NCBI GenBank assembly: GCA_001899635.1
Contig: MKVQ01000016.1
Span: 217,178-281,177 of the forward strand
From: Myxococcales bacterium 68-20
Lineage (GTDB): Bacteria; Myxococcota_A; Polyangia; Polyangiales; Polyangiaceae
Direction of reading: 5' to 3'
DNA: 64,000 nucleotides
The notes beneath the pieces were generated by a model. That model was not told the origin of the DNA and did not search any database. It worked only from the letters and a program-made list of their open reading frames with translations. Positions 1 to 64,000 of this stretch are shown piece after piece. Every line of letters begins with the position of its first letter. Within the stretch, counting starts at the first letter, position 1. The position numbers were made by a program, and so were the translations under genes.

Positions 1-1
1 G

Positions 2-733
2 GCGCGCTACGAGGCGGGCCTGACACGCTCGCGCGGAGCTCTGCACGTGGCGCGAGCCGTCTTCGCAGCGGCGGCCGCGGTCGACGACACCGAGCTCGGC
101 ACGGCCGGGGATCCGCCGGCGGCGAGGACGTTGCCGGCTCTGACGGAGCTGGTCCGCCGCGCCGAGGCTTCGCCGCTCGTCCGCGAGGGGCACGCACGCG
201 TGCTCGCGCAGCGGGCCGAGACCCGACGGCTCGAGGCGCAGACGCGACCGACGCTCTACGCCACCGGCTCGATCAACGGCCGCGCCGGCGGATCGCCGCC
301 GAACGGCGGATCGCTCCCGCCCGGCAACGGCTGGGCACCGATCGTCCCCAACTACGACGTCGGGGTCGTCCTCGCGTGGCCGCTGGTGGAGCCGACGTGG
401 GATCGACGAGCGGACGCATCGCGCCAGCGTGAGCACGCCGCCGAATCAGACACCGCGTTCGCGCTCCGCGAAGCACGCGCCGCCATCACCACGGCGTGGC
501 ACGAGGCCGAGATCGCAAGCCTCACGCTCGACGCTCTCGAGCGCAGCGCGGAGGCCGCGAAGGCCAACTACGACCAAGCCGAGCGCCGCTTCGAGGTCGG
601 GCTCGGGACGAGCACCGAGGTGGCCGATGCGCAGGCGCTCCGCACGGAGGCGGATATCCAGCTTGCGATCGGCCGCTTCCAGAAGGCGCGAACGCGCGTG
701 ATCCTCGCGCGCGCCGCGGCGGAGGTCCGATGA
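2..733 (+). CDS. TolC-like outer-membrane efflux protein, 3' part
   Basis: This is the C-terminal 243 residues of an outer-membrane factor, the channel that completes a tripartite RND pump. The reading frame is open to the left edge, so the true start lies outside the window. A GTG at 47 is probably internal, because the preceding codons read RYEAGL, a motif common in the helical repeats of this family. A second repeat reads RFEVGLGTSTEVADAQ near the end, with long Ala/Glu-rich helices between them. The stop overlaps the start of the adaptor gene (ATGA), so the two are translationally coupled. Family assignment is firm; the substrate is unknown. Confidence 0.85.
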   Translation, partial: ARYEAGLTRSRGALHVARAVFAAAAAVDDTELGTAGDPPAARTLPALTELVRRAEASPLVREGHARVLAQRAETRRLEAQTRPTLYATGSINGRAGGSPPNGGSLPPGNGWAPIVPNYDVGVVLAWPLVEPTWDRRADASRQREHAAESDTAFALREARAAITTAWHEAEIASLTLDALERSAEAAKANYDQAERRFEVGLGTSTEVADAQALRTEADIQLAIGRFQKARTRVILARAAAEVR

Positions 734-1992
734 CGACACGAGATCCGGCGCCGGGCGGAGCGCATCGAGCAGCCGACGCGGCGCGATCGAGCACGGGGGC
801 TCCGACGAAGGGCTGGCTCGTCCCTGTCGTCATCGTGAGCCTCGTCGTCGTCACGCTACTCTCCGGAGCGTTCCTGATCCGTCGGGCCGAGAGCGCGGTG
901 AACAAGGTCGCGCTCTCCGACGAGCCCAAGGGCGTCACCGTCGTGGCGGCCCAGGCGGTCCGCTATCGCGGGACACGTCGCTATGTGGGCACGTTGGAGC
1001 CGTGGCAGGAGGCCCGCGTCGGACCGCAGCTCGCCTCCGGATTCGTCGACACCGTGCTCGTCCGTCCCGGCGCGACTGCGAAACGCGGCGACGTCTTGGC
1101 AACGCTCGACTGCAGGAACGCCTCCGCAGCGAGCTCGGCGATCGCCCACCAAGCTCGCGCCCTCGAGGCGCAACAGAAGGCGGCCGCGCGCGAGGCGTCC
1201 CGGCTCGGCGAGCTCCTCGATGGCGGCTTCGCGTCACCGAACGAGGTCGAGCAGAAGCTCGCTCGATCCGCTGCGACCGAGGCGCAGATCCAGGCCCTCC
1301 TCGCGCAAGCCTCGAGCAAGTCGCTCGAGGTCGGGGACTGCCTTCTCCGCGCTCCGTTCGACGGCGAGATCGCCGCGCGTCTCGCGGACCCCGGCACGTT
1401 CGTCCGTCCAGGGATGCCCATCGTGCAGCTCGTCGACCGCTCGGTGGTGCGGCTCACGGCGTTCGTCCCGGAGATCGACTTCGACGCGGTGCCGCCGAAG
1501 ACGAACGTGACGATCCATCTTCTCGCGACGGGAAAGAAGCTGACAGGCGAGGTCGCGCGCCGCGCTCCGGCGGCGGATCTCTCGACGCGGACGGTTCGCT
1601 TCGAGGTCGACCTCGCGAACAACACGCACGAGATCCCCGTTGGAACGACCGCGGAGATCTCCGTCGAGGTCGGAGCCCCGGTCGACGCGACCGAGGTACC
1701 GCTCCTCGCAGCGAAAGTGCGCGGGAAGAAGGCATCGATCTTCGTGATCGAGGAGTCGTTCGCGAGGAAGGTAGACGTCGACGTGCTCGGCGAGCGTGAC
1801 GGCAGCCTGTTCGTGACGACGGCCCTCGCGCCGGGGGCACACGTCGTCACGCAGGGCCGCTCGCTCCTCGCGAACGGCGATCGCGTCACCGCCAAGGTCG
1901 AGGGCGCGTCGAAGCGCACCGCGCCTCTGAAGGACGCCGGAGCTCCGGCAGAGAAGGCAGCCGTGGACCGACCCGTCGAGAACGCACCATGA
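730..1992 (+). CDS. RND efflux periplasmic adaptor (membrane fusion protein)
   Basis: This is a 420-residue HlyD/AcrA-type adaptor that bridges the inner-membrane pump and the outer-membrane channel. The first ~25 residues are cytoplasmic, followed by one hydrophobic segment (VVIVSLVVVTLLSGAFL, about 33-50). The barrel-sandwich halves follow (VLVRPGATAKRGDVLATLD and DCLLRAPFDGEIAARL), separated by a coiled-coil hairpin rich in Ala, Gln and Glu. The start at 730 is chosen because its ATGA overlaps the upstream stop. A longer reading from GTG 496 would run inside the TolC gene. The tail after residue 400 is Lys/Ala-rich and may be disordered. The 3' end overlaps the permease start by 4 bases. 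Confidence 0.88.
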   Translation: MTTRDPAPGGAHRAADAARSSTGAPTKGWLVPVVIVSLVVVTLLSGAFLIRRAESAVNKVALSDEPKGVTVVAAQAVRYRGTRRYVGTLEPWQEARVGPQLASGFVDTVLVRPGATAKRGDVLATLDCRNASAASSAIAHQARALEAQQKAAAREASRLGELLDGGFASPNEVEQKLARSAATEAQIQALLAQASSKSLEVGDCLLRAPFDGEIAARLADPGTFVRPGMPIVQLVDRSVVRLTAFVPEIDFDAVPPKTNVTIHLLATGKKLTGEVARRAPAADLSTRTVRFEVDLANNTHEIPVGTTAEISVEVGAPVDATEVPLLAAKVRGKKASIFVIEESFARKVDVDVLGERDGSLFVTTALAPGAHVVTQGRSLLANGDRVTAKVEGASKRTAPLKDAGAPAEKAAVDRPVENAP

Positions 1993-4900
1993 CGCGGCTG
2001 GCGCTCAAGAATCCGCTCTTCGTCCTCATGCTGTCGATCGGCCTCCTCGTCTTCGCGGCGGTCGTCACTCCCCGCATGAGCGTCGACACGTTCCCGGAGC
2101 TCTCACCGCCCGTGCTCGTGATCGGCACGAAGGCCTCCGGAATGGGGCCGAAGGACGTCGAGAAGACGATCACCTGGCGCCTCGAGAAGGCCGTGAGCGC
2201 GACCCCCGGCGTCGACCACGTCGAGAGCATCTCTCGCAACGGGCTCAGCGTCATCTTCGTCTGGCTGAAATGGGGGACCAACCTCGACGCCGCGCAGTCG
2301 ACCGTGCAGCAGCAGGTCGCGTTCGCGATGTCGTCGGTTCCGAAGACGCTCGGCATCATCCCGCCCTTCATCCTCCCGTACGATCCATCGAACGCGCCGG
2401 TGATGCAGGTCGCCGTCTCCGGCGGCGGCCTCAGCGCCTCGCAGATCTACGACTACGCCGCGAACAGCGTCTCCCCGCTCATCGAAGGCATCCCGGGCGT
2501 CGCGAGCGCATCGGTCAACGGCGGGAAGGAGCGCCAGATCAACGTCGTCGTCGATCCGGTGAAGGCCGCTGCACGCGGACTCTCGTCGAGCGACGTCGCG
2601 CGGGCGATCGAGCGCTCGAACGCGCTCCTGCCGTCGGGCCGCTTCAACCCGAAGGCGTTCTCGGCCAACGTCTACACGAACGCGGTCCCAGCCGACGTCC
2701 AGGAGATCGGTGACGCGATCATCAAGGTGTCGGGCGGTCGTCCGGTCCGGATCGGAGACGTGGCGCGCATCGAGGACGGCGGGTCGAAGGACGCCCAGGC
2801 GGTCACGATCAACGGGGAGGTCGGCGTCTACCTCAACGTGCTCCGCGTCCCCGGCGGAAACGTCGTGGCGATCAACGACGCGATCAAGCGGATCGTCGCG
2901 GACCTGAAGGACCTCCCGCCGGGAGTGAAGGTCGAGCCGATCTTCGACCAGTCGACGTTCGTCCGCAGCACGATCGACGGCCTGAAACACGAGATCCTGC
3001 AGGCGCTCGCTCTGATCGGCGTCGTCATCCTGCTGTTCCTCCAGAGCCCGCGCTCGGTACTGATCGCCGCGATCTCGGTGCCGGTGTCGTTCGCCATCAT
3101 CCTGATCGTCCTCTACGTCACCGGTCAGAGCCTGAACGCGTTCACGCTGGGCGGACTCACCCTCGCGATGGGACCACTCGTCGACATCTCCGTCGTCGTC
3201 CTCGAGTCGATCCACCGGAGCTCTCACGGGCGCGGGCGCGTGATGGCTGCGCTCACCGGCGCGACCTCGGTCGCGCTCGCGGCGCTGGCGGCTACGCTTG
3301 CGACGATCGCGGTGCTCCTGCCCGTGGTCCTCCTCACCGGGCTCGCGAAGAAGCTCTTCGTGCCGCTCGCGATCACGGTCGCCACGGGGATGGTCGCCGG
3401 CTACGTCGTCTCGATGATCGTCACGCCGGTGGCGTGCCGGTACTTCCTTCCGCGGCACCACACCGAGCCCGGACGGCTCGCGCGGGCGCTCCAGGGCGTC
3501 GTGTCGGGGATCGCGATCCGGTACTCGCAGGCGCTCCGCGCCGTCCTCGGTCATCGCGCCTGGGTCATCGGCGCTGCGATCGTCCTCGTGAGCGCGAGCG
3601 TGTGGGCGAGCAGCCGCCTACCGGCGACGTTCTTCCCCGAGATCGACGAGTCGATGGAGCGCGTCTACGTGCGCTTCACGCCCGGCACGTCCCTCGAGGA
3701 GGCCTCCGAGATGACGGTGGCGATGGCGCGAACGCTGAAGGAGAAGCTCCCGCCCGGAAGCGTCGAGCTCGTCCTCACGAACGTCGGCTCGCCGAGCAAA
3801 GCACGCTCGGCGATGACGAGCCCGAACATGGGCACGCATCAGGGCTTCATCCGTGTCGCGCTGGCCGACGCGAGCAAGCGTGAGCTCGATCAGCGCGAGC
3901 TCGCCGATCGGATGCGGGAGATCCTCGAGCACAGCTACCCCGGCGTGGACTTCCTCCAGGCGCCAGGCGGCCTCGTCGCGAGCGTGTTCTCGAACGGCTA
4001 CATCGCGCCGCTCGTCGTGGAGGTGCGCGGAGACGATCTCGGCGCTCTACTCGATCAGTCGAAGGCCGTCGCCGAGGTCGCTCGCACCGTACCCGGGATC
4101 CGCGACGTCTACGTCCGCCTCGAAGACGACTATCCGGAGCTCCGGGTGAACACCGATCGTGAGACGGCAGGCCTCGTCGGAGTCTCGGCTCGCGACGCCG
4201 CTCAGACGACGCTGGAGGCCACGCTCGGGAACGTCAACACACCGGCCGTGTGGACCGATCCCGGCAACGGTCAGTCGTACTACGTCGTGACCTACTACGA
4301 CGATGGCGTGGTCCAGGACACCGCCGCGATCGGTGAGGTCCCGGTGCGCGTCGGCGAGAGCGGCGCACCGGTCACGCTCGGCGCCTACGGCAACATCACC
4401 CGTGACGTCGGACCGGTGCTCATCACCCGCAACGAGCTCACGCGCGCGGCTCACGTCTTCATGCAGACCGAAGGGCGCGACATCGGCAGCGCCGCGACCG
4501 AGCTCGAGAAGAAGCTCGCCGCCGACGAGCGAACGCGGAGCGTGAACGCTCGCTTCGTGGGTCAGGTCCAGCTCATGCGCGAGACGTTCTCCGGCCTCGG
4601 CGTCGCGCTCGGGCTCGCGGTGATGGTGGTCTTCATGATCATGGCGACGCAGTTCAAGTCGCTACGCCTGCCGCTCGTCATGCTGTTCACGATCCCGGTG
4701 TCCCTCGTTGGCATCGTCGGGGCGCTGACCGCGGCCGGGCAAGGCCTCTCGATCACCGCGCTGATGGGCGTCCTGATGGTGATCGGCATCGCGGTGTCGA
4801 ACGGCATCCTGCTCGTCGATCACGCGAACCGTGAGCTCAGGGCCGGCGCGTCGCCGGTCGACGCGATCGTCGACGCGGCGCGCGTGCGCTTCACGCCGAT

Positions 4901-5141
4901 CGCGATGACCAGCCTCGCGACCATCTTCGGCCTACTTCCGACGGCGCTCGGGCTCGACGAGGCGTCGGCCTCCAATCGTCCCCTGGCGCTCGCCGTCGTC
5001 GGCGGCCTTCTCTCGTCGACGGCGCTCTCGCTCTTCCTCGTGCCGACGATGTTCACCCTGCTCGCGCGGCGCCCAACCGTCGACCCGGAGGAAGCCGAGC
5101 TCGAGGCTTCGCCGCCCACGCCTCACGGCGCGAGCGCATGA
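1989..5141 (+). CDS. RND-family efflux permease with atypical proton-relay residues
   Basis: This 1050-residue inner-membrane pump is the usual length for the AcrB/HAE superfamily. TM1 is at the N-terminus (LFVLMLSIGLLVFAAVV), with large periplasmic loops after TM1 and TM7. Two relay positions differ from AcrB. The TM4 Asp-Asp pair is Asp399-Ile (LVDIS), and the TM10 lysine position reads Ser937 in VSNGILLVD. A related branch of uncharacterised permeases shares that VSN pattern, so this need not mean loss of function. It forms an operon with the two upstream genes through 4-base overlaps. Substrate is not predictable. The second permease at 16614-19790 keeps the classical residues. Confidence 0.88.
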   Translation: MTRLALKNPLFVLMLSIGLLVFAAVVTPRMSVDTFPELSPPVLVIGTKASGMGPKDVEKTITWRLEKAVSATPGVDHVESISRNGLSVIFVWLKWGTNLDAAQSTVQQQVAFAMSSVPKTLGIIPPFILPYDPSNAPVMQVAVSGGGLSASQIYDYAANSVSPLIEGIPGVASASVNGGKERQINVVVDPVKAAARGLSSSDVARAIERSNALLPSGRFNPKAFSANVYTNAVPADVQEIGDAIIKVSGGRPVRIGDVARIEDGGSKDAQAVTINGEVGVYLNVLRVPGGNVVAINDAIKRIVADLKDLPPGVKVEPIFDQSTFVRSTIDGLKHEILQALALIGVVILLFLQSPRSVLIAAISVPVSFAIILIVLYVTGQSLNAFTLGGLTLAMGPLVDISVVVLESIHRSSHGRGRVMAALTGATSVALAALAATLATIAVLLPVVLLTGLAKKLFVPLAITVATGMVAGYVVSMIVTPVACRYFLPRHHTEPGRLARALQGVVSGIAIRYSQALRAVLGHRAWVIGAAIVLVSASVWASSRLPATFFPEIDESMERVYVRFTPGTSLEEASEMTVAMARTLKEKLPPGSVELVLTNVGSPSKARSAMTSPNMGTHQGFIRVALADASKRELDQRELADRMREILEHSYPGVDFLQAPGGLVASVFSNGYIAPLVVEVRGDDLGALLDQSKAVAEVARTVPGIRDVYVRLEDDYPELRVNTDRETAGLVGVSARDAAQTTLEATLGNVNTPAVWTDPGNGQSYYVVTYYDDGVVQDTAAIGEVPVRVGESGAPVTLGAYGNITRDVGPVLITRNELTRAAHVFMQTEGRDIGSAATELEKKLAADERTRSVNARFVGQVQLMRETFSGLGVALGLAVMVVFMIMATQFKSLRLPLVMLFTIPVSLVGIVGALTAAGQGLSITALMGVLMVIGIAVSNGILLVDHANRELRAGASPVDAIVDAARVRFTPIAMTSLATIFGLLPTALGLDEASASNRPLALAVVGGLLSSTALSLFLVPTMFTLLARRPTVDPEEAELEASPPTPHGASA

Positions 5142-5336
5142 AGCAAGCTCGCAGCGATCGACACACGGTCCTCGGCGACGCGCGTCACGGCATCATCACG
5201 GCGCACACGTCCCCTCTGTCCGCTCTCGGGACATGCAGAGAACGCAGCGCTCGCTCGACGACACCGACAGAACGCGGTCGCCCGAGGAGAACGAAGCGAA
5301 CGAGACTCGAAGCTCGCGCCCCAAGCCCCGCAGAGA

Positions 5337-5465
5337 TCAGCTCTTGCGGTGCGCCTGGTAGATGCGCGAACGACGACCGCGATCCTTCGCCTTGAGCTTC
5401 GCGCGGTAGCGCTTGCTCTTCGTGCGGTTCGACTTGCGCGGCTTCTTGGAGAGGATCAGGTACAT
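5337..5465 (-). CDS. 42-residue highly basic protein
   Basis: This is a short reading frame starting at the ATG at 5465 and ending at the TGA at 5337. It encodes 42 residues, of which about 18 are Lys or Arg. It opens MYLILSKKPRKSNRTKSKRY and ends YQAHRKS, with clear coding-type third positions. The pattern resembles tiny ribosome- or nucleic-acid-associated proteins, but I do not recognise a named family. It lies between the RND operon and the sigma-factor gene, downstream of the latter on the same strand. It is too short for common ORF cut-offs and would be easy to miss. No strong Shine-Dalgarno sequence is visible. Function unknown. Confidence 0.6.
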   Translation of the reverse strand: MYLILSKKPRKSNRTKSKRYRAKLKAKDRGRRSRIYQAHRKS

Positions 5466-5587
5466 GGCGGGTCTTCTGTGACAGGGGGCACAAAGACGCG
5501 CCCACGAGGACGGTCGGATTTAGCCGAGGTCGCCTGGCATCGCAAGTAGTGGGCACGACCGGGGGCCGGCGAGCGGTCCGGTCGGGC

Positions 5588-6586
5588 TCAGGGAGCAGGC
5601 CGGCGGAGGGTGACGGTCCCGCCGAACTTGAACCCATGGAAGGTCACCTCGAGGCGCTGGCCGGCGTCGTCGCGCTTCATCGTGACGTCGACCACCTGCT
5701 TCAGCCCGGTGTCGTTCGTCAGTCCGAGCCGGGCGCCACGGGCGGTCTTGTCGAAGGTCGTGATCGACCAGGCGGTCTTGAAGCCCGGGGTCACGAGCTC
5801 GATCCGGCTGCCGTGGACGTGAACCGCCGCGCCCTTCTTTTCCCGGGTGAGAAGCCGCTCCTCGGCAGAGGTCAGCGTACGGCTCGGCCGCACGCTCTGC
5901 ACCACCCAGTCCCCCTCGGCTTCTTTCACGAGCGCGTCCATCGGCGACGACGAGGGGGCCGTCGGTGTGGCCAGCTCGGGTTCCGGGGCAATCGCCTCGC
6001 GCGGATCGTAGGCCGAGAGGCCGAGCGCGCTCAGCCCTGCGAGCACGGCCGCCACGCCGAAGAGGCCGGTCCAGCGTGACCGGAGCGCTCGCCGAAGGCG
6101 CGACACCCGCTGCCGAACGACGGGCGCCGGCACGCCGTTCTCCGAAGCGATGTCGGCGAGGCGCTCGCCGGCGTGCTCGCGAACGAGCCACTCCATCGTC
6201 TCGGCTTCGCGTCGGCTGCGTTTCTCCCCGAGCAGCGCATGGAGCACCTCGCGCTCTTCGAAGGCGACGGGCTGGACCGGGACGGCTTCGGCCGGCTCGT
6301 CGACGTCCGCCATGCGTGCGGCAGCTCGCGCCTTTTGTCGGTGATAATCCGCGATCTTGTGGCGAGCGATGCCGGTCAGCCAGCGCCGGAGCTCCTCGGG
6401 ATCCGGCGGGATGGACGGGGATGCCAGTGCATCCGCCAGTACCGTCTGGGCAACGTCCTCCACTTCCTGGAGCGGGACTCGACGCCTCAGCAGTGCAGTG
6501 AGGCCGCGGCGAACGTCACGTCCGCCGAGCGCCTCCCGATGCTCGAGACCAGCGGCACGTCCGGCGGAGGAGAAGGCCATCGTCAT
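5588..6586 (-). CDS. Sigma-70-like factor fused to a membrane segment and C-terminal domain
   Basis: This 332-residue protein has three parts. Residues ~25-95 look like sigma region 2 (VEDVAQTVLADAL, then WLTGIARHKIADYHRQ). Residues ~130-172 look like region 4, with a helix-turn-helix (RLADIASENGVPAPVVRQRV). A hydrophobic segment at ~173-193 (GLFGVAAVLAGLSALGLSAY) is followed by a ~140-residue tail with a beta-rich ending (LEVTFHGFKFGGTVTLRR). ECF sigma factors are normally under 220 residues, so this is a sigma factor carrying its own membrane anchor and an apparent extracytoplasmic domain. That would let it act as a membrane-tethered factor without a separate anti-sigma gene. None is next to it. 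Confidence 0.75.
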   Translation of the reverse strand: MTMAFSSAGRAAGLEHREALGGRDVRRGLTALLRRRVPLQEVEDVAQTVLADALASPSIPPDPEELRRWLTGIARHKIADYHRQKARAAARMADVDEPAEAVPVQPVAFEEREVLHALLGEKRSRREAETMEWLVREHAGERLADIASENGVPAPVVRQRVSRLRRALRSRWTGLFGVAAVLAGLSALGLSAYDPREAIAPEPELATPTAPSSSPMDALVKEAEGDWVVQSVRPSRTLTSAEERLLTREKKGAAVHVHGSRIELVTPGFKTAWSITTFDKTARGARLGLTNDTGLKQVVDVTMKRDDAGQRLEVTFHGFKFGGTVTLRRPAP

Positions 6587-6771
6587 GAAGGTTCCATCGT
6601 CGGAGCGATGCCGGTGTGACGGCCGAGCTCGCGTTTTTCGGCGCTCGAGCTCGGGTGGCGCAGGCGCCGAGGAGGCGGTCGACGATCCCCGACGGAAGAG
6701 TTGACGGGAAATGGGCTCGGTTCATTCCCTCGAAGACGACGACCCGTTTAACGACTAAGTTTGTCGCCACT

Positions 6772-7134
6772 TTGCACGTCCGTCTCGTCAATGAGTTCCG
6801 CTTCGAGGCCGCCCACCGCCTGCCCCAGGTACCGCCTGGGCACAAATGCGAGCGCTTGCATGGGCACTCGTTCAAGATCGAGCTTTCGGTCGCCGGGCCG
6901 GTCGACCCGAAGACCGGGTGGTTCATCGACTTCGGCGTGGTCCAGGAGGCGTGGCAGCCGCTCTACGACAGGCTCGACCACAACTACCTCAACGAGATCG
7001 AGGGCCTCGAGAACCCGACGAGCGAGAACCTCGCGAAGTGGATCTGGGACCGGATGAAGGAGAAGCTTCCGTCACTCGTTCGGGTGACGATCTTCGAGAC
7101 CTGCGACGCGCGTTGCGAGTACGAAGGCTCGTGA
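6772..7134 (+). CDS. queD: 6-carboxytetrahydropterin synthase-like QueD
   Basis: This enzyme of the QueD/6-pyruvoyl-tetrahydropterin synthase family makes 6-carboxy-5,6,7,8-tetrahydropterin for queuosine and other deazapurines. The zinc ligands are visible as His15 (FEAAHRLP), His30 and His32 (RLHGHSF). The catalytic Cys26 lies in HKCERLH, with Asp70-His71 in RLDHNYLN and the terminal [11 protein letters not shown] chose the TTG at 6772 (MHVRLVNEF) because it gives 120 residues, the family length. The frame stays open upstream to GTG 6616, but that extension has no homology-like character and overlaps the promoter side of the sigma gene. No other queuosine gene is adjacent. Confidence 0.8.
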
Positions 7135-7161
7135 TCGACTGCTAGCCTCGACGAGGATCCG

Positions 7162-7458
7162 ATGGCGAAAGTACTCGTCTGCCGCTGCGAGGATGTGACC
7201 CTTCACGAGCTGGAGGACGCCGTGGCTCGCGGTCACGACGACATCGAGTCGCTCAAGCGCTACACCGGCTTCGGCACGGGTTGGTGCCAGGGGAAAGGCT
7301 GCGTTGCGGTTTGCGCGCGCCTCCTCGCCGAGCGTGGAGGTGATGCGTCGCTCCCCTTCACGCCTCGCCCGCCGTTCCATCCCCTGCCCCTCGCCGATCT
7401 CGCCGGCCTCGCGGAGGTCGCCGAGGAAGACGCCGGCGCCGGACGACCTCCGCACTAG
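7162..7458 (+). CDS. BFD-like [2Fe-2S]-binding protein
   Basis: This is a 98-residue protein. Its first ~55 residues match the BFD/NirB-type [2Fe-2S] domain: Cys8 and Cys10 in [10 protein letters not shown], then two cysteines in [12 protein letters not shown]. The helix between them ([21 protein letters not shown]) is typical. In this family the cluster serves electron transfer or docking, for example bacterioferritin-associated ferredoxin or the small domain of amine dehydrogenases. The Pro-rich tail after residue 65 has no recognised domain. It is followed by a short gap before the zinc-ribbon gene. No bacterioferritin is in the window, so the partner is unknown. Confidence 0.75.
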
Positions 7459-7527
7459 CGAGAGCCCTCACGCGCGAGGCACGGCCCGAGGTCGAACGTC
7501 GAAGACACGAGCCCGAGGAAGCGATCG

Positions 7528-7983
7528 ATGACCGTCCCCACCGTGAGCTGTACCAACTGCGGAAAGAACTTCACGACGGACGACCTCCGCGGGACCAACT
7601 GCCGGTACTGCGGGACCCTGTTCGCGCACCACGCGCGTGCGGCCCAGCAGGTGGCGGTCGTCAACCAGATGCTGGCTGATCGGAACGGCAACGGGATCCC
7701 GGATGCATTCGAGGGCATCGTCGCGAACGCGCAGGCGAACGCGATGAACCAGGCGTTCGGCATGAACGCCAATCCGTACACCCCGTACAATCCGTACAAC
7801 CCGCACGGTCAGCCCGGTCCGATGATGGGACCGGCCATCCAGATCCACAACGCTCACATGCAGCAGGTGGCGCATGCGACGCGGACGGCGAACAAGACGG
7901 TCACCATCGCCATCGTCGCGGCCGTCCTCGTGATCATGCTCAGTTTCGGCATCGGCATCGCATCGATGCTCCTCGTCGGGTGA
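7528..7983 (+). CDS. Zinc-ribbon membrane protein
   Basis: This is a 151-residue protein. Residues ~8-30 form a zinc ribbon with two CxxC pairs (CTNC, then CRYC). An acidic loop (DRNGNGIPDAFEG, ~51-63) resembles a calcium-binding EF-hand or thrombospondin type-3 loop. A central Asn/Pro/Tyr/Met-rich stretch includes YTPYNPYNPHG, and one C-terminal membrane helix follows (VTIAIVAAVLVIMLSFGIGI). This suggests a tail-anchored protein with its ribbon in the cytoplasm. The family is unnamed as far as I can tell. The stop codon begins directly at the edge of the tandem repeat that precedes the SDR gene. Confidence 0.7.
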   Translation: MTVPTVSCTNCGKNFTTDDLRGTNCRYCGTLFAHHARAAQQVAVVNQMLADRNGNGIPDAFEGIVANAQANAMNQAFGMNANPYTPYNPYNPHGQPGPMMGPAIQIHNAHMQQVAHATRTANKTVTIAIVAAVLVIMLSFGIGIASMLLVG

Positions 7984-8063
7984 GAGAGACCACTCCGGGA
8001 GAGAGAGCACTCCGGGAGAGAGAGCACTCCGGGAGAGAGAGACCACTCCGGGAGAGAGAGCAC
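7982..8063 (+). repeat. 17/19-bp tandem repeat in the SDR leader
   Basis: Four full copies and one partial copy of GAGAGAG(AC)CACTCCGGGA occupy nearly the whole gap between the zinc-ribbon stop and the SDR start. Copies at 7982-8000 and 8035-8053 are 19 bp; those at 8001-8017 and 8018-8034 are 17 bp. The last partial copy begins at 8054. Each copy carries a GGGAGAG run that looks like a Shine-Dalgarno sequence, and the last lies about 8-14 bases before ATG 8067. Copy number could therefore alter spacing or ribosome loading. Confidence 0.9.
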
Positions 8064-8066
8064 CTC

Positions 8067-8870
8067 ATGTTCCCCAACGTCTTCGCCCCGAACCTCCTCG
8101 CCGGAAAGTCTGCGCTCGTCACCGGAGGCGGCAGCGGTATCGGCGCCGGCATCGCGCGCCTGTTCGCGCAGCATGGTGCGAAGGTGGCGCTCGTCGGGCG
8201 CACCGCCCAGAAGCTCGAGACGACAGCGTCCGCGATCAAGGAGGCCGGCGGCGTCGCGACGATCCATCCGTGTGACGTCCGCGACTACCCCGCGCTCGAG
8301 ACGGCGATCAACGACGCCGCCGACGCGAACGGCGGGCTCGATGTGCTCGTGAACAGCGCCGCAGGCAACTTCCTCGCGCCCGCCGCCACGTTGAGCGCGA
8401 ACGGCTTCCGCGCCGTCGTCGACATCGATCTCTGCGGGACGTTCAACGCGTGCCGCGCGGCGTTCGCTCACCTGTCGAAGCGCGGCGGCTCGATCGTCAG
8501 CATCACGGCAACGCAGGCCGACGTCCCGACCCCGCTCCAGTGCCATGTCGGCGCGGCGAAGGCGGGCATCGCGAAGCTCACGCGCGACCTCGCGCTCGAG
8601 TGGAGCAAGCTCGGCATCCGCGTGACGGCGATCGCGCCCGGCCCGATCGAGGGAACCGAGGGCATGAGCCGCCTCGCGCCCGGCGACGCCGAGCAGCAGC
8701 TGAAGAGCCGCGTCCCGCTCGGTCGCTACGGGACGATCGAGGAGGTCGCCAACGCCACGCTCTTCCTCGTCTCGCCCGCGAGCGCGTACATCACGGGCAC
8801 GACGCTGCTGATCGATGGCGGCACCTCGCTCATCGGTCCGGGCCCGTTCCTCGAGATGATGGGCTTCTGA
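8067..8870 (+). CDS. SDR, 2,4-dienoyl-CoA reductase-like
   Basis: This 267-residue classical short-chain dehydrogenase has the NAD(P) motif GGGSGIGAGIA near residue 20, a VLVNSAAGNF strand, and the late motif GPIEGTEGMSRLAP. That last motif is characteristic of the peroxisomal-type 2,4-dienoyl-CoA reductase branch, which removes double bases during unsaturated fatty acid beta-oxidation. The usual catalytic tyrosine position is replaced around QCHVGAAKAG, as is normal for that branch, which lacks the YxxxK tyrosine. The start at ATG 8067 is chosen over the in-frame GTG upstream, which would translate the tandem repeat. No other beta-oxidation gene is adjacent. Confidence 0.8.
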   Translation: MFPNVFAPNLLAGKSALVTGGGSGIGAGIARLFAQHGAKVALVGRTAQKLETTASAIKEAGGVATIHPCDVRDYPALETAINDAADANGGLDVLVNSAAGNFLAPAATLSANGFRAVVDIDLCGTFNACRAAFAHLSKRGGSIVSITATQADVPTPLQCHVGAAKAGIAKLTRDLALEWSKLGIRVTAIAPGPIEGTEGMSRLAPGDAEQQLKSRVPLGRYGTIEEVANATLFLVSPASAYITGTTLLIDGGTSLIGPGPFLEMMGF

Positions 8871-8878
8871 GGCGCGGC

Positions 8879-8895
8879 CTGGTCTCCGAGACCAG
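8879..8895. terminator. Perfect inverted repeat between convergent genes
   Basis: CTGGTCTC-C-GAGACCAG is an 8-bp perfect inverted repeat located 9 bases after the SDR stop and 18 bases before the end of the convergent heme A synthase gene. It could serve both directions as a terminator hairpin. No T-tract follows, so the call rests on position and symmetry only. Confidence 0.35.
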
Positions 8896-8912
8896 CACGC
8901 CGGGTTCAGCAG

Positions 8913-9926
8913 CTACGAGACGGCGACGGGCTCGGACGCAGACGCGGCCGGGACCTGATCGCGCGCGCCCCAGGCCTCCCAGCCCATGAGGACGAGCGCG
9001 ACCCACGTCGCATCCGCGAGGAGGAGATGCACGAGCTGCATCGCCACGGGCGCGAGGAGCGACAGGTTCAGGAGCCCCGCGCCGAACTGCACGACGTAGA
9101 GGATGGTGACGAGGCGCGCGAACGTGCGCGCGCGCGCCGATGTCGAGATCGAGCGGACGATGCCCGCCGCGCCGAGCACGAGCACGCCCGCGCCGAGCGC
9201 GAACACCGGATGGAGCAGGCGGAGCCGGAGGAACGCATGCGCCATCGGCGAGAGATCCTGCGCGAAGCCTTCGCGCAGCGACGACGCCGGGAACAGCGTG
9301 TCGCCGAGCGCGGCGATCGCGCCGCTCGCGCCGAGCACGAGGACGCTGCCGAGCGAGAGCCCGATCGCGACGCGGAGGACGAGCGGCTTCTGCGATCGCT
9401 CCCGCTCGGAGTCCGGCGCCGGAGCGCCCTCTTCCGTGGTCGCCCACCACGCCGTGAGAGCGAGCCAGCCGAGCAGCACGAAGGTGTTGCACAGGTGGAG
9501 GATCATCGAGAGGCCGCGCTTCATCGACGCGTCGTGCGCCACGAGCTCGAAGAGCACCAGGCCGGCGCCGAGGAGGGCCTCGACGAAGATGAAGACGGTC
9601 GAGTAGACCGCGCCGCGCCGCGCGCGATGCCCGCGCGGAAGCACTCGGAACGTCATTACGAGGAGAACGATGACTGCGATGAGGGCGAGCCCGCTCGTCG
9701 CTCGATGGCCCGCTTCGATGATGGTCTCGATGCTCTTCGGCCGAGGGACGACCTCGCCGTTGCAGAGCGGCCAGTGACGGCCACACCCTGCGCCCGAGCC
9801 CGTCGCGCGCACGAACGCTCCCCAGAGGATGACCGCGACGTTGTATCCGAGCACGGACCACGCGAGGCGACCGACCATGCGCCGCCGGCGGCTCGCCTCG
9901 GCGTCGGTGTGTGAAGTCGTCGCCAT
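8913..9926 (-). CDS. ctaA: Heme A synthase (COX15/CtaA family)
   Basis: This polytopic membrane enzyme oxidises the C8 methyl of heme O to give heme A for cytochrome oxidase. The 337 residues show about eight hydrophobic helices. Conserved histidines lie in helix contexts IIEAGHRATSGLAL, MILHLCNTFVLLG, LLHPVFALGAG and MQLVHLLLADATW. A cysteine loop CGRHWPLC follows TM1, as in the family. The start at 9926 (MATTSHTD) is preferred over two upstream ATGs because they run into the leader shared with the divergent kinase gene. No oxidase subunit gene is in the window. Confidence 0.88.
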   Translation of the reverse strand: MATTSHTDAEASRRRRMVGRLAWSVLGYNVAVILWGAFVRATGSGAGCGRHWPLCNGEVVPRPKSIETIIEAGHRATSGLALIAVIVLLVMTFRVLPRGHRARRGAVYSTVFIFVEALLGAGLVLFELVAHDASMKRGLSMILHLCNTFVLLGWLALTAWWATTEEGAPAPDSERERSQKPLVLRVAIGLSLGSVLVLGASGAIAALGDTLFPASSLREGFAQDLSPMAHAFLRLRLLHPVFALGAGVLVLGAAGIVRSISTSARARTFARLVTILYVVQFGAGLLNLSLLAPVAMQLVHLLLADATWVALVLMGWEAWGARDQVPAASASEPVAVS

Positions 9927-10047
9927 GCTTCGATCTCGCGCCATTGCGCGGGTCCACGTAGACGTGAAAGGGGCGTGCGGCAAGTCGACGGCGGTCTTTC
10001 CTGCTGCCTTTCGGGCATCTACCTCGTCTGGTAACGTTCCTGACCAG

Positions 10048-11586
10048 GTGGCGGAGCAATCGAGCGCGGACTATCGCGGCACGCTTGGCCGCTATGCACT
10101 GTTCGGTGAGATCGCCGCCGGTGGGATGGCGACCGTGCACCTCGGGCGCCTCCTCGGCTCCGTCGGGTTCGCGAGGACGGTCGCCATCAAGCGGCTCCAC
10201 CCCCACCTCGCAAAAGACCCCGACTTCGTTGCGATGTTCCTCGAAGAGGCTCGCCTCGCCGCACGGGTCCGTCATCCGAACGTCGTCGCGACGCTCGACG
10301 TCGTCGACGACGACAACGAGCTCTTCCTCGTCATGGAGTACGTCGCGGGTGAGTCGCTCTCGCGCCTCGTCCGGAAGACGCGCGAGGCAGGCAAGCGCAT
10401 CCCGCCGCGCTACGTCGTCGGTGTCGTGTGCGCGGCGCTCGAGGGGCTCCACGCAGCCCACGAGGCGACGAGCGAGCGCGGCTCTCCGCTCGGCATCGTC
10501 CATCGCGACGTGTCCCCGCAGAACCTCCACGTCGGCCTCGACGGCGTCGCGCGCGTGCTCGACTTCGGGATCGCGAAGGCGACCAACCGAGTGCAGGAAA
10601 CGCGTACCGATCAGATCAAGGGCAAGGTCGCGTACATGTCGCCCGAGCAGCTCGCGAAGGGCCCGATCGATCGCCGCGCGGACGTCTACTCGGCGGCGGT
10701 CGTTCTCTGGGAGGCCCTCACCGGAGCGCGTCTGTTCAAGGCGGACGACGTTCCGGCGCTCGTCTACGCGATCATGAACGACGAGATCCACCCTCCGAGC
10801 TCGATCGCGCCCGACCTCCCGAAGGCGCTCGACGAGATCGTGATGAGGGGCCTCGATCGCGATCCCTCGAACCGCTGGTCCTCCGCTCGCGAGCTGGCGG
10901 TCGCGCTCGAGAAGGTCCTCACGCCCGCGCCGGCGCGCGAGATCGGCGAGTGGGTACGCGAGACCGCAGGCGAGATGCTGGCGTGGCGGATCGAGCTCGT
11001 GCATCGGATCGAGAGCGAGACCGCGCCGTCGATCCTGCCGCCGATGCGGACCGACTCCGAAGGGCCGATACCTGTCCGCGACAGCGGCGTGGTGCGGACG
11101 CCGCCCGATGTGGTGCGCCCGGACGCGAACGCAGCGCTGGAGGCTGCTGCCTCCATCCCCGACGACGAGCGCGAGACGCTCTACCGGCCCACCTCCGGCG
11201 TCGCCGCGGAGCCCGATCCGAACGAGGACCTCGGCGCCGAATACACCGACGCGGGAGCGGGCACGTCGCGCGCCCCCCTCATGCTGATCGCGGCAGCGCT
11301 CCTGCTCATCGGCGGCGGCCTCCTCGCGTTCCGCCTGATCCAGCTCGCGCAGCCGGAAACACCGGCGCCGGAGGCCGTGGAGTCGGTCGAGCACGAGCCG
11401 GCGATCGTCCTCGAGGTGTCACGTTCGGCTTCGGCCTCCGCGACCGCACCTCCGGTCCCGAAGCCGAAGCCGGCAGCCGATGTCCCCACGCCGAAGCCGT
11501 CCGCGACGAACGGCGATTGCGACACCCCCTTCACCATCGACGCGAAGGGCGTCCGTCGCCCGAAGCCGCACTGCTTCAAGCGCTGA
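10048..11586 (+). CDS. Membrane-tethered Ser/Thr protein kinase
   Basis: The kinase domain fills residues ~12-285. It has the glycine loop GEIAAGGMATVHLG, the AIKRL lysine, the catalytic HRDVSPQN (~153), DFG in RVLDFGIAKA (~172) and MSPEQ in the activation segment. HRDVSPQN is the variant usual in myxobacterial kinases. After a ~120-residue linker comes one membrane helix (LMLIAAALLLIGGGLLAF, ~410-430), then a Pro/Ala-rich outer tail ending with two cysteines (DCDTPFT and HCFKR). GTG 10048 is chosen; the frame is open further upstream but would overlap the divergent ctaA gene. No partner protein is adjacent. Confidence 0.85.
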   Translation: MAEQSSADYRGTLGRYALFGEIAAGGMATVHLGRLLGSVGFARTVAIKRLHPHLAKDPDFVAMFLEEARLAARVRHPNVVATLDVVDDDNELFLVMEYVAGESLSRLVRKTREAGKRIPPRYVVGVVCAALEGLHAAHEATSERGSPLGIVHRDVSPQNLHVGLDGVARVLDFGIAKATNRVQETRTDQIKGKVAYMSPEQLAKGPIDRRADVYSAAVVLWEALTGARLFKADDVPALVYAIMNDEIHPPSSIAPDLPKALDEIVMRGLDRDPSNRWSSARELAVALEKVLTPAPAREIGEWVRETAGEMLAWRIELVHRIESETAPSILPPMRTDSEGPIPVRDSGVVRTPPDVVRPDANAALEAAASIPDDERETLYRPTSGVAAEPDPNEDLGAEYTDAGAGTSRAPLMLIAAALLLIGGGLLAFRLIQLAQPETPAPEAVESVEHEPAIVLEVSRSASASATAPPVPKPKPAADVPTPKPSATNGDCDTPFTIDAKGVRRPKPHCFKR

Positions 11587-11604
11587 GCGCGAGGCTGAGC
11601 GTCG

Positions 11605-12933
11605 TCACAGGAGCTTGCGCGACGGCATGAGCACGTTCGCGACGAGGATGCCGATGACGAGGGCGGCGCCGACGAGCGCCATCGTGAAGGCGCGCTGCGT
11701 TCCCATGAGCGCGTCCTTGCTCTCGAGGAACTCGCTCAGACTCAAGAAGCCGAAGCTTCCCGGGACGAGGAGCATCATCCCCGGAAGCTGGAAGAGCTGC
11801 GCCGGACGATTCGTCCTGCGCGCGAGCGCGTTGGCGAGCATGCAGACGGAGAGCGCCGCGCAGAACGCCGCCACGTGACCGGGCAGCCGGTAGTGGACCG
11901 CGCCGGCCGCGACGATCCAGCCCGTCGCGCTCGAGACGAACGTCGTCCACAGCCATCGCCTCGGCACCTGGAAGACAGCGCCGAACCCGACCGACGAGAC
12001 GAGGAGCGCGATGGCTTGCCAGTGAACCGGGAGCCCCGGCAGCGACGCCCTGTCGAGCCAGGTCGGCATGTCTGCGCCGACGACGTCTCCGAGGCCGGCG
12101 ATGAGCGCGACGCCGAACAGGATGAGCAGGAGCGTGACGGCGGACTCGATCAGCCGCGCGCCGCCCGCCACGACGTTCTTCTGCGCGACCTCGGCGACGC
12201 CGGTCGTGAACGTCATCCCGGGAAAGAGCGCGATCGCGCCTGCCGGCACGATGACGCTGGGCCTCGCTTGCGGCCAGACCTGGAGCGCGAGCCACGCGCA
12301 CGAGGCGGCGAAGAGGCCGCCGAAGAAGTCGCTGAGAAGACGGCGCGCGTTCCGTCTCGAGGTCCCTGCGGCCTGACTCGGATCGAGCGAATCCGCGCGC
12401 CCCTGAATCGAGACGGCGATCCGGCTACCCGCGATCACCGCGCCGACGATCCCGGCGACGAGGACCTCGAGGGCGCCGCCCTTGAAGAAGACCGCAGACG
12501 CTCCGGAGACGGCGGTCGTCGCAGCGAACACCATCGTAGGCGACCACTCCGGCGGCCGCGCGATGATCGCGCGGATGCGCGCCCGCGCCTGCTCGATCGT
12601 CGAGCGTCGAGCGACGACGTCGTTGAAGACCTCGTCGACGAGCGTGAGGCGCGCGAGATCGACGCCCCAGTCGCTCACCCGCGACATCCGGTGGACCTGC
12701 GGGCCGCTGCCGTCCTTCGAGGTGACGCGGAGAAAGAGCCCGGTCGGGAGCGCGAATGGATCGGCGCGGCAGCCCTCGATGTCCGCGATGAGGCGGATCA
12801 CGTCCTCGAGGCGGTAGCTCGGGCAGCCACACGCCGCGAGGGTCGCGCCGATCTCGACGAGGTAGTCAGCGAGCTCTTCGCGCGAGCGGGAGCGCGCCGA
12901 GGGCGTCGGCTCGTCGACGAGCTCGACGCTCAT
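11605..12933 (-). CDS. ThrE-type threonine/serine exporter family protein
   Basis: This 442-residue integral membrane protein of the ThrE family exports small amino acids in characterised members. The cytoplasmic N-terminal part includes the family motif around CGCPSYRLEDVIRLIA and VARRSTIEQARARI. A TM block (MVFAATTAVSGASAVFFKGG and onward) and a second block of helices near the C-terminus follow (LFPGMTFTTGVAEVAQKN, MMLLVPGSFGFLSL). In E. coli-like genomes the two halves are separate genes (YjjP and YjjB). Here they are fused as in actinobacterial ThrE. The stop lies 18 bases from the convergent kinase stop. The upstream PilZ gene is 6 bases away, so the two are probably co-transcribed. Confidence 0.82.
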   Translation of the reverse strand: MSVELVDEPTPSARSRSREELADYLVEIGATLAACGCPSYRLEDVIRLIADIEGCRADPFALPTGLFLRVTSKDGSGPQVHRMSRVSDWGVDLARLTLVDEVFNDVVARRSTIEQARARIRAIIARPPEWSPTMVFAATTAVSGASAVFFKGGALEVLVAGIVGAVIAGSRIAVSIQGRADSLDPSQAAGTSRRNARRLLSDFFGGLFAASCAWLALQVWPQARPSVIVPAGAIALFPGMTFTTGVAEVAQKNVVAGGARLIESAVTLLLILFGVALIAGLGDVVGADMPTWLDRASLPGLPVHWQAIALLVSSVGFGAVFQVPRRWLWTTFVSSATGWIVAAGAVHYRLPGHVAAFCAALSVCMLANALARRTNRPAQLFQLPGMMLLVPGSFGFLSLSEFLESKDALMGTQRAFTMALVGAALVIGILVANVLMPSRKLL

Positions 12934-12939
12934 CGACGA

Positions 12940-13356
12940 TCACGCCGCGCGGGCGATCCACTTGCTCGAAAGGTCGTACGCAAGCGGGCGCGGCGGGCGC
13001 TGTGCGTCGGGCGCCGCGAGCCCGCGAAGGTGCTCGAAAAGGATGAGCTCATCGTCCTTACTGAGATTCACGAACTCGATGCCGAACGAGAGACCGTAGT
13101 CGCCCGGACGTCGGCCGTGAAGGACACGTGCAACGACTCCCTGCGCGTCGAACCACTCGTTCGAACGCGGCAGCTTGAAGGAGACGACCACCTCTTCGCC
13201 CGTCAGCACCCGCTCGTTCGCGCGCACGAGCATCCCCTTCGTCGAGAGATCGAGCGCCAGGTCGCCGACCATCCGGAAGTCGTGCTCGCGTACGACCTGA
13301 CAGTCGATGCGAACATAGCGACGGAACGACGTACGAATCGGCTCGAGGAACGACAT
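12940..13356 (-). CDS. PilZ-domain protein
   Basis: This 138-residue single PilZ domain is predicted to bind cyclic di-GMP. The arginine motif lies at the N-terminus (SFRRYVRIDC). The second motif reads DLALDLSTKGMLV, matching the D/N-x-S-x-x-G signature, and the strand FGIEFVNLSKDD is typical of the domain end. It probably acts as a small receptor affecting motility, adhesion or polysaccharide production. It sits 6 bases upstream of the ThrE-type exporter, suggesting co-expression, although no functional link is obvious. Confidence 0.82.
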   Translation of the reverse strand: MSFLEPIRTSFRRYVRIDCQVVREHDFRMVGDLALDLSTKGMLVRANERVLTGEEVVVSFKLPRSNEWFDAQGVVARVLHGRRPGDYGLSFGIEFVNLSKDDELILFEHLRGLAAPDAQRPPRPLAYDLSSKWIARAA

Positions 13357-13431
13357 GGGTAAGCCTCCAACCCGTATCGTAGGTAGGACAATGTAGGCCT
13401 ACCAAGAAACCGGCTGAGGCGCGTGACGCGC

Positions 13432-14745
13432 TCACCTCTTCGAAGCGGCGTGCGGTGGCCCGGCCTTCGTCGTCGGGGACGTCGGTGCGCCGGCCTTGCC
13501 GGACGCCGGCTTCGCATCGTGCACGTGGGCCGGAGGCTCATTCGGCACCTTCGGAGGCACGATGTTCCCCGTCCACGTCTCGAGCGTTCCCATCTCCCAC
13601 CGGTCCTCGGCGTGACGATGATCGCGATCGCATGATGAGACGGTGCGCTGGCCATTGAACCAGACGTTCACGCACGGCGCCGGGCCCTCCTGCGCGCGCT
13701 CGTCGAGGTAGAGCAGCGAGATGGGGAGCTTCCGTCGCGAAGCGGGGATCTTCATGTACGTGTACGGACCGCGCGTCTTCGCATCGCAGAGCCCGGGGAC
13801 CGGCACCTCGGCGGAGCAACGCTGACCACGCGGCCCGTCCTGCGCCACGCGCAAGAGGACACGCGGCAGTGGCGTGGTCAGCTCGGACGTGTCGGCCTCC
13901 GACCACGTGAGCTGCACGAGGACGTCGCGCGTCTTCTTCGGGAGCACCTCGATGAAGGCCGTGGCGCGGCCTCTCCGTCCTGCCTCGTCGGTCGCCTCGC
14001 CGCGAATGGAGTAGGTGCCGAACTCGTCGAGCGCGAGGGTCGCCCGTGTCGCCCCCTTCGAGAAGGCAAGCTTCGCGTTCGATCCCGGAGGCGAGTCGAT
14101 GAGCGAGAGCATCTGATCGATGAGCTCGTACTTGCCGGTCGCGACCGTCGACAGCTCGCACTCGATCACGTCGCCCGTCTTGGCGGTGAGCTTCGTGCTC
14201 CACGACTGCGCCGCGGCCATCCGACAGCCGATCTCCGCTTTGGGCGGCTCCCCGCATGACGCACCGTCTTCATCCTCGACGATGAAGCGGAGCGGCTTGT
14301 CCACGCGACGCGTGACGACGGCGTCGAGACCGATGCGATCGTCGGACCTGCGAACGCATCCTTCCCCCAGCAGCGTCTGCCGGACGAAGACGGTCACCGC
14401 CTCGGCGGTCTCGACGGCGCGGTTGATCGTGAGCGCCGAGACGATCGCGTCCTCGGTCGCGACGAGAAGGAGCATCTCCTTCGTCGGATCGAACGTCGAC
14501 GGGAAGGCGGGCTGTTCGGGCGCGCCCTTCCACATCGTCTCCCAGTCCTCGGCCGAGCGAACGACGTATGCGCCGCCGCGCACTCCGGCGTAGCCGTCGG
14601 CAGCAGGCCGGCGCATGTTCACGAACTCGCCCACGACCTGATCCTTCGGAGCGCTCTTGCCGACGTGCACGACCGTGATCGGCGGCGCAGGAACACAAGC
14701 ACCGAGAAGCGCGGTGAGGACGACGACGAGGGGGAGCGTTCGCAT
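13432..14745 (-). CDS. Putative lipoprotein
   Basis: This 437-residue protein has a lipoprotein signal (MRTLPLVVVLTALLGAC, lipid cysteine at 17). The exported body contains several spaced cysteines (GEGCVRR, GASCGEPP, IGCRMAAAQ, CVNVWF) and an Ig/PKD-like beta stretch around FGTYSIRGEATDEAGR. The C-terminus is Pro/Lys/Ala-rich and low complexity. No catalytic motif was recognised. It lies alone between the PilZ gene and the PIN-domain gene. The likely location is the periplasmic face of a membrane or the cell surface. Function unknown. Confidence 0.65.
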   Translation of the reverse strand: MRTLPLVVVLTALLGACVPAPPITVVHVGKSAPKDQVVGEFVNMRRPAADGYAGVRGGAYVVRSAEDWETMWKGAPEQPAFPSTFDPTKEMLLLVATEDAIVSALTINRAVETAEAVTVFVRQTLLGEGCVRRSDDRIGLDAVVTRRVDKPLRFIVEDEDGASCGEPPKAEIGCRMAAAQSWSTKLTAKTGDVIECELSTVATGKYELIDQMLSLIDSPPGSNAKLAFSKGATRATLALDEFGTYSIRGEATDEAGRRGRATAFIEVLPKKTRDVLVQLTWSEADTSELTTPLPRVLLRVAQDGPRGQRCSAEVPVPGLCDAKTRGPYTYMKIPASRRKLPISLLYLDERAQEGPAPCVNVWFNGQRTVSSCDRDHRHAEDRWEMGTLETWTGNIVPPKVPNEPPAHVHDAKPASGKAGAPTSPTTKAGPPHAASKR

Positions 14746-14950
14746 GGGCGGCGTCGAGGCTCACCCGAGGATAGCCCAACCGGCATTCCTTCAACCGGCA
14801 TTCCTCGAAGAGCCGCGTCGAGGCGCCCTCCAGAGGAGCGCGACCACAACCGGCGCTTGGAGCTTGCTCGAGCTCGATCGCCAGGGATCTACGACGGCGC
14901 TTGTCCCCGGGCCTCTCGCCGTGCAACCGTCCGAAGGCCGCGAGATCTCG

Positions 14951-15355
14951 ATGCGCCTCGTCGTGGACACCAACGTGATCGTCTCTGCGCTGCTCAAGCC
15001 CGGCAGCGTCCCGGCTCGCGCGCTCGACGCGATCTGGAAGGCGGGGACCGTGCTGTTCGACGAGCGCATCGCCGACGAGTACCGCGAGGTGCTGGAGCGC
15101 CCGAAGTTCCGCGCGATCGACCGCCAGCGCGTGACCGACTTCCTCGCGACGCTTCGCGCGCGCGGGACGCTCCTCGACGAGGTCGCCGCCTGGACGGGCG
15201 CGATGACGGACGACGACGACCGCATCTTCGTCGAGGCCGCGCTCGCCGGACATGCCGATGCGATCGTCACCGGCAACGTCCGCGACTACCCGACCGGGCT
15301 CGGCTTCGAGGTCCTTCCGCCGGCGACGCTGCTCGCGCGTTTCGATCGCGCGTGA
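14951..15355 (+). CDS. PIN-domain protein, putative toxin component
   Basis: This 134-residue PIN-fold nuclease has the acidic active-site residues in the expected places: Asp6 in RLVVDTNVIV, Glu in ADEYREVLERP, Asp in TDDDDRIFVEAA and Asp/Asn in ADAIVTGNVRDYP. The last motif is typical of the 'toxin component, PIN family' branch related to VapC. The frame is open upstream to TTG 14657, but only the part from ATG 14951 looks conserved. No VapB-like antitoxin of normal size precedes it, so it is an orphan or its antitoxin is unrecognised. It ends 5 bases from the convergent Thg1-like gene. Confidence 0.75.
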   Translation: MRLVVDTNVIVSALLKPGSVPARALDAIWKAGTVLFDERIADEYREVLERPKFRAIDRQRVTDFLATLRARGTLLDEVAAWTGAMTDDDDRIFVEAALAGHADAIVTGNVRDYPTGLGFEVLPPATLLARFDRA

Positions 15356-15360
15356 TCGCG

Positions 15361-16128
15361 CTACTGACGCTCGACGATGCCGCGAACGAGATCGTCGAAC
15401 TCCGTCTTCATCGGGAGGTCGAGCTTCACTGCCGCGCGTCGGCGTGACGACGTGATCGCAGCCCCTGTCCGCGGGTCGGTCCCGATGTGCTCCTCGTTCT
15501 CCCAGAGCACTCCGATGCCCCGCTTCTGCCAGGCCGGCACGTCGTTGAAGTTGATCCCCGCGCGGAAGAGCAGCTCGTTCCGATCGGCGACGGACACCCC
15601 CTTCAGCTTCTCCGTCGCCGCGTGGTCATCGAGGCCCTGCCGGCGGAGCAGCCAGTACGAGTGCCCGTTCAGCGCGTTCCGATGCGCATCCTCGTGACGC
15701 CAGCGGAAGTAGTCGACGACAGCCTCGGTGTCGGGGAGCTGCGAGATCCGCGCGTCGAACGCGGCGACCGTTCCGAGCGCCACCGAGAACTTCGCGCTCG
15801 CCTCGCCGGCGAGGACCGAGAGGAACTTGCGCAGCTTCCGTCCGAACAGCGACTCGTCCCTCCGGAAGAGGAGGGACATCTCGTCACTTTGCGTGTAGCC
15901 GAAGAGCACGGAGAAGCCCGTCTTCGTGACGAGGTGCTCGAGCGTCGCCACCATGCAGTCGCGGAAGCGAAGGTCGTACGGGGCGTCGAACGCGAGCTCG
16001 GGCGAGCGGGTGAGCTGCGAGAACGACCGCCCGTCGATCCGCGCGACCATGTGGATGCCCGGCAGGACGCAGTGGTCGTGAGCGGTCTCGTAGACACGCA
16101 TCCGACGGTCGAGTTGCTCGAACTTCAT
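15361..16128 (-). CDS. Thg1-like protein, 3'-5' tRNA polymerase
   Basis: This 255-residue protein belongs to the Thg1 superfamily, which adds nucleotides to the 5' ends of tRNAs in the reverse direction. All three metal-binding carboxylates are visible: Asp32 in ARIDGRSF and Asp82-Glu83 in GYTQSDEMSLL, matching human Thg1 Asp29, Asp76 and Glu77. The eukaryotic HINN-type motif is replaced by NALNGHSYWLL, as in bacterial and archaeal Thg1-like proteins that repair truncated tRNA 5' ends instead of making G-1 on tRNA-His. ATG 16128 is chosen; ATG 16149 adds seven residues. Confidence 0.88.
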   Translation of the reverse strand: MKFEQLDRRMRVYETAHDHCVLPGIHMVARIDGRSFSQLTRSPELAFDAPYDLRFRDCMVATLEHLVTKTGFSVLFGYTQSDEMSLLFRRDESLFGRKLRKFLSVLAGEASAKFSVALGTVAAFDARISQLPDTEAVVDYFRWRHEDAHRNALNGHSYWLLRRQGLDDHAATEKLKGVSVADRNELLFRAGINFNDVPAWQKRGIGVLWENEEHIGTDPRTGAAITSSRRRAAVKLDLPMKTEFDDLVRGIVERQ

Positions 16129-16244
16129 GGCGCGCGACGAAGCTAGCACGCCGCCGCGGACGGGCTCGACCCGACACCGCCTGCTTCGTCGGCCGCGACG
16201 GCATCACGCGACGTCGACAGGCGCTCGGTCACGCGACGTGCGGG

Positions 16245-16604
16245 ATGAGGGGCCCGGTCCCGTGCGCGTGGGAGCTCCAGGCAGCGACCTCACAACTGCT
16301 CGCGTTCGGCAGCTACCGTGGCGCCTTCAAGCTCGTCGACGCCGCCACGGGCATGGGTCTCCCGCTCGCGCTGCCGCCCGGCGCCTATCCGGACGGCGGC
16401 TCACCGGGCGGCTTCTTTCGATGTGAAGGCGGTATCTGCCTCTCTTACGCGATGCCGAGCGGCGACACCGCCTCGTCTGCCGTCCGCTTCGCCGGTGGTC
16501 TCGTCTCCCTCGGCCCCGCGCCCACCAGGCGCGAGTCCCGCTGGTGCGCCCACGTGGGCCTCCCCGTCCCACGTGAGGTCTGCGATGCCACCGGCGATCC
16601 CTGA
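16245..16604 (+). CDS. Small cysteine-containing hypothetical protein
   Basis: This is a 119-residue reading frame with strong GC preference at third positions. Its composition is protein-like: Gly/Pro-rich, with cysteines in FRCEGGICLS and later in WCAHVGLPVPREVC. No signal peptide or domain was recognised. It could be the surviving 3' part of a larger exported protein, because the first 20 residues read like the middle of a domain. It ends 9 bases before the convergent RND permease stop. The competing frame from 16318 has Ser/Arg-rich shadow composition and is less likely. Confidence 0.4.
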   Translation: MRGPVPCAWELQAATSQLLAFGSYRGAFKLVDAATGMGLPLALPPGAYPDGGSPGGFFRCEGGICLSYAMPSGDTASSAVRFAGGLVSLGPAPTRRESRWCAHVGLPVPREVCDATGDP

Positions 16605-16613
16605 GCGCGGTCC

Positions 16614-19600
16614 CTACTCCGCTGCGTGCGCGGCGGGGGCGCCGTGCGCCGTGTGCTCGAGCTGATCGAGGTTGTCGAGCTCGTTCTCACCGGTCTGCTC
16701 GGGCGTGCGGCCCTTCGGCAGCTTCTTCTGCACCCAGATCGCGAGGTCCGTGAAGAGCGAGAAGATGACCGGAGTGGCGAGCAGCGTGAGCACCAGCGAG
16801 AGCGCCTGGCCGCCGACGACGATGCCGCTCATCGCCTGGTTGAATCCGGCACCGACTCCCTTCGAGACGACGAGGGGAATCATGCCGGCGATGAAGGCGA
16901 GCGACGTCATGAGGATCGGGCGGAGACGGTCCTTGCTTCCCTCGAGGATGGCCTCGAGGCGCGGCTTCCCCGCCCGGATCAGCTGCATCGTGTGATCGAT
17001 CTGGAGCACCGCGTTCTTCTGCACGACGCCGAAGAGCACGAGGAGGCCGAGCATCGAGAACATCGAGATGCCCTGCTTGAAGATGAGCAGCGAGATGAGG
17101 CCGAACGGGACCGTGAGCGGCAGCGCGAGGAGGATGATGAGCGGGTTCAGCCACGACTCGAACTGCGCCGCGAGGATGAGGTACATGAAGATGAACGACA
17201 TCGCGAACGCGAGCAGGAAGGCCTTGGCCATCTTGGCCGACTCCTTCGACATGCCGAGCGGCTGCAAGCGGTAGCCGTTCGGCAGCTCCGTACGCTCCGC
17301 GATGGCCTGGAGCGCCGCGCCGACGGCGTTGTCGCCGACCTCGGGCGTCGAGTTGGCCATGATCGTGACCTGGCGCGAGCGGTTGAGCCGCTCGATCTTC
17401 GCGGGGCCCGTCGCGTCGTCGAGCTTCACGACGCTCGTGAGCGGAACGCTGCCGAGCTTCGACGAGGGTACGGAGAGGAGCTGCAGCATGTCGGGGTCCG
17501 CGCGGAACTTCTCGTCGGCGCGCGCGCGGATGTCGTACTGCTGGCCGTTCTCGGAGAACGTCGACACCTTGAGGCCGCCGACGAAGATCTGGAGGGCAGA
17601 CGCGACGTCGGCGACCTGCACCCCGAGGTCGGCGGCGCGATCACGATCGATGCCGACGCGGAGCTCGGGCTTGCCGACGATCAGCGAGTTGTCGACGTCG
17701 ACGGCGCCTTTCACCTGTCGAAGCTCGTCAGTGAGCTCCGTGGCGATACGCTCGAGCTCGCTGAGCGCCGGTCCCGACAGCGCGTACTGCACCTTCGCCT
17801 GGGAGCCGCCGCCGGCGCTGAAGTCCGGGACGTCGGCGACGGTCACGCGCAGGGTCCTGGGGAGCTTGCCCGCGATCTCCGTGCGCGTGCGGTTCATCAG
17901 GTCTTCCTGCGTGACCTCGCGCTCCTTCGGATCGGTGAGGAGGACGCGGATGGTGGCCAGGTTCTGCGTCTTCATGTCGTCGTCGCCCACGGTGATGAGC
18001 GTGTGCGTGACGCCCGGAAGCGCCTTGATGTCCTGCGCGATGCGCTCGGCGGCGAGGCGCGTCTCGGCAACGCTGGTGCCTTCCGGCGCGCGCATGCTGA
18101 GCTGGTACTGCGCCTTGTCGTTCGTCGGGAGGAAGCCTCCCTTGAGGCGGCTTCCGACCGGGCCCATCGACGCGAGCGCGGCGACGCACGCGAGCACGAC
18201 GACCCAGCGGTGCTTCATCGAGAAGCGGAGCGCGACCATGTACACGCGCTCGATCGGGCCGTAGATGGCGTCACCGAGGCGCTGGATGAAGGACGGCTTC
18301 TGACCCGGCTCGTGCGCCTTCAGCCAGCGCGCACCGAGCATCGGCGTGATCGAGAAGGAGACGATGAGCGACACGCCGATCGCGCTCGCCATCGTGAGGC
18401 CGAAGCTCATGAGGAACTTGCCGATGATGCCGCCCATGAAGGCGACCGGCACGAAGACCGCCATGAGGGCGAGCGTCGTCGCGAGGACGGCGAGGCCGAT
18501 CTCCTTCGTCGCGAGCGCGGCGGCCGGGAACGGCTTGTACCCGTGGCGCTCGATGAAGCTCATGATGTTCTCGATGACGACGATGGCGTCGTCGATGACG
18601 AGACCGACCGCGAGCGCGAGCGCGAGCAGCGTGAGGAAGTTCAGCGTGAAGCCGAACGCGTACATGACGGCGAAGGTGCCGACGATCGAGATCGGGATCG
18701 CCATCGCGGCGATGACCGTGCTCCGACCGCTGCCGAGGAAGATGAGGACGATGATGGCGGCGAGCACGGCGCCGAGCACGAGGTGCTCGAGCACGGCATG
18801 CGTCGAGGTCCGGATGACGCCCGAGTTGTCGTAGACGATGTCGAGCGAGACGCCGGGCGGGAGGCCCTTGCGCACTTCGTCGAGGCGCTCGAGCACGGTG
18901 TCGACGACGGCGACGGTGTTCTTTCCGGACTGCTTCTTGATCTGGAGGACGACCGTGGGCTCGTCGTCGTACTGAGCCGCGCTCTCTTCCTTCTCCGCGC
19001 CGTCTTCGACGCGACCGAGATCCTCGACGCGAATCGGGCTCCCCGCCTTCTGCTTGACGACGATGCGGCCGACCTCCTCGACACTGGCAACGCGGCCGGC
19101 GACGCGGAGCGTGATGTCCTTCGGGCCGGTCTCGACGCTGCCGCCCGGCACGTTGAGGTTCTGCGTGGCGAGTGCGCGCTGCACATCGATGGCGGTCACC
19201 TCGTATGAGCGGAGCGCGATCGGGTCGAGGAGCACGTTGATCTGGCGCTTGCGCCCGCCGATGATCTTGACCTCGCCGACGCCGTCGATGCTCTCGATCT
19301 GGCGGCGAACGACCTTGTCCGCGAGCTCGGTGGTCTCGCGGATCGGCTGCTTCGAGCGGAGCGCCGCGAAGAGGATCGGAGATGCGCCCGGGTCGATCTT
19401 GCTGATGACCGGCTGGTCGATCCCCTTCGGCAGGTCGGGCATGACCAGGTTGACCTTGTCGCGCACCTCCTGTGCGGCCACGTCGACCGGCTTGGCGATG
19501 TCGAACGTGACGACGACGATCGAGACGCCCTCACTGGACGTCGAGCGGAGCTCGTCGATGCCGCTGATCGTGTTGACGGCACCTTCGATCTTGTCGGAGA

Positions 19601-19790
19601 CGTCGCTCTCCATCTCCTCCGCGCTGGAGCCGGGGAGGGTCGTCGTCACGACGACGATCGGGAAGTCGACGTTGGGGAACTGGTCGAGGCCGAGCTTTCC
19701 GTATGCCGCACCGCCGAGCACGACGAGAACGAGCATGAGCACGGTCGCGAAGACCGGGCGCTGGATACAAACGCGCGCAAGCCACTGCAT
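16614..19790 (-). CDS. RND-family efflux permease (HAE-type)
   Basis: This 1058-residue AcrB-like proton-driven multidrug pump has TM1 near the N-terminus (PVFATVLMLVLVVLGGAAY). TM4 holds the Asp-Asp proton relay (GLVIDDAIVVIENI) and TM10 keeps the lysine (VVQKNAVLQIDH), unlike the permease at 1989. The frame is open upstream to 20456, but the ATG at 19790 (MQWLARVCIQRP) is the normal N-terminus. The longer form would lie inside the adaptor gene. It follows the adaptor by 38 bases in one operon under the divergent TetR regulator. No outer-membrane channel gene is attached, so it may share one. Confidence 0.9.
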   Translation of the reverse strand: MQWLARVCIQRPVFATVLMLVLVVLGGAAYGKLGLDQFPNVDFPIVVVTTTLPGSSAEEMESDVSDKIEGAVNTISGIDELRSTSSEGVSIVVVTFDIAKPVDVAAQEVRDKVNLVMPDLPKGIDQPVISKIDPGASPILFAALRSKQPIRETTELADKVVRRQIESIDGVGEVKIIGGRKRQINVLLDPIALRSYEVTAIDVQRALATQNLNVPGGSVETGPKDITLRVAGRVASVEEVGRIVVKQKAGSPIRVEDLGRVEDGAEKEESAAQYDDEPTVVLQIKKQSGKNTVAVVDTVLERLDEVRKGLPPGVSLDIVYDNSGVIRTSTHAVLEHLVLGAVLAAIIVLIFLGSGRSTVIAAMAIPISIVGTFAVMYAFGFTLNFLTLLALALAVGLVIDDAIVVIENIMSFIERHGYKPFPAAALATKEIGLAVLATTLALMAVFVPVAFMGGIIGKFLMSFGLTMASAIGVSLIVSFSITPMLGARWLKAHEPGQKPSFIQRLGDAIYGPIERVYMVALRFSMKHRWVVVLACVAALASMGPVGSRLKGGFLPTNDKAQYQLSMRAPEGTSVAETRLAAERIAQDIKALPGVTHTLITVGDDDMKTQNLATIRVLLTDPKEREVTQEDLMNRTRTEIAGKLPRTLRVTVADVPDFSAGGGSQAKVQYALSGPALSELERIATELTDELRQVKGAVDVDNSLIVGKPELRVGIDRDRAADLGVQVADVASALQIFVGGLKVSTFSENGQQYDIRARADEKFRADPDMLQLLSVPSSKLGSVPLTSVVKLDDATGPAKIERLNRSRQVTIMANSTPEVGDNAVGAALQAIAERTELPNGYRLQPLGMSKESAKMAKAFLLAFAMSFIFMYLILAAQFESWLNPLIILLALPLTVPFGLISLLIFKQGISMFSMLGLLVLFGVVQKNAVLQIDHTMQLIRAGKPRLEAILEGSKDRLRPILMTSLAFIAGMIPLVVSKGVGAGFNQAMSGIVVGGQALSLVLTLLATPVIFSLFTDLAIWVQKKLPKGRTPEQTGENELDNLDQLEHTAHGAPAAHAAE

Positions 19791-19828
19791 GAGGGTTTCC
19801 TCGGTTGATCCTGATCCGGCGGTGCCGG

Positions 19829-20905
19829 CTACTTGACCGCCTGGCCGTTCTTGAGGGTTTCGGCCGGAGCGAGCACGAGGCGCTCGCCGTCGGCGATTCC
19901 GCGGAGCACGGCGATCTCCTCGCCGATCACGTCGCCCGTCTGGACGATGCGCTGCTCGAGGCGGCCGTTCTCGACGACGAACGCGACCTGCTTGTCGCCA
20001 CGCGTGACGACCGCGTTCTTGGGCACGACCGGAGTCTTCTCTTCGCCGTTCTGGAGCCGCACGGACGCGAACATCCCGGGGCGCAAGACACCGTCGGCGT
20101 TGTCGACGGTCGCCTCGGCGACGATGTCGCGCGTCGCGGCCCGCACCGAAGCTCCGATGTACTGGACCGTGCCGCCGAACGTGCGGTCCGGGTAGCCGGC
20201 CACCGTGAACGAGACGGCGGCGTCTTTCTTCGCCGCGGCGATATTGCTCTCGGGGACGGTCAACTCGAGGCGGAGCGACGCGAGGTCGACGATGGTGACG
20301 ACCTTCGAGCTCGCCGTCACGTACTCGCCGACGTCGATGTAACGCTCGGTGACGAAGCCGTTGAACGGCGCGCGGATGACGCCGTCGCCCACGTTTTGGG
20401 CGGCGAGCTTCGATCGCGCCTGCGCGGCCGAGACCTGAAAGTCCGTGGTCCGGCACTGCGCATCGAGGCGATCGAACTCGGCGCGCGAGATGGCTCCCGA
20501 CTGGAGGAGGGCGTCCGCGCGCTCACAGTCGCTCTTCGCCGTCTTCGCGTTCTGCGCTGCGGTCTCCGCATGAGCGCGGGCCTCGGCCGCAGAGAGCGCT
20601 GCTGCACGCACGTCCAGCGTCGCCAACGTCTCGCCGGCCTTCACCTGCGTCCCGCGCTCGACGCGCGTCTGCATGACCTTGCCGCTCGCGTTGGCCGCCA
20701 GGTCCGTCTCCCGGGAGCTCTTCAGCTGACCCGTGACGAGGAGGTACTTCGGAACGAGCTTCGACGTGACGGTATGGGTGTTCACCTGCGCCGGCGCGGT
20801 GGCCGTCGCCGCACTTGGCTCATTTTCTGCTGATTTCGCGGTTTTACAACCGGCCGTCGCCCCGGCGATCACCACCAAAGACGCTGCGGCAAGGGCACTC
20901 TTCAT
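19829..20905 (-). CDS. RND efflux periplasmic adaptor lipoprotein
   Basis: This 358-residue AcrA/MexA-like membrane fusion protein has a lipoprotein signal (MKSALAAASLVVIAGATAGC), so it is anchored to the inner membrane by a lipid cysteine at 20. The lipoyl halves are seen around VMQTRVERGTQVKAGETLATLD and NVGDGVIRAPFNGFVTERYI, with a coiled-coil hairpin between them. The start at 20905 has an ideal Shine-Dalgarno sequence (GGAGAG, 7-base spacer). Upstream in-frame ATGs at 20926 and beyond overlap the operator. It is the first gene of the pump operon, transcribed away from tetR. Confidence 0.88.
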   Translation of the reverse strand: MKSALAAASLVVIAGATAGCKTAKSAENEPSAATATAPAQVNTHTVTSKLVPKYLLVTGQLKSSRETDLAANASGKVMQTRVERGTQVKAGETLATLDVRAAALSAAEARAHAETAAQNAKTAKSDCERADALLQSGAISRAEFDRLDAQCRTTDFQVSAAQARSKLAAQNVGDGVIRAPFNGFVTERYIDVGEYVTASSKVVTIVDLASLRLELTVPESNIAAAKKDAAVSFTVAGYPDRTFGGTVQYIGASVRAATRDIVAEATVDNADGVLRPGMFASVRLQNGEEKTPVVPKNAVVTRGDKQVAFVVENGRLEQRIVQTGDVIGEEIAVLRGIADGERLVLAPAETLKNGQAVK

Positions 20906-20927
20906 CACGTTTCTCTCCGGCGACATT

Positions 20928-20942
20928 GCAACCCGACGTTGC
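20928..20942. promoter_or_regulatory. Predicted TetR operator, pump-proximal
   Basis: GCAACCCGACGTTGC is a 15-bp imperfect palindrome 22 bases upstream of the adaptor start. Its outer five bases on each side form an inverted repeat (GCAAC/GTTGC). It matches the operator at 20976-20990 at 13 of 15 positions. Paired palindromes between a TetR gene and a divergent pump are the usual arrangement for autoregulated repression. Confidence 0.65.
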
Positions 20943-20975
20943 GATGCTCTCGCTTCATCCGGCGTTTCGGACAAA

Positions 20976-20990
20976 GCAACGTAACGTTGC
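20976..20990. promoter_or_regulatory. Predicted TetR operator, tetR-proximal
   Basis: GCAACGTAACGTTGC is a near-perfect palindrome with 7-bp arms around one central base. Its centre is 48 bp from that of the first operator. It overlaps the -35 element of the predicted tetR promoter, consistent with autorepression. Confidence 0.7.
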
Positions 20991-21014
20991 AATGACAATC
21001 TCCGTCGCTATGCT
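20987..21014 (+). promoter_or_regulatory. Predicted tetR promoter
   Basis: A -35-like TTGCAA (20987-20992) and a -10-like TATGCT (21009-21014) are separated by 16 bases, 12 bases upstream of the tetR ATG. The -35 box overlaps the right arm of the operator at 20976-20990. This is a sigma-70-type reading based on sequence only. Confidence 0.45.
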
Positions 21015-21026
21015 CTGAGCGGATTC

Positions 21027-21713
21027 ATGCGTCGCTCCGCGAACAAGAAGGCGCCGGCCTCCGATCGCACGGAACGGCCAGATCCGTCCGCTCCGATCCC
21101 CACCCCGCTGCCGTCCGAACGCGCGAGGCAGGTCCGCGGCGAGCCGCTCATCGAGAAGATCCTCGAAGCGACGCTCGACGAGCTCGCGCGCGTCGGCTAC
21201 GCGGCCCTCTCCGTCGAGACCGTGGCGGAGCGCGCCGGCGTCAACAAGACCACGGTCTACCGACGCTGGCCGACGAAGACGGACCTCGTGGGCGCTGCGG
21301 TCAAGCGTGAGGCCGACACCGCCCTCTGCAGCGCGGACACCGGCTCGCTCCGGTCCGACATGATCGCGATACTCACCGAGATCCGCGACATGCTGAGCAC
21401 ACGTCGCGGTCAGGCCCTGATTCGCATGATCCTCGCCGAGGGACTGACCCCCGAGGTGGCGGCGCTCATGAACGAGATCCGAAAGAGCAAGGAGTCGGGT
21501 CCGAAGGCGACCGTCGCGCGAGCGGTCGCCCGCGGCGAGCTACCGAGAGGAACCGACGTCGAGATGGTGTTCTCGATGCTGGTCGGCTCGCTCCAGCATC
21601 TTCTTTTCTTCCATCACGAGACGCCGACGAACCACCGGATCGCGCAGATCGTCGATCTCGTCCTCGAGGGCGCCTGTCGCGGCGGCGGCCGCTGCCTCCG
21701 CAGCGCGAACTGA
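21027..21713 (+). CDS. TetR-family transcriptional repressor
   Basis: This 228-residue regulator has the TetR helix-turn-helix at ~45-95 (ILEATLDELARVGYAALSV, then VAERAGVNKTTVYRRWPTK). It ends in a TetR_C-type ligand domain with a late FFHHETPTNHRI stretch. The ~35-residue N-terminal extension is Pro/Arg-rich. It is divergently transcribed from the RND adaptor-permease pair across a 121-base gap holding two matching palindromes. It therefore very likely represses the pump and itself, and is released by a pump substrate. The inducer is not predictable. Confidence 0.88.
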   Translation: MRRSANKKAPASDRTERPDPSAPIPTPLPSERARQVRGEPLIEKILEATLDELARVGYAALSVETVAERAGVNKTTVYRRWPTKTDLVGAAVKREADTALCSADTGSLRSDMIAILTEIRDMLSTRRGQALIRMILAEGLTPEVAALMNEIRKSKESGPKATVARAVARGELPRGTDVEMVFSMLVGSLQHLLFFHHETPTNHRIAQIVDLVLEGACRGGGRCLRSAN

Positions 21714-21860
21714 CGCGCCAACCGAAGTGACGCGACGGCCGGAGTGAAGCGGACTGCCGCGGAACGAGGCCTGCCCGGAAGCCGGGGTGCACGGGCGGAT
21801 CAGGCTTGACCGAACGCCGACTCGGCGCCAAGACAGCGGCCGAGCTTGTAGGCAGCGCAC

Positions 21861-22862
21861 ATGACGGCAAAGCACTTTGGGGTCGCCGCCATCGCCTTCG
21901 CGATGGCCGCATGTGGACACGACGGGGACAAGGCTGGCGGCGCCGAAGGGGCGACGGGCAGCCGGCGTTCGGCGCTGGAGCAGGGCACCTCCGTCACGAT
22001 TCCGTGGGGCGAGGGCTCGGGCGGGCTCGGCTTCCGCGCCCGCGTGACCGAGGAGACCGAAGGCGCGGCCCTCGGCGTGCCCGCCGTCGCCGTCGGACGA
22101 GGCGGCGTATACCTCCTCGATGCCCTCCACGGCCGGGTCGCACGGCTCGAAGGTGACACGCTCACCACGGTCGCGAGCGTCCCGGTCGACGCCGACGATC
22201 TCGCGATCGGACCAGACGGCGCGTTCGCGGTGCGCCGCTCGGTCAAGCCGGAGGTGCTCGTCTTCGGACCGGACGGCGCGCCCGCCGGAGCCGTCGACAC
22301 GAGCGCCGTCGAGGTCGTCTCGACCATCACGCTCGGCCGCTCCCGGCAGGTCTTCGCGCAGAACGGCTTCCAGGAGACGTTCGCATTCGGCAGCCCGTCG
22401 ATGCCGCAGCTCGCCGGCCAGGTGCTCGCGGGAAAGCGTGAGGGCGCGGCCTTCCTGCCTGCGGGCCAAGGGCTCGTCGCGGTGCGCACGGAGACGGGCG
22501 AGCTCGAGCTCCGGTCAGTTTACGCGCTCGGTCGCGAGAGCGCGCAGCGCAAAGGACTGGCCGAGACGGTGGCGCTCGGGAAGGGCTCGGCCGCCCGCAT
22601 CGTGGGCACGTCCGGCAACGTGGCCTGCCTCCGGCTTGAGGCCGTGACCCAGGACGCGACGGGCGCGCTCGTCACGTCGCGCGAGGCCGCCTGCGTCGAC
22701 GTCGCCGCCGGCAAGATCGTCCTCCGGACCAAGCTGCCGCCGCCCGGCACGTACGTCCCGCGGCGCGAGCTCGCCTTCGCAGGCAACACGCTCGTCTTCG
22801 CCCGGCCCAGCGAGAGCGGGCTCGAGGTCTCGACCTGGAAGGTCCCGGGAGCAGCGCGATGA
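21861..22862 (+). CDS. Putative lipoprotein, beta-rich
   Basis: This 333-residue protein has a short lipoprotein signal (FGVAAIAFAMAACG, lipid cysteine near 18) and a Gly/Ala/Asp-rich linker. The body has repeating strand-like segments such as VAVGRGGVYLLDALHGRVARL, LAIGPDGAFAVRR and LVFGPDGAPAGAV, suggesting a beta-propeller of the NHL/YVTN sort. Four of its last ATG-proximal bases overlap the next gene (ATGA), so it is coupled with the secreted NlpC/P60-like protein. It may bind or position that protein at the surface. No enzyme motif was found. Confidence 0.65.
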   Translation: MTAKHFGVAAIAFAMAACGHDGDKAGGAEGATGSRRSALEQGTSVTIPWGEGSGGLGFRARVTEETEGAALGVPAVAVGRGGVYLLDALHGRVARLEGDTLTTVASVPVDADDLAIGPDGAFAVRRSVKPEVLVFGPDGAPAGAVDTSAVEVVSTITLGRSRQVFAQNGFQETFAFGSPSMPQLAGQVLAGKREGAAFLPAGQGLVAVRTETGELELRSVYALGRESAQRKGLAETVALGKGSAARIVGTSGNVACLRLEAVTQDATGALVTSREAACVDVAAGKIVLRTKLPPPGTYVPRRELAFAGNTLVFARPSESGLEVSTWKVPGAAR

Positions 22863-24445
22863 GGTCCTCGATGAAGCGTCTCCTCCTCTCGGCTTCGCTC
22901 CTCGCGCTGGTCGGCGCCGCCACGCCTGCAAGCGCGCTCACGCGCGAAGAGGCGCTCGTGAAGGCGCGCTCGTATGCGATGCACAAGTGGCGCGCGTCGC
23001 AGGCGAACACGACCGCGTCGTGCAAGGCTTCGTACGTCTCGGCGTTCACGCCCGGCGACTACGTCGGCGTCGCGTACGACTGGGGCGGGTACTTCACCCT
23101 CGCGCAGTTCGACGCGCAGATCGCGGCCGGTCAGGGCGCGGGCTCCCCGGCACAGGGCGACATCCTCGCCTGCACGACGGGCGTCGATTGCTCGGGCTTC
23201 GTGAGCCAGGTGTGGGGCGTCGGTCACAACACGACGACGAGCATCCACGACAGCGCGACCCTCGCTCCGCAGATCCAGGTCGCGAACATGATGACCGGCG
23301 ACGTCTTCAACAAGCGCGCCTACCACGTGGCGATGTTCACGCATCTGCTCGCCAGCGGCGAGCCGGCAATGATCGAGGCCTACGGCTACAACGTGAACGT
23401 GAACACGACCGGCGGCTGGTCGCACGTCAACGGGTACATTCCCCGGCGCTACAACGGCATCACCGGACCTCAGACCACCGCGAACCCGCTCGGCACCACG
23501 ACGAACCCGATCCCGATCGGAGCGTTCCCGTACACCGATGCGCGCGACACGCGCCAGTCGCCGAGCAGCGTCCTCGACGCGTGTGCCATCGAGCCGTCGA
23601 AGCCGCAGAAGGGCCCGGAGTACGTCTACGTCGCCAACATCACGCAGCCCGGCACGCTCACCGTCAGCGTCCAGGACGACGCGGCCACCGACATCGACGT
23701 GCAGATCCACGAGGGCATGCCCGCGCCCCACGCGTGCAAGGCGCGCCACGACTCGCAGGCCCAGCTCCAGGTGGGCTGCGGCACCTACTACGTCGTGGCC
23801 GACACCTACGGCAACAGCGCCGCCAGCGCCGGCAACTACACGCTCAGCGCCACCTTCACACCGTCCGGACAGCCGTGCGCGGCCGTCCCCGGCCCCGCGC
23901 CGTTCAACCCGAAGGGTAAGCTCGGCGACGCGTGCGCGTACCCGGGCAACCAGGCCCTGCCCTTCTGCAACGCCAACGTCGGCGGCGAAATCTGCATCTA
24001 CTCGAGCTCGACGAGCTTCTGCTCCGTGAGCTGCGCGACGAATGCAGACTGCAACGGTCTCCCGGGCGGCGGCGGCGGCGGCGGCTGCTGCGAGGAGCTC
24101 GCCCCGGGCGAGAAGTACTGCCTGACGCAGAACCTCTGCGGAAAGGGCGGCTCGGTGGGCACGAGCGGCCCCGACGCGGGACCGGACAACGGCTCGAGCA
24201 GCGGCGGCTCCAGCAGCGGCGGTTCGAGCAGCGGCGACTCGAGCGGCGACGGGGAGGACCCGACCGATCCGAGCGGCGAAGGCGATCCCGCCGGAGACGG
24301 CACCGAGAACGGCGCCGCGCCGGGATCGACGACGACGACGACGACGGGCTGTGGTGTGGCGGCCGAAGGCAGGAGCGGCTGGGAGCTCGCTGCCCTCGCT
24401 GGCGTAGTCTCGATGGTCGCTGCGCGCCGGCGCAAGCGTCGCTGA
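22859..24445 (+). CDS. Secreted NlpC/P60-like protein with MYXO-CTERM tail
   Basis: This is a 528-residue secreted protein. A signal peptide occupies ~1-30 (LLLSASLLALVGAATPASA). The first domain has a papain-like catalytic signature: Cys in GVDCSGFVSQVWG (~120) and His in AYHVAMFTHLL (~160), as in NlpC/P60 or CHAP cell-wall hydrolases. A second beta domain (~260-340) resembles bacterial pre-peptidase C-terminal domains (GTLTVSVQDDAATDIDVQI). A Cys-rich region and a Ser/Gly-rich linker lead to a tail with a Gly-Cys motif (TGCGVAAE), a hydrophobic stretch and RRRKRR. That is the MYXO-CTERM sorting signal, which supports a myxobacterial origin. Confidence 0.75.
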   Translation: MRSSMKRLLLSASLLALVGAATPASALTREEALVKARSYAMHKWRASQANTTASCKASYVSAFTPGDYVGVAYDWGGYFTLAQFDAQIAAGQGAGSPAQGDILACTTGVDCSGFVSQVWGVGHNTTTSIHDSATLAPQIQVANMMTGDVFNKRAYHVAMFTHLLASGEPAMIEAYGYNVNVNTTGGWSHVNGYIPRRYNGITGPQTTANPLGTTTNPIPIGAFPYTDARDTRQSPSSVLDACAIEPSKPQKGPEYVYVANITQPGTLTVSVQDDAATDIDVQIHEGMPAPHACKARHDSQAQLQVGCGTYYVVADTYGNSAASAGNYTLSATFTPSGQPCAAVPGPAPFNPKGKLGDACAYPGNQALPFCNANVGGEICIYSSSTSFCSVSCATNADCNGLPGGGGGGGCCEELAPGEKYCLTQNLCGKGGSVGTSGPDAGPDNGSSSGGSSSGGSSSGDSSGDGEDPTDPSGEGDPAGDGTENGAAPGSTTTTTTGCGVAAEGRSGWELAALAGVVSMVAARRRKRR

Positions 24446-24630
24446 CGATTCCACCACGCGACGCGATGTGATCTCGACGACATTGGAGGGACTAGGTCGC
24501 GCGACCCCCCCTTCCGATCACCCGTGGAAGCCATCCATCGGAACCGATCGAGGACGAGCGCTTCCGCGCTCACGCTCGTGGACGCACATCTCGACGAGGC
24601 TTCGGATGGCGAATCGGCTACGGTCGTCGC

Positions 24631-26604
24631 GTGGCTGAGGCGTCGACACGTCCGCGACTCTCGTTCTTCGGCGGCAAGGGCGGAGTCGGCAAGACCACAT
24701 GCGCCGCGGCCTCCGCCGTCCGGGCGGCGAGCGACGGGTCACGGGTGTTGATCGTCTCGACGGACCCTGCCCACTCACTCGCGGACGCACTCGCCGAACG
24801 CCTCGGCCCCGAGGCCCGCCGCGTCCGAGGTGCAGCCGGAGAGCTCTACGCCGCAGAGCTCGACGCGGACCGCGCACTCGGCCGCTGGCTCCGAGCGCGT
24901 GACGAGGCCTTCCACACGATCGCCGCGCGCGGCACCTACCTGGATGACGAGGACATCGACCGGCTACTTTCGCTCTCGTTCCCCGGAGTGGACGAGCTCG
25001 TCGGCCTCGTCGAGCTCACGCGACTGGCCCACGCCCGCCCGTACGACGAGGTCATCATCGACACGGCGCCGACCGGCCATACGCTGCGCCTCCTCGAGAT
25101 GCCGGAGACGCTCGGACGCCTGGCGCAGGTGCTCGACGACATGCACGAGAAGCACCGATTCCTCGCCACGAGCCTCGGGGGCTCATGGCGGCCCGACTTC
25201 GCGGACGAGGTCATCGACGAGATCGCCCGTGAAGCCACCTCGCTCCGGGCTCTCCTCACGGATCGCACGCGCACGTCGTTCACCTGGGTGACGCTCCCCG
25301 AGGAGCTGCCCGTCCTCGAATCCGAAAATGCTGCCCGCGCGCTGAGTCGGCTGGGCGTGGCGATCGGTGCCGTCGTGATGAACCGCGTCTGGCCGCTCCC
25401 CGGCCGCGCCTGCGCTCGGTGCATCGATCGCGTGCGGGCGGAGCGCCCGTGGCGGCTTCGGATCGCCCGTACCTTCGCAGGTACCCGAATCGTCGAGGTG
25501 CCGGCGCAGATCGCCGAGCCGCGCGGAGCGAACGCACTCCTCGAGCTGGCGCACTCCGTCCGCAAGGTTGAGGAGCCGCCGGAGCCGCCACGCGCGATCG
25601 CGCCGCGGGCGGCGACGCCTCGCGGGCGCGGGCTTCGCTTGCCGATCCCGTCGTCGGCCGAGCTCGTGCTCTTCGGCGGTAAGGGTGGCGTCGGCAAGAC
25701 GACAGCAGCTGCGGCTGCGGCGATCGCCCTCGCCGAGGAGCGGCCGCGCGATCGAATCCTGGTCCTGTCGACCGATCCGGCCCACTCGCTCGGGGACGCG
25801 TTCGCGACGCAACTCTCGGACGAGGAGCGGCCGGTACCGGGTGGGCCGTCGAATCTCGTCGCGCGCGAGCTCGACGCGCCTAGCGCGTGGGCAGCCATGC
25901 GCGATCGATACCTCGACTCGATCAACGACATCTTCTCATCCATCTTTCGCGGAAGGATGGATGCCGCGTTCGACCGGGTCGTGCTCGAGGACCTCCTCGA
26001 TCTCGCTCCGCCGGGGATCGACGAGGTCCTCGCCCTCGTCACGATGACCGAGGCTCTGTCCCCGCCGGACCGTTACGATCTCGTGGTCATGGACACCGCT
26101 CCGACGGGGCACACGATGCGGCTCCTGGAGCTCCCGCGCAAAGCGCTCGAGTGGGTGCATGCGCTCATGACGACGGTTCTCAAATATCGAAACGTCGTCG
26201 GCCTCGGCGAGTTCGCCAGCGACCTCACCACGTTCGCGCGCCAGCTCCGGGCGCTGATGGCGCTCCTTGCGGATCCGGCGCGAACCGCGTTCGTTGCGGT
26301 CACGCGCCCGGCGGCCCTCCCGCGCCTCGAGACGGAGCGCCTCGCGCGCAAGCTACAGGAGCTCGAAGTTCCGCTCGCGGCGATCCTCGCGAACGCGGTG
26401 AGCCAGCCCGGGTGTACGCGTTGCAACACGGCGGTCCAGGTCGAGCGCTCCGAGCTGGCGCGGCTCACGAGCCTCGGCTCCAAGCTCTCGCGCTCGAAGG
26501 AGCTCGTGATCGCGCCAGCAACGTACCCCGGGCCACGCGGGGCTCCGGCGCTCGCTCGATGGCACTCGCGTTGGCAACAGGGCGATGCCGGACCGCCATC
26601 ATGA
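24631..26604 (+). CDS. Tandem ArsA/Get3-like ATPase 1
   Basis: This 657-residue protein contains two complete ArsA/Get3-type ATPase halves. Each has the deviant Walker A GGKGGVGKTT (residues 14-23 and ~349-358) and a switch motif DTAPTGHT-RLLE. Each half also has a CxxC after the Asn-containing strand (Cys261/264 in RACARCID; Cys595/598 in PGCTRCNT). In Get3, which targets tail-anchored membrane proteins, the same CxxC binds zinc at the dimer interface. No arsenic genes are nearby, so an arsenite role is unlikely. Start is GTG 24631. It flanks the gas-vesicle genes and is paralogous to the protein at 33173. Confidence 0.82.
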   Translation: MAEASTRPRLSFFGGKGGVGKTTCAAASAVRAASDGSRVLIVSTDPAHSLADALAERLGPEARRVRGAAGELYAAELDADRALGRWLRARDEAFHTIAARGTYLDDEDIDRLLSLSFPGVDELVGLVELTRLAHARPYDEVIIDTAPTGHTLRLLEMPETLGRLAQVLDDMHEKHRFLATSLGGSWRPDFADEVIDEIAREATSLRALLTDRTRTSFTWVTLPEELPVLESENAARALSRLGVAIGAVVMNRVWPLPGRACARCIDRVRAERPWRLRIARTFAGTRIVEVPAQIAEPRGANALLELAHSVRKVEEPPEPPRAIAPRAATPRGRGLRLPIPSSAELVLFGGKGGVGKTTAAAAAAIALAEERPRDRILVLSTDPAHSLGDAFATQLSDEERPVPGGPSNLVARELDAPSAWAAMRDRYLDSINDIFSSIFRGRMDAAFDRVVLEDLLDLAPPGIDEVLALVTMTEALSPPDRYDLVVMDTAPTGHTMRLLELPRKALEWVHALMTTVLKYRNVVGLGEFASDLTTFARQLRALMALLADPARTAFVAVTRPAALPRLETERLARKLQELEVPLAAILANAVSQPGCTRCNTAVQVERSELARLTSLGSKLSRSKELVIAPATYPGPRGAPALARWHSRWQQGDAGPPS

Positions 26605-26700
26605 TCTGCCGTTGAGATAGTCGAACGAATCAACGACGCAATCGACGAGATTCGGTTGCTCCTCGAGCGTCTCTTGCCCGAGAACATGCTTCTCGTCCTG

Positions 26701-26727
26701 ACTCTCGGGACTCTCGGGACTCTCGGG
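26701..26727 (+). repeat. 9-bp tandem repeat ACTCTCGGG x3
   Basis: Three exact copies of ACTCTCGGG lie between the convergent ATPase and gvpA2 stops, 24 bases from the gvpA2 stop. No reading frame of interest crosses it. Its significance is unknown. Confidence 0.8.
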
Positions 26728-26751
26728 CGACGGCGCGTCGTGTGCCCCTTC

Positions 26752-26982
26752 TCACGCGGTAGTCGGCATGGCCGCGGTCGCGGTCGCGGCCACAGCGTCG
26801 GCGTAGTGGAGGTACGTGTCGACCGACGCGATGAGGACGCGCCCCTGGACGCCGAGAACTTCGATCCCCACCAGCGAGACCTTCGCCCAGGCATCGATGA
26901 CGATGCCCTTGTCCAGGACGAGGTCGATTACTTCCGATAGGCCTCCGCCGGATGGACCGCCCTGTTTCTGCACTTGTGCCAC
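26752..26982 (-). CDS. gvpA: Gas vesicle structural protein GvpA (copy 2)
   Basis: This is the 76-residue main shell protein of gas vesicles. It has the canonical core [19 protein letters not shown] and [12 protein letters not shown]. The start is GTG 26982, with a strong Shine-Dalgarno sequence (AGGGAGG, 5-6 base spacer); a longer frame upstream is not supported. It matches GvpA copy 1 at 66 of 76 positions. It departs from consensus at sites where copy 1 agrees, for example Gly47 for Ala and His59 for Arg, suggesting relaxed or divergent function. It points away from the + strand gvpK operon and ends facing the ATPase gene. Confidence 0.9.
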
Positions 26983-27099
26983 AGTGACCTCCCTGCTGCC
27001 CTGAGGGCTTGCGTGCGCGCATTCGGCTCGCCTCCACAACATGGGGAGATCCAACTTGCGGCGCAAGGGGCCGGCACAAGCAGTGCACGGCCGCCAGGC

Positions 27100-27375
27100 A
27101 TGGCGAAGATCAGCATTCACCAAGGCCATCACCTCGGCAAAGAGGAGGCCCACCGACGGCTCGAGAAGCTGCAAGTCGGACTCGAGAAGAAGTACGGCGT
27201 CGAGGTCGAGTGGCACGGTGACGAGGCTGACATCAAGGCGTCAAAGCTCTCAGGCAAGATCGTGGTCAACGAGGCGGCGGTCGACATCGACCTGCAGCTC
27301 GGGCTCGCGCTTACGGCGTTCCAAGGAAGAATCCGGTCGGCCCTCGCGCAGGAGGTCCATCTAGCTCTCGCCTAG
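27100..27375 (+). CDS. Polyhydroxyalkanoic acid system-like small protein
   Basis: This 91-residue protein begins [20 protein letters not shown] and continues with a charged helix and a beta segment ([20 protein letters not shown]). It closely resembles the small proteins annotated as polyhydroxyalkanoic acid granule-region proteins. ATG 27100 is chosen; the open frame upstream overlaps the gvpA2 leader. No PHA synthase or phasin is in the window, so in this position it may instead serve the gas-vesicle system or a general granule/protein-surface role. It is divergent from gvpA2 across 117 bases and precedes the decayed ATPase fragment. Confidence 0.65.
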
Positions 27376-27382
27376 CCGCCTC

Positions 27383-27566
27383 TCGCCTAGCCGGGCGCGC
27401 GCCCGCGCTCCACCTCGCGCGCGCCGGCCGCAGCCAAGAGTGCTGCTCGTCTCGACCGACCCCGAGCACTTCATCGGCGACTGCCTCGATACGCGATCGG
27501 CGCCGAGTCCAAAGTCGCGGTGCCGGCCCTCCACAAGCAAGCGTTCGAGATGAGCGTTCGAGATGA
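27383..27566 (+). pseudogene. Decayed fragment of an ArsA/Get3-like ATPase
   Basis: Read across two or three frames, this stretch spells LHLARA, then RVLLVSTDPEHFIGDCLDT, then AESKVAVPALHKQAFEM. It lines up with the second half of the ATPase at 33173-35143 (LHLARARPQQ, LLVSTDPAHSIGDCLDAW, PKAVVPGLTAFEID). The DNA is also clearly alignable, with single-base losses breaking the frame. The Walker A and everything downstream are missing. It is therefore a relic of a third ATPase copy between gvpA2 and gvpK, on the opposite strand from the intact copy. It shows that this island has been duplicated and partly deleted. Confidence 0.75.
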
Positions 27567-27579
27567 GCGTTCGAGATGG
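27541..27579 (+). repeat. 13-bp tandem repeat GCGTTCGAGATGA x3
   Basis: Three consecutive 13-bp units (GCGTTCGAGATGA twice, then GCGTTCGAGATGG) end the ATPase relic. The unit equals the codons for AFEM in the relic, so the array grew by slippage from coding sequence. It stops 82 bases before gvpK. Confidence 0.85.
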
Positions 27580-27661
27580 AATGACGACTCACGTGGGCCG
27601 GGCTCTGCTGCACGTCGCTCGAGCCGGCGCATTGGTCCTGTAGTTGCACGCTACCCTCCCA

Positions 27662-28030
27662 ATGAGCCAGGTTGATCGCGAGCATGAGCCACGATCATGC
27701 GACGCCGTCCCGAAGGTACGGATCGAGAACCTCGAGGTGCGAAAGGAGCGTGCCCCGCCGGACGACGCGAGCGCGCCCGGGCTCGACGCGCAGCACGCCG
27801 CCGACGGTCTAGCGCGTCTGGTGCTGACGGTCATGAAGGCGCTCCACGAGCTGCTCGAGCGGCAGGCGATCCGCCGGATGGAGGAAGGGGAGCTGACGGA
27901 CCTGCAGCTGGAGAAACTCGGCACCGCGCTCATGCGCCAAGGCGAGGAAATCGACCGGCTCCGCAAGGAGTTCGGCCTCACGGACGAGGACCTCAACCTG
28001 GATCTGGGTCCCCTCGGCCGGCTCCGCTGA
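27662..28030 (+). CDS. gvpK: Gas vesicle protein GvpK
   Basis: This 122-residue protein has the GvpK core: LARLVLTVMKALHELLERQ, AIRRMEEGELTDLQLEKLG and the ending FGLTDEDLNLDLGPLGRLR. GvpK is a conserved accessory protein needed for vesicle formation, probably in assembly. The ~40-residue N-terminus is charged and variable. ATG 27662 is preferred over TTG 27644; neither has a clear Shine-Dalgarno sequence. It is the first gene of the + strand run gvpK-gvpJ-gvpH-cdc48-gvpL, and gvpJ starts 21 bases after its stop. Confidence 0.88.
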   Translation: MSQVDREHEPRSCDAVPKVRIENLEVRKERAPPDDASAPGLDAQHAADGLARLVLTVMKALHELLERQAIRRMEEGELTDLQLEKLGTALMRQGEEIDRLRKEFGLTDEDLNLDLGPLGRLR

Positions 28031-28051
28031 GCAGGAAAGGAATCTGCGAAG

Positions 28052-28363
28052 ATGGCCGTCCAGCAGCAGGCTCTGGCACGAACGGCGGACGTCTCGCTCG
28101 CGGACGTCCTCGAGCGGGTGCTCGACAAGGGAATCGTGATCGCTGGCGACATCAAGCTTTTCATCGGCCAGGTGGAGCTCTTGACCCTGCAGATCCGGCT
28201 GGTCGTGTGTTCAATCGACAAGGCGAAGGAGATGGGTATGGATTGGTGGACGGGTCACCCCGCCTTCAGTCCCTACAAAGAGCCGCAGCGTGGCGCGCCG
28301 GAGGAGCCGCCACGGAAGCCGGAGGAGCCGCCACGGAAGCCGGAGGAGCCGCCACGGAAATAG
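28052..28363 (+). CDS. gvpJ: Gas vesicle protein GvpJ with proline-rich repeat tail
   Basis: This 103-residue protein has the GvpA-like fold of Gvp[21 protein letters not shown], a strand LFIGQVELLTLQIRLVV, and DKAKEMGMDWW. That last motif is also seen in cyanobacterial GvpJ. GvpJ is a minor vesicle component or nucleation factor. The C-terminus is three copies of the heptad EEPPRKP, encoded by 21-bp DNA repeats at 28301-28360. Cyanobacterial GvpJ also carries C-terminal repeats, though of a different sequence. A Shine-Dalgarno sequence GGAAAGGA precedes the ATG. The next gene, gvpH, starts 29 bases after its stop. Confidence 0.86.
   Translation: MAVQQQALARTADVSLADVLERVLDKGIVIAGDIKLFIGQVELLTLQIRLVVCSIDKAKEMGMDWWTGHPAFSPYKEPQRGAPEEPPRKPEEPPRKPEEPPRK
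28301..28360 (+). repeat. 21-bp coding tandem repeat in gvpJ
   Basis: Units at 28301-28321, 28322-28342 and 28343-28360 (the last shortened by the stop) are essentially identical. They encode EEPPRKP. Identical codon use shows recent expansion. Confidence 0.9.
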
Positions 28364-28392
28364 AGGGCCTGAGCGCCCAGCGCGGAGGAGCC

Positions 28393-28965
28393 ATGGTGAA
28401 GGTGAAGGACAAGGACGTCGACGAAGTAACCGGGCCGAAGAAGGGCGGTCTGATGGTCGGCCTCGTCAACCTGCTGGAGAAGCTCAACCAAGTGGCCGAG
28501 CAAGGAGGCGAGGTGGTCCGGACCTTCGAGATCGAGCGCGGCAAGGCGCCGGGCGGAGACAAGCCGGTGAAGGGCGTCGTCGGGTTCTCCATCCGCACCA
28601 TGGGCGAAGGCGCCGAATCGTTCAAAGTCGAGCCATTCGGGAATATCCGGCACAACGAGGCCACGGGCGAGTCCGTCGTCGATGAGGTGCGCGAGCCCCT
28701 GGTCGACGTTTTCGACGAGGACCAGCGGCTCTTGATCGTCGCCGAGATGCCCGGCGTCGAGCCGAACGACGTCCGCGTGGATCTCGAGGAGGAGACGCTT
28801 ACGCTCTCGGGGGAGCGTGGCGAGCTGCGCTATCGAAAGGAGCTCGCCGTTCCGCCGGGCCTGCCGCGCGACAAGCTGACGCTCGCCGTCAAGAACGGGA
28901 TCGTGCAGATCGAGGTGCCGAAGCGCGCGGGCGGGGAAGAGCGCGGGAAAGAAGGCGGGCCATGA
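28393..28965 (+). CDS. gvpH: Gas vesicle protein GvpH (Hsp20-like)
   Basis: This 190-residue protein has a C-terminal alpha-crystallin/Hsp20 domain (~98-180). The domain is seen in EPLVDVFDEDQRLLIVAEMPG, the strand pair DLEEETLTLSGERG and VKNGIVQIEVPK. The N-terminal part holds the GvpH-type stretch GGLMVGLVNLLEKLNQVAEQ. GvpH acts as a chaperone-like partner during vesicle assembly in haloarchaea. ATG 28393 follows a GGAGGAG Shine-Dalgarno sequence by 2-3 bases; GTG 28396 is an alternative. The stop overlaps the AAA ATPase start by 4 bases, so the two are translationally coupled. Confidence 0.86.
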   Translation: MVKVKDKDVDEVTGPKKGGLMVGLVNLLEKLNQVAEQGGEVVRTFEIERGKAPGGDKPVKGVVGFSIRTMGEGAESFKVEPFGNIRHNEATGESVVDEVREPLVDVFDEDQRLLIVAEMPGVEPNDVRVDLEEETLTLSGERGELRYRKELAVPPGLPRDKLTLAVKNGIVQIEVPKRAGGEERGKEGGP

Positions 28966-31121
28966 CGGATGAGCCGGTCCGGCTCCGCGTCACCGAGGCG
29001 CTGGCCAAGGACATGGGCCACGGGTTCGCGCGCGTCGGCCCCGAAGACCTGGCAAGGCTGGGGCTCGGGGTCGGCGACACCGTCGAGGTCGAGGGCAAGC
29101 GGATCACGATGTGCCGGGTCATGCTGGCGTACGAGGACGTGCGCGGGCAGTCCCGCGTGCAGCTCGACGGGATCAGCCGGGACAACGCGCACGTCGGCCT
29201 CGACGACTACGTGATGCTGCGAAGGCGACGGTGCGCGCACGCGGAGCAGATCACGCTCACGCCCATCAACGTCCGGCCGTCCGGGCGGGACATCCGGTAC
29301 GTGGCGTCCCTCCTCGACGGGCTGCCCCTCGTCGAGGGCGACCGGGTACGAGTGGCTCTCTTCGGGAGCCGCACGGCGCTCTTCAAGGTGAAGAAGACCA
29401 GCCCGGCGGAGCCAGTGATCGTGCAGGCCTCGACGCTCCTGAACATCGGCGCGCCGGAGGAGGAGCAGGAGACGCGCGCGCTCTCGTACGAGGACATCGG
29501 CGGGTTGAAGCCTCAGCTCCAGCGCATCCGCGAGATGATCGAGCTCCCGTTGCGCTTTCCGGAGGTCTTCGATCGGCTGGGCATCGAGGCGCCGAAGGGC
29601 GTGCTCCTGCACGGCCCGCCCGGGACTGGCAAGACGCTCATCGCCCGCACGATCGCGCACGAGACGGACGCCCGGTTCTTCAGCATCAGCGGGCCAGAGG
29701 TGATCCACAAGTTCTACGGCGAGAGCGAGGCGCACCTCCGAAAGATCTTCGAGGAGGCCAGCAAGAAGAGCCCGAGCATCATCTTCCTCGACGAGATCGA
29801 TTCCATCGCCCCGAGCCGCGAGCGCGTCGTCGGAGACGTCGAGAAGCGGGTCGTAGCGCAGCTCCTCGGGCTCATGGATGGGTTGAAGAGGCGCGAGAGC
29901 GTGATTGTCATCGCCGCTACGAACATCCCCAACGCCCTCGATCCTGCCCTCCGCCGTCCGGGGAGGTTCGACCGCGAGATCGCGATACCGATCCCCGACG
30001 TCAATGGTCGCCTCCAGATCCTGGAGATTCACAGCCGCGGGATGCCGCTCGGCCCTGGCGTGGATCTCCCGAAGCTCGCGGAGATCACGCACGGCTTCGT
30101 CGGCGCCGATCTGGAGGCTCTCTGCCGGGAGGCGGCGATGCGCTGCCTGCGCCGCTTCCTCCCCGACCTGGACTTCACGCAGCGCAGCGTCCCGCTCGAG
30201 CTGCTCTCCCGTCTCGTGGTCCGTCCCGACGATTTCGTCGGTGCTCTGGGGGATGTCGAGCCATCGGCGATCCGCGAGGTGTTCGTCGAAGTCCCGTCGG
30301 TTCGATGGGACGACGTCGGAGGGCTCGAGCAGATCAAGCGTCGGCTCATCGAAGCCGTGGAGTGGCCCCTCAAGCACGCCGACCTCTTCGAGAAGGCGGG
30401 CGTCAGGGCGCCCAAGGGCATCCTGCTCACCGGCCCGCCGGGCTGCGGCAAGACGTTGCTGGCCAAGGCGATCGCGACGGAGAGCGGGGTCAACTTCATC
30501 TCCGTCAAGGGGGCGGAGCTCCTCTCGAAGTACGTGGGGGAGTCCGAGCGCGCGGTGCGCGACGTCTTCCACAAGGCCCGCCAGGCGGCGCCGTGCATCG
30601 CGTTCTTCGACGAGATCGACGCGCTGCTTCCGGAGAGGAGCTCCGGCGGGGGCGAGTCGCACGTCGGCGAGCGCGTCATAAGCCAGTTCCTCACGGAGAT
30701 GGACGGGATCGAGGAGCTCCATGGTGTGCTGGTGCTCGGCGCGAGCAACCGGCCGGACATCATCGACCCCGCCGTTCTGCGCCCGGGGCGCTTCGACGCG
30801 ATGGTCGAAATTCCAAAGCCCAGCCTCGAGGACCGCCTTCGGATCTACTCGGTTCATCTTCGCGGAAAGCCCCTCGCGCCCGGCGTCGACGCGGAGGAGC
30901 TCGTGCGCCTCCTCGCGGCCGGGTCCGACGGGATGAGCGGCGCCGAGATCGCACTCGTGTGCGAGCGCGCAGCGCTCGCCGCGGTCCGGCGCGTCATCGA
31001 AGAGCAGGAGGGCGAGATCGCGATCCGTCGCGAGGAGCTCGAGGGCTCGCTCGCCGAGGTCGCCGCGAGGGCGAAACCATCGAAGCGCGGAAAGGAGCTC
31101 GGTCCTGCAGCCCTACACTGA
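28962..31121 (+). CDS. Cdc48/p97-like double AAA ATPase in the gvp operon
   Basis: This 719-residue protein has an N-terminal ~95-residue double-psi barrel (ARVGPEDLARLGLGVGDTVEV) and a second N-subdomain. It has two AAA modules. Module one carries Walker A GPPGTGKT (~218), Walker B IIFLDEID (~273) and the arginine-finger region RRPGRFDREI. Module two carries GPPGCGKT (~490), IAFFDEID (~546) and RPGRFDAMVE. The aromatic pore motif reads KFYGESEAH in D1 and KYVGESERAV in D2. It is an unfoldase/segregase by family. Co-operon placement with gvpH and gvpL implies a role in vesicle protein handling, perhaps taking the place of the absent GvpN. It overlaps both neighbours. Confidence 0.88.
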   Translation: MTDEPVRLRVTEALAKDMGHGFARVGPEDLARLGLGVGDTVEVEGKRITMCRVMLAYEDVRGQSRVQLDGISRDNAHVGLDDYVMLRRRRCAHAEQITLTPINVRPSGRDIRYVASLLDGLPLVEGDRVRVALFGSRTALFKVKKTSPAEPVIVQASTLLNIGAPEEEQETRALSYEDIGGLKPQLQRIREMIELPLRFPEVFDRLGIEAPKGVLLHGPPGTGKTLIARTIAHETDARFFSISGPEVIHKFYGESEAHLRKIFEEASKKSPSIIFLDEIDSIAPSRERVVGDVEKRVVAQLLGLMDGLKRRESVIVIAATNIPNALDPALRRPGRFDREIAIPIPDVNGRLQILEIHSRGMPLGPGVDLPKLAEITHGFVGADLEALCREAAMRCLRRFLPDLDFTQRSVPLELLSRLVVRPDDFVGALGDVEPSAIREVFVEVPSVRWDDVGGLEQIKRRLIEAVEWPLKHADLFEKAGVRAPKGILLTGPPGCGKTLLAKAIATESGVNFISVKGAELLSKYVGESERAVRDVFHKARQAAPCIAFFDEIDALLPERSSGGGESHVGERVISQFLTEMDGIEELHGVLVLGASNRPDIIDPAVLRPGRFDAMVEIPKPSLEDRLRIYSVHLRGKPLAPGVDAEELVRLLAAGSDGMSGAEIALVCERAALAAVRRVIEEQEGEIAIRREELEGSLAEVAARAKPSKRGKELGPAALH

Positions 31122-31926
31122 GAGCCAGCCGGGCACGGGTGTCTACCTGTTCTGCTTCGCGGGGCCTGCCGCGCTCGGAGCGCCTCTCGAAGGGACCGGG
31201 ATTGACGGCCGGAGTGCGCTCGAGCTGCGCCGGATGGGCGACGTGGTCGCGGTGGTGAGCGAGACCAGCCTCGAAGACTTCACGGGGCCGGAGGCCGAAG
31301 CGCGCACGAAAAGCATCGAGTGGTTGGGCCCCCGCGCCCTCCGCCACGAGCAAGTCATCGAGCGGGTCGCGGCGTCGTCCCCCGTCCTTCCGGTTCGGCT
31401 CGGAACGCTCTTCTCGTCCGAGGAGAGTCTGGGGCGCTTGGTCGCCCGGAACCACGAAACGATCGTCGCCTTTCTGGACCGTGTCGCTGGTCAAGAGGAG
31501 TGGGCCGTCAAGGGGTACGTACAGCGCGAGCTCGCCATCGACGCGCGGGTCAAGGCCACGATGGCGTCGTCGCCGTCCGCTCCGTCCGCGTCGCAGGGGA
31601 TGCGCTACATGCAGCAGAAGCGGATGATCGCGCAGGCCGAGGCGAGCCTCCAGGCATGGCTCCAGGAGACCGCCAACCGGCTGTGGAGCGAGCTCAAGGC
31701 CGTGTCGTCGAGCGCGGTCGAGCGCAGCATTCTCCCTAACAGCGAAGGCCAACCGTTCGGCGAAATGATCTTCAACTGGGCGGTCCTCGTTCCGGCGGCG
31801 GACGTGCCGCGGCTCCACGCGCTGGTCGCGCGCTTCGATGAAGAGCTCCGTCCGGCTGGCGTCACGCTGCGAGAGTCTGGCGCCTGGCCTCCCTACAGCT
31901 TCGCTCCTCCGCTCGGCGAGCCATGA
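31105..31926 (+). CDS. gvpL: Gas vesicle protein GvpL/GvpF, probable CTG start
   Basis: This protein of the GvpF/GvpL family is an accessory factor that binds GvpA during nucleation. The frame encodes the family N-terminus (TGVYLFCFAGPA) well before the first ATG at 31234. Between that ATG and the upstream region there is no ATG, GTG or TTG in frame. The CTG at 31105 has an excellent Shine-Dalgarno sequence (AAGGAG, 7-base spacer) and lies inside the end of the AAA gene, consistent with coupling. From CTG the protein is 273 residues, the family length. Starting at 31234 would lose 43 residues including the first beta strand. Later motifs include LPVRLGTLF and ESGAWPPYSF. Confidence 0.85.
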   Translation: MQPYTESQPGTGVYLFCFAGPAALGAPLEGTGIDGRSALELRRMGDVVAVVSETSLEDFTGPEAEARTKSIEWLGPRALRHEQVIERVAASSPVLPVRLGTLFSSEESLGRLVARNHETIVAFLDRVAGQEEWAVKGYVQRELAIDARVKATMASSPSAPSASQGMRYMQQKRMIAQAEASLQAWLQETANRLWSELKAVSSSAVERSILPNSEGQPFGEMIFNWAVLVPAADVPRLHALVARFDEELRPAGVTLRESGAWPPYSFAPPLGEP

Positions 31927-31971
31927 TCGGCGGCGGATGGCGCCTGCGGCGGAGGGTTCATTCCTCCTGAT

Positions 31972-32838
31972 CTATCGCGTCTTCGGCCGCGACGCCGCCC
32001 CGCGAGGCGTGCGACTCTTTGCGGGGACGCGACGCGAGCGCGCCGCGCGCGCCACCTGGGCCGCGTGCAACCTCTCGGTCGCCGCGCGGAACCTCTCCAT
32101 CGGCCGGAGCGTCCCGTGGACTGGCGGGAGCGCCTCGATCGCCTCGACCGGCGGGCGCGTCGCCTCGACCGGCGGGGGCGTCGCTTCGGCTGGCGGGCGC
32201 GTCGCTTCGACCGGCGGGCGCGTCGCCTCGACCGGCGGGGGCGTCGCTTCGGCTTGGAGCCGCTCCTCCGCCGAAGCGAGCTGCTCGAACCGCGCGTCGA
32301 GCCGCACCGTCAGCCGGAGCTGCTCCGCCGTGATCTCCACCGACGAATCAGCAACCGTGAGCGCGAACGCGCGGCTGGGAACGATCCTCGTCGAAAGGGC
32401 CCAACGTCGGGAGAGGGCGCGTGCGAGGTTCCACGCAAGCTTGTTGCCGTACTGTGCGAGACCCTTCTGCACCGCCTCGACGATCCTGTCGCCGACGATC
32501 CCGGGAACGCGCTTCAGGTCGACGTTCTCGAGCACGGGCTCGAACGCGAGGACCTGCGAGCCTCCGCGCGTGGCGATCCGCGGCGCGACGAGGACCTGCC
32601 AGGACTGAAGCGTAACCGGGATGCCAACCCCGGCGATGTCCCACGACATCTGCGCGGCGCCGCGGATCCGGAGCCCTCTCCCCGGTACGAGCTCGATCGC
32701 ATGCGGGCGCGTCACGGTCATGGACCGGCCCCGGCGCTCGTCGATGACCACGCGCAGCGGCGTGATCGACTCGACGAGCAGCGCGAGCTCGTCCCTGGTC
32801 ACTACGGCGGAGAGCAACATCGTATCGAGCTTGGCCAC
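31972..32838 (-). CDS. Unrecognised protein with proline-rich heptad repeats
   Basis: This 288-residue protein starts at GTG 32838. The first ~190 residues form an ordered-looking domain with alternating strands and helices (SAVVTRDELALLVESITPLRVV, MSWDIAGVGIPVTLQSWQVL, FEPVLENVDLKRVPGIVGDRI). A family I cannot name. The C-terminal ~95 residues are low complexity: about five copies of EAT(R/P)PPV, then a Pro/Arg-rich basic tail. It is the last gene of the minus-strand gvp operon, 108 bases after the GvpA-fold gene, and converges with gvpL. The heptad tail recalls that of GvpJ, so a shared scaffold role is possible. Confidence 0.6.
   Translation of the reverse strand: MAKLDTMLLSAVVTRDELALLVESITPLRVVIDERRGRSMTVTRPHAIELVPGRGLRIRGAAQMSWDIAGVGIPVTLQSWQVLVAPRIATRGGSQVLAFEPVLENVDLKRVPGIVGDRIVEAVQKGLAQYGNKLAWNLARALSRRWALSTRIVPSRAFALTVADSSVEITAEQLRLTVRLDARFEQLASAEERLQAEATPPPVEATRPPVEATRPPAEATPPPVEATRPPVEAIEALPPVHGTLRPMERFRAATERLHAAQVARAARSRRVPAKSRTPRGAASRPKTR
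32141..32245 (-). repeat. 21-bp coding tandem repeat, five units
   Basis: Five consecutive 21-bp units starting at 32141, 32162, 32183, 32204 and 32225 vary around GCCTCGACCGGCGGGCGCGTC. On the minus strand they encode EATRPPV/EATPPPV heptads. A sixth, degenerate unit follows. Confidence 0.88.
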
Positions 32839-32946
32839 CGGACATGCCCGGTGGCGGTATGGCGATCTGCGAGGTCCGTGCCTGCGACGAGCCGCGGTGA
32901 GACTCGGGGTGGCCGCCGTGGGAGAGCTCGGCCCCCGCGCAGGTCG

Positions 32947-33171
32947 TCACCGCTTCGGCGACACCCTCGCGCCGAGCGGCTCCTCTTGCGCGCTCACCTT
33001 GAGTGAGCCGGTGGAACCCACGACGAGGTTGAGCTGCAGCCGGATGAGGTCGACGTCGGCCACCGAGATCACGATGTCGCCCGCAACGACCGCTCCCTTG
33101 CCGAGCACGCGGTCGAGCGCCTCGACGAGCGAGACGTTGCGGTTGTCGTCACGCAGCAAGGGACCGCTCAC
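32947..33171 (-). CDS. GvpA-fold minor gas vesicle protein (GvpJ/GvpM/GvpS type)
   Basis: This 74-residue protein has the GvpA-like core: NVSLVEALDRVLGKGAVVAGD and VISVADVDLIRLQLNLVVGS. Which member of the J/M/S group it is cannot be settled without a tree; the core resembles actinobacterial GvpS. The chosen start is GTG 33171, one base after the ATPase stop, with AAGGAGA as ribosome binding site. The longer frame to 33336 lies inside the ATPase gene and has shadow composition. Minor GvpA-fold proteins are thought to cap or nucleate the vesicle cone. It is translationally coupled to the ATPase gene. Confidence 0.8.
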   Translation of the reverse strand: MSGPLLRDDNRNVSLVEALDRVLGKGAVVAGDIVISVADVDLIRLQLNLVVGSTGSLKVSAQEEPLGARVSPKR

Positions 33172-33172
33172 C

Positions 33173-35143
33173 TCATTCTCCTTCCGCGTAAAGCGCCGCG
33201 CCGAGCTCCGTGAGGCGCTCGAGCCCTCGCGGTTCACCCTGCCTGCCCACCGCGATCTGCCGCACGTCGGGCAGCATCTCGCAGAGCCTCCCCCGCACGT
33301 GCTCTTCCTCGCGGCGCCTGGCGCTGCACGAGGCACACGCGCTCGCCGGAGTGACCATGTTGACGAACAGGAGCGGCGCGTCGATCCCGAGCCTGCGGCA
33401 GCTCGCTAGAAGGTCTTCCGTCTCGGCCAGGGCCATCGCGGTGGGTATGGTGACCACGTAGAGAGCGGTAGAGGCGGGGTCGGCGAGCAGGCGGCGGAAC
33501 CGGCGCAGCTCCTTCGAGATCGCGACGAGGCGCTCCGCCACGCGCGGTATCCCGAGCACGGACCTGTATTTCAAGAAGAGCTCGAAGAACGCCTTCAGCC
33601 AGCGATCGACGAGCTCAGGCATCTCGAGCAGGCGCACCAGGTGGCCGGTTGGCGCCGTGTCGAAAATGAAGAGATCGATCTCCTGCTCGGACATGACGTC
33701 CATGGCGCGGGTCAATGCCATGATCTCGTCGAGCCCCGGAGGGGACAGGTCGAATAGGCGTTCCATCACCTCGCGGTCGAACACGAGGTCGAGGCTCCGC
33801 AGCGCCGACGAGAGGAACTCGTCCAGCTCGGTGGCGTACTGGCGTTTGAGCTCCTCGAGCTCGGCTTGCGCGTCGATCTCGAACGCCGTGAGGCCCGGCA
33901 CCACGGCCTTGGGCGCGGCGCCGACCCACGCATCGAGGCAGTCGCCGATGGAGTGCGCAGGGTCGGTCGAGACGAGCAGCGTTCTCTGCTGCGGCCGGGC
34001 ACGCGCGAGGTGGAGCGCTGTCGCGCAGGCGAGCGTCGTCTTGCCGACGCCGCCCTTCCCGGCGAAGAAGAGCATCCGTAGCCCCACTGGCGGGAGCGGC
34101 GCCCTCCCCTCGACGCGCGGCCGGGCGGGAGCAGCGATGCCCGCTGGCGGCGCGGGCTCTGCCTCGAGGTCCAGGACCCGCGCCCCATCCCAGAACGTCT
34201 CGAGCCCATGGGACCCTCGCACCTCGTCCGGGTACCATGGCACGCCCCAGAACGATCGGCTCGCGAGGCGGGCCGGGAGCCGTGCTAGCGCCCTCCGTTG
34301 CTCGGCGGCCATCGCGTCACACACGGGGCACCCGCTCGGCGAGGCAAGCCTGTTGACCACGATCTCGCCGGCCGCGATGCCGAGCCGATCGAGCTCGTCG
34401 AGGAGCCTCTCGGACTCACGGACGCTCAGGGCTTCAGCGAGCAACGTGAGCACGAATCGGCACCGGACGGGGTCCGTGAGGAGTCCGTTGGTCGAGGACA
34501 CGGTCCCGCGGAGATCATCGATGAAGCGGTCGAGATCGTCGGGCTGGTAAACGCCGCGGAAGACCTGGCTCATGTACCGGTGCTTCGCGAGGAGGCTGTC
34601 GAGCGCGTCGATCCAGCGGGTCAGGAGCTCGGGCATGGCCACGAGGCGCAACGTGTGCCCGGTTGGCGCCGTGTCGACCACGATCCGGTCCTCCGGGCTC
34701 GTCTCGATGCGTTTGGCGATCTCGAAGAACGCGATTAGTTCATCCATCCCCGGCAGCGACAGGTCGAGGAGACTGCGGATGTCTTCCTCGTCGAGGAACG
34801 TGCCTCGGGACGCCAGCTCGCGGAGCTTCGGGCCGTTGGCGCGGCGGAACGCGTCCATGTGCTCCGCTGCATCGAGCTCCACGACCTCGAGGTTCGGAGG
34901 CGGGGGGAGCCCGCCGAGGCTGTCCACGAGCGAGTGAGCGGGGTCGGTGGAGACGAGAACCAGCCTCCGATTTGCGTCGAGGTGCGCGAGCCGCAGCGCG
35001 GTCGCCACCGCGCAGGTCGTCTTCCCGACACCGCCCTTGCCCCCGAAGAGGATGAGCCGGAGCTCGGAGGCATGGAGGAAGTCCGGGCCAGAGCGGAGGT
35101 CGACGTCGGCGCGTTCGCGGAGGACCACAGCCGCTCCGCTCAT
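33173..35143 (-). CDS. Tandem ArsA/Get3-like ATPase 2, inside gvp operon
   Basis: This 656-residue protein contains two ArsA/Get3-type halves. Walker A motifs are at 34-43 (GGKGGVGKTT) and 361-370 (AGKGGVGKTT). Switch motifs are DTAPTGHTLRL and DTAPTGHLVRL. CxxC pairs lie at 272/275 (SGCPVCDA) and 603/606 (ACASCSAR), at the zinc-binding position of Get3. The first ~25 residues are an extension. It sits between gvpG and a GvpA-fold gene with a 4-base overlap on one side and 1-base spacing on the other, so it is an integral member of the operon. A chaperone or targeting role for hydrophobic GvpA is plausible but unproven. Confidence 0.85.
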   Translation of the reverse strand: MSGAAVVLRERADVDLRSGPDFLHASELRLILFGGKGGVGKTTCAVATALRLAHLDANRRLVLVSTDPAHSLVDSLGGLPPPPNLEVVELDAAEHMDAFRRANGPKLRELASRGTFLDEEDIRSLLDLSLPGMDELIAFFEIAKRIETSPEDRIVVDTAPTGHTLRLVAMPELLTRWIDALDSLLAKHRYMSQVFRGVYQPDDLDRFIDDLRGTVSSTNGLLTDPVRCRFVLTLLAEALSVRESERLLDELDRLGIAAGEIVVNRLASPSGCPVCDAMAAEQRRALARLPARLASRSFWGVPWYPDEVRGSHGLETFWDGARVLDLEAEPAPPAGIAAPARPRVEGRAPLPPVGLRMLFFAGKGGVGKTTLACATALHLARARPQQRTLLVSTDPAHSIGDCLDAWVGAAPKAVVPGLTAFEIDAQAELEELKRQYATELDEFLSSALRSLDLVFDREVMERLFDLSPPGLDEIMALTRAMDVMSEQEIDLFIFDTAPTGHLVRLLEMPELVDRWLKAFFELFLKYRSVLGIPRVAERLVAISKELRRFRRLLADPASTALYVVTIPTAMALAETEDLLASCRRLGIDAPLLFVNMVTPASACASCSARRREEEHVRGRLCEMLPDVRQIAVGRQGEPRGLERLTELGAALYAEGE

Positions 35144-35472
35144 GTCGCCTTGGCTCCGCCGCCGCGCTCCTCTTCGGTCCCGGCTTCGGTCCCGACCTCA
35201 CCGCTCGGCTCGCCCTCCTTGCGCTCTTCCCCCGGCCCCCCCTCGAGCAGCTTGTTCACGCGATCGAGCTCGTCGAGCAGGACCTGCTCACGAGTGTCGA
35301 ACTCCGCCTCGGTGATCCGCCCGGTGTCGAGCAGCATGTAAAGCTCGCTCAGGTCGCTGGTGGTGCGCTGGCGGCGGCTTTCGAGCTCGGCCTTGGCGGT
35401 CTCCGAGATCTTCTTGAAGATCCAAAGCAGCCCCCTGAAGGGTGCGGCGATGATGTCATCCAAGATCAGCAT
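35140..35472 (-). CDS. gvpG: Gas vesicle protein GvpG
   Basis: This 110-residue protein has the GvpG pattern: MLILDDIIAAPFRGLLWIFK, then a charged coiled coil (ISETAKAELESRRQRTTSDL), and GRITEAEFDTREQVLLDELD. The C-terminus is a Glu/Gly-rich disordered tail. GvpG is an accessory assembly protein that usually follows gvpF. ATG 35472 is used; the longer frame to 35634 lies within gvpF. It overlaps gvpF by 17 bases upstream and the ATPase by 4 bases downstream, confirming a single transcription unit. Confidence 0.85.
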   Translation of the reverse strand: MLILDDIIAAPFRGLLWIFKKISETAKAELESRRQRTTSDLSELYMLLDTGRITEAEFDTREQVLLDELDRVNKLLEGGPGEERKEGEPSGEVGTEAGTEEERGGGAKAT

Positions 35473-36268
35473 TCGGCGCCTTGAGGTGAAGGAGCGCGAA
35501 ATCGAACGGCGGGAATGGACCGGCGTATTCGAGCGCGAAGTGCTCGTCGAAGCGCTTGCCTGCCTCTTGGACCATCGACTCCAGCCCGCCGACGGAGCCT
35601 TTGTCGACCAGACAGGCGAGGCGCGCCAGCTCATTGTCTTTGCGGCAAGGTAGGTGCTTTACGTCACCGACGTGACCGGCGAGCGCCTCTTCGATCTGGC
35701 GTCCGTAGGATTCGCGAATATCCGTCAGGGCTGCCTCGACGGCCTTCCCGAAATCGATCTTTTCCTCGCGCGTCGCGGTGCTCTCGGGCCCGAACAGTTG
35801 GTCGCGTTGCTGCACGAGCTCGGGGTGCTGGGCAAGCAGGTGCTCGAACATGCTGGGGCTCTCGGCCGTGTACGTGAGACGGACGGTCACCTCGGTCTTG
35901 CCGCGAAGGTGCTGAATCTGGTCGATGAGCTCCTGGTGGTGGGTCGAGAGGAGCTTCTTCACGCCCTCGACGCCATCGGCGACGGTGCCGAACGAGAACG
36001 GCAAGACCGCAGGGCTCGTGTCGAGCAAGCGGCTCAGCACCGCCTGGTGCGCCGCAAGGTTCCTGCGCTCGGGCCGAAGCTCCTTCTGGACCTCCAGGTC
36101 GCTGACCACCACCTTGAGGCTGTTCTCGTCGATGGTATAGACGTGATGCTTCTCGATCCCGTCGCCGAGGTCCACTGCGAGGGGCTCTGGGACTATGGCG
36201 TAGAGATAGACACCGGTGCTCGGCTCCCCCGGCTCTGGTCGTGCGCCTTCGGATTGAATGTTGCTCAT
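35456..36268 (-). CDS. gvpF: Gas vesicle protein GvpF/GvpL
   Basis: This 270-residue GvpF/GvpL-family protein has the N-terminal strand STGVYLYAIVPEPL, followed by a predicted regulatory/binding half (NLAAHQAVLSRLLDTSPAVLP). A charged helical region (FGKAVEAALTDIRESYGRQI) and the C-terminal GPFPPFDFALLHL complete it. Residues such as LPFSFGTVADG match the core of the family. GvpF binds GvpA and is required early in vesicle formation. It starts 15 bases after the gvpA1 stop, so gvpA1-gvpF-gvpG-ATPase form one operon. It is distinct in sequence from the gvpL-type gene at 31105. Confidence 0.87.
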   Translation of the reverse strand: MSNIQSEGARPEPGEPSTGVYLYAIVPEPLAVDLGDGIEKHHVYTIDENSLKVVVSDLEVQKELRPERRNLAAHQAVLSRLLDTSPAVLPFSFGTVADGVEGVKKLLSTHHQELIDQIQHLRGKTEVTVRLTYTAESPSMFEHLLAQHPELVQQRDQLFGPESTATREEKIDFGKAVEAALTDIRESYGRQIEEALAGHVGDVKHLPCRKDNELARLACLVDKGSVGGLESMVQEAGKRFDEHFALEYAGPFPPFDFALLHLKAPNADLG

Positions 36269-36283
36269 TGGTGTGGACCTTTC

Positions 36284-36520
36284 TCACGCGCTAGCGGTAG
36301 TCGGCATGGCCGCGGTCGCGGTCGCAGCCACGGCGTCGGCGTACCGGAGATACGTGTCGACCGACGCGATGACGACGCGCGCCTGAATGCCGATAATTTC
36401 GATCCCCACCAGCGAGACCTTCACCCACGCATCGATGACGATGCCCTTGTCCAGGATGAGGTCGATTACCTCCGCTAGGCCTCCGCCGGATGGACCGCCC
36501 TGTCTCTGCACCTGTGCCAC
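36284..36520 (-). CDS. gvpA: Gas vesicle structural protein GvpA (copy 1)
   Basis: This 78-residue GvpA closely matches the usual consensus: [50 protein letters not shown]. The start is GTG 36520, with a strong Shine-Dalgarno sequence (GGGAGG, 6-base spacer) identical in layout to copy 2. It is the first gene of the minus-strand gvp operon, so it is probably the main shell protein, highly expressed and followed by assembly genes. The two copies are also alike just outside the coding sequence, on both sides. Confidence 0.92.
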
Positions 36521-36568
36521 GATGACCTCCCTGCTGGGGGCTGCGTGCGCCAGTTCCGCCCCCTAGCT

Positions 36569-36593
36569 GCACGACTTCAGTGCACGGTCGTGC
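36569..36593. promoter_or_regulatory. Inverted repeat upstream of gvpA1
   Basis: GCACGAC and GTCGTGC form a perfect 7-bp inverted repeat with an 11-base spacer, 49-73 bases upstream of the gvpA1 start. The spacer contains CAGTGCACGG, which is also found upstream of gvpA2 (27081-27090). It could be a regulator site or part of the promoter. No sigma-70 or sigma-54 boxes were confidently seen. Confidence 0.4.
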
Positions 36594-36889
36594 CGCTTCG
36601 GTCGAGAAACGAGATGGGTCATGAGTCGCTCACGTACCCTCGGGCCGGACGCTGCAGACCGTGTACCAAGCGGTCGCCGCCACTGCCGCCAGCAAACCGG
36701 TCATTGCGTCCTTCGCGTGGGACAGTGCCACCGTACCGTGGAGTTTCGGCGCGTCGATGGCGAGTCGTCCGCGCGCACGCCCCGGAGGCGAAGAACGTCA
36801 CGTTCGAGGTCGAGACGCACTCGAGGCTTCGGTATCGACGACTGCAAACCGCCTCCAGCGCGTTCCGGCGGACATCATCCATTCGCTTC
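36594..36889. other. Leader region without a clear gene
   Basis: About 300 bases between the gvpA1 upstream palindrome and the transposase remnant. Several short frames cross it, but all have shadow-like Arg/Ser composition. It may include decayed upstream parts of the transposon. Nothing further is supportable. Confidence 0.5.
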
Positions 36890-37143
36890 GCAAGCCGACG
36901 AGGTCGATACGAAGCGTCCTCGTCCGACGGACAAGCGCGTATGGGCGAGCCTGGAGAAGTCGGCGCGTGGGGTCGTTCGCGAGGCCTTCGCCGAGGCGCT
37001 CCGTCGGGATCCGCAGAAGGCGCGCTCGTGGGTCGTGCTCGTCGACGGCGAACCGAAGCAGCTGCGCGTCGTGAAGGCCGAAGCGCAACGCGCTGGCGTG
37101 AAGCTCACCATCCTCGCCCCTCGCCGACATCGTGCGCTTCAGG
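36890..37143 (+). pseudogene. ISKra4-type transposase remnant
   Basis: One frame reads DKRVWASLEKSARGVVREAF, then RDPQKARSWVVLVDGEPKQL and RVVKAEAQRAGVKLTIL. This is the catalytic-core pattern of ISKra4-family transposases, including the VVLVDG strand with its Asp. The match breaks off after TIL, where a frameshift would give ADIVRF in another frame, and it has no plausible start or C-terminal half. The adjacent 37144 gene abuts it. No terminal inverted repeats were identified. It marks past transposition at the right border of the gas-vesicle island. Confidence 0.7.
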
Positions 37144-37524
37144 TCAGCGCTTCGATAGCGCGCGGATCCCCAACACTCCGGCGGCGATCGCACCGAGGCC
37201 GAGTGTCAGCCGGAGCGGGTCGTGCTCGATGACGTCGACCCGATCCGCAAGCATGAGCAACATCCAGCGGCGCGGCTTGTAGTCGGGGATCTCATAAGCG
37301 ATCCGGCGGATGACGCCCGACAGCCCACGCAGCGGTACGGCCGTACCGTAGACCGGTGTGAGGGCACGGTAGCGGCTCTTCGCCGACGGACGACCCACGG
37401 CCTGCTGAACGGGAACGCCACCGACGTCGACGAGCGGCCTCGGCGGATGACGTTCCTCGGGAACGCCAGGACGATTCTCGACGCTGGCGTCGGCGCCCCA
37501 ACCGATGATTCCGAACTGTTGCAT
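37144..37524 (-). CDS. Small conserved protein next to formaldehyde dehydrogenase
   Basis: This is a 126-residue protein starting at ATG 37524 (MQQFGIIGWGADASVENRPG). Its core reads YGTAVPLRGLSGVIRRIAYE and RRWMLLMLADRVDVIEHDP, ending with a hydrophobic helix (LTLGLGAIAAGVLGIRAL). I recall similar proteins beside glutathione-independent formaldehyde dehydrogenases in other proteobacteria, but no function is known to me. It begins 26 bases after the dehydrogenase stop, so it is the second gene of that operon. The C-terminal helix suggests membrane association. The frame extends upstream to 37578 but would overlap the dehydrogenase. Confidence 0.7.
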   Translation of the reverse strand: MQQFGIIGWGADASVENRPGVPEERHPPRPLVDVGGVPVQQAVGRPSAKSRYRALTPVYGTAVPLRGLSGVIRRIAYEIPDYKPRRWMLLMLADRVDVIEHDPLRLTLGLGAIAAGVLGIRALSKR

Positions 37525-37550
37525 GAGAGGTCTCCCAAGCTCGATGGTGA

Positions 37551-38702
37551 TCACGCGGCGTTCGGGACGAGAACGCACTTCATGCAGTCATCGAGCTTGT
37601 GCTGGAACAGGTGATAGAGGTCGGGGGCTGCTCCGAGCGGCCCGCGGTGCGTGATGATGCCCTTCGGCTCGATTCGGCCGGCGCGAATGTGCTCGAGGAG
37701 GTGTGGCAGGTAGCGCTTCACGTTGCACTGCGCGGCACGGAGCGTAATGCCCTTGTTCATCAGCTCGCCCAGCGGAACGAGATTCCACGGCGGGCCATAG
37801 ACGCCGATGGCGACGACGTGACCAGCGCGACGCACGCTCTGTACGGCCCAGTGGAGACCGGTCGGCGAGCCGGCTTGCAGTTTGGCCTTGCCGGTGACCC
37901 TGTCCAGGATCGAACCGGAGGCTTCACAGCCGACCGCGTCGATGCAGACGTCGGGACCGCGACCATCCGTCATCTTGCGCAAGCGTCCGACGACATCGTG
38001 ACCGCCGGCCTCGCGGTAGTCGACGACTTCGGCATTCGCGTATCGGCGCGCGAGCTCGAGACGGTAGTCGTAGTGGTCGACGATGATCACCCGTCCGGCG
38101 CCCATGAGCCAAGCCGACTTCGCGGTGAAGAGACCGACCGGGCCGGCACCGAAGACGGCAACCGTATCCCCTTGCTTGATCGATCCCATCTCCGCTGCTT
38201 GGTATCCGGTCGGGAGGATGTCGGATAGGAAGAGGACATCCTCGAAGTCCATGTCGTCGGGGATCGACATCGGGCCGACGTCTGCGTACGGGACACGCAC
38301 GTACTCGGCTTGCCCGCCGTCGTAACCGCCGGTCGTGTGCGAGTACCCGAAGACGCCGCCAACCAGGTCGTTTGCAGGGTTGGAGCGATCGCACACGCTC
38401 GTCAGACCGCGCTCGCAGAAGAAGCACGTACCGCACGCGATGTTGAACGGAACGACGACACGATCACCGCGCCTGAGCGACTGCACGCCCGAGCCCACCT
38501 CCTCGACGACGCCGGCGAACTCGTGACCGAACGTCGATCCGACCCGAGTATCCGGCACGAGCCCGCTGTAGAGATGGAGGTCCGAACCGCAGATTGCCGA
38601 GCGCACGACCCGGAGGATGATGTCATCCGGATGCTCGATGCGTGGGTCGGGCTTCGTCGTCACCTTGACCCGATTGGGACCGCGATAGGAGAGAGCCTGC
38701 AT
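37551..38702 (-). CDS. Zinc-dependent alcohol/formaldehyde dehydrogenase
   Basis: This 383-residue medium-chain dehydrogenase resembles glutathione-independent formaldehyde dehydrogenase. The catalytic zinc ligands are Cys in RSAICGSDLHLY (~38) and His in STFGHEFAGVVEE (~60). Structural-zinc cysteines lie in CGTCFFCERGLTSVC (~92-106). The NAD site reads VAVFGAGPVGLFTAKSAWLMG (~180-200), and GSPTGLHWAVQSVRRAG is typical of this branch. It would oxidise formaldehyde or small aldehydes with tightly bound NAD. It is followed by the small partner gene at 37144. Confidence 0.85.
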   Translation of the reverse strand: MQALSYRGPNRVKVTTKPDPRIEHPDDIILRVVRSAICGSDLHLYSGLVPDTRVGSTFGHEFAGVVEEVGSGVQSLRRGDRVVVPFNIACGTCFFCERGLTSVCDRSNPANDLVGGVFGYSHTTGGYDGGQAEYVRVPYADVGPMSIPDDMDFEDVLFLSDILPTGYQAAEMGSIKQGDTVAVFGAGPVGLFTAKSAWLMGAGRVIIVDHYDYRLELARRYANAEVVDYREAGGHDVVGRLRKMTDGRGPDVCIDAVGCEASGSILDRVTGKAKLQAGSPTGLHWAVQSVRRAGHVVAIGVYGPPWNLVPLGELMNKGITLRAAQCNVKRYLPHLLEHIRAGRIEPKGIITHRGPLGAAPDLYHLFQHKLDDCMKCVLVPNAA

Positions 38703-39247
38703 GGCGCGGCGTCATGCAACCGGTGGACCTGGTCCCGCAGGCCCAGGCGCTCACATCGAGTCGGTCGAGTCGAGTCGACCTCGACCTCCTCGCGGAGGTC
38801 CTGCTTGCGAGGTGCAGCGATACGGTTCAACAGGGAGCGTAGCGGACTCGGCATCTCGGTTCGCTCGGAACCGAGCTCGACGCCATGCCCGCAGTCCTCC
38901 CCGGCGACGCCCCACGGAAGCGTGCGCTCCGGACCCAACGAGACCTTGCGGTGTGCCGGGAACGTCCTGTGCTGCGCTCGAGGCGTCGACGCGAATCAAC
39001 ATCACGAGCATTCATCGCGACGGATGCTACCCTCATGCACTCGGGGCGGCGCCATGCGATGGCTGGTCAGGGGGATTCCTTCGGTGCGACCTTCGTGTAG
39101 CCGCTCGACGAACGGCAGTCTCGGCGGCGGCTCATCCCCCATCCATCATCCATCCATCGTTCGAGCTCTCCCGCGAGATCTCCGTCCGATACCGACCAAG
39201 AACTCAACCTAGGCGCGAGTTGCGTCTCCCAAACGACGAGGTGACCT
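38703..39247. other. Intergenic region without a convincing gene
   Basis: About 545 bases between divergent genes. Short overlapping frames are present but have Arg/Ser-rich shadow composition and no good ribosome binding site. A CATC-rich simple repeat (CATCCATCATCCATCCATC) lies near 39140-39160. It presumably carries the promoters of the dehydrogenase and the lysine-rich protein genes. Confidence 0.55.
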
Positions 39248-39553
39248 GTGGCTGCGAAGAAGAAGTCTGGCGGGCGCTACGGCAAGAAGGCGAGCAGCAA
39301 AGTGGCGAAGGCGATGGGAAAGCGAAAGCGCGGTTCGCTTCGCTCCGGGGGCTCCGGCAAGAAGGTGAAGAATCAGAAGCAGGCCATCGCGATCGGTCTC
39401 TCGGAGGCCCGCAGCGCCGGCGGCAAGGTGCCCTCGAAGAAGAAGACCGCTTCGAAGAAGGGCGGGTCGAAGAAGAAGACCGCTTCGAAGAAGGGCGGGT
39501 CGAAGAGGAAGACCGCTTCGAAGAAGGGCGGAGCGAAGAAGCGCTCGAAGTAG
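39248..39553 (+). CDS. Lysine-rich DUF6496-like protein with 11-residue repeats
   Basis: This is a 101-residue protein starting at GTG 39248. The middle (KRGSLRSGGSGKKVKNQKQA, then IAIGLSEARSAGGKVP) matches the small DUF6496 domain. The C-terminal third is three copies of SKKKTASKKGG, encoded by 33-bp repeats at 39434-39466, 39467-39499 and 39500-39532. Lys/Ala/Ser-rich tails of this kind occur in bacterial histone-H1-like DNA-binding proteins, so a nucleic-acid-binding role is likely but not shown. Other short Lys-rich members are stress-associated in soil bacteria. It is transcribed alone. Confidence 0.75.
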   Translation: MAAKKKSGGRYGKKASSKVAKAMGKRKRGSLRSGGSGKKVKNQKQAIAIGLSEARSAGGKVPSKKKTASKKGGSKKKTASKKGGSKRKTASKKGGAKKRSK

Positions 39554-39761
39554 TGAGAACGCGCAGTCGACGTCGTCGAGATCGCCTCTACTCGTCGACG
39601 TCGTCCGTGCGCCTTTCGCCTGTCTGGTGCGCTGTTCACGACGAGACGCTCAGCCCGCACGCCGCGTCCAGCGCTCGCGCTCGCATCCGCGACCCAAGCT
39701 TGCAGCGCGAGGCACGACGCCAGATCAGCCTCCTTGGCGCGAGAGCTGCCTCGCCGCCCAT

Positions 39762-40898
39762 GTGAGCTCGACGCTCCCTCAGCCATATCGAGTCGTGCTC
39801 CTCGCCTTCGGCGTCGCAGCGATCGCGGCGCTCGTGGTGCTCGCAGCCAAGGCGCTGTTGGTGCTGTTCGGCGGCTGTCTGCTCGCGCTCGTGCTTCGTG
39901 CACTTGCCTCCGGTCTCGCACGTCGGACGAACACCTCGTACGGGCTGTGCGTGGCCGCGCTCGTCTTCACGATCATGGTCGGCGCCGTCGCGATGCTCGT
40001 TCTCGTGGGACCGCGACTCCTCGATCAGATCGTCGAGCTGGTGAACCGCCTCCCGGCCGCGGTCCAAGACGTATTGACCCGGTTTCGGCATGCCCCGATC
40101 GGGCGCATCATTGCGCCGACAACGCCGCGCGGCGGCGCCGATGCGCAAGCGGTGGCCGTGAGCGCATTCGTCGCACTCGGCACGACCCTCGAGGTGCTCG
40201 GCGGGTTCGCGGTCATCTTCTTCGTCGGCGTGTACGGCGCGGCGAGGCCGTCCGACTACGCCCGCGTCCTTTTCGCGGTCACCCCCAAGCACCTCCGACG
40301 TCGGGTGATTCGAGCTCTACACCGGGTCGAGAACAATCTCACACGATGGATCCTGGGCCGCCTCGTCTCCATGCTCTTCGTCGGCGTCACTTGTGCGCTC
40401 GCGTTCACGCTGCTGCACGTTCCGCTCGCCCTGAGCTTGGCCGTGCTCGCGGGTCTTCTCACGTTCGTCGAGTACATCGGCGCGATCGTCTCTGCGATTC
40501 CTCCCGTCGTTCTCTCCTTCACGCGCAGCCCCACCGACGCGCTCTCGGTCCTCATCGTGTATTCGGTCCTCCACCTCATCGAGGGCTACGTCCTGACCCC
40601 TCTCCTCGCACGCGCGACGGTGCGCTTTCCACCGGCGCTCACACTCGCTGGCCAGCTCGTTCTCGGAACCCTGCTCGGGCCGCTCGGGCTCACATTCTCC
40701 ACACCGCTCCTGATCCTCGTCCTATCGGCCGTGGCCCCTACCCTCCTCCGGCCCCGGCGCGTCGGTGACGGGAGGCAGACCGCGAAGGACGCCGGACACG
40801 CGGCCCGGCCCGGCCACTCTCGTTGGGCGGCTCTCGGCCAAACGCTACGACGCGCCGTCGATGCCGTCGGCCTCCACTCGGCGCGACGGAATCGCTGA
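39762..40898 (+). CDS. AI-2E family transporter (PerM-like)
   Basis: This 378-residue membrane protein of the AI-2E/PerM family has about eight hydrophobic segments. They include VVLLAFGVAAIAALVVLAAK near the N-terminus and a pair around FIEYIGAI-type FVEYIGAIVSAIPPVVLSF. The conserved GPLGLTFSTPLLILVLSAV lies near the end. The soluble middle carries the LVGPRLLDQIVELVNRLPA region. Members export quorum signals, ions or unknown solutes; the substrate here is open. GTG 39762 is chosen (VSSTLPQPYR); the open frame back to 39627 is Arg-rich and unlike protein. Confidence 0.8.
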   Translation: MSSTLPQPYRVVLLAFGVAAIAALVVLAAKALLVLFGGCLLALVLRALASGLARRTNTSYGLCVAALVFTIMVGAVAMLVLVGPRLLDQIVELVNRLPAAVQDVLTRFRHAPIGRIIAPTTPRGGADAQAVAVSAFVALGTTLEVLGGFAVIFFVGVYGAARPSDYARVLFAVTPKHLRRRVIRALHRVENNLTRWILGRLVSMLFVGVTCALAFTLLHVPLALSLAVLAGLLTFVEYIGAIVSAIPPVVLSFTRSPTDALSVLIVYSVLHLIEGYVLTPLLARATVRFPPALTLAGQLVLGTLLGPLGLTFSTPLLILVLSAVAPTLLRPRRVGDGRQTAKDAGHAARPGHSRWAALGQTLRRAVDAVGLHSARRNR

Positions 40899-41058
40899 GC
40901 CAATCAAGCGCGTCGGTTCGCGCTTCCTGGTGCCGAAACTCCGCTCCGTCGAAGTGTGGACCTCCGCCAATCGAGAGAGCTGCCCATCTCACCGCTGGTT
41001 GCCACGCGCCAGAACGACGTGCGGCCAGGTCCGGCATCGATGTTGAAACGATGCGGGC

Positions 41059-41949
41059 ATGAACGAGCCCGCCAGCCAGTCCAACCCCAAGAACAGAGGC
41101 GAACAGCCCCCGTTCGACGAGCGAGTGCAGCCGCATCCGGGCCATGAAGCTGCGATGCGAACGAAGCCCGACTTCGGAGAACATACCTATGAGGGCTCCG
41201 CGCGACTGTCGGGTCGTGTCGCGCTCGTGACAGGGGCGGACAGCGGGATCGGTCGCGCGGTCGCGCTTGCCTATGCTCGCGAAGGAGCAGACGTCGCGAT
41301 CACCTATCTGGACGAGCGTGAAGACGCCGAGGAGACCAAGCGCGTCGTAGAGACGGCCGGGCGCAAGGCCATCCTGATCTCGGCAGACCTAGCGGATCCG
41401 AAGGCATGTGCTCGCATCGTCGAAGAAACCGTGAAGGCCTTCGGCCGGATCGACATCCTCGTGAACAATGCCGCCTTCCAAGGCAAGGCCGTCGAGCGCT
41501 TCGAGCAGATCGACGAAGCGCGAATCGAGCGCGCATTCCGCGTGAACATCATGGCGATGTTCCATATCGTCCGGAACGCCCTTCCACACATGAAGGAGGG
41601 CTCCGTCATCATCAACACCGCCTCGATCCAGGCCTATCAGCCAAGCGGACCGATCCTCGACTACGCGGCGACCAAGGGAGCGATCGTCACGTTCACCAAG
41701 GGCCTTGCGCAAGAGACGATCAAGAGGGGCATTCGCGCGAACGTGGTTGCGCCGGGCCCGGTCTGGACGCCGCTCATCGCGCAGTCGTTCCAGCAGGAAA
41801 AGATCGAGTCCTTCGGGAAGGACTCGCCGATGGGTCGCCCCGCACAACCGGCAGAGCTCGCACCGGCGTTCGTCTTCCTGGCATCCAACGAATCCTCGTA
41901 CATCAATGGTGAGGTCCTGGGAGTGACCGGCGGCAAGCCGCTTGCCTGA
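41059..41949 (+). CDS. SDR oxidoreductase, YghA/general-stress type
   Basis: This 296-residue short-chain dehydrogenase has a ~45-residue Pro/Gln-rich N-terminal extension (SQSNPKNRGEQPPFDERVQP) typical of the YghA/GSP39-like branch. The NAD(P) motif is TGADSGIGRAVA, with NNAAFQ, the catalytic Ser-Tyr-Lys set in IINTASIQAYQPSG and LDYAATKGAI, and the late PGPVWTPLI. Members are often induced by stress and reduce small carbonyls. It is transcribed alone with no obvious partner. Confidence 0.85.
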   Translation: MNEPASQSNPKNRGEQPPFDERVQPHPGHEAAMRTKPDFGEHTYEGSARLSGRVALVTGADSGIGRAVALAYAREGADVAITYLDEREDAEETKRVVETAGRKAILISADLADPKACARIVEETVKAFGRIDILVNNAAFQGKAVERFEQIDEARIERAFRVNIMAMFHIVRNALPHMKEGSVIINTASIQAYQPSGPILDYAATKGAIVTFTKGLAQETIKRGIRANVVAPGPVWTPLIAQSFQQEKIESFGKDSPMGRPAQPAELAPAFVFLASNESSYINGEVLGVTGGKPLA

Positions 41950-42070
41950 CTGCGCCGAGCGCCGATGCCCCGCATTGCTCACGGGTGCGGCTCCATCAGC
42001 TGAGCGGTGCTCCGCTTCCCGTCGACAGCCGCTGTCGGCGTGCACCGTGCCGTCGCGGGTGCTCGCCCCT

Positions 42071-42262
42071 TCACGCATCGTCCTCGATCACCTCGTAATC
42101 GTCAGCAGAAGATGCACGGAGAAGAGTGACCCGCTCTCCGCGACACCGAAGCTCGGTGAGCGCACTGTATGCATCGAGATCGCTGTTCGTCCGAAGTACC
42201 GCCCTCCGGACGTTGCCGCGAGTCACCACGACGACATACACTCCCATTCGCCAGGCCATCAT
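42071..42262 (-). CDS. Small hypothetical protein (63 aa)
   Basis: This 63-residue frame has a good ribosome binding site (GAGG, 7-base spacer before tandem ATGs) and moderate third-position GC bias. It reads WRMGVYVVVVTRGNVRRAVL and ends RASSADDYEVIEDDA, compatible with a small beta-alpha protein. No family was recognised. It lies in an otherwise gene-poor, lower-GC stretch. Confidence 0.4.
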   Translation of the reverse strand: MMAWRMGVYVVVVTRGNVRRAVLRTNSDLDAYSALTELRCRGERVTLLRASSADDYEVIEDDA

Positions 42263-43048
42263 CGTTCTACCTCACAACTCGCAAGAGCGACCGACCACCA
42301 GCCTCCGCCGGATCGAGCATCCGAATCTGCGAGCCCGCGCTGCACGAACATGAGCTCGCCCGTCCGTCACGCCGAGAGACGAACACCGTGCGCGCACGGG
42401 AATCACCCTCGTGCTTGTTCGATCATCCCAGCATACGCTTCAGTTCTAGCTCGGCAAGGAGAGGCCACTCCGCAGCTGCCGGCGCCAGCCCATGGTCATC
42501 GTCGCGTCGCTGTGACCCGTTGCCGTCACGAGCTCCGACCCGATACGGGGTGCGGATACCAAGCACTCACGCACCGCGCGACCACTCGTAAATGCAAGCA
42601 CGCATCCGCGCTCGCATCGACACCATGCCACCACAACTTCGAGCGCGACGCCCAACATCAGCTGCGGCGCCGACTCCCGATATCCAGCCGAGGTCCGTCG
42701 AGCAACAAATCACGCCCAGCGATCGAATGGTCTACACGCGCGACCCACCTAACTTGACGCAGTAGAGGGATACGATTGCGTCGCCTACCTACCGCGCGGG
42801 CAATTGGGCAATTGATAGCGTACCGACACGATGTCGCGTTCGGCTGTTCGAGCGAAGGCTTGCGGCTCGTAGCGTTCCGCCTCGCCCCGGCGTGAGTGCC
42901 TCTCGCCGACGACGTTCGACCGTGCGCGGTCGCATGCGCGAGTGTCGGCGGATTGGCGGCACGTGCGCTGCAGGACAGCCATGCCGGTAACTGCCCCGTT
43001 CGCTACTCAGGGTGCAGCGTCGAGATCCTAAACCGGTAGGGCTTCGCG
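42263..43048. other. Gene-poor region upstream of the saccharide operon
   Basis: About 0.8 kb of somewhat lower GC. Short frames on the minus strand at 42446-42658 and 42785-42982 lack ribosome binding sites and convincing codon bias. A short direct repeat GGGCAATT/GGGCAATT lies at ~42808-42821. The 11-gene operon begins at 43049, so its promoter is expected here, but no clear boxes were seen. Confidence 0.5.
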
Positions 43049-44170
43049 ATGTCCAGGGAAACCGTTCTCATCACCGGTGGCGCAGGCTTCATCGGGTCGC
43101 ACCTCGCCGACGAGCTGCTCGCACGCGGGTACGCTGTTCGCGCGCTCGACAATCTCGCGCCTCAGGTTCACGGCGAAGAGAAAAAGCGGCCAGCCTATCT
43201 CGCGAAAGACGTCGAGCTTCACCTGGGTGACGTTCGAGATCCCGCTGCTGTCGATCGCGCGCTGGAAGGCGTCGATGCTGTATTCCACTTTGCCGCAGCT
43301 GTCGGTGTCGGCCAAAGCATGTACGACATCGACCATTACACCTCCGTCAACAACGGTGGAACGGCCATCTTGTTCGAACGGGTACTGAAGCGCAAGGTGG
43401 GCCGTTTCATCGTCGCATCGAGCATGAGCGTGTACGGTGAAGGACTCTTCCGTGATCCACGCGGCAACGTGCGTGAAGGGCACGGACGGTCGCTCGACCA
43501 GCTCAAACGAGGCGTGTGGGAGCTCACGGACGAAGGCGGCTGCGTGCTCTCGCCGATTCCGACACTCGAAACGAAGCAACCCGCGCTCGAGTCGATCTAC
43601 GCCCTTTCGAAATTCGATCAGGAGCGAATGAGCCTCCTTCTGGGACGCGCCTACGGCATCCCGACCGTGGCACTCCGCTTCTTCAACGTATTCGGAACAC
43701 GGCAGGCCCTTTCCAACCCGTACACCGGGGTTCTCGCCATCTTCGCATCACGGCTGCTGAACGGAAACCGACCGCTCGTCTTCGAAGACGGCAAGCAGCA
43801 ACGCGACTTCGTGAGCGTGAAGGACGTGGCGCGCGCCTGTTGCCTCGCGCTCGAAAGCGACGATGCAACTGGCCACGTGATCAACATCGGCAGCGGACGA
43901 GCTCACTCGATCGAAGACATTGCGCTTCACATGGCCGATGTCATGGACAGGCGGTCGCTCGTCCCCGAGATCACGGGCAAGTACCGGATGGGCGACGTTC
44001 GACACTGCTTCGCCGACATATCACTCGCGCAGCGCCTACTCGGCTACGAGCCGTCCGTAGGCCTCGATGAAGGGCTCACGGAGCTCGCCACCTGGCTCGA
44101 TGGCCAGGTCGCGCGGGACCGCGTGGTGGAGGCACGAGCCGAGCTCGAAGCGAGAGGGTTGACGCTATGA
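43049..44170 (+). CDS. NAD-dependent epimerase, dTDP-rhamnose 4-epimerase-like
   Basis: This 373-residue extended SDR has the NAD motif TGGAGFIGSHLADE, Asp in VRALDNLAPQ, and catalytic Ser with YALSKFDQE (Tyr and Lys). The motif RFFNVFGTRQALSNPYTGVL is shared with dTDP-L-rhamnose 4-epimerase-type enzymes. The long insertion around SPIPTLETKQPALES also fits that group. It would interconvert a nucleotide-activated hexose or deoxyhexose. It is the first gene of the 11-gene operon, and its stop overlaps the next start by 4 bases. Confidence 0.85.
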   Translation: MSRETVLITGGAGFIGSHLADELLARGYAVRALDNLAPQVHGEEKKRPAYLAKDVELHLGDVRDPAAVDRALEGVDAVFHFAAAVGVGQSMYDIDHYTSVNNGGTAILFERVLKRKVGRFIVASSMSVYGEGLFRDPRGNVREGHGRSLDQLKRGVWELTDEGGCVLSPIPTLETKQPALESIYALSKFDQERMSLLLGRAYGIPTVALRFFNVFGTRQALSNPYTGVLAIFASRLLNGNRPLVFEDGKQQRDFVSVKDVARACCLALESDDATGHVINIGSGRAHSIEDIALHMADVMDRRSLVPEITGKYRMGDVRHCFADISLAQRLLGYEPSVGLDEGLTELATWLDGQVARDRVVEARAELEARGLTL

Positions 44171-45225
44171 CTACCCTCGTTACCGGAGGCGCCGGCTTCA
44201 TCGGCTCGAACGTGGTCAATCGCCTGCTCCAGGCGGGCGAACGCGTGCGCGTCCTCGACAACCTCTCGCGAATGGGCGTCGAACGGAACGTCGGTTGGCT
44301 GAAAGAGTGCCATGGCGATCGATTCGAGCTCGTGGTCGCCGACGTGCGCGACGCCAGCGCGATCGATGCGGCCCTGTATGGCGTCGCTCATGTCTTCCAT
44401 TTCGCCGCGCAGGTCGCCGTGACGACGAGCCTCGACGACCCTCGTGCGGATTTCGCCGTCAACGGCCTCGGAACCCTGAACGTGCTCGAGGCCGCGCGGC
44501 GCATGCAGCAACCGCCGAGCATCCTCTACACGTCCACCAACAAGGTCTACGGCGCGCTCGACGATGTCTCGCTCGAGGCCACGTCCGCGAGGTACGAGCC
44601 TACCAATCACGACCTGCGAACATTCGGAGTAGCCGAGGATCGTCCGCTCGAGTTCCATAGTCCGTACGGCTGCAGCAAGGGCACGGCCGACCAATACGTG
44701 CTCGACTATGCTCGAACCTACGGGCTCGCAGCGTCGGTCCTCCGCATGAGCTGCATCTACGGACCTCGCCAGTTCGGCAACGAGGACCAAGGATGGCTCG
44801 CCCACTTCCTGATTCGCGCGCTGCGCGGGGAGCACATCACCATCTACGGCGACGGGCGCCAGGTCCGCGACGTCCTGTTCGTGGATGATCTCGTCGATGC
44901 CATGCTCCTCGTTCGAAGCAGAGCGCAGGAGCTCGCCGGCCGCGTCTTCAACGTCGGCGGCGGTCCCGATAGAACGCTCTCCCTCGTCGAGCTCCTCGAT
45001 CGAGTCGAGCGTCTGACCAAGAAGGGCACGCCCTTACTCTTCGAGCCCTGGCGGCTAGCCGATCAACGGTGGTACGTCTCGGACCCGCGCGCCCTGATGC
45101 GAGCCGTGAGCTGGCGGCCGCGGATCGGCATCGAAGAGGGCGTCTCGCGTCTGCACGCGTGGCTCGTCGAACAACCGGACAATCGGACGGCGAAGAACCA
45201 GTCGAGAGTCGAGGTAGTGCCGTGA
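44167..45225 (+). CDS. NAD-dependent epimerase, CDP-paratose 2-epimerase-like
   Basis: This 352-residue extended SDR has TGGAGFIGSNVVNRL at the N-terminus, STNKVYGAL, and a Tyr-Lys pair in SPYGCSKGTADQYVLDYA. It also carries the CDP-paratose 2-epimerase-like run SCIYGPRQFGNEDQGWLAHF with YGDGRQVRDVLFVDD. The characterised relative converts CDP-paratose to CDP-tyvelose; here the substrate is unknown. The start overlaps the upstream gene by 4 bases and the end overlaps the radical SAM start by 4. Confidence 0.83.
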   Translation: MTTLVTGGAGFIGSNVVNRLLQAGERVRVLDNLSRMGVERNVGWLKECHGDRFELVVADVRDASAIDAALYGVAHVFHFAAQVAVTTSLDDPRADFAVNGLGTLNVLEAARRMQQPPSILYTSTNKVYGALDDVSLEATSARYEPTNHDLRTFGVAEDRPLEFHSPYGCSKGTADQYVLDYARTYGLAASVLRMSCIYGPRQFGNEDQGWLAHFLIRALRGEHITIYGDGRQVRDVLFVDDLVDAMLLVRSRAQELAGRVFNVGGGPDRTLSLVELLDRVERLTKKGTPLLFEPWRLADQRWYVSDPRALMRAVSWRPRIGIEEGVSRLHAWLVEQPDNRTAKNQSRVEVVP

Positions 45226-46517
45226 AGATCGCGCTCGTCAATCCTGCCTGGTCCTTCCAGGGGAGCATCTACTTCGGATGCCGCGAGGCGCATCTGCCGC
45301 TCGAGTACGGCTATGCGCAAGCGCTGCTCGAGGGGGCAGGACATGACGTGCTCCTAGTCGACGCCCAGCTGAGGGCGCTGGACTCTGCCGACGTCCGCGC
45401 GGAGCTCGCTCGCTTCCGGCCGCAGATGACCGTGCTCACCACGGCGCCGAGCTATCTCTTCTGGCGCTGCGCGCCTCCCGAGCTACGCGTCCCGATGACG
45501 ACCGCGGAGGCCATCCGAGACGTGGCTGGCTGCCTCGTCATCGTCGGCCCGCACGCCTCGACGACCCCGCGAGCGACCTTGAAGAAGCTCGGAGCCGACT
45601 TCGCCATCGTCGGCGAGTGCGAGGACGTCCTCGTCGCCCTCGCATCATCACCGGATCGAGATGCACGACTACGCTCGGTGGTCTGGCTCGACGAGCTCGG
45701 TTCGCTCGGCGGCAATGGGGAGAAGAACGCAACGAAGATGTCGGAGCTTCCGGCGCTGCGTTGGTCGCGAGAGCTCCTCGACCGCCATATTCATCACCAC
45801 CATCGATTCGATCGCCCGGCCCAGGGGAGCGGCGCCGAGGTCGAAGCTTCCCGCGGATGCCCGTATCACTGCACCTTCTGCGCGAAGGACAACTTCCGCA
45901 ACGGGTTCCGCAAGCGCCCGCTCGCGACCGTCCTTGCAGAGCTCGATGAGCTGATCGGGAACGGCGTTCGCTATGTCTACTTCATCGACGAGATCTTCTT
46001 GCCGGACAAGAAGCTGCTCGAGGCGCTCGTGGAACGGGACATCGAGTTCGGCGTCCAGATGCGCATCGACAACTGGAGCACGGAGATGCTCGATCTACTC
46101 GGTGCGGCCGGCTGCGTGTCGATCGAAGCGGGGATGGAGAGCATCACCGAGCGCGGACGCTCGTTGCTCGCGAAGAACTGCAAGTTGACGACCGAGGAGC
46201 TCACGAGCCGCCTCATCCACGCGAAGCGAGCGGTGCCCTTCGTCCAGGCCAACCTGCTCGATTCGAGCAGTGATCCAAAAGAAGACGTCCAGGCATGGCG
46301 CAGGCGGCTGCACGACGCGGGAGTCTGGGCGAACGATCCCGTTCCACTCTTCCCGTATCCCGGTTCCCCGGAGTTCACCCTTCGCTTCGGCCACTGCGAG
46401 GACGATGCATGGGAGCGCGCCCACGCTCACTACCTCCGCGAGTTCGCCGCATTCAGTGACGTCCAGGACGAGCGGCCATGTCCGCTCTTCGAGCTCGAGC
46501 GAGTGAGCCATGATTGA
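45222..46517 (+). CDS. Radical SAM protein with B12-binding-type N-terminal domain
   Basis: This is a 431-residue protein. The iron-sulfur cluster motif CPYHCTFC is at 213-220, followed by the SAM barrel (YVYFIDEIFLPDKKLLEALV, then CVSIEAGMESITERGRSLL). The N-terminal ~170 residues have the alternating strand/helix pattern of a cobalamin-binding domain (LPLEYGYAQALLEGAGHDVL, GCLVIVGPHASTTPRAT), although the DxHxxG motif is not evident. Similar B12-type rSAM proteins occur in oligosaccharide clusters and may methylate or rearrange a sugar. Start is GTG 45222, overlapping the upstream stop. The longer frame from 45069 lies within the epimerase gene. Confidence 0.85.
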   Translation: MKIALVNPAWSFQGSIYFGCREAHLPLEYGYAQALLEGAGHDVLLVDAQLRALDSADVRAELARFRPQMTVLTTAPSYLFWRCAPPELRVPMTTAEAIRDVAGCLVIVGPHASTTPRATLKKLGADFAIVGECEDVLVALASSPDRDARLRSVVWLDELGSLGGNGEKNATKMSELPALRWSRELLDRHIHHHHRFDRPAQGSGAEVEASRGCPYHCTFCAKDNFRNGFRKRPLATVLAELDELIGNGVRYVYFIDEIFLPDKKLLEALVERDIEFGVQMRIDNWSTEMLDLLGAAGCVSIEAGMESITERGRSLLAKNCKLTTEELTSRLIHAKRAVPFVQANLLDSSSDPKEDVQAWRRRLHDAGVWANDPVPLFPYPGSPEFTLRFGHCEDDAWERAHAHYLREFAAFSDVQDERPCPLFELERVSHD

Positions 46518-47676
46518 GCCCCGCCGTCCGGGCACGATTCGCGGGCTCCGCCTGCTGATGACAACCGACACCGTCGGGGGCGTCTTCACGTACGCGATGA
46601 CGCTCGCCGCCGGGCTCGTCGAACGCGGTGCGGAGGTTCACCTTGCGACCATGGGGCCGGCATTGAAGCCGTCTCAACGGGACGCTGCCAAGGACGTCGC
46701 CGATCTGGTCGTCCACGAGAGCACGTTCGCGCTCGAGTGGATGCCCGAGCCTTGGGAAGACGTGGAGCGAGCCGGGGAGTGGCTACTCGAGCTCGAGAGA
46801 CGTGTCGCGCCCGACCTCGTGCACCTCAACGGCTACGTCCACGGGGCAACCGCGTTTCGCGTACCGATCGTCGTCGCCGGACACTCGTGCGTCCTCTCGT
46901 GGTGGGAAGCCGTAGTGGGTGAGCCGCCTCCTCCGGAGCTCGCGCGCTATCGAAGCGAGGTCCAACGCGGGATCCGGAGCGCTGCGGCCGTCATCGCCCC
47001 GACCTCCGCAATGATGCGGTGCCTGGAGCGCCACTACGGGCCGGTCGCGACTGGCGTCGTCGTAGCAAATGGAGTCCGCGCGCCGCTCGGGACACCGCAC
47101 GCACGCAAAGAGATGGCGGTCCTGGCCGCCGGTCGTCTGTGGGACCGGGCAAAGAACATCGAAGCACTCTCGCGCGCTGCACCGTCCTTTCCCGGCCCCG
47201 TGCGAGTCGCAGGCTCCGACCAGCTCCCGGACGGCAGCCGCCGCGTGTTGCCACACCTGACGGCGCTCGGGTGGCTCGACGCCGAAGCGCTCGGACGCGC
47301 CATGGATAGCGCTGCCATCTTCGCTCATCCCGCACGGTACGAGCCATTCGGACTCTGCCCCGTCGAGGCCGCACTCCGCGGATGCGCGCTGGTACTGGGC
47401 GACATCGAGAGTCTTCGCGAAGTATGGGGCGATGGAGCACTCTTCGTCGCTCCAAACGACGACGAAGCGCTCTCCCATGCTCTTCGTAGCCTCGCTCTGG
47501 ACGATGAGCTCCGCCGGGACCATGCGGCGCGCGCCACGACTCGGGCAGCAACGTTCACGGCGACGCGGATGGTCGAGCAGACGGCCACGGTCTACCTGCA
47601 GGTCCTCGGTGGCGGCTGCACGTCGCTGGATCCGATACGCGGCCAGAAAGGAACGGCCTCGCCGTGCGCATCGTGA
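46510..47676 (+). CDS. GT4-type glycosyltransferase
   Basis: This 388-residue GT-B glycosyltransferase has LLMTTDTVGGVFTYAMTLAA at the acceptor side. The nucleotide-sugar side has AAGRLWDRAKNIEAL and FAHPARYEPFGLCPVEAALR, whose Glu-x7-Glu-like pattern (EPFGLCPVEA) is typical of family GT4. It would transfer a sugar from the nucleotide donors made by its neighbours to a lipid or glycan acceptor on the cytoplasmic side. It overlaps the rSAM gene by 8 bases and the next glycosyltransferase by 13 bases. The last ~20 residues are variable. Confidence 0.85.
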   Translation: MIEPRRPGTIRGLRLLMTTDTVGGVFTYAMTLAAGLVERGAEVHLATMGPALKPSQRDAAKDVADLVVHESTFALEWMPEPWEDVERAGEWLLELERRVAPDLVHLNGYVHGATAFRVPIVVAGHSCVLSWWEAVVGEPPPPELARYRSEVQRGIRSAAAVIAPTSAMMRCLERHYGPVATGVVVANGVRAPLGTPHARKEMAVLAAGRLWDRAKNIEALSRAAPSFPGPVRVAGSDQLPDGSRRVLPHLTALGWLDAEALGRAMDSAAIFAHPARYEPFGLCPVEAALRGCALVLGDIESLREVWGDGALFVAPNDDEALSHALRSLALDDELRRDHAARATTRAATFTATRMVEQTATVYLQVLGGGCTSLDPIRGQKGTASPCAS

Positions 47677-48827
47677 TCTTCTGCCATTCGCTTGCATCCG
47701 ACTGGAATCACGGTAACGCGCACTTCCTCCGTGGCGTCGTCACCGAGCTCGTCCATCGAGGCCACGAGGTCCGAGCCTACGAGGACGAGAACGCCTGGAG
47801 CGCGCAGAACCTCGTTCGCGATCACGGTCCCGCGGCGCTCGAGCTGGCCCTGCACGCGTATCCGTCGGTGCGTCCCATTCGCTACGTCGACGCAGAGCTC
47901 GACGTCGACGAGGCTCTCGACGGAGCCGATCTCGTGCTGGTCCACGAGTGGAACAGCCACACGCTGGTCGCACGCATCGGTGCACACAGAAAGAAGGCCG
48001 ACTCACGGTACCGGCTGCTGTTCCACGATACCCATCATCGCTCCGTGACCGACGAGGCGGCGATGCGTCGATACGACCTGTCCGGATACGACGGCGTTCT
48101 CGCGTTCGGCGCCGCCGTCGCCGATGTCTATTCAAGATCGGGTTGGGCGAACAAGGCCTTCGTCTGGCACGAAGCCGCCGACGTGCGTGTCTTCAGGCCG
48201 CTCGAACCATCGAGCGAACCGGACGGCGATCTCGTCTGGATCGGGAACTGGGGTGACGACGAGCGAACGAGCGAGCTGCTCGAAATGCTCCTCGATCCCA
48301 TCCGCGATCTCGGGCTCGCGGCACGCGTCCATGGGGTGCGCTACCCACCCGAGGCGCTTCGCATGCTGGACGAGCGCAAAATCGAGTACGCGGGCTGGCT
48401 CGCGAACTTCCGCGTCCCCGAGGTGTTTGCGTCCTTCCGCGTGACGGTCCACGTGCCGCGACGACCTTACGTCGAAGCGTTGCCTGGTATCCCCACCATC
48501 CGCGTCTTCGAGGCGCTCGCCTGCGGGATCCCCCTCGTCAGCGCTCCCTGGAGCGATGCCGAGGGGCTGTTCACTCCGGGCCGCGACTACCTCGTCGCCC
48601 ACGACAGCGCCACCATGCGAGACCATCTCCGAGCGCTCCTTTCGGACGAGGCCGCGCGACGAGAGCTCGCGACTCACGGCCTGAGCACGGTGCTCGAGCG
48701 CCATACGTGCGCTCATCGCGTCGACGAGCTCCAGACGATCGCTCGCGACCTAGGGGTACGCGGAGCTGTCTTGGCCTCCTCGAAGGCCGAACGGCGAGCC
48801 AAGACCGCAAGCGGAGCTCACACATGA
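47664..48827 (+). CDS. CgeB-like glycosyltransferase 1
   Basis: This 387-residue GT-B protein of the CgeB/GT1-like group starts at GTG 47664 (MRIVIFCHSLASDWNHGNAH). The donor half has LVWIGNWGDDERTSELLEML, ARVHGVRYPPEA, and the C-terminal IRVFEALACGIPLVSAPW followed by LFTPGRDYLVAHD, the usual late motif. The SDWNHGNAHFLRG start parallels the SSWGNGHATTYRA type of its neighbours, so these genes are diverged paralogues. It is in the operon with overlaps on both sides. Confidence 0.82.
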   Translation: MRIVIFCHSLASDWNHGNAHFLRGVVTELVHRGHEVRAYEDENAWSAQNLVRDHGPAALELALHAYPSVRPIRYVDAELDVDEALDGADLVLVHEWNSHTLVARIGAHRKKADSRYRLLFHDTHHRSVTDEAAMRRYDLSGYDGVLAFGAAVADVYSRSGWANKAFVWHEAADVRVFRPLEPSSEPDGDLVWIGNWGDDERTSELLEMLLDPIRDLGLAARVHGVRYPPEALRMLDERKIEYAGWLANFRVPEVFASFRVTVHVPRRPYVEALPGIPTIRVFEALACGIPLVSAPWSDAEGLFTPGRDYLVAHDSATMRDHLRALLSDEAARRELATHGLSTVLERHTCAHRVDELQTIARDLGVRGAVLASSKAERRAKTASGAHT

Positions 48828-49927
48828 AACGACCGCTCGAGATTGCGTTCTTCGGCTCGAGTCTCGTCTCCGCATACTGGAACGGGGCAGCCACGTATTA
48901 TCGGGGAATGCTCCGCGCTCTGCACGAGCGCGGACATCGGATCACGTTCTTCGAGCCCGATGCCTACGAACGGCAGGCGCATCGCGACATCGACGATCCT
49001 CCCTACGCAAAGGTCGTCGTCTACTCCGGGACCGACGAAGGAGCGGCGCTCGGCATGCTCGAACGAGCACGCACCGCAGACGTCATCATCAAGGCGAGCG
49101 GGATCGGCGTCTTCGACGAGCTGCTCGAGCGTGAGGTCGCGCGCGCCCGGCGCCTCGGCTCATTGGTCGTGTTCTGGGACGTCGACGCACCGGCGACCCT
49201 CGATCGATTGCGGAACGATCCCGGAGATCCATTCCGAGCGCTGGTTCCGAGCTACGACCTCGTCCTGACCTATGGCGGCGGCCCTCCGGTCGTCCAGGGC
49301 TATCAGGACTTTGGGGCCCGCCACGTCGTGCCCATCTACAATGCGCTCGACCCCGATACGCATTTCCAGACCGCACCGGACTCGCGCTTCGCGGCCGATG
49401 TGTCGCTGCTCGCTAATCGACTTCCGGACCGCGAAGCGCGCATCGGAGAGTTCTTCTTCCGGGCAGCGACCGCTCTGCCGGACCATCGGTTCCTGCTCGG
49501 GGGCAACGGCTGGCATGACAAGCCCCTACCCGGAAACGTGCGGATGGTGGGGCACGTCTACACGGCCGATCACAACGCCTTCAACGCGAGCACCTCGTTC
49601 GTGCTCAACGTGGCCCGTGACAGCATGGCAACGTGCGGGTGGTCTCCAGCAACCCGCGTGTTCGAGGCTGCCGGAGCAGGAGCGTGTCTGATCACCGATG
49701 TCTGGCAAGGAATCGAGGAGTTCCTCACTCCCGGAGCGGAGGTCCTCGTAGCCGACGACGGCGAGGCGGTGGCTCGTCACGTGCGGGACACACCGGCCAC
49801 ACGCGCGCGCGTGATCGGCGAAGCCGCAAGGAGGCGAGTGCTCGCCTATCACACCTACGCGCAGCGTGCGCGGATCGTCGAGTCACTCCTCGATACGGGG
49901 CAGCACCCGAGGGAGGTCAGCCGATGA
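48824..49927 (+). CDS. CgeB-like glycosyltransferase 2
   Basis: This 367-residue CgeB-type GT-B protein opens with LEIAFFGSSLVSAYWNGAAT and YYRGMLRALHERGHRITFFE. The later TRVFEAAGAGACLITDVWQG and EFLTPGAEVLVADDGE are the donor-binding hallmark. ATG 48824 overlaps the upstream stop; the open frame to 48707 is internal to that gene. The acceptor halves of the three consecutive CgeB-like genes differ enough to suggest that each adds a different residue or makes a different linkage. Confidence 0.83.
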   Translation: MKRPLEIAFFGSSLVSAYWNGAATYYRGMLRALHERGHRITFFEPDAYERQAHRDIDDPPYAKVVVYSGTDEGAALGMLERARTADVIIKASGIGVFDELLEREVARARRLGSLVVFWDVDAPATLDRLRNDPGDPFRALVPSYDLVLTYGGGPPVVQGYQDFGARHVVPIYNALDPDTHFQTAPDSRFAADVSLLANRLPDREARIGEFFFRAATALPDHRFLLGGNGWHDKPLPGNVRMVGHVYTADHNAFNASTSFVLNVARDSMATCGWSPATRVFEAAGAGACLITDVWQGIEEFLTPGAEVLVADDGEAVARHVRDTPATRARVIGEAARRRVLAYHTYAQRARIVESLLDTGQHPREVSR

Positions 49928-51057
49928 AGACGTCTTCCGAACGTCGGCGCTTCGTCGTCCTCGGGCTCTCGATCACGTCGTCGTGGGGCAATGGGCACGC
50001 GACGACCTATCGAGCGCTCTTGCGGCAGCTGGCAGCTCTCGGCCACGAGATCACATTCATCGAACGCGATCTGCCGTACTACGCGGCAAACCGCGACCTG
50101 CCAGCCGCTCCCTATGCCCGCACCTGCCTCTACTCCTCCCTGGAAGAGCTCTTCGACACTCATCGAACCGCCGTGCGCGACGCCGATCTCGTCGTGGTCG
50201 GCTCCTACGTACCCGAGGGCATCGCCGTAGGCCGGTGGGTGCAAGACCTCGCTCCTGGGCGGAGCGCGTTCTACGACATCGATACGCCGGTCACCCTCGC
50301 CGATCTCGCGTCGGGACAGTGCACCTATCTCGCGCCGGAGCTGATCCCCGGGTTCTCTCTCTATCTCTCGTTCACAGGAGGCCCGACGCTCGACTTCATC
50401 GCGAGCAGGTACGGCGCGCCCTGCGTGCGTCCGCTCTATTGCTCGGCGGACCCGGACACGTACTACCCCGATCGTGTGTTGACCTCGCTCGACCTGGGCT
50501 ACCTGGGCACCTACAGCAGCGACCGCCAGCCCGCGCTCTCGCGCCTGCTTCTCGAGCCGGCGCGGCAATGGAGCGACGGTAGATTCGCCGTAGCCGGTGC
50601 ACAATATCCCGCCACGCTCGCCTGGCCCGCGAACGTGCGTCACATTGCGCATCTTCATCCTGCCGAGCACCGCCACTTCTACGGGGCACAGCGCTTCACG
50701 CTCAATGTCACACGAGAAGCGATGGTACGGCTCGGCTTCTCACCCAGCGTTCGCCTCTTCGAGGCCGCGGCTTGCGGCGTTCCGATCATCTCCGACGAGT
50801 GGGCGGGTCTCGCCGAGTTCTTCGAGCCCGGTCGCGAGATCTTCGTTGCCCGAACGATGGAAGAAGCGCTCGCGATCGTGCGCGATCTTCCAGAGAAGGA
50901 GCGGGTCGCCGTCGCGACTGCCGGACGTGAGCGCTTCTTGCGCGAGCACACCGCGCGAGCACGAGCGCTCACACTGGATGGCTACACGCAGGAGCTGCTC
51001 GAGCAAAAGGGAGCTCGGACGCGTCCGAAGCCGACACAACCGAGGGTCCAATCATGA
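49924..51057 (+). CDS. CgeB-like glycosyltransferase 3
   Basis: This 377-residue CgeB-type GT-B protein opens with FVVLGLSITSSWGNGHATTY and LGHEITFIERDLPYYAANRD. The late motif is VRLFEAAACGVPIISDEWAG with FFEPGREIFVARTMEE. It is strikingly close to the minus-strand gene at 54478 (LSVSSAWGNGHATLW, FFERDMPWYAQNRD, LFEAAACGVPIISDHWAG), so the two are recent paralogues. ATG 49924 overlaps the upstream stop, and the end overlaps the next SDR start by 4 bases. The specific sugar is unknown. Confidence 0.84.
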   Translation: MKTSSERRRFVVLGLSITSSWGNGHATTYRALLRQLAALGHEITFIERDLPYYAANRDLPAAPYARTCLYSSLEELFDTHRTAVRDADLVVVGSYVPEGIAVGRWVQDLAPGRSAFYDIDTPVTLADLASGQCTYLAPELIPGFSLYLSFTGGPTLDFIASRYGAPCVRPLYCSADPDTYYPDRVLTSLDLGYLGTYSSDRQPALSRLLLEPARQWSDGRFAVAGAQYPATLAWPANVRHIAHLHPAEHRHFYGAQRFTLNVTREAMVRLGFSPSVRLFEAAACGVPIISDEWAGLAEFFEPGREIFVARTMEEALAIVRDLPEKERVAVATAGRERFLREHTARARALTLDGYTQELLEQKGARTRPKPTQPRVQS

Positions 51058-52067
51058 GGAGACATCACGCACTAGTGCTTGGTGGAGCGGGATTCGTCGG
51101 ATCCCATCTCTGCGATCGACTGCTCGCTCGCGGCGACACGGTGTACTGCTTCGACAACCTGGAGACAGGGCGCCTCGAGAACATCGCGCATCTCGACGAT
51201 CACGAGCGTTTCGTGTTCGTCCGTGGAGACGTCGTCGTTCCGTTCCAGTTCCCAGTCGATCGCATCTACAACCTGGCCTGTCCTGCGAGCCCGCCGCGCT
51301 ACCAGGTCGATCCGGTGAAGACCACGCTCACGAGCGTGCTCGGCACGCTCAACGCTCTCCGTCTCGGCGCACGATCGGGGGCTCGAGTGTTCTTCGCGTC
51401 GACGAGTGAGGTCTACGGCGATCCCGAGGTGCATCCGCAGCCGGAGGTCTACCGCGGCTGCGTGAACACGGTCGGACCGCGCGCTTGCTACGACGAGGGA
51501 AAGCGCTGTGCCGAGTCTCTGATGACGGACTTCGCACGCCAACACGGGGTCGAGATTCGCATCGCTCGCATCTTCAACACGTACGGGCCGCGAATGGACC
51601 CAGCCGATGGTCGGATCGTCTCCAACTTCATCACGCAGGCCCTGTGCAGCGAGGATCTCACCGTCTACGGGGATGGGACGCAGACGCGTAGCTTCTGCTA
51701 CGTCGACGACCTCATCGACGGCATCGTCGCGCTGATGGATCATCCGACCTTCTCGGAGCCGGTCAATCTCGGGAATCCGGACGAGTTCACGGTGCTCGCG
51801 CTCGCCGATCTCGTCCGCGAGCTCACGCGGTCCGAATGTGGCCTCGTGTTCGGGCCGCTCCCGGAAGACGATCCGAAGCTCCGGCGCCCGGTCGTCGACC
51901 GTGCGCGCGACCTCATCGGCTTCCGCCCGAAGGTGAAGCTTCGCGAGGGCCTCGAGCGCACCATCGAATACTTCGAGGCGCAGCTCGAAGCCGAGCTGTC
52001 GGGTTCGGGAAGGCGCCTCTTCGGCCAACGCCACAGACCCGGCCGCCGCGCCGCGACTGGAACCTGA
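51054..52067 (+). CDS. UDP-glucuronate decarboxylase-like SDR
   Basis: This 337-residue extended SDR has the NAD motif LGGAGFVGSHLCDRLL, Asp in YCFDNLETG, and YNLACPASPPRYQVDPVKT. It also has the Tyr-Lys pair in ACYDEGKRCAESLM and IFNTYGPRMDPADGRIVSNF. These are the hallmarks of UDP-xylose synthase, which turns UDP-glucuronate into UDP-xylose. The UDP-glucose dehydrogenase at 61604 would supply its substrate. Together they imply a xylose or another pentose in the product. The C-terminus has a basic extension. Confidence 0.87.
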   Translation: MRRHHALVLGGAGFVGSHLCDRLLARGDTVYCFDNLETGRLENIAHLDDHERFVFVRGDVVVPFQFPVDRIYNLACPASPPRYQVDPVKTTLTSVLGTLNALRLGARSGARVFFASTSEVYGDPEVHPQPEVYRGCVNTVGPRACYDEGKRCAESLMTDFARQHGVEIRIARIFNTYGPRMDPADGRIVSNFITQALCSEDLTVYGDGTQTRSFCYVDDLIDGIVALMDHPTFSEPVNLGNPDEFTVLALADLVRELTRSECGLVFGPLPEDDPKLRRPVVDRARDLIGFRPKVKLREGLERTIEYFEAQLEAELSGSGRRLFGQRHRPGRRAATGT

Positions 52068-52078
52068 GGAGATGGACC

Positions 52079-52867
52079 ATGTGGGGCATCGTTCCGGCCG
52101 CCGGCATCGGAAGCCGCATCCAGCCACTGGCCTGCAGCAAGGAGCTCCTGCCGATAGGCAGCGTTGACGAGGGCGGAGTCCTGCGGCCTCGTGCCGTGAG
52201 CGAATACCTCGTCGATCGTCTGGTCCTCGGCGGCGCAACGAAGATCGCGTTCGTCATCTCTACCGCCAAGGCCGACATGGTCGAGTACTACGGCGCCGGA
52301 AGCGAGACGACCCCGGTCGCGTACGTCGTCCAACCCGAGCCGCACGGGCTCTGTGACGCTCTCTTCCGCGCGCTGCCGCTGGTAAGAGACGAGGAGCACG
52401 TGCTCGTCGGTCTGCCGGACACGATCTGGTTCCCCGATGGCGCGCTCGCCGAGCTCGGCGAGGAAGACCTCTCGTTCCTCTGCTTCCCAGTCGACCGGCC
52501 CGAGCTCTTCGATGCAGTCGATGCCGACGCCGCAGAGAACGTGCTCGAGGTGCAGGTGAAGGACGTTCGAGCGAGGACGCACTGGATCTGGGGTGCGTTC
52601 AAGGTGAAGGGCAACGTGCTCCGGCAGCTTCATTCCCTGTGGGTCGAGCGGAGCCAGAGCGATGCCTACCTCGGCACGCTGGTGAACGCTTGGCTTGCGC
52701 GCGGAGGCAGGGCGCGAGCTCGCAAGGTGGGCCGCTCCTACGTCGACGTCGGCACCATCGACGGATACCGCGAAGCCGTGAAGGCAACCGGAACCACCAG
52801 CGGTGTGGCTCGCGTCGCGAACGGCCGCCGCGCGGCCGGGGCGACGACCCCGAGGACGGGATCATGA
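52079..52867 (+). CDS. Sugar nucleotidyltransferase-like protein
   Basis: This 262-residue Rossmann-type protein opens GIVPAAGIGSRIQPLACSKE, a variant of the GxGxRxxPxTxxxPK signature of sugar-1-phosphate nucleotidylyltransferases. PEPHGLCDALFRALPLVRDE and LVGLPDTIWFPDG (Asp for metal) follow. It probably activates a sugar phosphate with an NTP. The start has a clear Shine-Dalgarno sequence (GAGGAG). This is the only gap in the operon (11 bases after the previous stop). It overlaps the methyltransferase by 4 bases. Confidence 0.82.
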   Translation: MWGIVPAAGIGSRIQPLACSKELLPIGSVDEGGVLRPRAVSEYLVDRLVLGGATKIAFVISTAKADMVEYYGAGSETTPVAYVVQPEPHGLCDALFRALPLVRDEEHVLVGLPDTIWFPDGALAELGEEDLSFLCFPVDRPELFDAVDADAAENVLEVQVKDVRARTHWIWGAFKVKGNVLRQLHSLWVERSQSDAYLGTLVNAWLARGGRARARKVGRSYVDVGTIDGYREAVKATGTTSGVARVANGRRAAGATTPRTGS

Positions 52868-53577
52868 ATCGAGCAGAGATCCAGCGGCAGGTCGCAGAGC
52901 TCGGGCCCTGGTTCCACAACCTCGAGCTCGGAGGCGTCATGACGGCTCCGGCCCACTTCCTCGGCGACTATCCACGTCAGAAGTGGAAGCGCTTCCAACA
53001 TGCGATCCCCTCCGATCTGCGCGGCAAGACCGTGCTCGACATCGGCTGCAATGCCGGCTTCTACAGTCTAGAGATGAAGCGCCGCGGTGCGAAAGCGGTC
53101 GTCGCGATCGACACTAGTGACCTCTACCTCGCCCAGGCGCGCTTCGCCTCGAAGGTCACCGGGATCGAGATCGACGTCCGAAAGCTGGACACCTACGACG
53201 TCGCCGAGCTCGGGACGAAATTCGACATCGTCCTCTTCATGGGCGTCCTCTATCACCTGCGCCATCCGCTGCTTGCGCTCGACCTGATCCACGAGCACGT
53301 CGTAGGCGACACGATGATCTTCCAGAGCATGCAGCGAGGCTCGCACGACGTGCTTCCTCTGACCGAAAACTACCCATTCTCGGAGACCGAGATCTTCGAT
53401 CGAGCGGAGTACCCGAAGATGCATTTCGTCGAAAATCGCTACTCGGGAGACGAAACCAACTGGTGGATCCCGAACCGAGCGTGTGTCGAAGCGATGCTGC
53501 GAAGCTCGGGATTCCGCATCGAGACGCATCCCGAAGAGGAAGTGTACGTGTGCCGAGTCGAGGGAGGGGAGCGATGA
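52864..53577 (+). CDS. SAM-dependent methyltransferase (Rta_06860-like)
   Basis: This 237-residue methyltransferase has a SAM-binding motif KTVLDIGCNAGFYSLEMKRR (~56-75), AIDTSDLYLAQARF, and FDIVLFMGVLYHLRHPLLAL. The C-terminus ends in a strand pair with EVYVCRVEGGER. From memory it resembles the family named after Ramlibacter Rta_06860, which occurs in the same gene neighbourhood in other proteobacteria. It could methylate a sugar. ATG 52864 overlaps the nucleotidyltransferase stop, and its own stop overlaps the next start. Confidence 0.84.
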   Translation: MNRAEIQRQVAELGPWFHNLELGGVMTAPAHFLGDYPRQKWKRFQHAIPSDLRGKTVLDIGCNAGFYSLEMKRRGAKAVVAIDTSDLYLAQARFASKVTGIEIDVRKLDTYDVAELGTKFDIVLFMGVLYHLRHPLLALDLIHEHVVGDTMIFQSMQRGSHDVLPLTENYPFSETEIFDRAEYPKMHFVENRYSGDETNWWIPNRACVEAMLRSSGFRIETHPEEEVYVCRVEGGER

Positions 53578-54464
53578 CCGTCGAAGCCGTGATGCTCTGG
53601 AACGAGCCGAACAACCTCTCCCATTGGGACTTCCACATGGATGAGGGCTGGAAGATCTTCGGAGCGATGACGAAGCTCGCGGGTAAGGAGATCGCGCGTG
53701 AGAAGCCGGGGCTCACACGCGTGCTCGGGGGGATGTCCCCAATCGATCCCGCGTTCTTGAAGAACCTCGAGGGAAAGGGCGTGCTCGACGCGGTCGACGC
53801 CGTCGCTGTCCATGGTTTTCCCCTCGACTGGAATCACTGGCAGATTCACGAGTGGCCGGAGAAGCTCTCGGAGATCCGCACGGTGACGCAGAAGCCGATC
53901 TGGGTGAGCGAGGTAGGCGTCTCGACGTTCGGCGCGGAGGAGGTCCAGGACTTCGGGCTGAAGCGTACCGCCGAGCTGCTCGTCGGTCGTGCTCCACGCA
54001 TCCACTGGTACAGCCTCTATGACTTGCCTCGGGCGTGGCCGGCGACCACCCGACATCGAGAGGCGGAAGGCTCATCGTACTACCGGCACTTCTACATGGG
54101 ACTTCTCCGCGAAGATGGGACGCCGAAGCAAGCGCTGCATCGCTTCGCCGACTACACGCCCGAGCTCGGCATCTGTCAGTGGTTCCACTACGAGGACCAC
54201 CGGCTCGAGGATGCCGTCGATTGGCTTCGTCGGCTCGGTGTCCGTCACCTCCGAACGGGTCTCTCATGGGCCGACAGCCACCGGCCGAACGCCGATGCAT
54301 GGTTCGATCGGCAGATGAAAGCACTCGAGTCGTTCGACGTGACGGTGACCTTCTGTTTCACACCGGGGGCGCGCGGTCTTCGCCCCGATCACACATCGCC
54401 ACCGCAGCGCGTGGAGGAGTTTGCGGAGTTCTGCACCCGGATGGTGCGTCGCTACGTCGTTTGA
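53574..54464 (+). CDS. Clan GH-A-like glycosidase with circularly permuted barrel
   Basis: This is a 296-residue protein. The acid/base Glu11 lies in VMLWNEPNNL and the nucleophile Glu113 in PIWVSEVGVS, spaced as in clan GH-A (GH39/GH5-like). The order is unusual. In ordinary GH-A barrels the NEP motif is near residue 130-150, after the first three strands. Here it is at residue 8-13, and the segment that looks like strands 1-3 (DAVDWLRRLGVRHLRTGLSW, FDRQMKALESFDVTVTFCF, VEEFAEFCTRMVRRYVV) is at the C-terminus. This suggests a permuted TIM barrel. It is the last gene of the operon. It may trim or transglycosylate the product. Confidence 0.75.
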   Translation: MTVEAVMLWNEPNNLSHWDFHMDEGWKIFGAMTKLAGKEIAREKPGLTRVLGGMSPIDPAFLKNLEGKGVLDAVDAVAVHGFPLDWNHWQIHEWPEKLSEIRTVTQKPIWVSEVGVSTFGAEEVQDFGLKRTAELLVGRAPRIHWYSLYDLPRAWPATTRHREAEGSSYYRHFYMGLLREDGTPKQALHRFADYTPELGICQWFHYEDHRLEDAVDWLRRLGVRHLRTGLSWADSHRPNADAWFDRQMKALESFDVTVTFCFTPGARGLRPDHTSPPQRVEEFAEFCTRMVRRYVV

Positions 54465-54477
54465 GACGTCGCGTCGC

Positions 54478-55533
54478 TCACCGAGTGACGAGCTCGAGTA
54501 GCTGGCGCGCACGACGCTCTGCGGTGTGCTCGGCGAGCACGCGCTCACGCGCGCGTCGCGCAACGGCTTCGAGCTCGCCTTCGCCGACCTGGAGCGCTGC
54601 CACCACGTCGTCGGTTACCCGAGCAACGAGGATCTCGCGCCCGGTCTCGAAGAAATCGCCGAGCCCAGCCCAGTGGTCGCTGATGATGGGCACCCCACAT
54701 GCCGCCGCCTCGAACAGGCGTCCGGAAGGACACCATCCGAGCTCGGCCATCGCGCCCCTAGTGACGTTGAGCGTGAGGCGCGACGATCCGTAGAATGCCG
54801 GGTGCTGCGTCGGAGGCACGTGGCTCCGCATCTCGAGATTTGCGGGCTTCGTCATGTGCGCCGGATACATGGGACCGCCGAGGAGGAATCGGCGTTCCGG
54901 GAGGCGAGTGGCCGGCGCGAGGAGGAAGTCCTCGACCTTCTGCTGCCGATCCGCCGCGTAGGTCCCGAGATAGGAGAGGTCGCACGTGAACGATGGGTCA
55001 TGCTCTCCACGCCCGTGGGTCGAGAGATCGACCGATCCATAGAGAGGAGCCGTACGGCGCGCCCCCAGCCGCGAGGCGAGCTGCTCGAGAGCGCGGCCTC
55101 CCGTGTAGCTCAGCACCATGTCGAATGGGCCGAGGCCGACGGTGGGCAAGTACTCGACGCGCTCTCCGCGGCCGAGACGTTCGAGAGTGACCGGCGTGTC
55201 GAGATCGTAGAACACGCGACGTGCGCATGATCGGAGCACGACCTCCGCCGCGGCGTCCGCATCGGGGCAAAAGGAGGTCACGATCCCCACGTCGGCCGAG
55301 CTCACGGCGGAGGCGGCCGCGCGCGCGACGTCTGGCCAGGAGCCATAGAGGACGATCTCGTAGCCGTCCCCTCGGTGGAGATCCCGATTCTGCGCGTACC
55401 AGGGCATGTCTCGCTCGAAGAACGCCACCTGGTGCCCGTCTCTCGCGAGTGCGCGCAAGAGCCCCCGCCACAAGGTCGCGTGCCCGTTGCCCCATGCCGA
55501 CGAGACGGACAGCCCGAAGACGACGAGTTTCAT
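54478..55533 (-). CDS. CgeB-like glycosyltransferase 4
   Basis: This 351-residue protein is closely similar to the CgeB-like gene at 49924 but on the opposite strand. Motifs are VVFGLSVSSAWGNGHATLWR, FFERDMPWYAQNRDL, TCDLSYLGTYAADRQQKVED and RLFEAAACGVPIISDHWAGL with FFETGREILVARVTDD. It lies 13 bases beyond the convergent operon end. It overlaps the upstream HD-protein gene by 4 bases (ATGA), so the two are translationally coupled. Confidence 0.84.
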   Translation of the reverse strand: MKLVVFGLSVSSAWGNGHATLWRGLLRALARDGHQVAFFERDMPWYAQNRDLHRGDGYEIVLYGSWPDVARAAASAVSSADVGIVTSFCPDADAAAEVVLRSCARRVFYDLDTPVTLERLGRGERVEYLPTVGLGPFDMVLSYTGGRALEQLASRLGARRTAPLYGSVDLSTHGRGEHDPSFTCDLSYLGTYAADRQQKVEDFLLAPATRLPERRFLLGGPMYPAHMTKPANLEMRSHVPPTQHPAFYGSSRLTLNVTRGAMAELGWCPSGRLFEAAACGVPIISDHWAGLGDFFETGREILVARVTDDVVAALQVGEGELEAVARRARERVLAEHTAERRARQLLELVTR

Positions 55534-56462
55534 CGAGCACCTCCCCGCGCCTCGAGAGGCCAGCCAGCCTCGGCAGCGACGAGCCGAGCGACATCCTCTC
55601 GCATTCGAATCGAGGGCAGCCTGGCGCGAGCTTCGGCCCCGAGGCGTGCAAGCGTGTACGCGACCTTCCTTCGCGTTTGGTCCAGCCCGAAGTAGTCGGC
55701 GTATCCCGGACTGTTCAACGAAAAGAACGAGAGGCCGTCGGCGTCGTTCAGGAGCTCGACGCCGGGATCCTGCCCTCTTCGCTCATGCACGGCAACGAGC
55801 TCGCGTACCCGCAACGCGATTGGCCGATCGACGCCAACATGGCAGAGGATCTCGTACGCGCGGTCGGCCCCCCGGCGGGCATGCCTCTCCTTGAACGCGG
55901 CATAGTCCGGTGCGTGATGCTCGACGCGGAGCTCGGCTTCGCTCTCGAGCCGCTCGATGTCGTGAAAGAGCGCGGCCAGCTGGACGGTCAGGTTCGCGTT
56001 CGGCGCAAGGCGCAGGGCCCACTGCCACGTGTCGATGGCATGGTCGAGGTCCGCCTTCACGAGCGGCTTCCCACAATCGTGCAGCTCCTCGTGAGCGAGG
56101 AGCACGTCGTCCCAGAGCGGCACCGATGAAGCCGCGTTGCGCCGATCGACGAAGCGCTGGCATCGAGTGAGCACTTCGATCGCGACTCCGGGGAGGTCGG
56201 CACCGCACCCGCGGACGACAATCGCAGTGGTGCGCCTTCGGCACGCGTCGAGCTCTCGGTCGACGGACATGAATACTTCGTCGTCGCGATACCAGCCATC
56301 CGTCTCGACGACGAGGGCATCGTTCCCCTCCCCGGGCGCCGCATTCTCGACCCGAACCGACGGCATCTCGATCTCGAGGCGCCGCAGCTTCGATGGACTC
56401 AGCGCCCCCTCGGTGACGACCAGAATCAGGCGCTGGAGCTTCGTTCGAGCTCGCGTCTCCAT
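55530..56462 (-). CDS. HD-domain protein
   Basis: This is a 310-residue protein. The C-terminal part has HD-phosphohydrolase-like features: His141 in KADLDHAIDTWQWAL, His167-Asp168 in AALFHDIERL, and a later Asp pair in LLNDADGLSFFSLN (~239-242). The N-terminal ~130 residues are beta-rich and include several positions typical of a nucleotide or sugar-phosphate-binding region (VVRGCGADLPGVAIEVLTRC). ATG 56462 is the first plausible start; the longer frame to 57080 is inside the inositol phosphate synthase gene. It is coupled to the CgeB gene by a 4-base overlap. The substrate is unknown; the adjacent sugar-nucleotide pathway is a hint. Confidence 0.7.
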   Translation of the reverse strand: METRARTKLQRLILVVTEGALSPSKLRRLEIEMPSVRVENAAPGEGNDALVVETDGWYRDDEVFMSVDRELDACRRRTTAIVVRGCGADLPGVAIEVLTRCQRFVDRRNAASSVPLWDDVLLAHEELHDCGKPLVKADLDHAIDTWQWALRLAPNANLTVQLAALFHDIERLESEAELRVEHHAPDYAAFKERHARRGADRAYEILCHVGVDRPIALRVRELVAVHERRGQDPGVELLNDADGLSFFSLNSPGYADYFGLDQTRRKVAYTLARLGAEARARLPSIRMREDVARLVAAEAGWPLEARGGAR

Positions 56463-56537
56463 GCGGCTCCACGATGCAAGTCGCACTCCACCAAAGTCAC
56501 CGGTCCTCGTCTTGCACGATCGAGAGCGGAGGTCCCC

Positions 56538-57851
56538 ATGCAAGTGCCATCCACCATTACCCCGGCGAGCGGACGAGTCGCAGTGCTCTGCGCCGGCATG
56601 GGTGCGGTCGCAACGACTTTCATGGCGGGTGTGCTGCTCGCGCGTCGCGGACTGGGGCAGCCCATCGGGTCGCTGACTCAGATGGGCACCATCCGACTTG
56701 GACCTCGCAAGGACGGGCGCGCACCGAAGATTGCCGACTTCATCTCCCTGGCAAGCCTCGACGACCTCGTCTTCGGTGGGTGGGACATCTTCCCGGACGA
56801 CGCCCACGCGGCTGCCGTCGACGCCGCTGTCCTGTCCGCCGCGGATCTCGACACCGTCCGGCACGAGCTCGCCCAGATCAAGCCGATGCGTGCCGTGTTC
56901 GACCCAGCCTATGTCCGCCGCCTGGACGGCAGCCACGTCAAGACAGGCAAGTCGAAGGCGGACCTCGTCGAACAGCTCCGCGACGACATCCGCGCGTTCC
57001 TCCGCCTCCACGAATGCTCGCGTGCAGTCTGCATCTGGTGCGGATCGACGGAGGTCTTTCAGGAACCCGCGCCCTGCCATGCGTCGGCGCAGGCATTCGA
57101 GAGAGGTCTACTCGCTAACGACAGCGCGATCTCGTCATCCCAGATCTACGCTTGGGCGTGCATGAAGGAAGGCGTTCCGTTCGCAAACGGTGCGCCGAAC
57201 CTGACCGTCGACTTTCCTGCAGCGTGGGAGCTCGCGCGTAGCTGCGGGGTCCCCATCGCCGGCAAGGACTTCAAGACCGGCCAGACCCTCATGAAGACGG
57301 TCATCGCTCCGGCACTGAAGGCGAGGATGCTCGGTGTGCGAGGATGGTTCTCCACGAACATCCTCGGCAATCGCGACGGCGAGGTCCTCGACGATCCAGG
57401 ATCGTTCAAGACGAAAGAGAACTCGAAGCTTGGCGCGCTCGAGCTCATCTTGCAGCCGAAGCTCTACCCCGCGCTCTACGATGAGATCTTCCACAAGGTC
57501 CGCATCGAGTACTACCCGCCTCGGGGCGACGCGAAAGAAGGCTGGGACAACATCGATCTCTTCGGTTGGCTCGGGTATCCGATGCAGCTCAAAGTCGACT
57601 TTCTCTGCCGCGACTCGATCCTCGCGGCACCACTCGTGCTCGACCTCGCGCTCTTCCTCGATTTCGCGAAGCGCGCTGGTCTCTCGGGCACTCAAGAGTG
57701 GCTCAGCTTCTACTGGAAGTCTCCGATGACGGCGCCGGGCCTCACTCCTGAGCACGACCTGTTCATCCAGCTCAAGAAGCTCAAGAACACCCTGCGGTGG
57801 CTCAAAGGCGAGCAGCTCATCACCCATCTCGGAAACGAGTATTACGACTGA
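56538..57851 (+). CDS. myo-Inositol-1-phosphate synthase
   Basis: This 437-residue enzyme of the INO1/MIPS family converts glucose-6-phosphate to inositol-3-phosphate. Visible motifs are the NAD loop CAGMGAVATTFMAGV, VFGGWDIFPDD, SGKDFKTGQT-type PIAGKDFKTGQTLMKT, LGNRDGEVLDDPGSFKTKEN and a DFLCRDSILAAPLVLDL region. A Shine-Dalgarno sequence (GGAGG) precedes the ATG. It is divergent from the HD-protein gene (75 bases). Its presence within a glycan locus suggests an inositol-containing acceptor, for example an inositol lipid or phosphoinositol-linked sugar. Confidence 0.9.
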   Translation: MQVPSTITPASGRVAVLCAGMGAVATTFMAGVLLARRGLGQPIGSLTQMGTIRLGPRKDGRAPKIADFISLASLDDLVFGGWDIFPDDAHAAAVDAAVLSAADLDTVRHELAQIKPMRAVFDPAYVRRLDGSHVKTGKSKADLVEQLRDDIRAFLRLHECSRAVCIWCGSTEVFQEPAPCHASAQAFERGLLANDSAISSSQIYAWACMKEGVPFANGAPNLTVDFPAAWELARSCGVPIAGKDFKTGQTLMKTVIAPALKARMLGVRGWFSTNILGNRDGEVLDDPGSFKTKENSKLGALELILQPKLYPALYDEIFHKVRIEYYPPRGDAKEGWDNIDLFGWLGYPMQLKVDFLCRDSILAAPLVLDLALFLDFAKRAGLSGTQEWLSFYWKSPMTAPGLTPEHDLFIQLKKLKNTLRWLKGEQLITHLGNEYYD

Positions 57852-57949
57852 GGATCGACTCACGCGCACGCCTCGAGATCGGCATTGCGCAAGCTCCAGC
57901 GCGCAGCCGCCGAGGCTTCCATCGCGAAAGCAGCTAGCGTCGGGCTTCG

Positions 57950-59725
57950 GTGACTACCCGAAGCACAGGGGCGCAAACGCGACGGAATCGATGGTCGATG
58001 ACTGGCATACATGCCGCGGTCATCGCGCTTGCGTTCCATGGCTCGACCATCTCCGGTTGCAGGCCATCCGAGATGCCCGGACAGACGTCGACGGTCGCGC
58101 TCCCTTCGCCAGCTCTCGACATCATGCCGCTCCGCGCCGAAGTCTGGGCACGAGAAGTGGCCATGCACGGAGGCACTGCCGACACCGTCCTCGCGCGCTG
58201 CCGAGTGACGTCCGACGTCGTCGACATGCCTGCACGAGTCGAGGGCTCGCGTTGGTCTGCACGCGTGCCTCTCGCCGAGGGCACCAACTCGGTCGCCGTG
58301 ACCTGCCACGATGACGCAGGTCGCGAGCACCGCAGCGCCACCGCGCGGCTCCACGGAATGCTCCGACAATCCCGGCTCGGGCCCGAGCGCCCGACGATCG
58401 GTCCTGCGGCTCGCGACGCCGTCGTCTACGGGGTCATCCCCCCGCTCTACGGTGCTCCCCCGCTCCGAGCCGTCCGCGAGGCCCTGCCCGAGCTCGCCGA
58501 GCTCGGCGTCGACATCCTCTGGCTCTCGCCGACCTTCGAGAATGCGCCTCGCGACTATGGCTACGCAGTGACCGATTACCTTCGTGTGCGCCCCGACTAT
58601 GGAACACACGACGATCTCACCGAGCTCGTAGCCAGCGCGCACCGCCACGACATGCGCATCGTGCTCGACTTCGTGCCGAACCACACGTCGATCCACCATC
58701 GCTACTTCCAAGAGGCCCGAGACATGGGCCGCGCCTCGCACTACTGGTCCTTCTATCTAAGGGACCCGGACGGAGCGCCGACCCACTACTTCGATTGGAG
58801 CCACCTGCCCAATCTCGACTATCGCAACGCAGAAGTCGCGCGGTGGATGACCGAGGCTGGCCGACGATGGCTGGAGGACACGGGCATCGATGGGTACCGC
58901 ATCGACGTAGCATGGGCGATCCAGGATCGATCCCCATCGTTCTTCGACGCATTTCGCCGCGAGATCCGCGCCATCGACCCACGAGCGTTGCTCTTCGCGG
59001 AGGCCTCCGCACGTGATCCCTACTGGCTCGAGCACGGCTTCGACGCGGCCTACGACTGGACCGACACGCCCGGCGAGTGGAGTTGGAACGCAGTCTTCCA
59101 TCCTGCCGACGGGATTCCGGATCGACTCGACGCGGCGGTACGTGCGTCGCCCTCATCCACCATGCGCTTTCTCGAGAACAACGACACGGGCACGCGCTTC
59201 CTCACGAAGCACGGCGTCGGAATGACCCGGGTCGCGTCCGCCGCTCTCCTGACGCTACCCGGGATCCCCGCGCTCTTCACCGGACAGGAACGCGGCGCAG
59301 AGTATGAGCCCTATGCACGAGAGACGCCTCTCGACCGCGAGGATCTCCACCAGCTACGAGACCATTATCGAGCGTTGATCGCTGTCCGCCGCGCGCTCCC
59401 GGCCCTGCGCTCGGACGAATATGCGCGGCTCGAGCTCACCGAACGCGATGATCGCGTCCTCGCGTTTCGCCGTGGCTCGGGTGCGGCCCCCGGAGAGACG
59501 GCAATCGTCGCGCTGCGGTTCGACTCGACTACGGCTCGAGCGCGCGTTCGACTCCCCGAAGCGCTGAAAGTGATCCGAAATTGGAAGGACACCTTCAGCG
59601 GCCAAACACTCACTGCAAGTGACGGCGTTCTGAGCGTGGAGCTCGCTTCGTGGGGAGCTCGGGTGCTCGTTCCGATGCCGAAGGCCGGGGCCGCTCAGGC
59701 GGCGAGGAAGAGCCCGCGCGATTGA
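57950..59725 (+). CDS. GH13 alpha-amylase-family lipoprotein
   Basis: This 591-residue protein has a lipoprotein-type N-terminus ending in STISGC (Cys37), then a ~120-residue beta domain and the GH13 barrel. Region I is DFVPNHTS. Region II is IDGYRIDVAWAI with nucleophile Asp319. Region III is LLFAEASARD with acid/base Glu351. Region IV is FLENNDTGTRF with Asp412, where the usual NHD reads NND. Region IV's missing His is a notable change. The protein should act outside the inner membrane on alpha-glucans such as trehalose- or maltodextrin-type polymers. Its 3' end overlaps the convergent ABC gene by 31 bases. Confidence 0.85.
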   Translation: MTTRSTGAQTRRNRWSMTGIHAAVIALAFHGSTISGCRPSEMPGQTSTVALPSPALDIMPLRAEVWAREVAMHGGTADTVLARCRVTSDVVDMPARVEGSRWSARVPLAEGTNSVAVTCHDDAGREHRSATARLHGMLRQSRLGPERPTIGPAARDAVVYGVIPPLYGAPPLRAVREALPELAELGVDILWLSPTFENAPRDYGYAVTDYLRVRPDYGTHDDLTELVASAHRHDMRIVLDFVPNHTSIHHRYFQEARDMGRASHYWSFYLRDPDGAPTHYFDWSHLPNLDYRNAEVARWMTEAGRRWLEDTGIDGYRIDVAWAIQDRSPSFFDAFRREIRAIDPRALLFAEASARDPYWLEHGFDAAYDWTDTPGEWSWNAVFHPADGIPDRLDAAVRASPSSTMRFLENNDTGTRFLTKHGVGMTRVASAALLTLPGIPALFTGQERGAEYEPYARETPLDREDLHQLRDHYRALIAVRRALPALRSDEYARLELTERDDRVLAFRRGSGAAPGETAIVALRFDSTTARARVRLPEALKVIRNWKDTFSGQTLTASDGVLSVELASWGARVLVPMPKAGAAQAARKSPRD

Positions 59726-61470
59726 CGGCGCACGAGCCCGGCGTACCGGCCTCCCGCTCGGAGCAGCTCTTCGTGCGATCCTTGCTCCACGATGGTCCCG
59801 GCTTCGAAGACGACGATGCTGTCGGCTTCGGTCACCGTCGTGAGGCGATGAGCGATCACGAACGTCGTACGGCCCTTCGTGAGCCTGGAGAGCGCCTCAC
59901 GAACCGCGTCCTCGCTCTCCGCATCGAGCGCGCTCGTTGCCTCGTCGAGCACGAGAATGGGAGCGTTCTTCAGGAGCGCACGCGCGATCGCAATCCGCTG
60001 GCGCTCTCCGCCCGACAGCTTCCCCCCACGCTCGCCGATCTTCGTGTCGTATCCTGCCGGCAAACGCATGATGAACTCGTGCGCATTCGCGGCACGCGCT
60101 GCGGCCTCGACCTCAGCAAACGTCGCCTCCGGCCGCCCGAACGAAATGTTGTCACGGATGCTGTCGTCGAAGAGCCAGCCGTCCTGGAGCACGACGGCAA
60201 TTTGCTTCCGGAGACATCCCTGCTTCACGTCGCGCAGATCGAGACCGTCGACGAGGATCCTGCCCCGCGTGGGATCATAGAGGCGCTGGAGAAGCGCCAT
60301 GAGGGTGCTCTTCCCACCGCCGCTGGCGCCGACGAGCGCGATCATCTGTCCGGGCTCCACGGTGAAGCTCACGTCCCGTAGAACCGGCACCCCCGGACGA
60401 TATTCGAATCTCACGTGCTCGAATCGCACCGCACCCGTCAACGGCCCCACGTCACGCGCGTCGGGTGAGTCGCGGAGCGAGTCGTGAGCATCGAGGATCG
60501 ACGTGACGGCTTCGACGGAGACGGTTCCTTTGCAGAGCGACTGGTACATGCCCGTGAGCGACTGCACCGGCTGGAAGACGCCACTGACGTAGCCGAGAAA
60601 GGCGACGAGAGTCCCTAGCGAGATCTCCCGCTCCATGACGAGGTAGCTACCGACGGCGATGGCGGTCACGCGCGCGATGGCCATCACCGCCCCCTTGGTC
60701 GCATTCGTCGAGGCATCCGTCATGATGCCTTGCGCGACGATCGCGTTCGCGTCCTCCACACCGCCGAGGAAGCGACGCTTCTCGTCTTCTTCTCTCACGA
60801 AGCTCTTGACGACGGCGATACCGGACAACACCTCGTTGAGCCTGCCGAAGAGCGCCATCCAGCGCTTCATGAGCTTCCGCTCACGCGTGGTCTGCTCGTT
60901 CGCTGCGCGAGCACCGATGATCGCCGGAATGGGAGCGAAGAAGAGGACGACGAGGGAAAGGCGCCATTCCAAGCGGAACATGATCGCCGCTGAGACGGTG
61001 AGATACACGATGGACGGCAGCACGTGCAGCACCGCGTCGGAGAAGGCAGTGACCGAACCAGAGATCCCGCGCTCGATCTTCGTCGTGAGCGCACCGACGG
61101 TCTCCTCCCGATGATGCAGGAGCGGAAGAGAGTGGAGGCGACCGACGGTCTCGCGAAGGAGATCGGACGTGACCGCAAGACGAACGCGCCACATCGAACA
61201 ATCGAGAAGCGCCAGCAACATCTCACGGGCAAGCAACAAGACGACGAGAACGGCGATGAAGAGGAGGGCGCGTCCAGCGCCGTCCCCCCCAACGCTCACG
61301 GCGTCGAATACCTGCTTGTAGAAAAGTGGCTCCAGAGCCGCCAGCCCGGACGTCCCGAGCGCCAGGAGGACCACGAGCGCGATGCGTGCGCCGTAGGGCG
61401 CGAAGAAGGCACCGAGACGATGAACAGCGCGCAACAAGGGCGATGAAGCCGGTGGTGTCGGCCGAGCCAT
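59695..61470 (-). CDS. ABC exporter, MsbA-like lipid/oligosaccharide type
   Basis: This 591-residue half-transporter has an N-terminal six-helix membrane domain (IALVVLLALGTSGLAAL and onward) and a C-terminal ATPase. The ATPase has Walker A VGASGGGKSTLMALL, signature LSGGERQRIAIARALL, Walker B ILVLDEATSALD and a late His in VIAHRLTTV. It acts as a homodimer. Placement beside glycosyltransferases and UDP-glucose dehydrogenase suggests it moves a lipid-linked sugar across the inner membrane. The tail overlaps the convergent GH13 gene. Confidence 0.88.
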   Translation of the reverse strand: MARPTPPASSPLLRAVHRLGAFFAPYGARIALVVLLALGTSGLAALEPLFYKQVFDAVSVGGDGAGRALLFIAVLVVLLLAREMLLALLDCSMWRVRLAVTSDLLRETVGRLHSLPLLHHREETVGALTTKIERGISGSVTAFSDAVLHVLPSIVYLTVSAAIMFRLEWRLSLVVLFFAPIPAIIGARAANEQTTRERKLMKRWMALFGRLNEVLSGIAVVKSFVREEDEKRRFLGGVEDANAIVAQGIMTDASTNATKGAVMAIARVTAIAVGSYLVMEREISLGTLVAFLGYVSGVFQPVQSLTGMYQSLCKGTVSVEAVTSILDAHDSLRDSPDARDVGPLTGAVRFEHVRFEYRPGVPVLRDVSFTVEPGQMIALVGASGGGKSTLMALLQRLYDPTRGRILVDGLDLRDVKQGCLRKQIAVVLQDGWLFDDSIRDNISFGRPEATFAEVEAAARAANAHEFIMRLPAGYDTKIGERGGKLSGGERQRIAIARALLKNAPILVLDEATSALDAESEDAVREALSRLTKGRTTFVIAHRLTTVTEADSIVVFEAGTIVEQGSHEELLRAGGRYAGLVRRQSRGLFLAA

Positions 61471-61603
61471 GTGACGAGGTCAACTCTCGCACGCAGCAAC
61501 TTTCACCGCTGCCGGTTTTGCACATGAGCCTATCCTTATGAACAGGATCAGCTCCGCGTTCCTCGGCAGAATTTGCTCACGGCTGTGCCCGCTGCCTCGT
61601 ACG

Positions 61604-62941
61604 TCAAGGCTGGGTCTTGACCGCTCTCGAGCGCACACCGACGCCCTGATAGCGAAGGCCGGCGCGCAGCACGTCCTCCAGGCGCCAGACGTTCCTCGCG
61701 TCCACGAGAACCGGCGCAGCTCCGGTCGGAGACGGCACGAGACGCCGGCGAATCTCGGTGAAGCTTGGGGCTCGGTAGCTCCGCCATTCCGTGAGGAGCA
61801 CGAGCGCGTGCGAGCCGCTCAGCGCATCGTACTCTCGCTCCTTCACCGTCACCTTGCCGGCGAAGTGCTTTGCGAAATTGGGCCCCGCTTCCGGGTCATG
61901 CGCGACGACCGTGGCGCCGCGCGCAAGGAGCGTGTGGCACAGCTTCACGGCGGGCGACTCTCTGATGTCGTCCGTCTCTGGCTTGAACGCGCAGCCCCAG
62001 ACCGAGATCTGTTTGCCCATCACACCCGAGAGCGAGGTCTCTACGAGCTGCGCGACGAATCGCGCCTGCTCTTCGTTCGCGCGATGCGCCGCCTCGGCCG
62101 TCTCCAGCACAAGGCCATGCGCGCGCGCGAGCGCAGCCAGCGCCTGCACGTCCTTCGGGAAACAGGAGCCACCATAGCCCGGCCCCGCATAGAGGAACTT
62201 CTTCCCGATGCGAGCGTCCGAACCCACTCCGCGACGTACACAGTGAATGTCGGCCCCGGTCGCGTGACACAGGCGCGAGAGCTCGTTCATGAACGAGATG
62301 CGAACCGCCAACATGGTATTGGCGGCATATTTGATGAGCTCACTCGAGCGCGGGTCGGTCATGACGATCCGCTCGCCGGAGAGCTGCAAGGGAGCGTAGA
62401 GGGCTCGAACGAAGTCGCGAGCGCGCTCGGTGTGGGCTCCGATGACCACGCGATCCGGCTTGAAGAAGTCCGAAAGCGCATCTCCCTCCTTGAGAAATTC
62501 TGGATTCGACACCACCTCGAGCGAGACCTTTGCCGCCGCGAGCCTCCCCTGGACGAGATCACAGGTTCCCACGGGCACGGTGCTCTTCACGATGACGAAC
62601 GCCTCTTTTCGCGCGACGCGAGCGATCGTGTCCGTCGCCGCCACTACAGCCGATACATCGGCAGCCCCATCGGCACCGGGAGGTGTGCCGACGCTGATGA
62701 ACCACGCATCGGCGTTGCTTTGCTCGAAGGCGATGTCACTCGCGAAAGACAGCCGGCCGCTCCGCTGATTGCGCCGGATCAGGTCGGCGAGCCCAGGCTC
62801 GTAGATGGGTACACGTCCGTCGCGTAGCTTCGCGATCTTCTCCGCTGCGATGTCGTAGAGCAGGACTTCGTGCCCCAGATCGCTGAGCCCCGTTCCGGTG
62901 ACGAGCCCGACGTACCCAGCTCCTAAAACGACGATACGCAT
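61604..62941 (-). CDS. ugd: UDP-glucose 6-dehydrogenase
   Basis: This 445-residue enzyme oxidises UDP-glucose to UDP-glucuronate with NAD. Motifs are VVLGAGYVGLVTG at the N-terminus, STVPVGTCD, SNPEFLKEGDAL, and the catalytic cysteine in GPGYGGSCFPKDVQAL (~255-270). The C-terminal NAD/UDP-binding half has WGCAFKPETDDIRESP. ATG 62941 (MRIVVLGAGY) is preferred; the upstream extension to 63004 is Arg-rich. It should supply the UDP-glucuronate-decarboxylase-like gene at 51054. It lies 133 bases upstream of the ABC exporter gene, so co-transcription is possible. Confidence 0.9.
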   Translation of the reverse strand: MRIVVLGAGYVGLVTGTGLSDLGHEVLLYDIAAEKIAKLRDGRVPIYEPGLADLIRRNQRSGRLSFASDIAFEQSNADAWFISVGTPPGADGAADVSAVVAATDTIARVARKEAFVIVKSTVPVGTCDLVQGRLAAAKVSLEVVSNPEFLKEGDALSDFFKPDRVVIGAHTERARDFVRALYAPLQLSGERIVMTDPRSSELIKYAANTMLAVRISFMNELSRLCHATGADIHCVRRGVGSDARIGKKFLYAGPGYGGSCFPKDVQALAALARAHGLVLETAEAAHRANEEQARFVAQLVETSLSGVMGKQISVWGCAFKPETDDIRESPAVKLCHTLLARGATVVAHDPEAGPNFAKHFAGKVTVKEREYDALSGSHALVLLTEWRSYRAPSFTEIRRRLVPSPTGAAPVLVDARNVWRLEDVLRAGLRYQGVGVRSRAVKTQP

Positions 62942-63127
62942 AGGCAATTCTCGAGCACGAGCCATGCCGCTCACGCGTTTGAAGGCGCGCGTGGTCCTCG
63001 TCATCGTGCCGAATGCGAACGTGTCGCAACGCGCGAATCGCGAATACGGAGCGAGCCAAAGCCGCTCGCGAGATCGATCGCCACGCGATCGAGACGACGC
63101 GCGCGCGAGTCTTGCTCACGGACGGCC

Positions 63128-64000
63128 ATGGCGAGCGGTCCCGCTCCGTGGGTCTACCGGGACGGTCGGCGACGCCGAAACGGTCCGACGCTCCTTTCTG
63201 AGCTCGTTCAGCTCGTGCGCGACATCGGAACCTCGCCGAGCTCGAACGCACGAGAGTCCGCAGCGACGAATGCCCTCGTTGCGTGCGGAGAGCTCGAGGC
63301 AGCGCTCGCCGACGCCGGCCACCGTTCGGCGCCCTCCGTCGCGCTCGAAACGGATTGCCTGGCGGCAGCGCTGCTCGGCCAGGCGTTGGACTCCGAGCAC
63401 CATGCGCAAGTCCTCGAGCAGCTCGACGTCCCCGCAGAGCTGCTGACTTCGACCCAAGAGGGATGTGCCTTCTACGCGCTTCACCCTTCGAGCTATGCCC
63501 GCGCGGCGCATGACCTCGGACCGTGCGAACGCGCGCTGGTCGTCGGCATACGTACCATCGGCGCCACACTCTCGGCCGTGGTCGCGTCAGCGCTGCGCGG
63601 TCGTGGCGTTCACGCCGCCCGTTGTACCGTGCGCCCTGGAGGACATCCGTATGCTCGAACCCTCGAGCTCGATCCGTCTCGAGCGCGTGCGGTGGAACGC
63701 GCGCGCGCCGAGCACGCGCTCGCCGTGGTCGTCGACGAAGGTCCTGGCCTGAGCGGCTCCACCTTCCTGGCTGTTGCCGAGCGACTCGCCCGGGCGGGGA
63801 TCCCCGATGCCCGAATCGTGCTGATGGCGAGCGCCCGGTTCGACGCATCGAAGCTGGCGGCAGCGGACGCAGCCTCTCGCTTCCGTCGCTTCCGCACCAT
63901 CGTCGCGCCAGTGGAAGACGACATCCCGGTGTACGGGACCTCTCTGTCCGGTGGCGTGTGGCGGGCTCGTTCCTTCCAGCACGAGTCGTCGTGGCCCGCG
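63128..64000 (+). CDS. Phosphoribosyltransferase-like protein, 5' part
   Basis: The frame is open from ATG 63128 to the right edge (291 residues so far), with no stop. Third positions are strongly GC-rich. After an N-terminal helical part (SELVQLVRDIGTSPSSNARE) it has GIRTIGATLSAVVASALRGR and the phosphate-binding-like loop LAVVVDEGPGLSGSTFLAVA. That loop matches the PRPP-binding signature of type I phosphoribosyltransferases. A strand with HPYARTLELD precedes it. It is divergent from UDP-glucose dehydrogenase across 186 bases. The ribosome binding site is weak, so the start is uncertain. Specific function unknown. Confidence 0.7.
   Translation, partial: MASGPAPWVYRDGRRRRNGPTLLSELVQLVRDIGTSPSSNARESAATNALVACGELEAALADAGHRSAPSVALETDCLAAALLGQALDSEHHAQVLEQLDVPAELLTSTQEGCAFYALHPSSYARAAHDLGPCERALVVGIRTIGATLSAVVASALRGRGVHAARCTVRPGGHPYARTLELDPSRARAVERARAEHALAVVVDEGPGLSGSTFLAVAERLARAGIPDARIVLMASARFDASKLAAADAASRFRRFRTIVAPVEDDIPVYGTSLSGGVWRARSFQHESSWPA

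Follow-up and report, generated by a model that had tools for sequence, protein, structure and literature searches.

The terminal gene of the eleven-gene operon described here encodes a circularly permuted barrel of the clan GH-A type. The permutation is demonstrated by comparison of amino acid sequences and is backed by a predicted structure: the domain of g11 (53574..54464, plus strand) runs from canonical strand 4 to the end of helix 3, its strands following the order 4-5-6-7-8-1-2-3 rather than the canonical 1 to 8. The original prediction correctly took this protein to be glycosidase-like, in agreement with a sub-threshold match to PF11790 (Glyco_hydro_cc; 19 bits, gathering score 21), but overlooked the permutation. 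The operon itself (g1–g11, 43049..54464 of the window, i.e. of the whole 64-kb stretch of DNA analyzed) represents a single copy of a system that is widespread and known to NCBIfam solely as two hypothetical families, TIGR04295 and TIGR04290. Beyond these two families, we describe here a larger conserved gene set, the permutation and the replacement of a radical SAM gene by dehydrogenases.

Circular permutation of g11

Enzymes of clan GH-A carry a catalytic Asn-Glu at strand 4 and a Glu at strand 7. In an alignment of g11 with 77 relatives (L122, L123 and L126 were left out), N10, E11 and E113 are invariant in all 78 sequences, and E11 is predicted to be the acid/base and E113 the nucleophile. 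In the AlphaFold model of g11 (pLDDT 88, pTM 0.88) these residues are located at the strands spanning residues 3–9 and 109–114. The model contains eight strands, the first of which is the WNEP strand, pointing to a closed barrel.

Conservation was assessed in the best 80 of 573 confirmed stretches, and the figures thus describe near relatives. A start codon is found at residues 1–3 in 79 of the best 80, versus a background of 0.17, a comparison among related genomes that is not to be read as a probability. The first conserved motif of g11, WNEPNN, normally sits mid-barrel, as would be expected if the gene were truncated or mis-called and its true N-terminal half had been missed. Such an error is extremely improbable, since the "missing" half sits at the C-terminus of g11 itself, the model has the complete set of eight strands, the gene located 5' overlaps g11 by 4 bases, and all of the best 80 of 573 relatives are colinear with the g11 order.

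The permuted order is best appreciated by comparison with a canonical-order sister domain, which is fused to a g2-type epimerase in three of the best 80 loci (of 573). The sister domain from locus L120 aligns to g11 as two halves in swapped order, but to a doubled g11 continuously over 292 columns (172 bits, 36% identity). The closest solved relative of both g11 and the sister domain by sequence is PslG, the GH39 glycosidase of the Pseudomonas Psl polysaccharide, which is likewise encoded within a polysaccharide operon. PslG has the canonical strand order and matches the sister profile in a single stretch, whereas its match to the g11 profile is split into swapped halves, the longer with an i-Evalue of 0.0055 and the shorter with one of 5.1, which is weak when taken alone. 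The structural model of the sister domain, built from three sequences (pLDDT 68), is weaker than that of g11; its first Foldseek match is PslG and its best structural-alignment rows are GH1-type enzymes (Z 16–17). Catalytic residues were resolved by script in two of seven fused sister copies, the fetched loci being short. With its unpermuted sister encoded by the cluster itself in some genomes, g11 is a natural and clean experiment on protein topology.

Pfam speaks neither for nor against the permutation: a rotated copy of g11 scores 19.9 bits against PF11790, versus 19 bits for the native order, over an unchanged stretch. Structural searches with the g11 model gave mixed results. VIA-align, applied along the full chain, returned 50 rows of mixed TIM barrels (Z 11.8–14.0), including GH20, GH84-type O-GlcNAcases, methylene-THF reductase and ketose epimerases. 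The well-fitting clan-A matches in Foldseek (GH10, GH2-type glucuronidases and GH128) have an rmsd of about 3–7 over 120–202 columns; for GH5, alignments reaching about 300 columns or beyond come at an rmsd of 11–13. Such mixed matches are expected of a permuted barrel and are no proof by themselves.

A precedent is provided by GH70 glucansucrases, which PMC11046441 describes as circularly permuted relatives of GH13 with the (beta/alpha)8 order alpha3-beta4 ... beta3, the catalytic barrel being cut, as in g11, next to strand 4. GH70 enzymes are large multidomain proteins with a signal peptide, whereas g11 comprises 296 residues and is cut after helix 3. They also belong to another clan and use other catalytic residues than enzymes of the g11 type. 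We found no paper in the open-licence literature on circular permutation in connection with GH39, PslG or clan GH-A.

Organization and gene content of the operon

All eleven genes are co-directional on the plus strand. The predicted overlap at nine of ten junctions agrees with the gaps from g1 to g11, which are −4, −4, −8, −4, −4, −4, −4, +11, −4 and −4 with the starts adopted here. Several mechanically assigned ORF starts are too early; the likely ones are 45222 (g3), 48824 (g6), 49924 (g7), 52079 (g9), 52864 (g10) and 53574 (g11), and g5 starts at either 47664 or 47673. Locus L049 contains relatives of all eleven genes in the same arrangement and most are also found in other loci; hence, these are not chance ORFs. 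No RNA families were detected in the 64-kb window.

The enzyme types originally proposed for g1–g10 were all recovered. Both g1 (43049..44170; PF01370, E 2.4e-51; best PDB match 6wjb, E 2e-42) and g2 (44167..45225) are epimerase-type SDRs. The former resembles 4-epimerases of nucleotide sugars, and the latter belongs to the CDP-tyvelose 2-epimerase family, with residues 2–333 of 352 matching solved members (9rl0, E 3e-81; 1orr, E 3e-74). The B12-binding radical SAM enzyme g3 (45222..46517, GTG start) is a member of TIGR04295 (695 bits, cut-off 400), and the SAM methyltransferase g10 (52864..53577) of TIGR04290 (382 bits, cut-off 300). There is one GT4 glycosyltransferase, g4 (46510..47676; PF13439, PF00534), followed by three transferases of PF13524, called CgeB-like after the original prediction: g5 (47673..48827; E 4e-37), g6 (48824..49927; E 2e-40) and g7 (49924..51057; E 5e-38). 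The UXS-like SDR g8 (51054..52067) belongs to the UDP-glucuronate decarboxylase (UDP-xylose synthase) family, residues 3–319 of 337 matching solved decarboxylases (2b69, E 1.1e-108). Finally, g9 (52079..52867; PF00483, E 1.8e-8) encodes a sugar-1-phosphate nucleotidyltransferase.

While the eleven genes are conserved, as originally proposed, the set does not end at position 54464. Two minus-strand genes (54478..56486) recur with it, namely g12 (54478..55533; PF13524, E 1.2e-39), encoding a fourth CgeB-like glycosyltransferase, and g12b (55530..56486; PF13875, E 1.6e-24), encoding a DUF4202 (HD-type) protein. Relatives at ≥40% identity are present in 51 of the best 80 of 573 loci in the case of g12 and in 11 of them in the case of g12b. 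Thus, both belong to the conserved set, g12b in some lineages.

Distribution

With phyla taken as named in the sequence records, the best 80 of 573 loci span ten named phyla, Pseudomonadota accounting for 30. The original prediction likened the operon to clusters from Ramlibacter and other proteobacteria. The first part stands, as TIGR04290 is named after Ramlibacter Rta_06860 and four Ramlibacter loci are among the best 80, but the proposed proteobacterial spread was too narrow. The names of TIGR04290 and TIGR04295, whose curated cut-offs g10 and g3 exceed, give no product or pathway, and no paper on these family names or on the gene combination of the cluster was found in the open-licence literature, consistent with the earlier statement that such clusters have no known product.

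The permuted glycosidase and the methyltransferase co-occur: of 116 genomes, 12 contain g10, and exactly these 12 contain g11. Within view, and with many loci cut off, g3 is found in 14 and g8 in 10 of the best 80 of 573 loci, so that no single sugar can be assumed.

Exchange of the radical SAM gene for dehydrogenases

Among 92 genomes carrying g11, 42 have only the radical SAM gene, 46 have only a gene of the Gfo/Idh family, four have neither and none has both. Zinc dehydrogenase, searched for in 44 of the 92, is absent from all 20 genomes with the radical gene and present in all 20 with Gfo/Idh as well as in all four with neither; in these four, the Gfo/Idh gene was not detected. The thresholds, 1e-30 for Gfo/Idh and 1e-50 for zinc dehydrogenase, were our choice. 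In 24 of the 92 genomes the Gfo/Idh gene was called from a locus match; five of these genomes were also searched whole, and in one of the 24, L064, the match is a fragment scoring below 90 bits. The radical gene was likewise called from the locus in 13 genomes. In the examined genomes, the radical SAM gene is therefore replaced by, and never combined with, zinc dehydrogenase, mostly accompanied by Gfo/Idh. At least 14 switches between the two options can be counted on the g11 tree. The exchange does not always take place at one site, because 14 of the 42 g2–g4 junctions in view hold nothing, the others containing g3 (19), Gfo/Idh (7) or zinc dehydrogenase alone (2).

The radical SAM cysteines C213, C217 and C220 of g3 (CxxxCxxC) are conserved in 24, 24 and 25 of 25 sequences, two further sequences having been dropped as too short; C20, C83 and C298 are also conserved. 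Its B12-binding domain (PF02310, E 1e-8) is a feature typically found in radical SAM methylases of class B, and methylases are among the next nearest NCBIfam families (ladderane-type, BchE, ApyD, HpnR C-3 methylase). HpnR and a RiPP C-methyltransferase family rank above the diol-dehydratase AprD4, which is 12th of 19. It could hence be argued that g3 is a C-methyltransferase, that the dehydrogenase pair makes a different decoration elsewhere and that the mutual exclusion reflects two types of glycan. We regard this as rather unlikely, given that g3, Gfo/Idh and zinc dehydrogenase can share the g2–g4 slot among otherwise like genes and that the best solved relatives of g3 by sequence are 6fd2, an apramycin oxidoreductase that is presumably AprD4, and 9ccb (both E 1.4e-6). 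The exchange pattern instead argues for oxidation or epimerization of a carbinol by g3 over C-methylation. Provided that both routes are equivalent, g3 must catalyze something that zinc dehydrogenase and its Gfo/Idh partner can likewise achieve, which makes the function of TIGR04295 directly testable.

Related chemistry is known from aminoglycoside pathways, where, according to PMC10991966, the radical SAM dehydrogenase BtrN and the epimerase NeoN act on sugar or cyclitol carbons, as proposed for g3. What sets g3 apart from them is its B12-binding domain and its membership of a different family. The same likeness and difference would apply to HygY, which, to judge from the title of a cited reference, is reportedly a radical SAM enzyme of an aminoglycoside pathway.

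Proposed pathway and nature of the product

The enzyme families suggest that the product is probably a glycan, and we consider it fairly probable that the operon encodes a cytoplasmic route, common to many bacteria, to an O-methylated heteroglycan, with the following roles for g1–g12. Sugars would be activated and converted by g9, g1, g2 and g8, of which g2 is by family of the C2-epimerase type and g8 of the UDP-glucuronate decarboxylase type, and the chain would be built by g4–g7 and g12. Because genomes carry either g3 or zinc dehydrogenase (mostly with Gfo/Idh) but never both, g3 may oxidize or epimerize a single carbinol carbon in a sugar or cyclitol by radical chemistry. By family, g10 would be the methylating enzyme. 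None of the g1–g11 proteins has a strongly hydrophobic stretch (highest 19-residue value 1.45), and g11 would thus act inside the cell, where its probable role is to trim this glycan or to transfer its residues.

More tentatively, g11 may found a new glycosidase family, a natural permutation in clan GH-A, and TIGR04295 may at the same time be a B12-type radical carbinol epimerase or dehydrogenase interchangeable with the zinc dehydrogenase–Gfo/Idh pair; this joint reading is possible, though we would not call it probable. In its boldest form, this reading would have g3 convert a xylo- into a ribo-configured pentose by inversion. Together with UDP-xylose synthase, such an inversion would explain the unusual ribose that Ramlibacter tataouinensis reportedly has in its cyst polysaccharide.

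The adjacency of sugar-nucleotide enzymes and several glycosyltransferases would also suit a conventional O-antigen or capsule locus, with a known type of surface polysaccharide as its product. An MsbA-like ABC exporter, g15 (59695..61470, minus strand; 436 bits to MsbA, below the cut-off of 602), is encoded nearby, and relatives with 35–51% identity lie in or beside the cluster in three related loci (L060, L105 and L107), making it a candidate exporter, albeit weakly linked. However, the hydropathy values leave no Wzx/Wzy-type flippase or polymerase among g1–g11, and g11 relatives remain 69–77% identical across the ten named phyla (best 80 of 573), unlike enteric O-antigen loci, which are variable. 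We therefore judge a conventional locus unlikely.

Instead of a polymer, the product might be a small oligosaccharide or glycolipid built on inositol or a cyclitol. A myo-inositol-1-phosphate synthase, g13 (56538..57851, plus strand; PF07994, E 4e-92), adjoins the cluster here, as do synthases of this type in nine other loci in view, a minority; IolG and IolM are among the best NCBIfam matches of the Gfo/Idh and zinc dehydrogenase partners; and g4 weakly matches MshA. Against this, only six of the best 80 of 573 loci have the synthase close to the cluster, and the IolG and IolM matches are far below their cut-offs (108 of 355 and 104 of 450 bits), making such a product improbable. Inositol had been considered as a universal component and was dropped, the synthase being linked in few loci. 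For the heteroglycan pathway, a possible supply of precursor for g8 is g16 (61604..62941, minus strand; TIGR03026, 409 bits), of the UDP-glucose 6-dehydrogenase type; the link is weak, with relatives beside the cluster in L102 and L132.

A conserved system larger than the eleven-gene operon

The plus-strand operon at 43049-54464, in a host genome of 11.9 Mb, comprises eleven genes (g1-g11) as first proposed, with overlaps at nine of the ten junctions (gaps of -4, -4, -8, -4, -4, -4, -4, +11, -4 and -4), and family matches bear out the functions assigned to them. Judged by solved relatives, g1 is a 4-epimerase-like SDR, g2 groups with CDP-tyvelose 2-epimerase (E 3e-81) and g8 with UDP-glucuronate decarboxylase (E 1e-108). 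For the methyltransferase g10, EvdMO1 ranks first, followed by one unnamed methyltransferase and then tRNA mo5U34 enzymes; the B12-binding radical SAM protein g3 (TIGR04295) has distant solved relatives only (6fd2 and 9ccb, E 1.4e-6).

The conserved system is larger than the eleven genes first flagged. Among 116 genomes, namely the window's own and its kin, TIGR04295 scores above cut-off in 11, and g10 and the glycosidase-like g11 share an identical set of 12, consisting of those 11 plus genome G032. The synteny survey yielded two recurring blocks, DUF4202 - CgeB-like - g9 - g10 - g11 and g1 - g2 - (g3) - g4 - g5 - g6 - g7 - (g8), both often with members absent or relocated. In the window the former is broken up, with the DUF4202 and CgeB-like members on the minus strand directly following g11. 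Scanning named genomes gave at least 573 stretches that encode a g11 relative, out of at least 596 candidates; the best 80, which were kept, span ten named phyla, with two records lacking a phylum. The original prediction was mostly right but too narrow, since it included neither the wider system and its ten phyla nor the permutation of g11 and the exchange rule described below, the latter two being the interesting results of this analysis.

The window's genome also carries a second, partial paralogous cluster (contig C6, locus L036, 7741-18794) with two DUF4202 genes, two g1-type SDRs and relatives of g4-g7; matches to g2, g3 and g9-g11 are absent from the 30 kb around it.

Circular permutation of g11

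In barrels of clan GH-A, strand 4 bears Asn-Glu and strand 7 the Glu that acts as nucleophile. The sequence shows, with support from the predicted structure, that g11 is a circularly permuted barrel of this clan, with the strand-4 motif at its N-terminus and a C-terminus resembling strands 1-3. An AlphaFold model built from 78 sequences (pLDDT 88, pTM 0.88, with low confidence at 156-168) has eight strands of at least three residues (3-9, 48-54, 76-81, 109-114, 143-146, 199-201, 225-231 and 255-261), and its structural matches along the full length are mixed barrels (Z up to 14). E11 and E113 are invariant in the 78-sequence alignment. All of the best 80 of at least 573 relatives are colinear with g11, and in 79 of these 80 a start codon falls within residues 1-3, the background rate in other three-codon windows being 0.17. 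Against PslG, a solved canonical-order relative, the g11 profile aligns in two stretches in swapped order (whole-sequence E 1.6e-6), the longer with an i-Evalue of 0.0055 and the shorter weak alone (5.1). GH70 is a known circular permutation with nearly the same cut (PMC11046441), in another clan.

A canonical-order sister domain serves as a control. In the relative loci L079, L089 and L120 it lies within the cluster, N-terminal of a g2-type SDR in one fused gene, and a canonical copy is present in 7 of the 51 g11 genomes searched. Both g11 halves match it in swapped order in L089 and L120, and at the same cut-off the first half only in L079; in direct comparison both match in all three. Doubled g11 gives a single alignment with the L120 domain (292 columns, 36% identity, 172 bits), versus 103 and 79 bits for the separate halves, and reaches 120 bits with the L089 domain and 112 with that of L079. 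With the sister profile, the match to PslG is a single colinear stretch (E 4.5e-4). The sister model, weaker than that of g11 (pLDDT 68), has eight strands, with its Asn-Glu on the fourth and its Glu on the seventh, and its structural search returns PslG first and GH1-type enzymes at Z 16-17. The nucleophile position is Glu in L120 and Ala in L089 (domain at 3024-3971) and L079 (3724-4674), so that the Ala-bearing domains may be catalytically dead partners.

Exchange of g3 for a dehydrogenase pair

Within the best 80 of at least 573 loci, g3 is visible in 14 and a Gfo/Idh oxidoreductase in 25 (in L064 as a fragment only), never both. An MDR-family zinc dehydrogenase accompanies Gfo/Idh in 24 of the 25, adjoining it in 22 and lying 4 or 9 kb off in L079 and L089; it was found in 0 of 29 tabulated loci of radical-type genomes. 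Its zinc ligands C47, H71, E72 and C131 do not vary across 24 MDR sequences. Whole-genome searches recovered Gfo/Idh in none of 24 g3 genomes (controls 5/5) and TIGR04295 in none of 25 Gfo/Idh genomes, including G032, which carries Gfo/Idh. Eleven genomes of initially unassigned type divide into four with TIGR04295 and exactly the other seven with Gfo/Idh, and a further 32 into 14, 14 others and four with neither, again without overlap. In total, 42 of 92 g11 genomes have g3, 46 Gfo/Idh, four neither and none both; the zinc dehydrogenase is present in 0/20, 20/20 and 4/4 of these types, respectively. Both states occur inside Myxococcota, Acidobacteriota and Pseudomonadota, and the g11 tree (88 rows) requires at least 14 changes between them, three forced by starred branches (shuffles, 29).

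In L067 (Ramlibacter terrae CP053418), several of the cluster's genes align in two or more pieces and the Gfo/Idh match contains an in-frame TGA, which suggests sequencing errors or decay.

Possible role of g3 and link to ribose

A dehydrogenase pair can carry out oxidation or oxidation-reduction epimerisation, not C-methylation, and its exchange with g3 is therefore an argument for a carbinol carbon as the site at which g3 acts. Neomycin biosynthesis has a zinc-dehydrogenase counterpart of BtrN. Precedent for such radical SAM chemistry comes from the aminoglycoside dehydrogenase BtrN and epimerase NeoN, the latter with Cys249 as hydrogen donor (PMC10991966). Outside its cluster motif, g3 has C20 and C298 in 25/25 sequences and C83 in 24/25, and one of these could be the hydrogen donor. 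However, B12 methylases are among the NCBIfam families that come closest to g3 after TIGR04295 itself, and AprD4 ranks only 12th of 19. If the two routes made different decorations, their exclusion would instead reflect alternative glycan types.

A single carbon distinguishes xylose from ribose, so a UDP-xylose synthase together with an epimerising step could yield ribose. This makes g8 plus such a step a speculative source of ribose in the Ramlibacter tataouinensis cyst polysaccharide, although only 10 of the best 80 of at least 573 loci have g8 in view. Ribose was detected there by GC, which the authors said needed verification, and was then supported by mass spectrometry and NMR; the same study found RNA to be absent and uronic acids undetected by colorimetry (PMC9658432).

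Other genes of the window

A conserved neighbour, D599 (about 600 residues), is present in 22 of the best 80 of at least 573 loci, and its representative has zero Pfam and NCBIfam matches; a plus-strand gene at 63128-64000, extending beyond the window end, is a distant relative of D599 (32% identity). ORFs at and around 28052-28363 and 36284-36520 resemble, by eye, gas-vesicle proteins.
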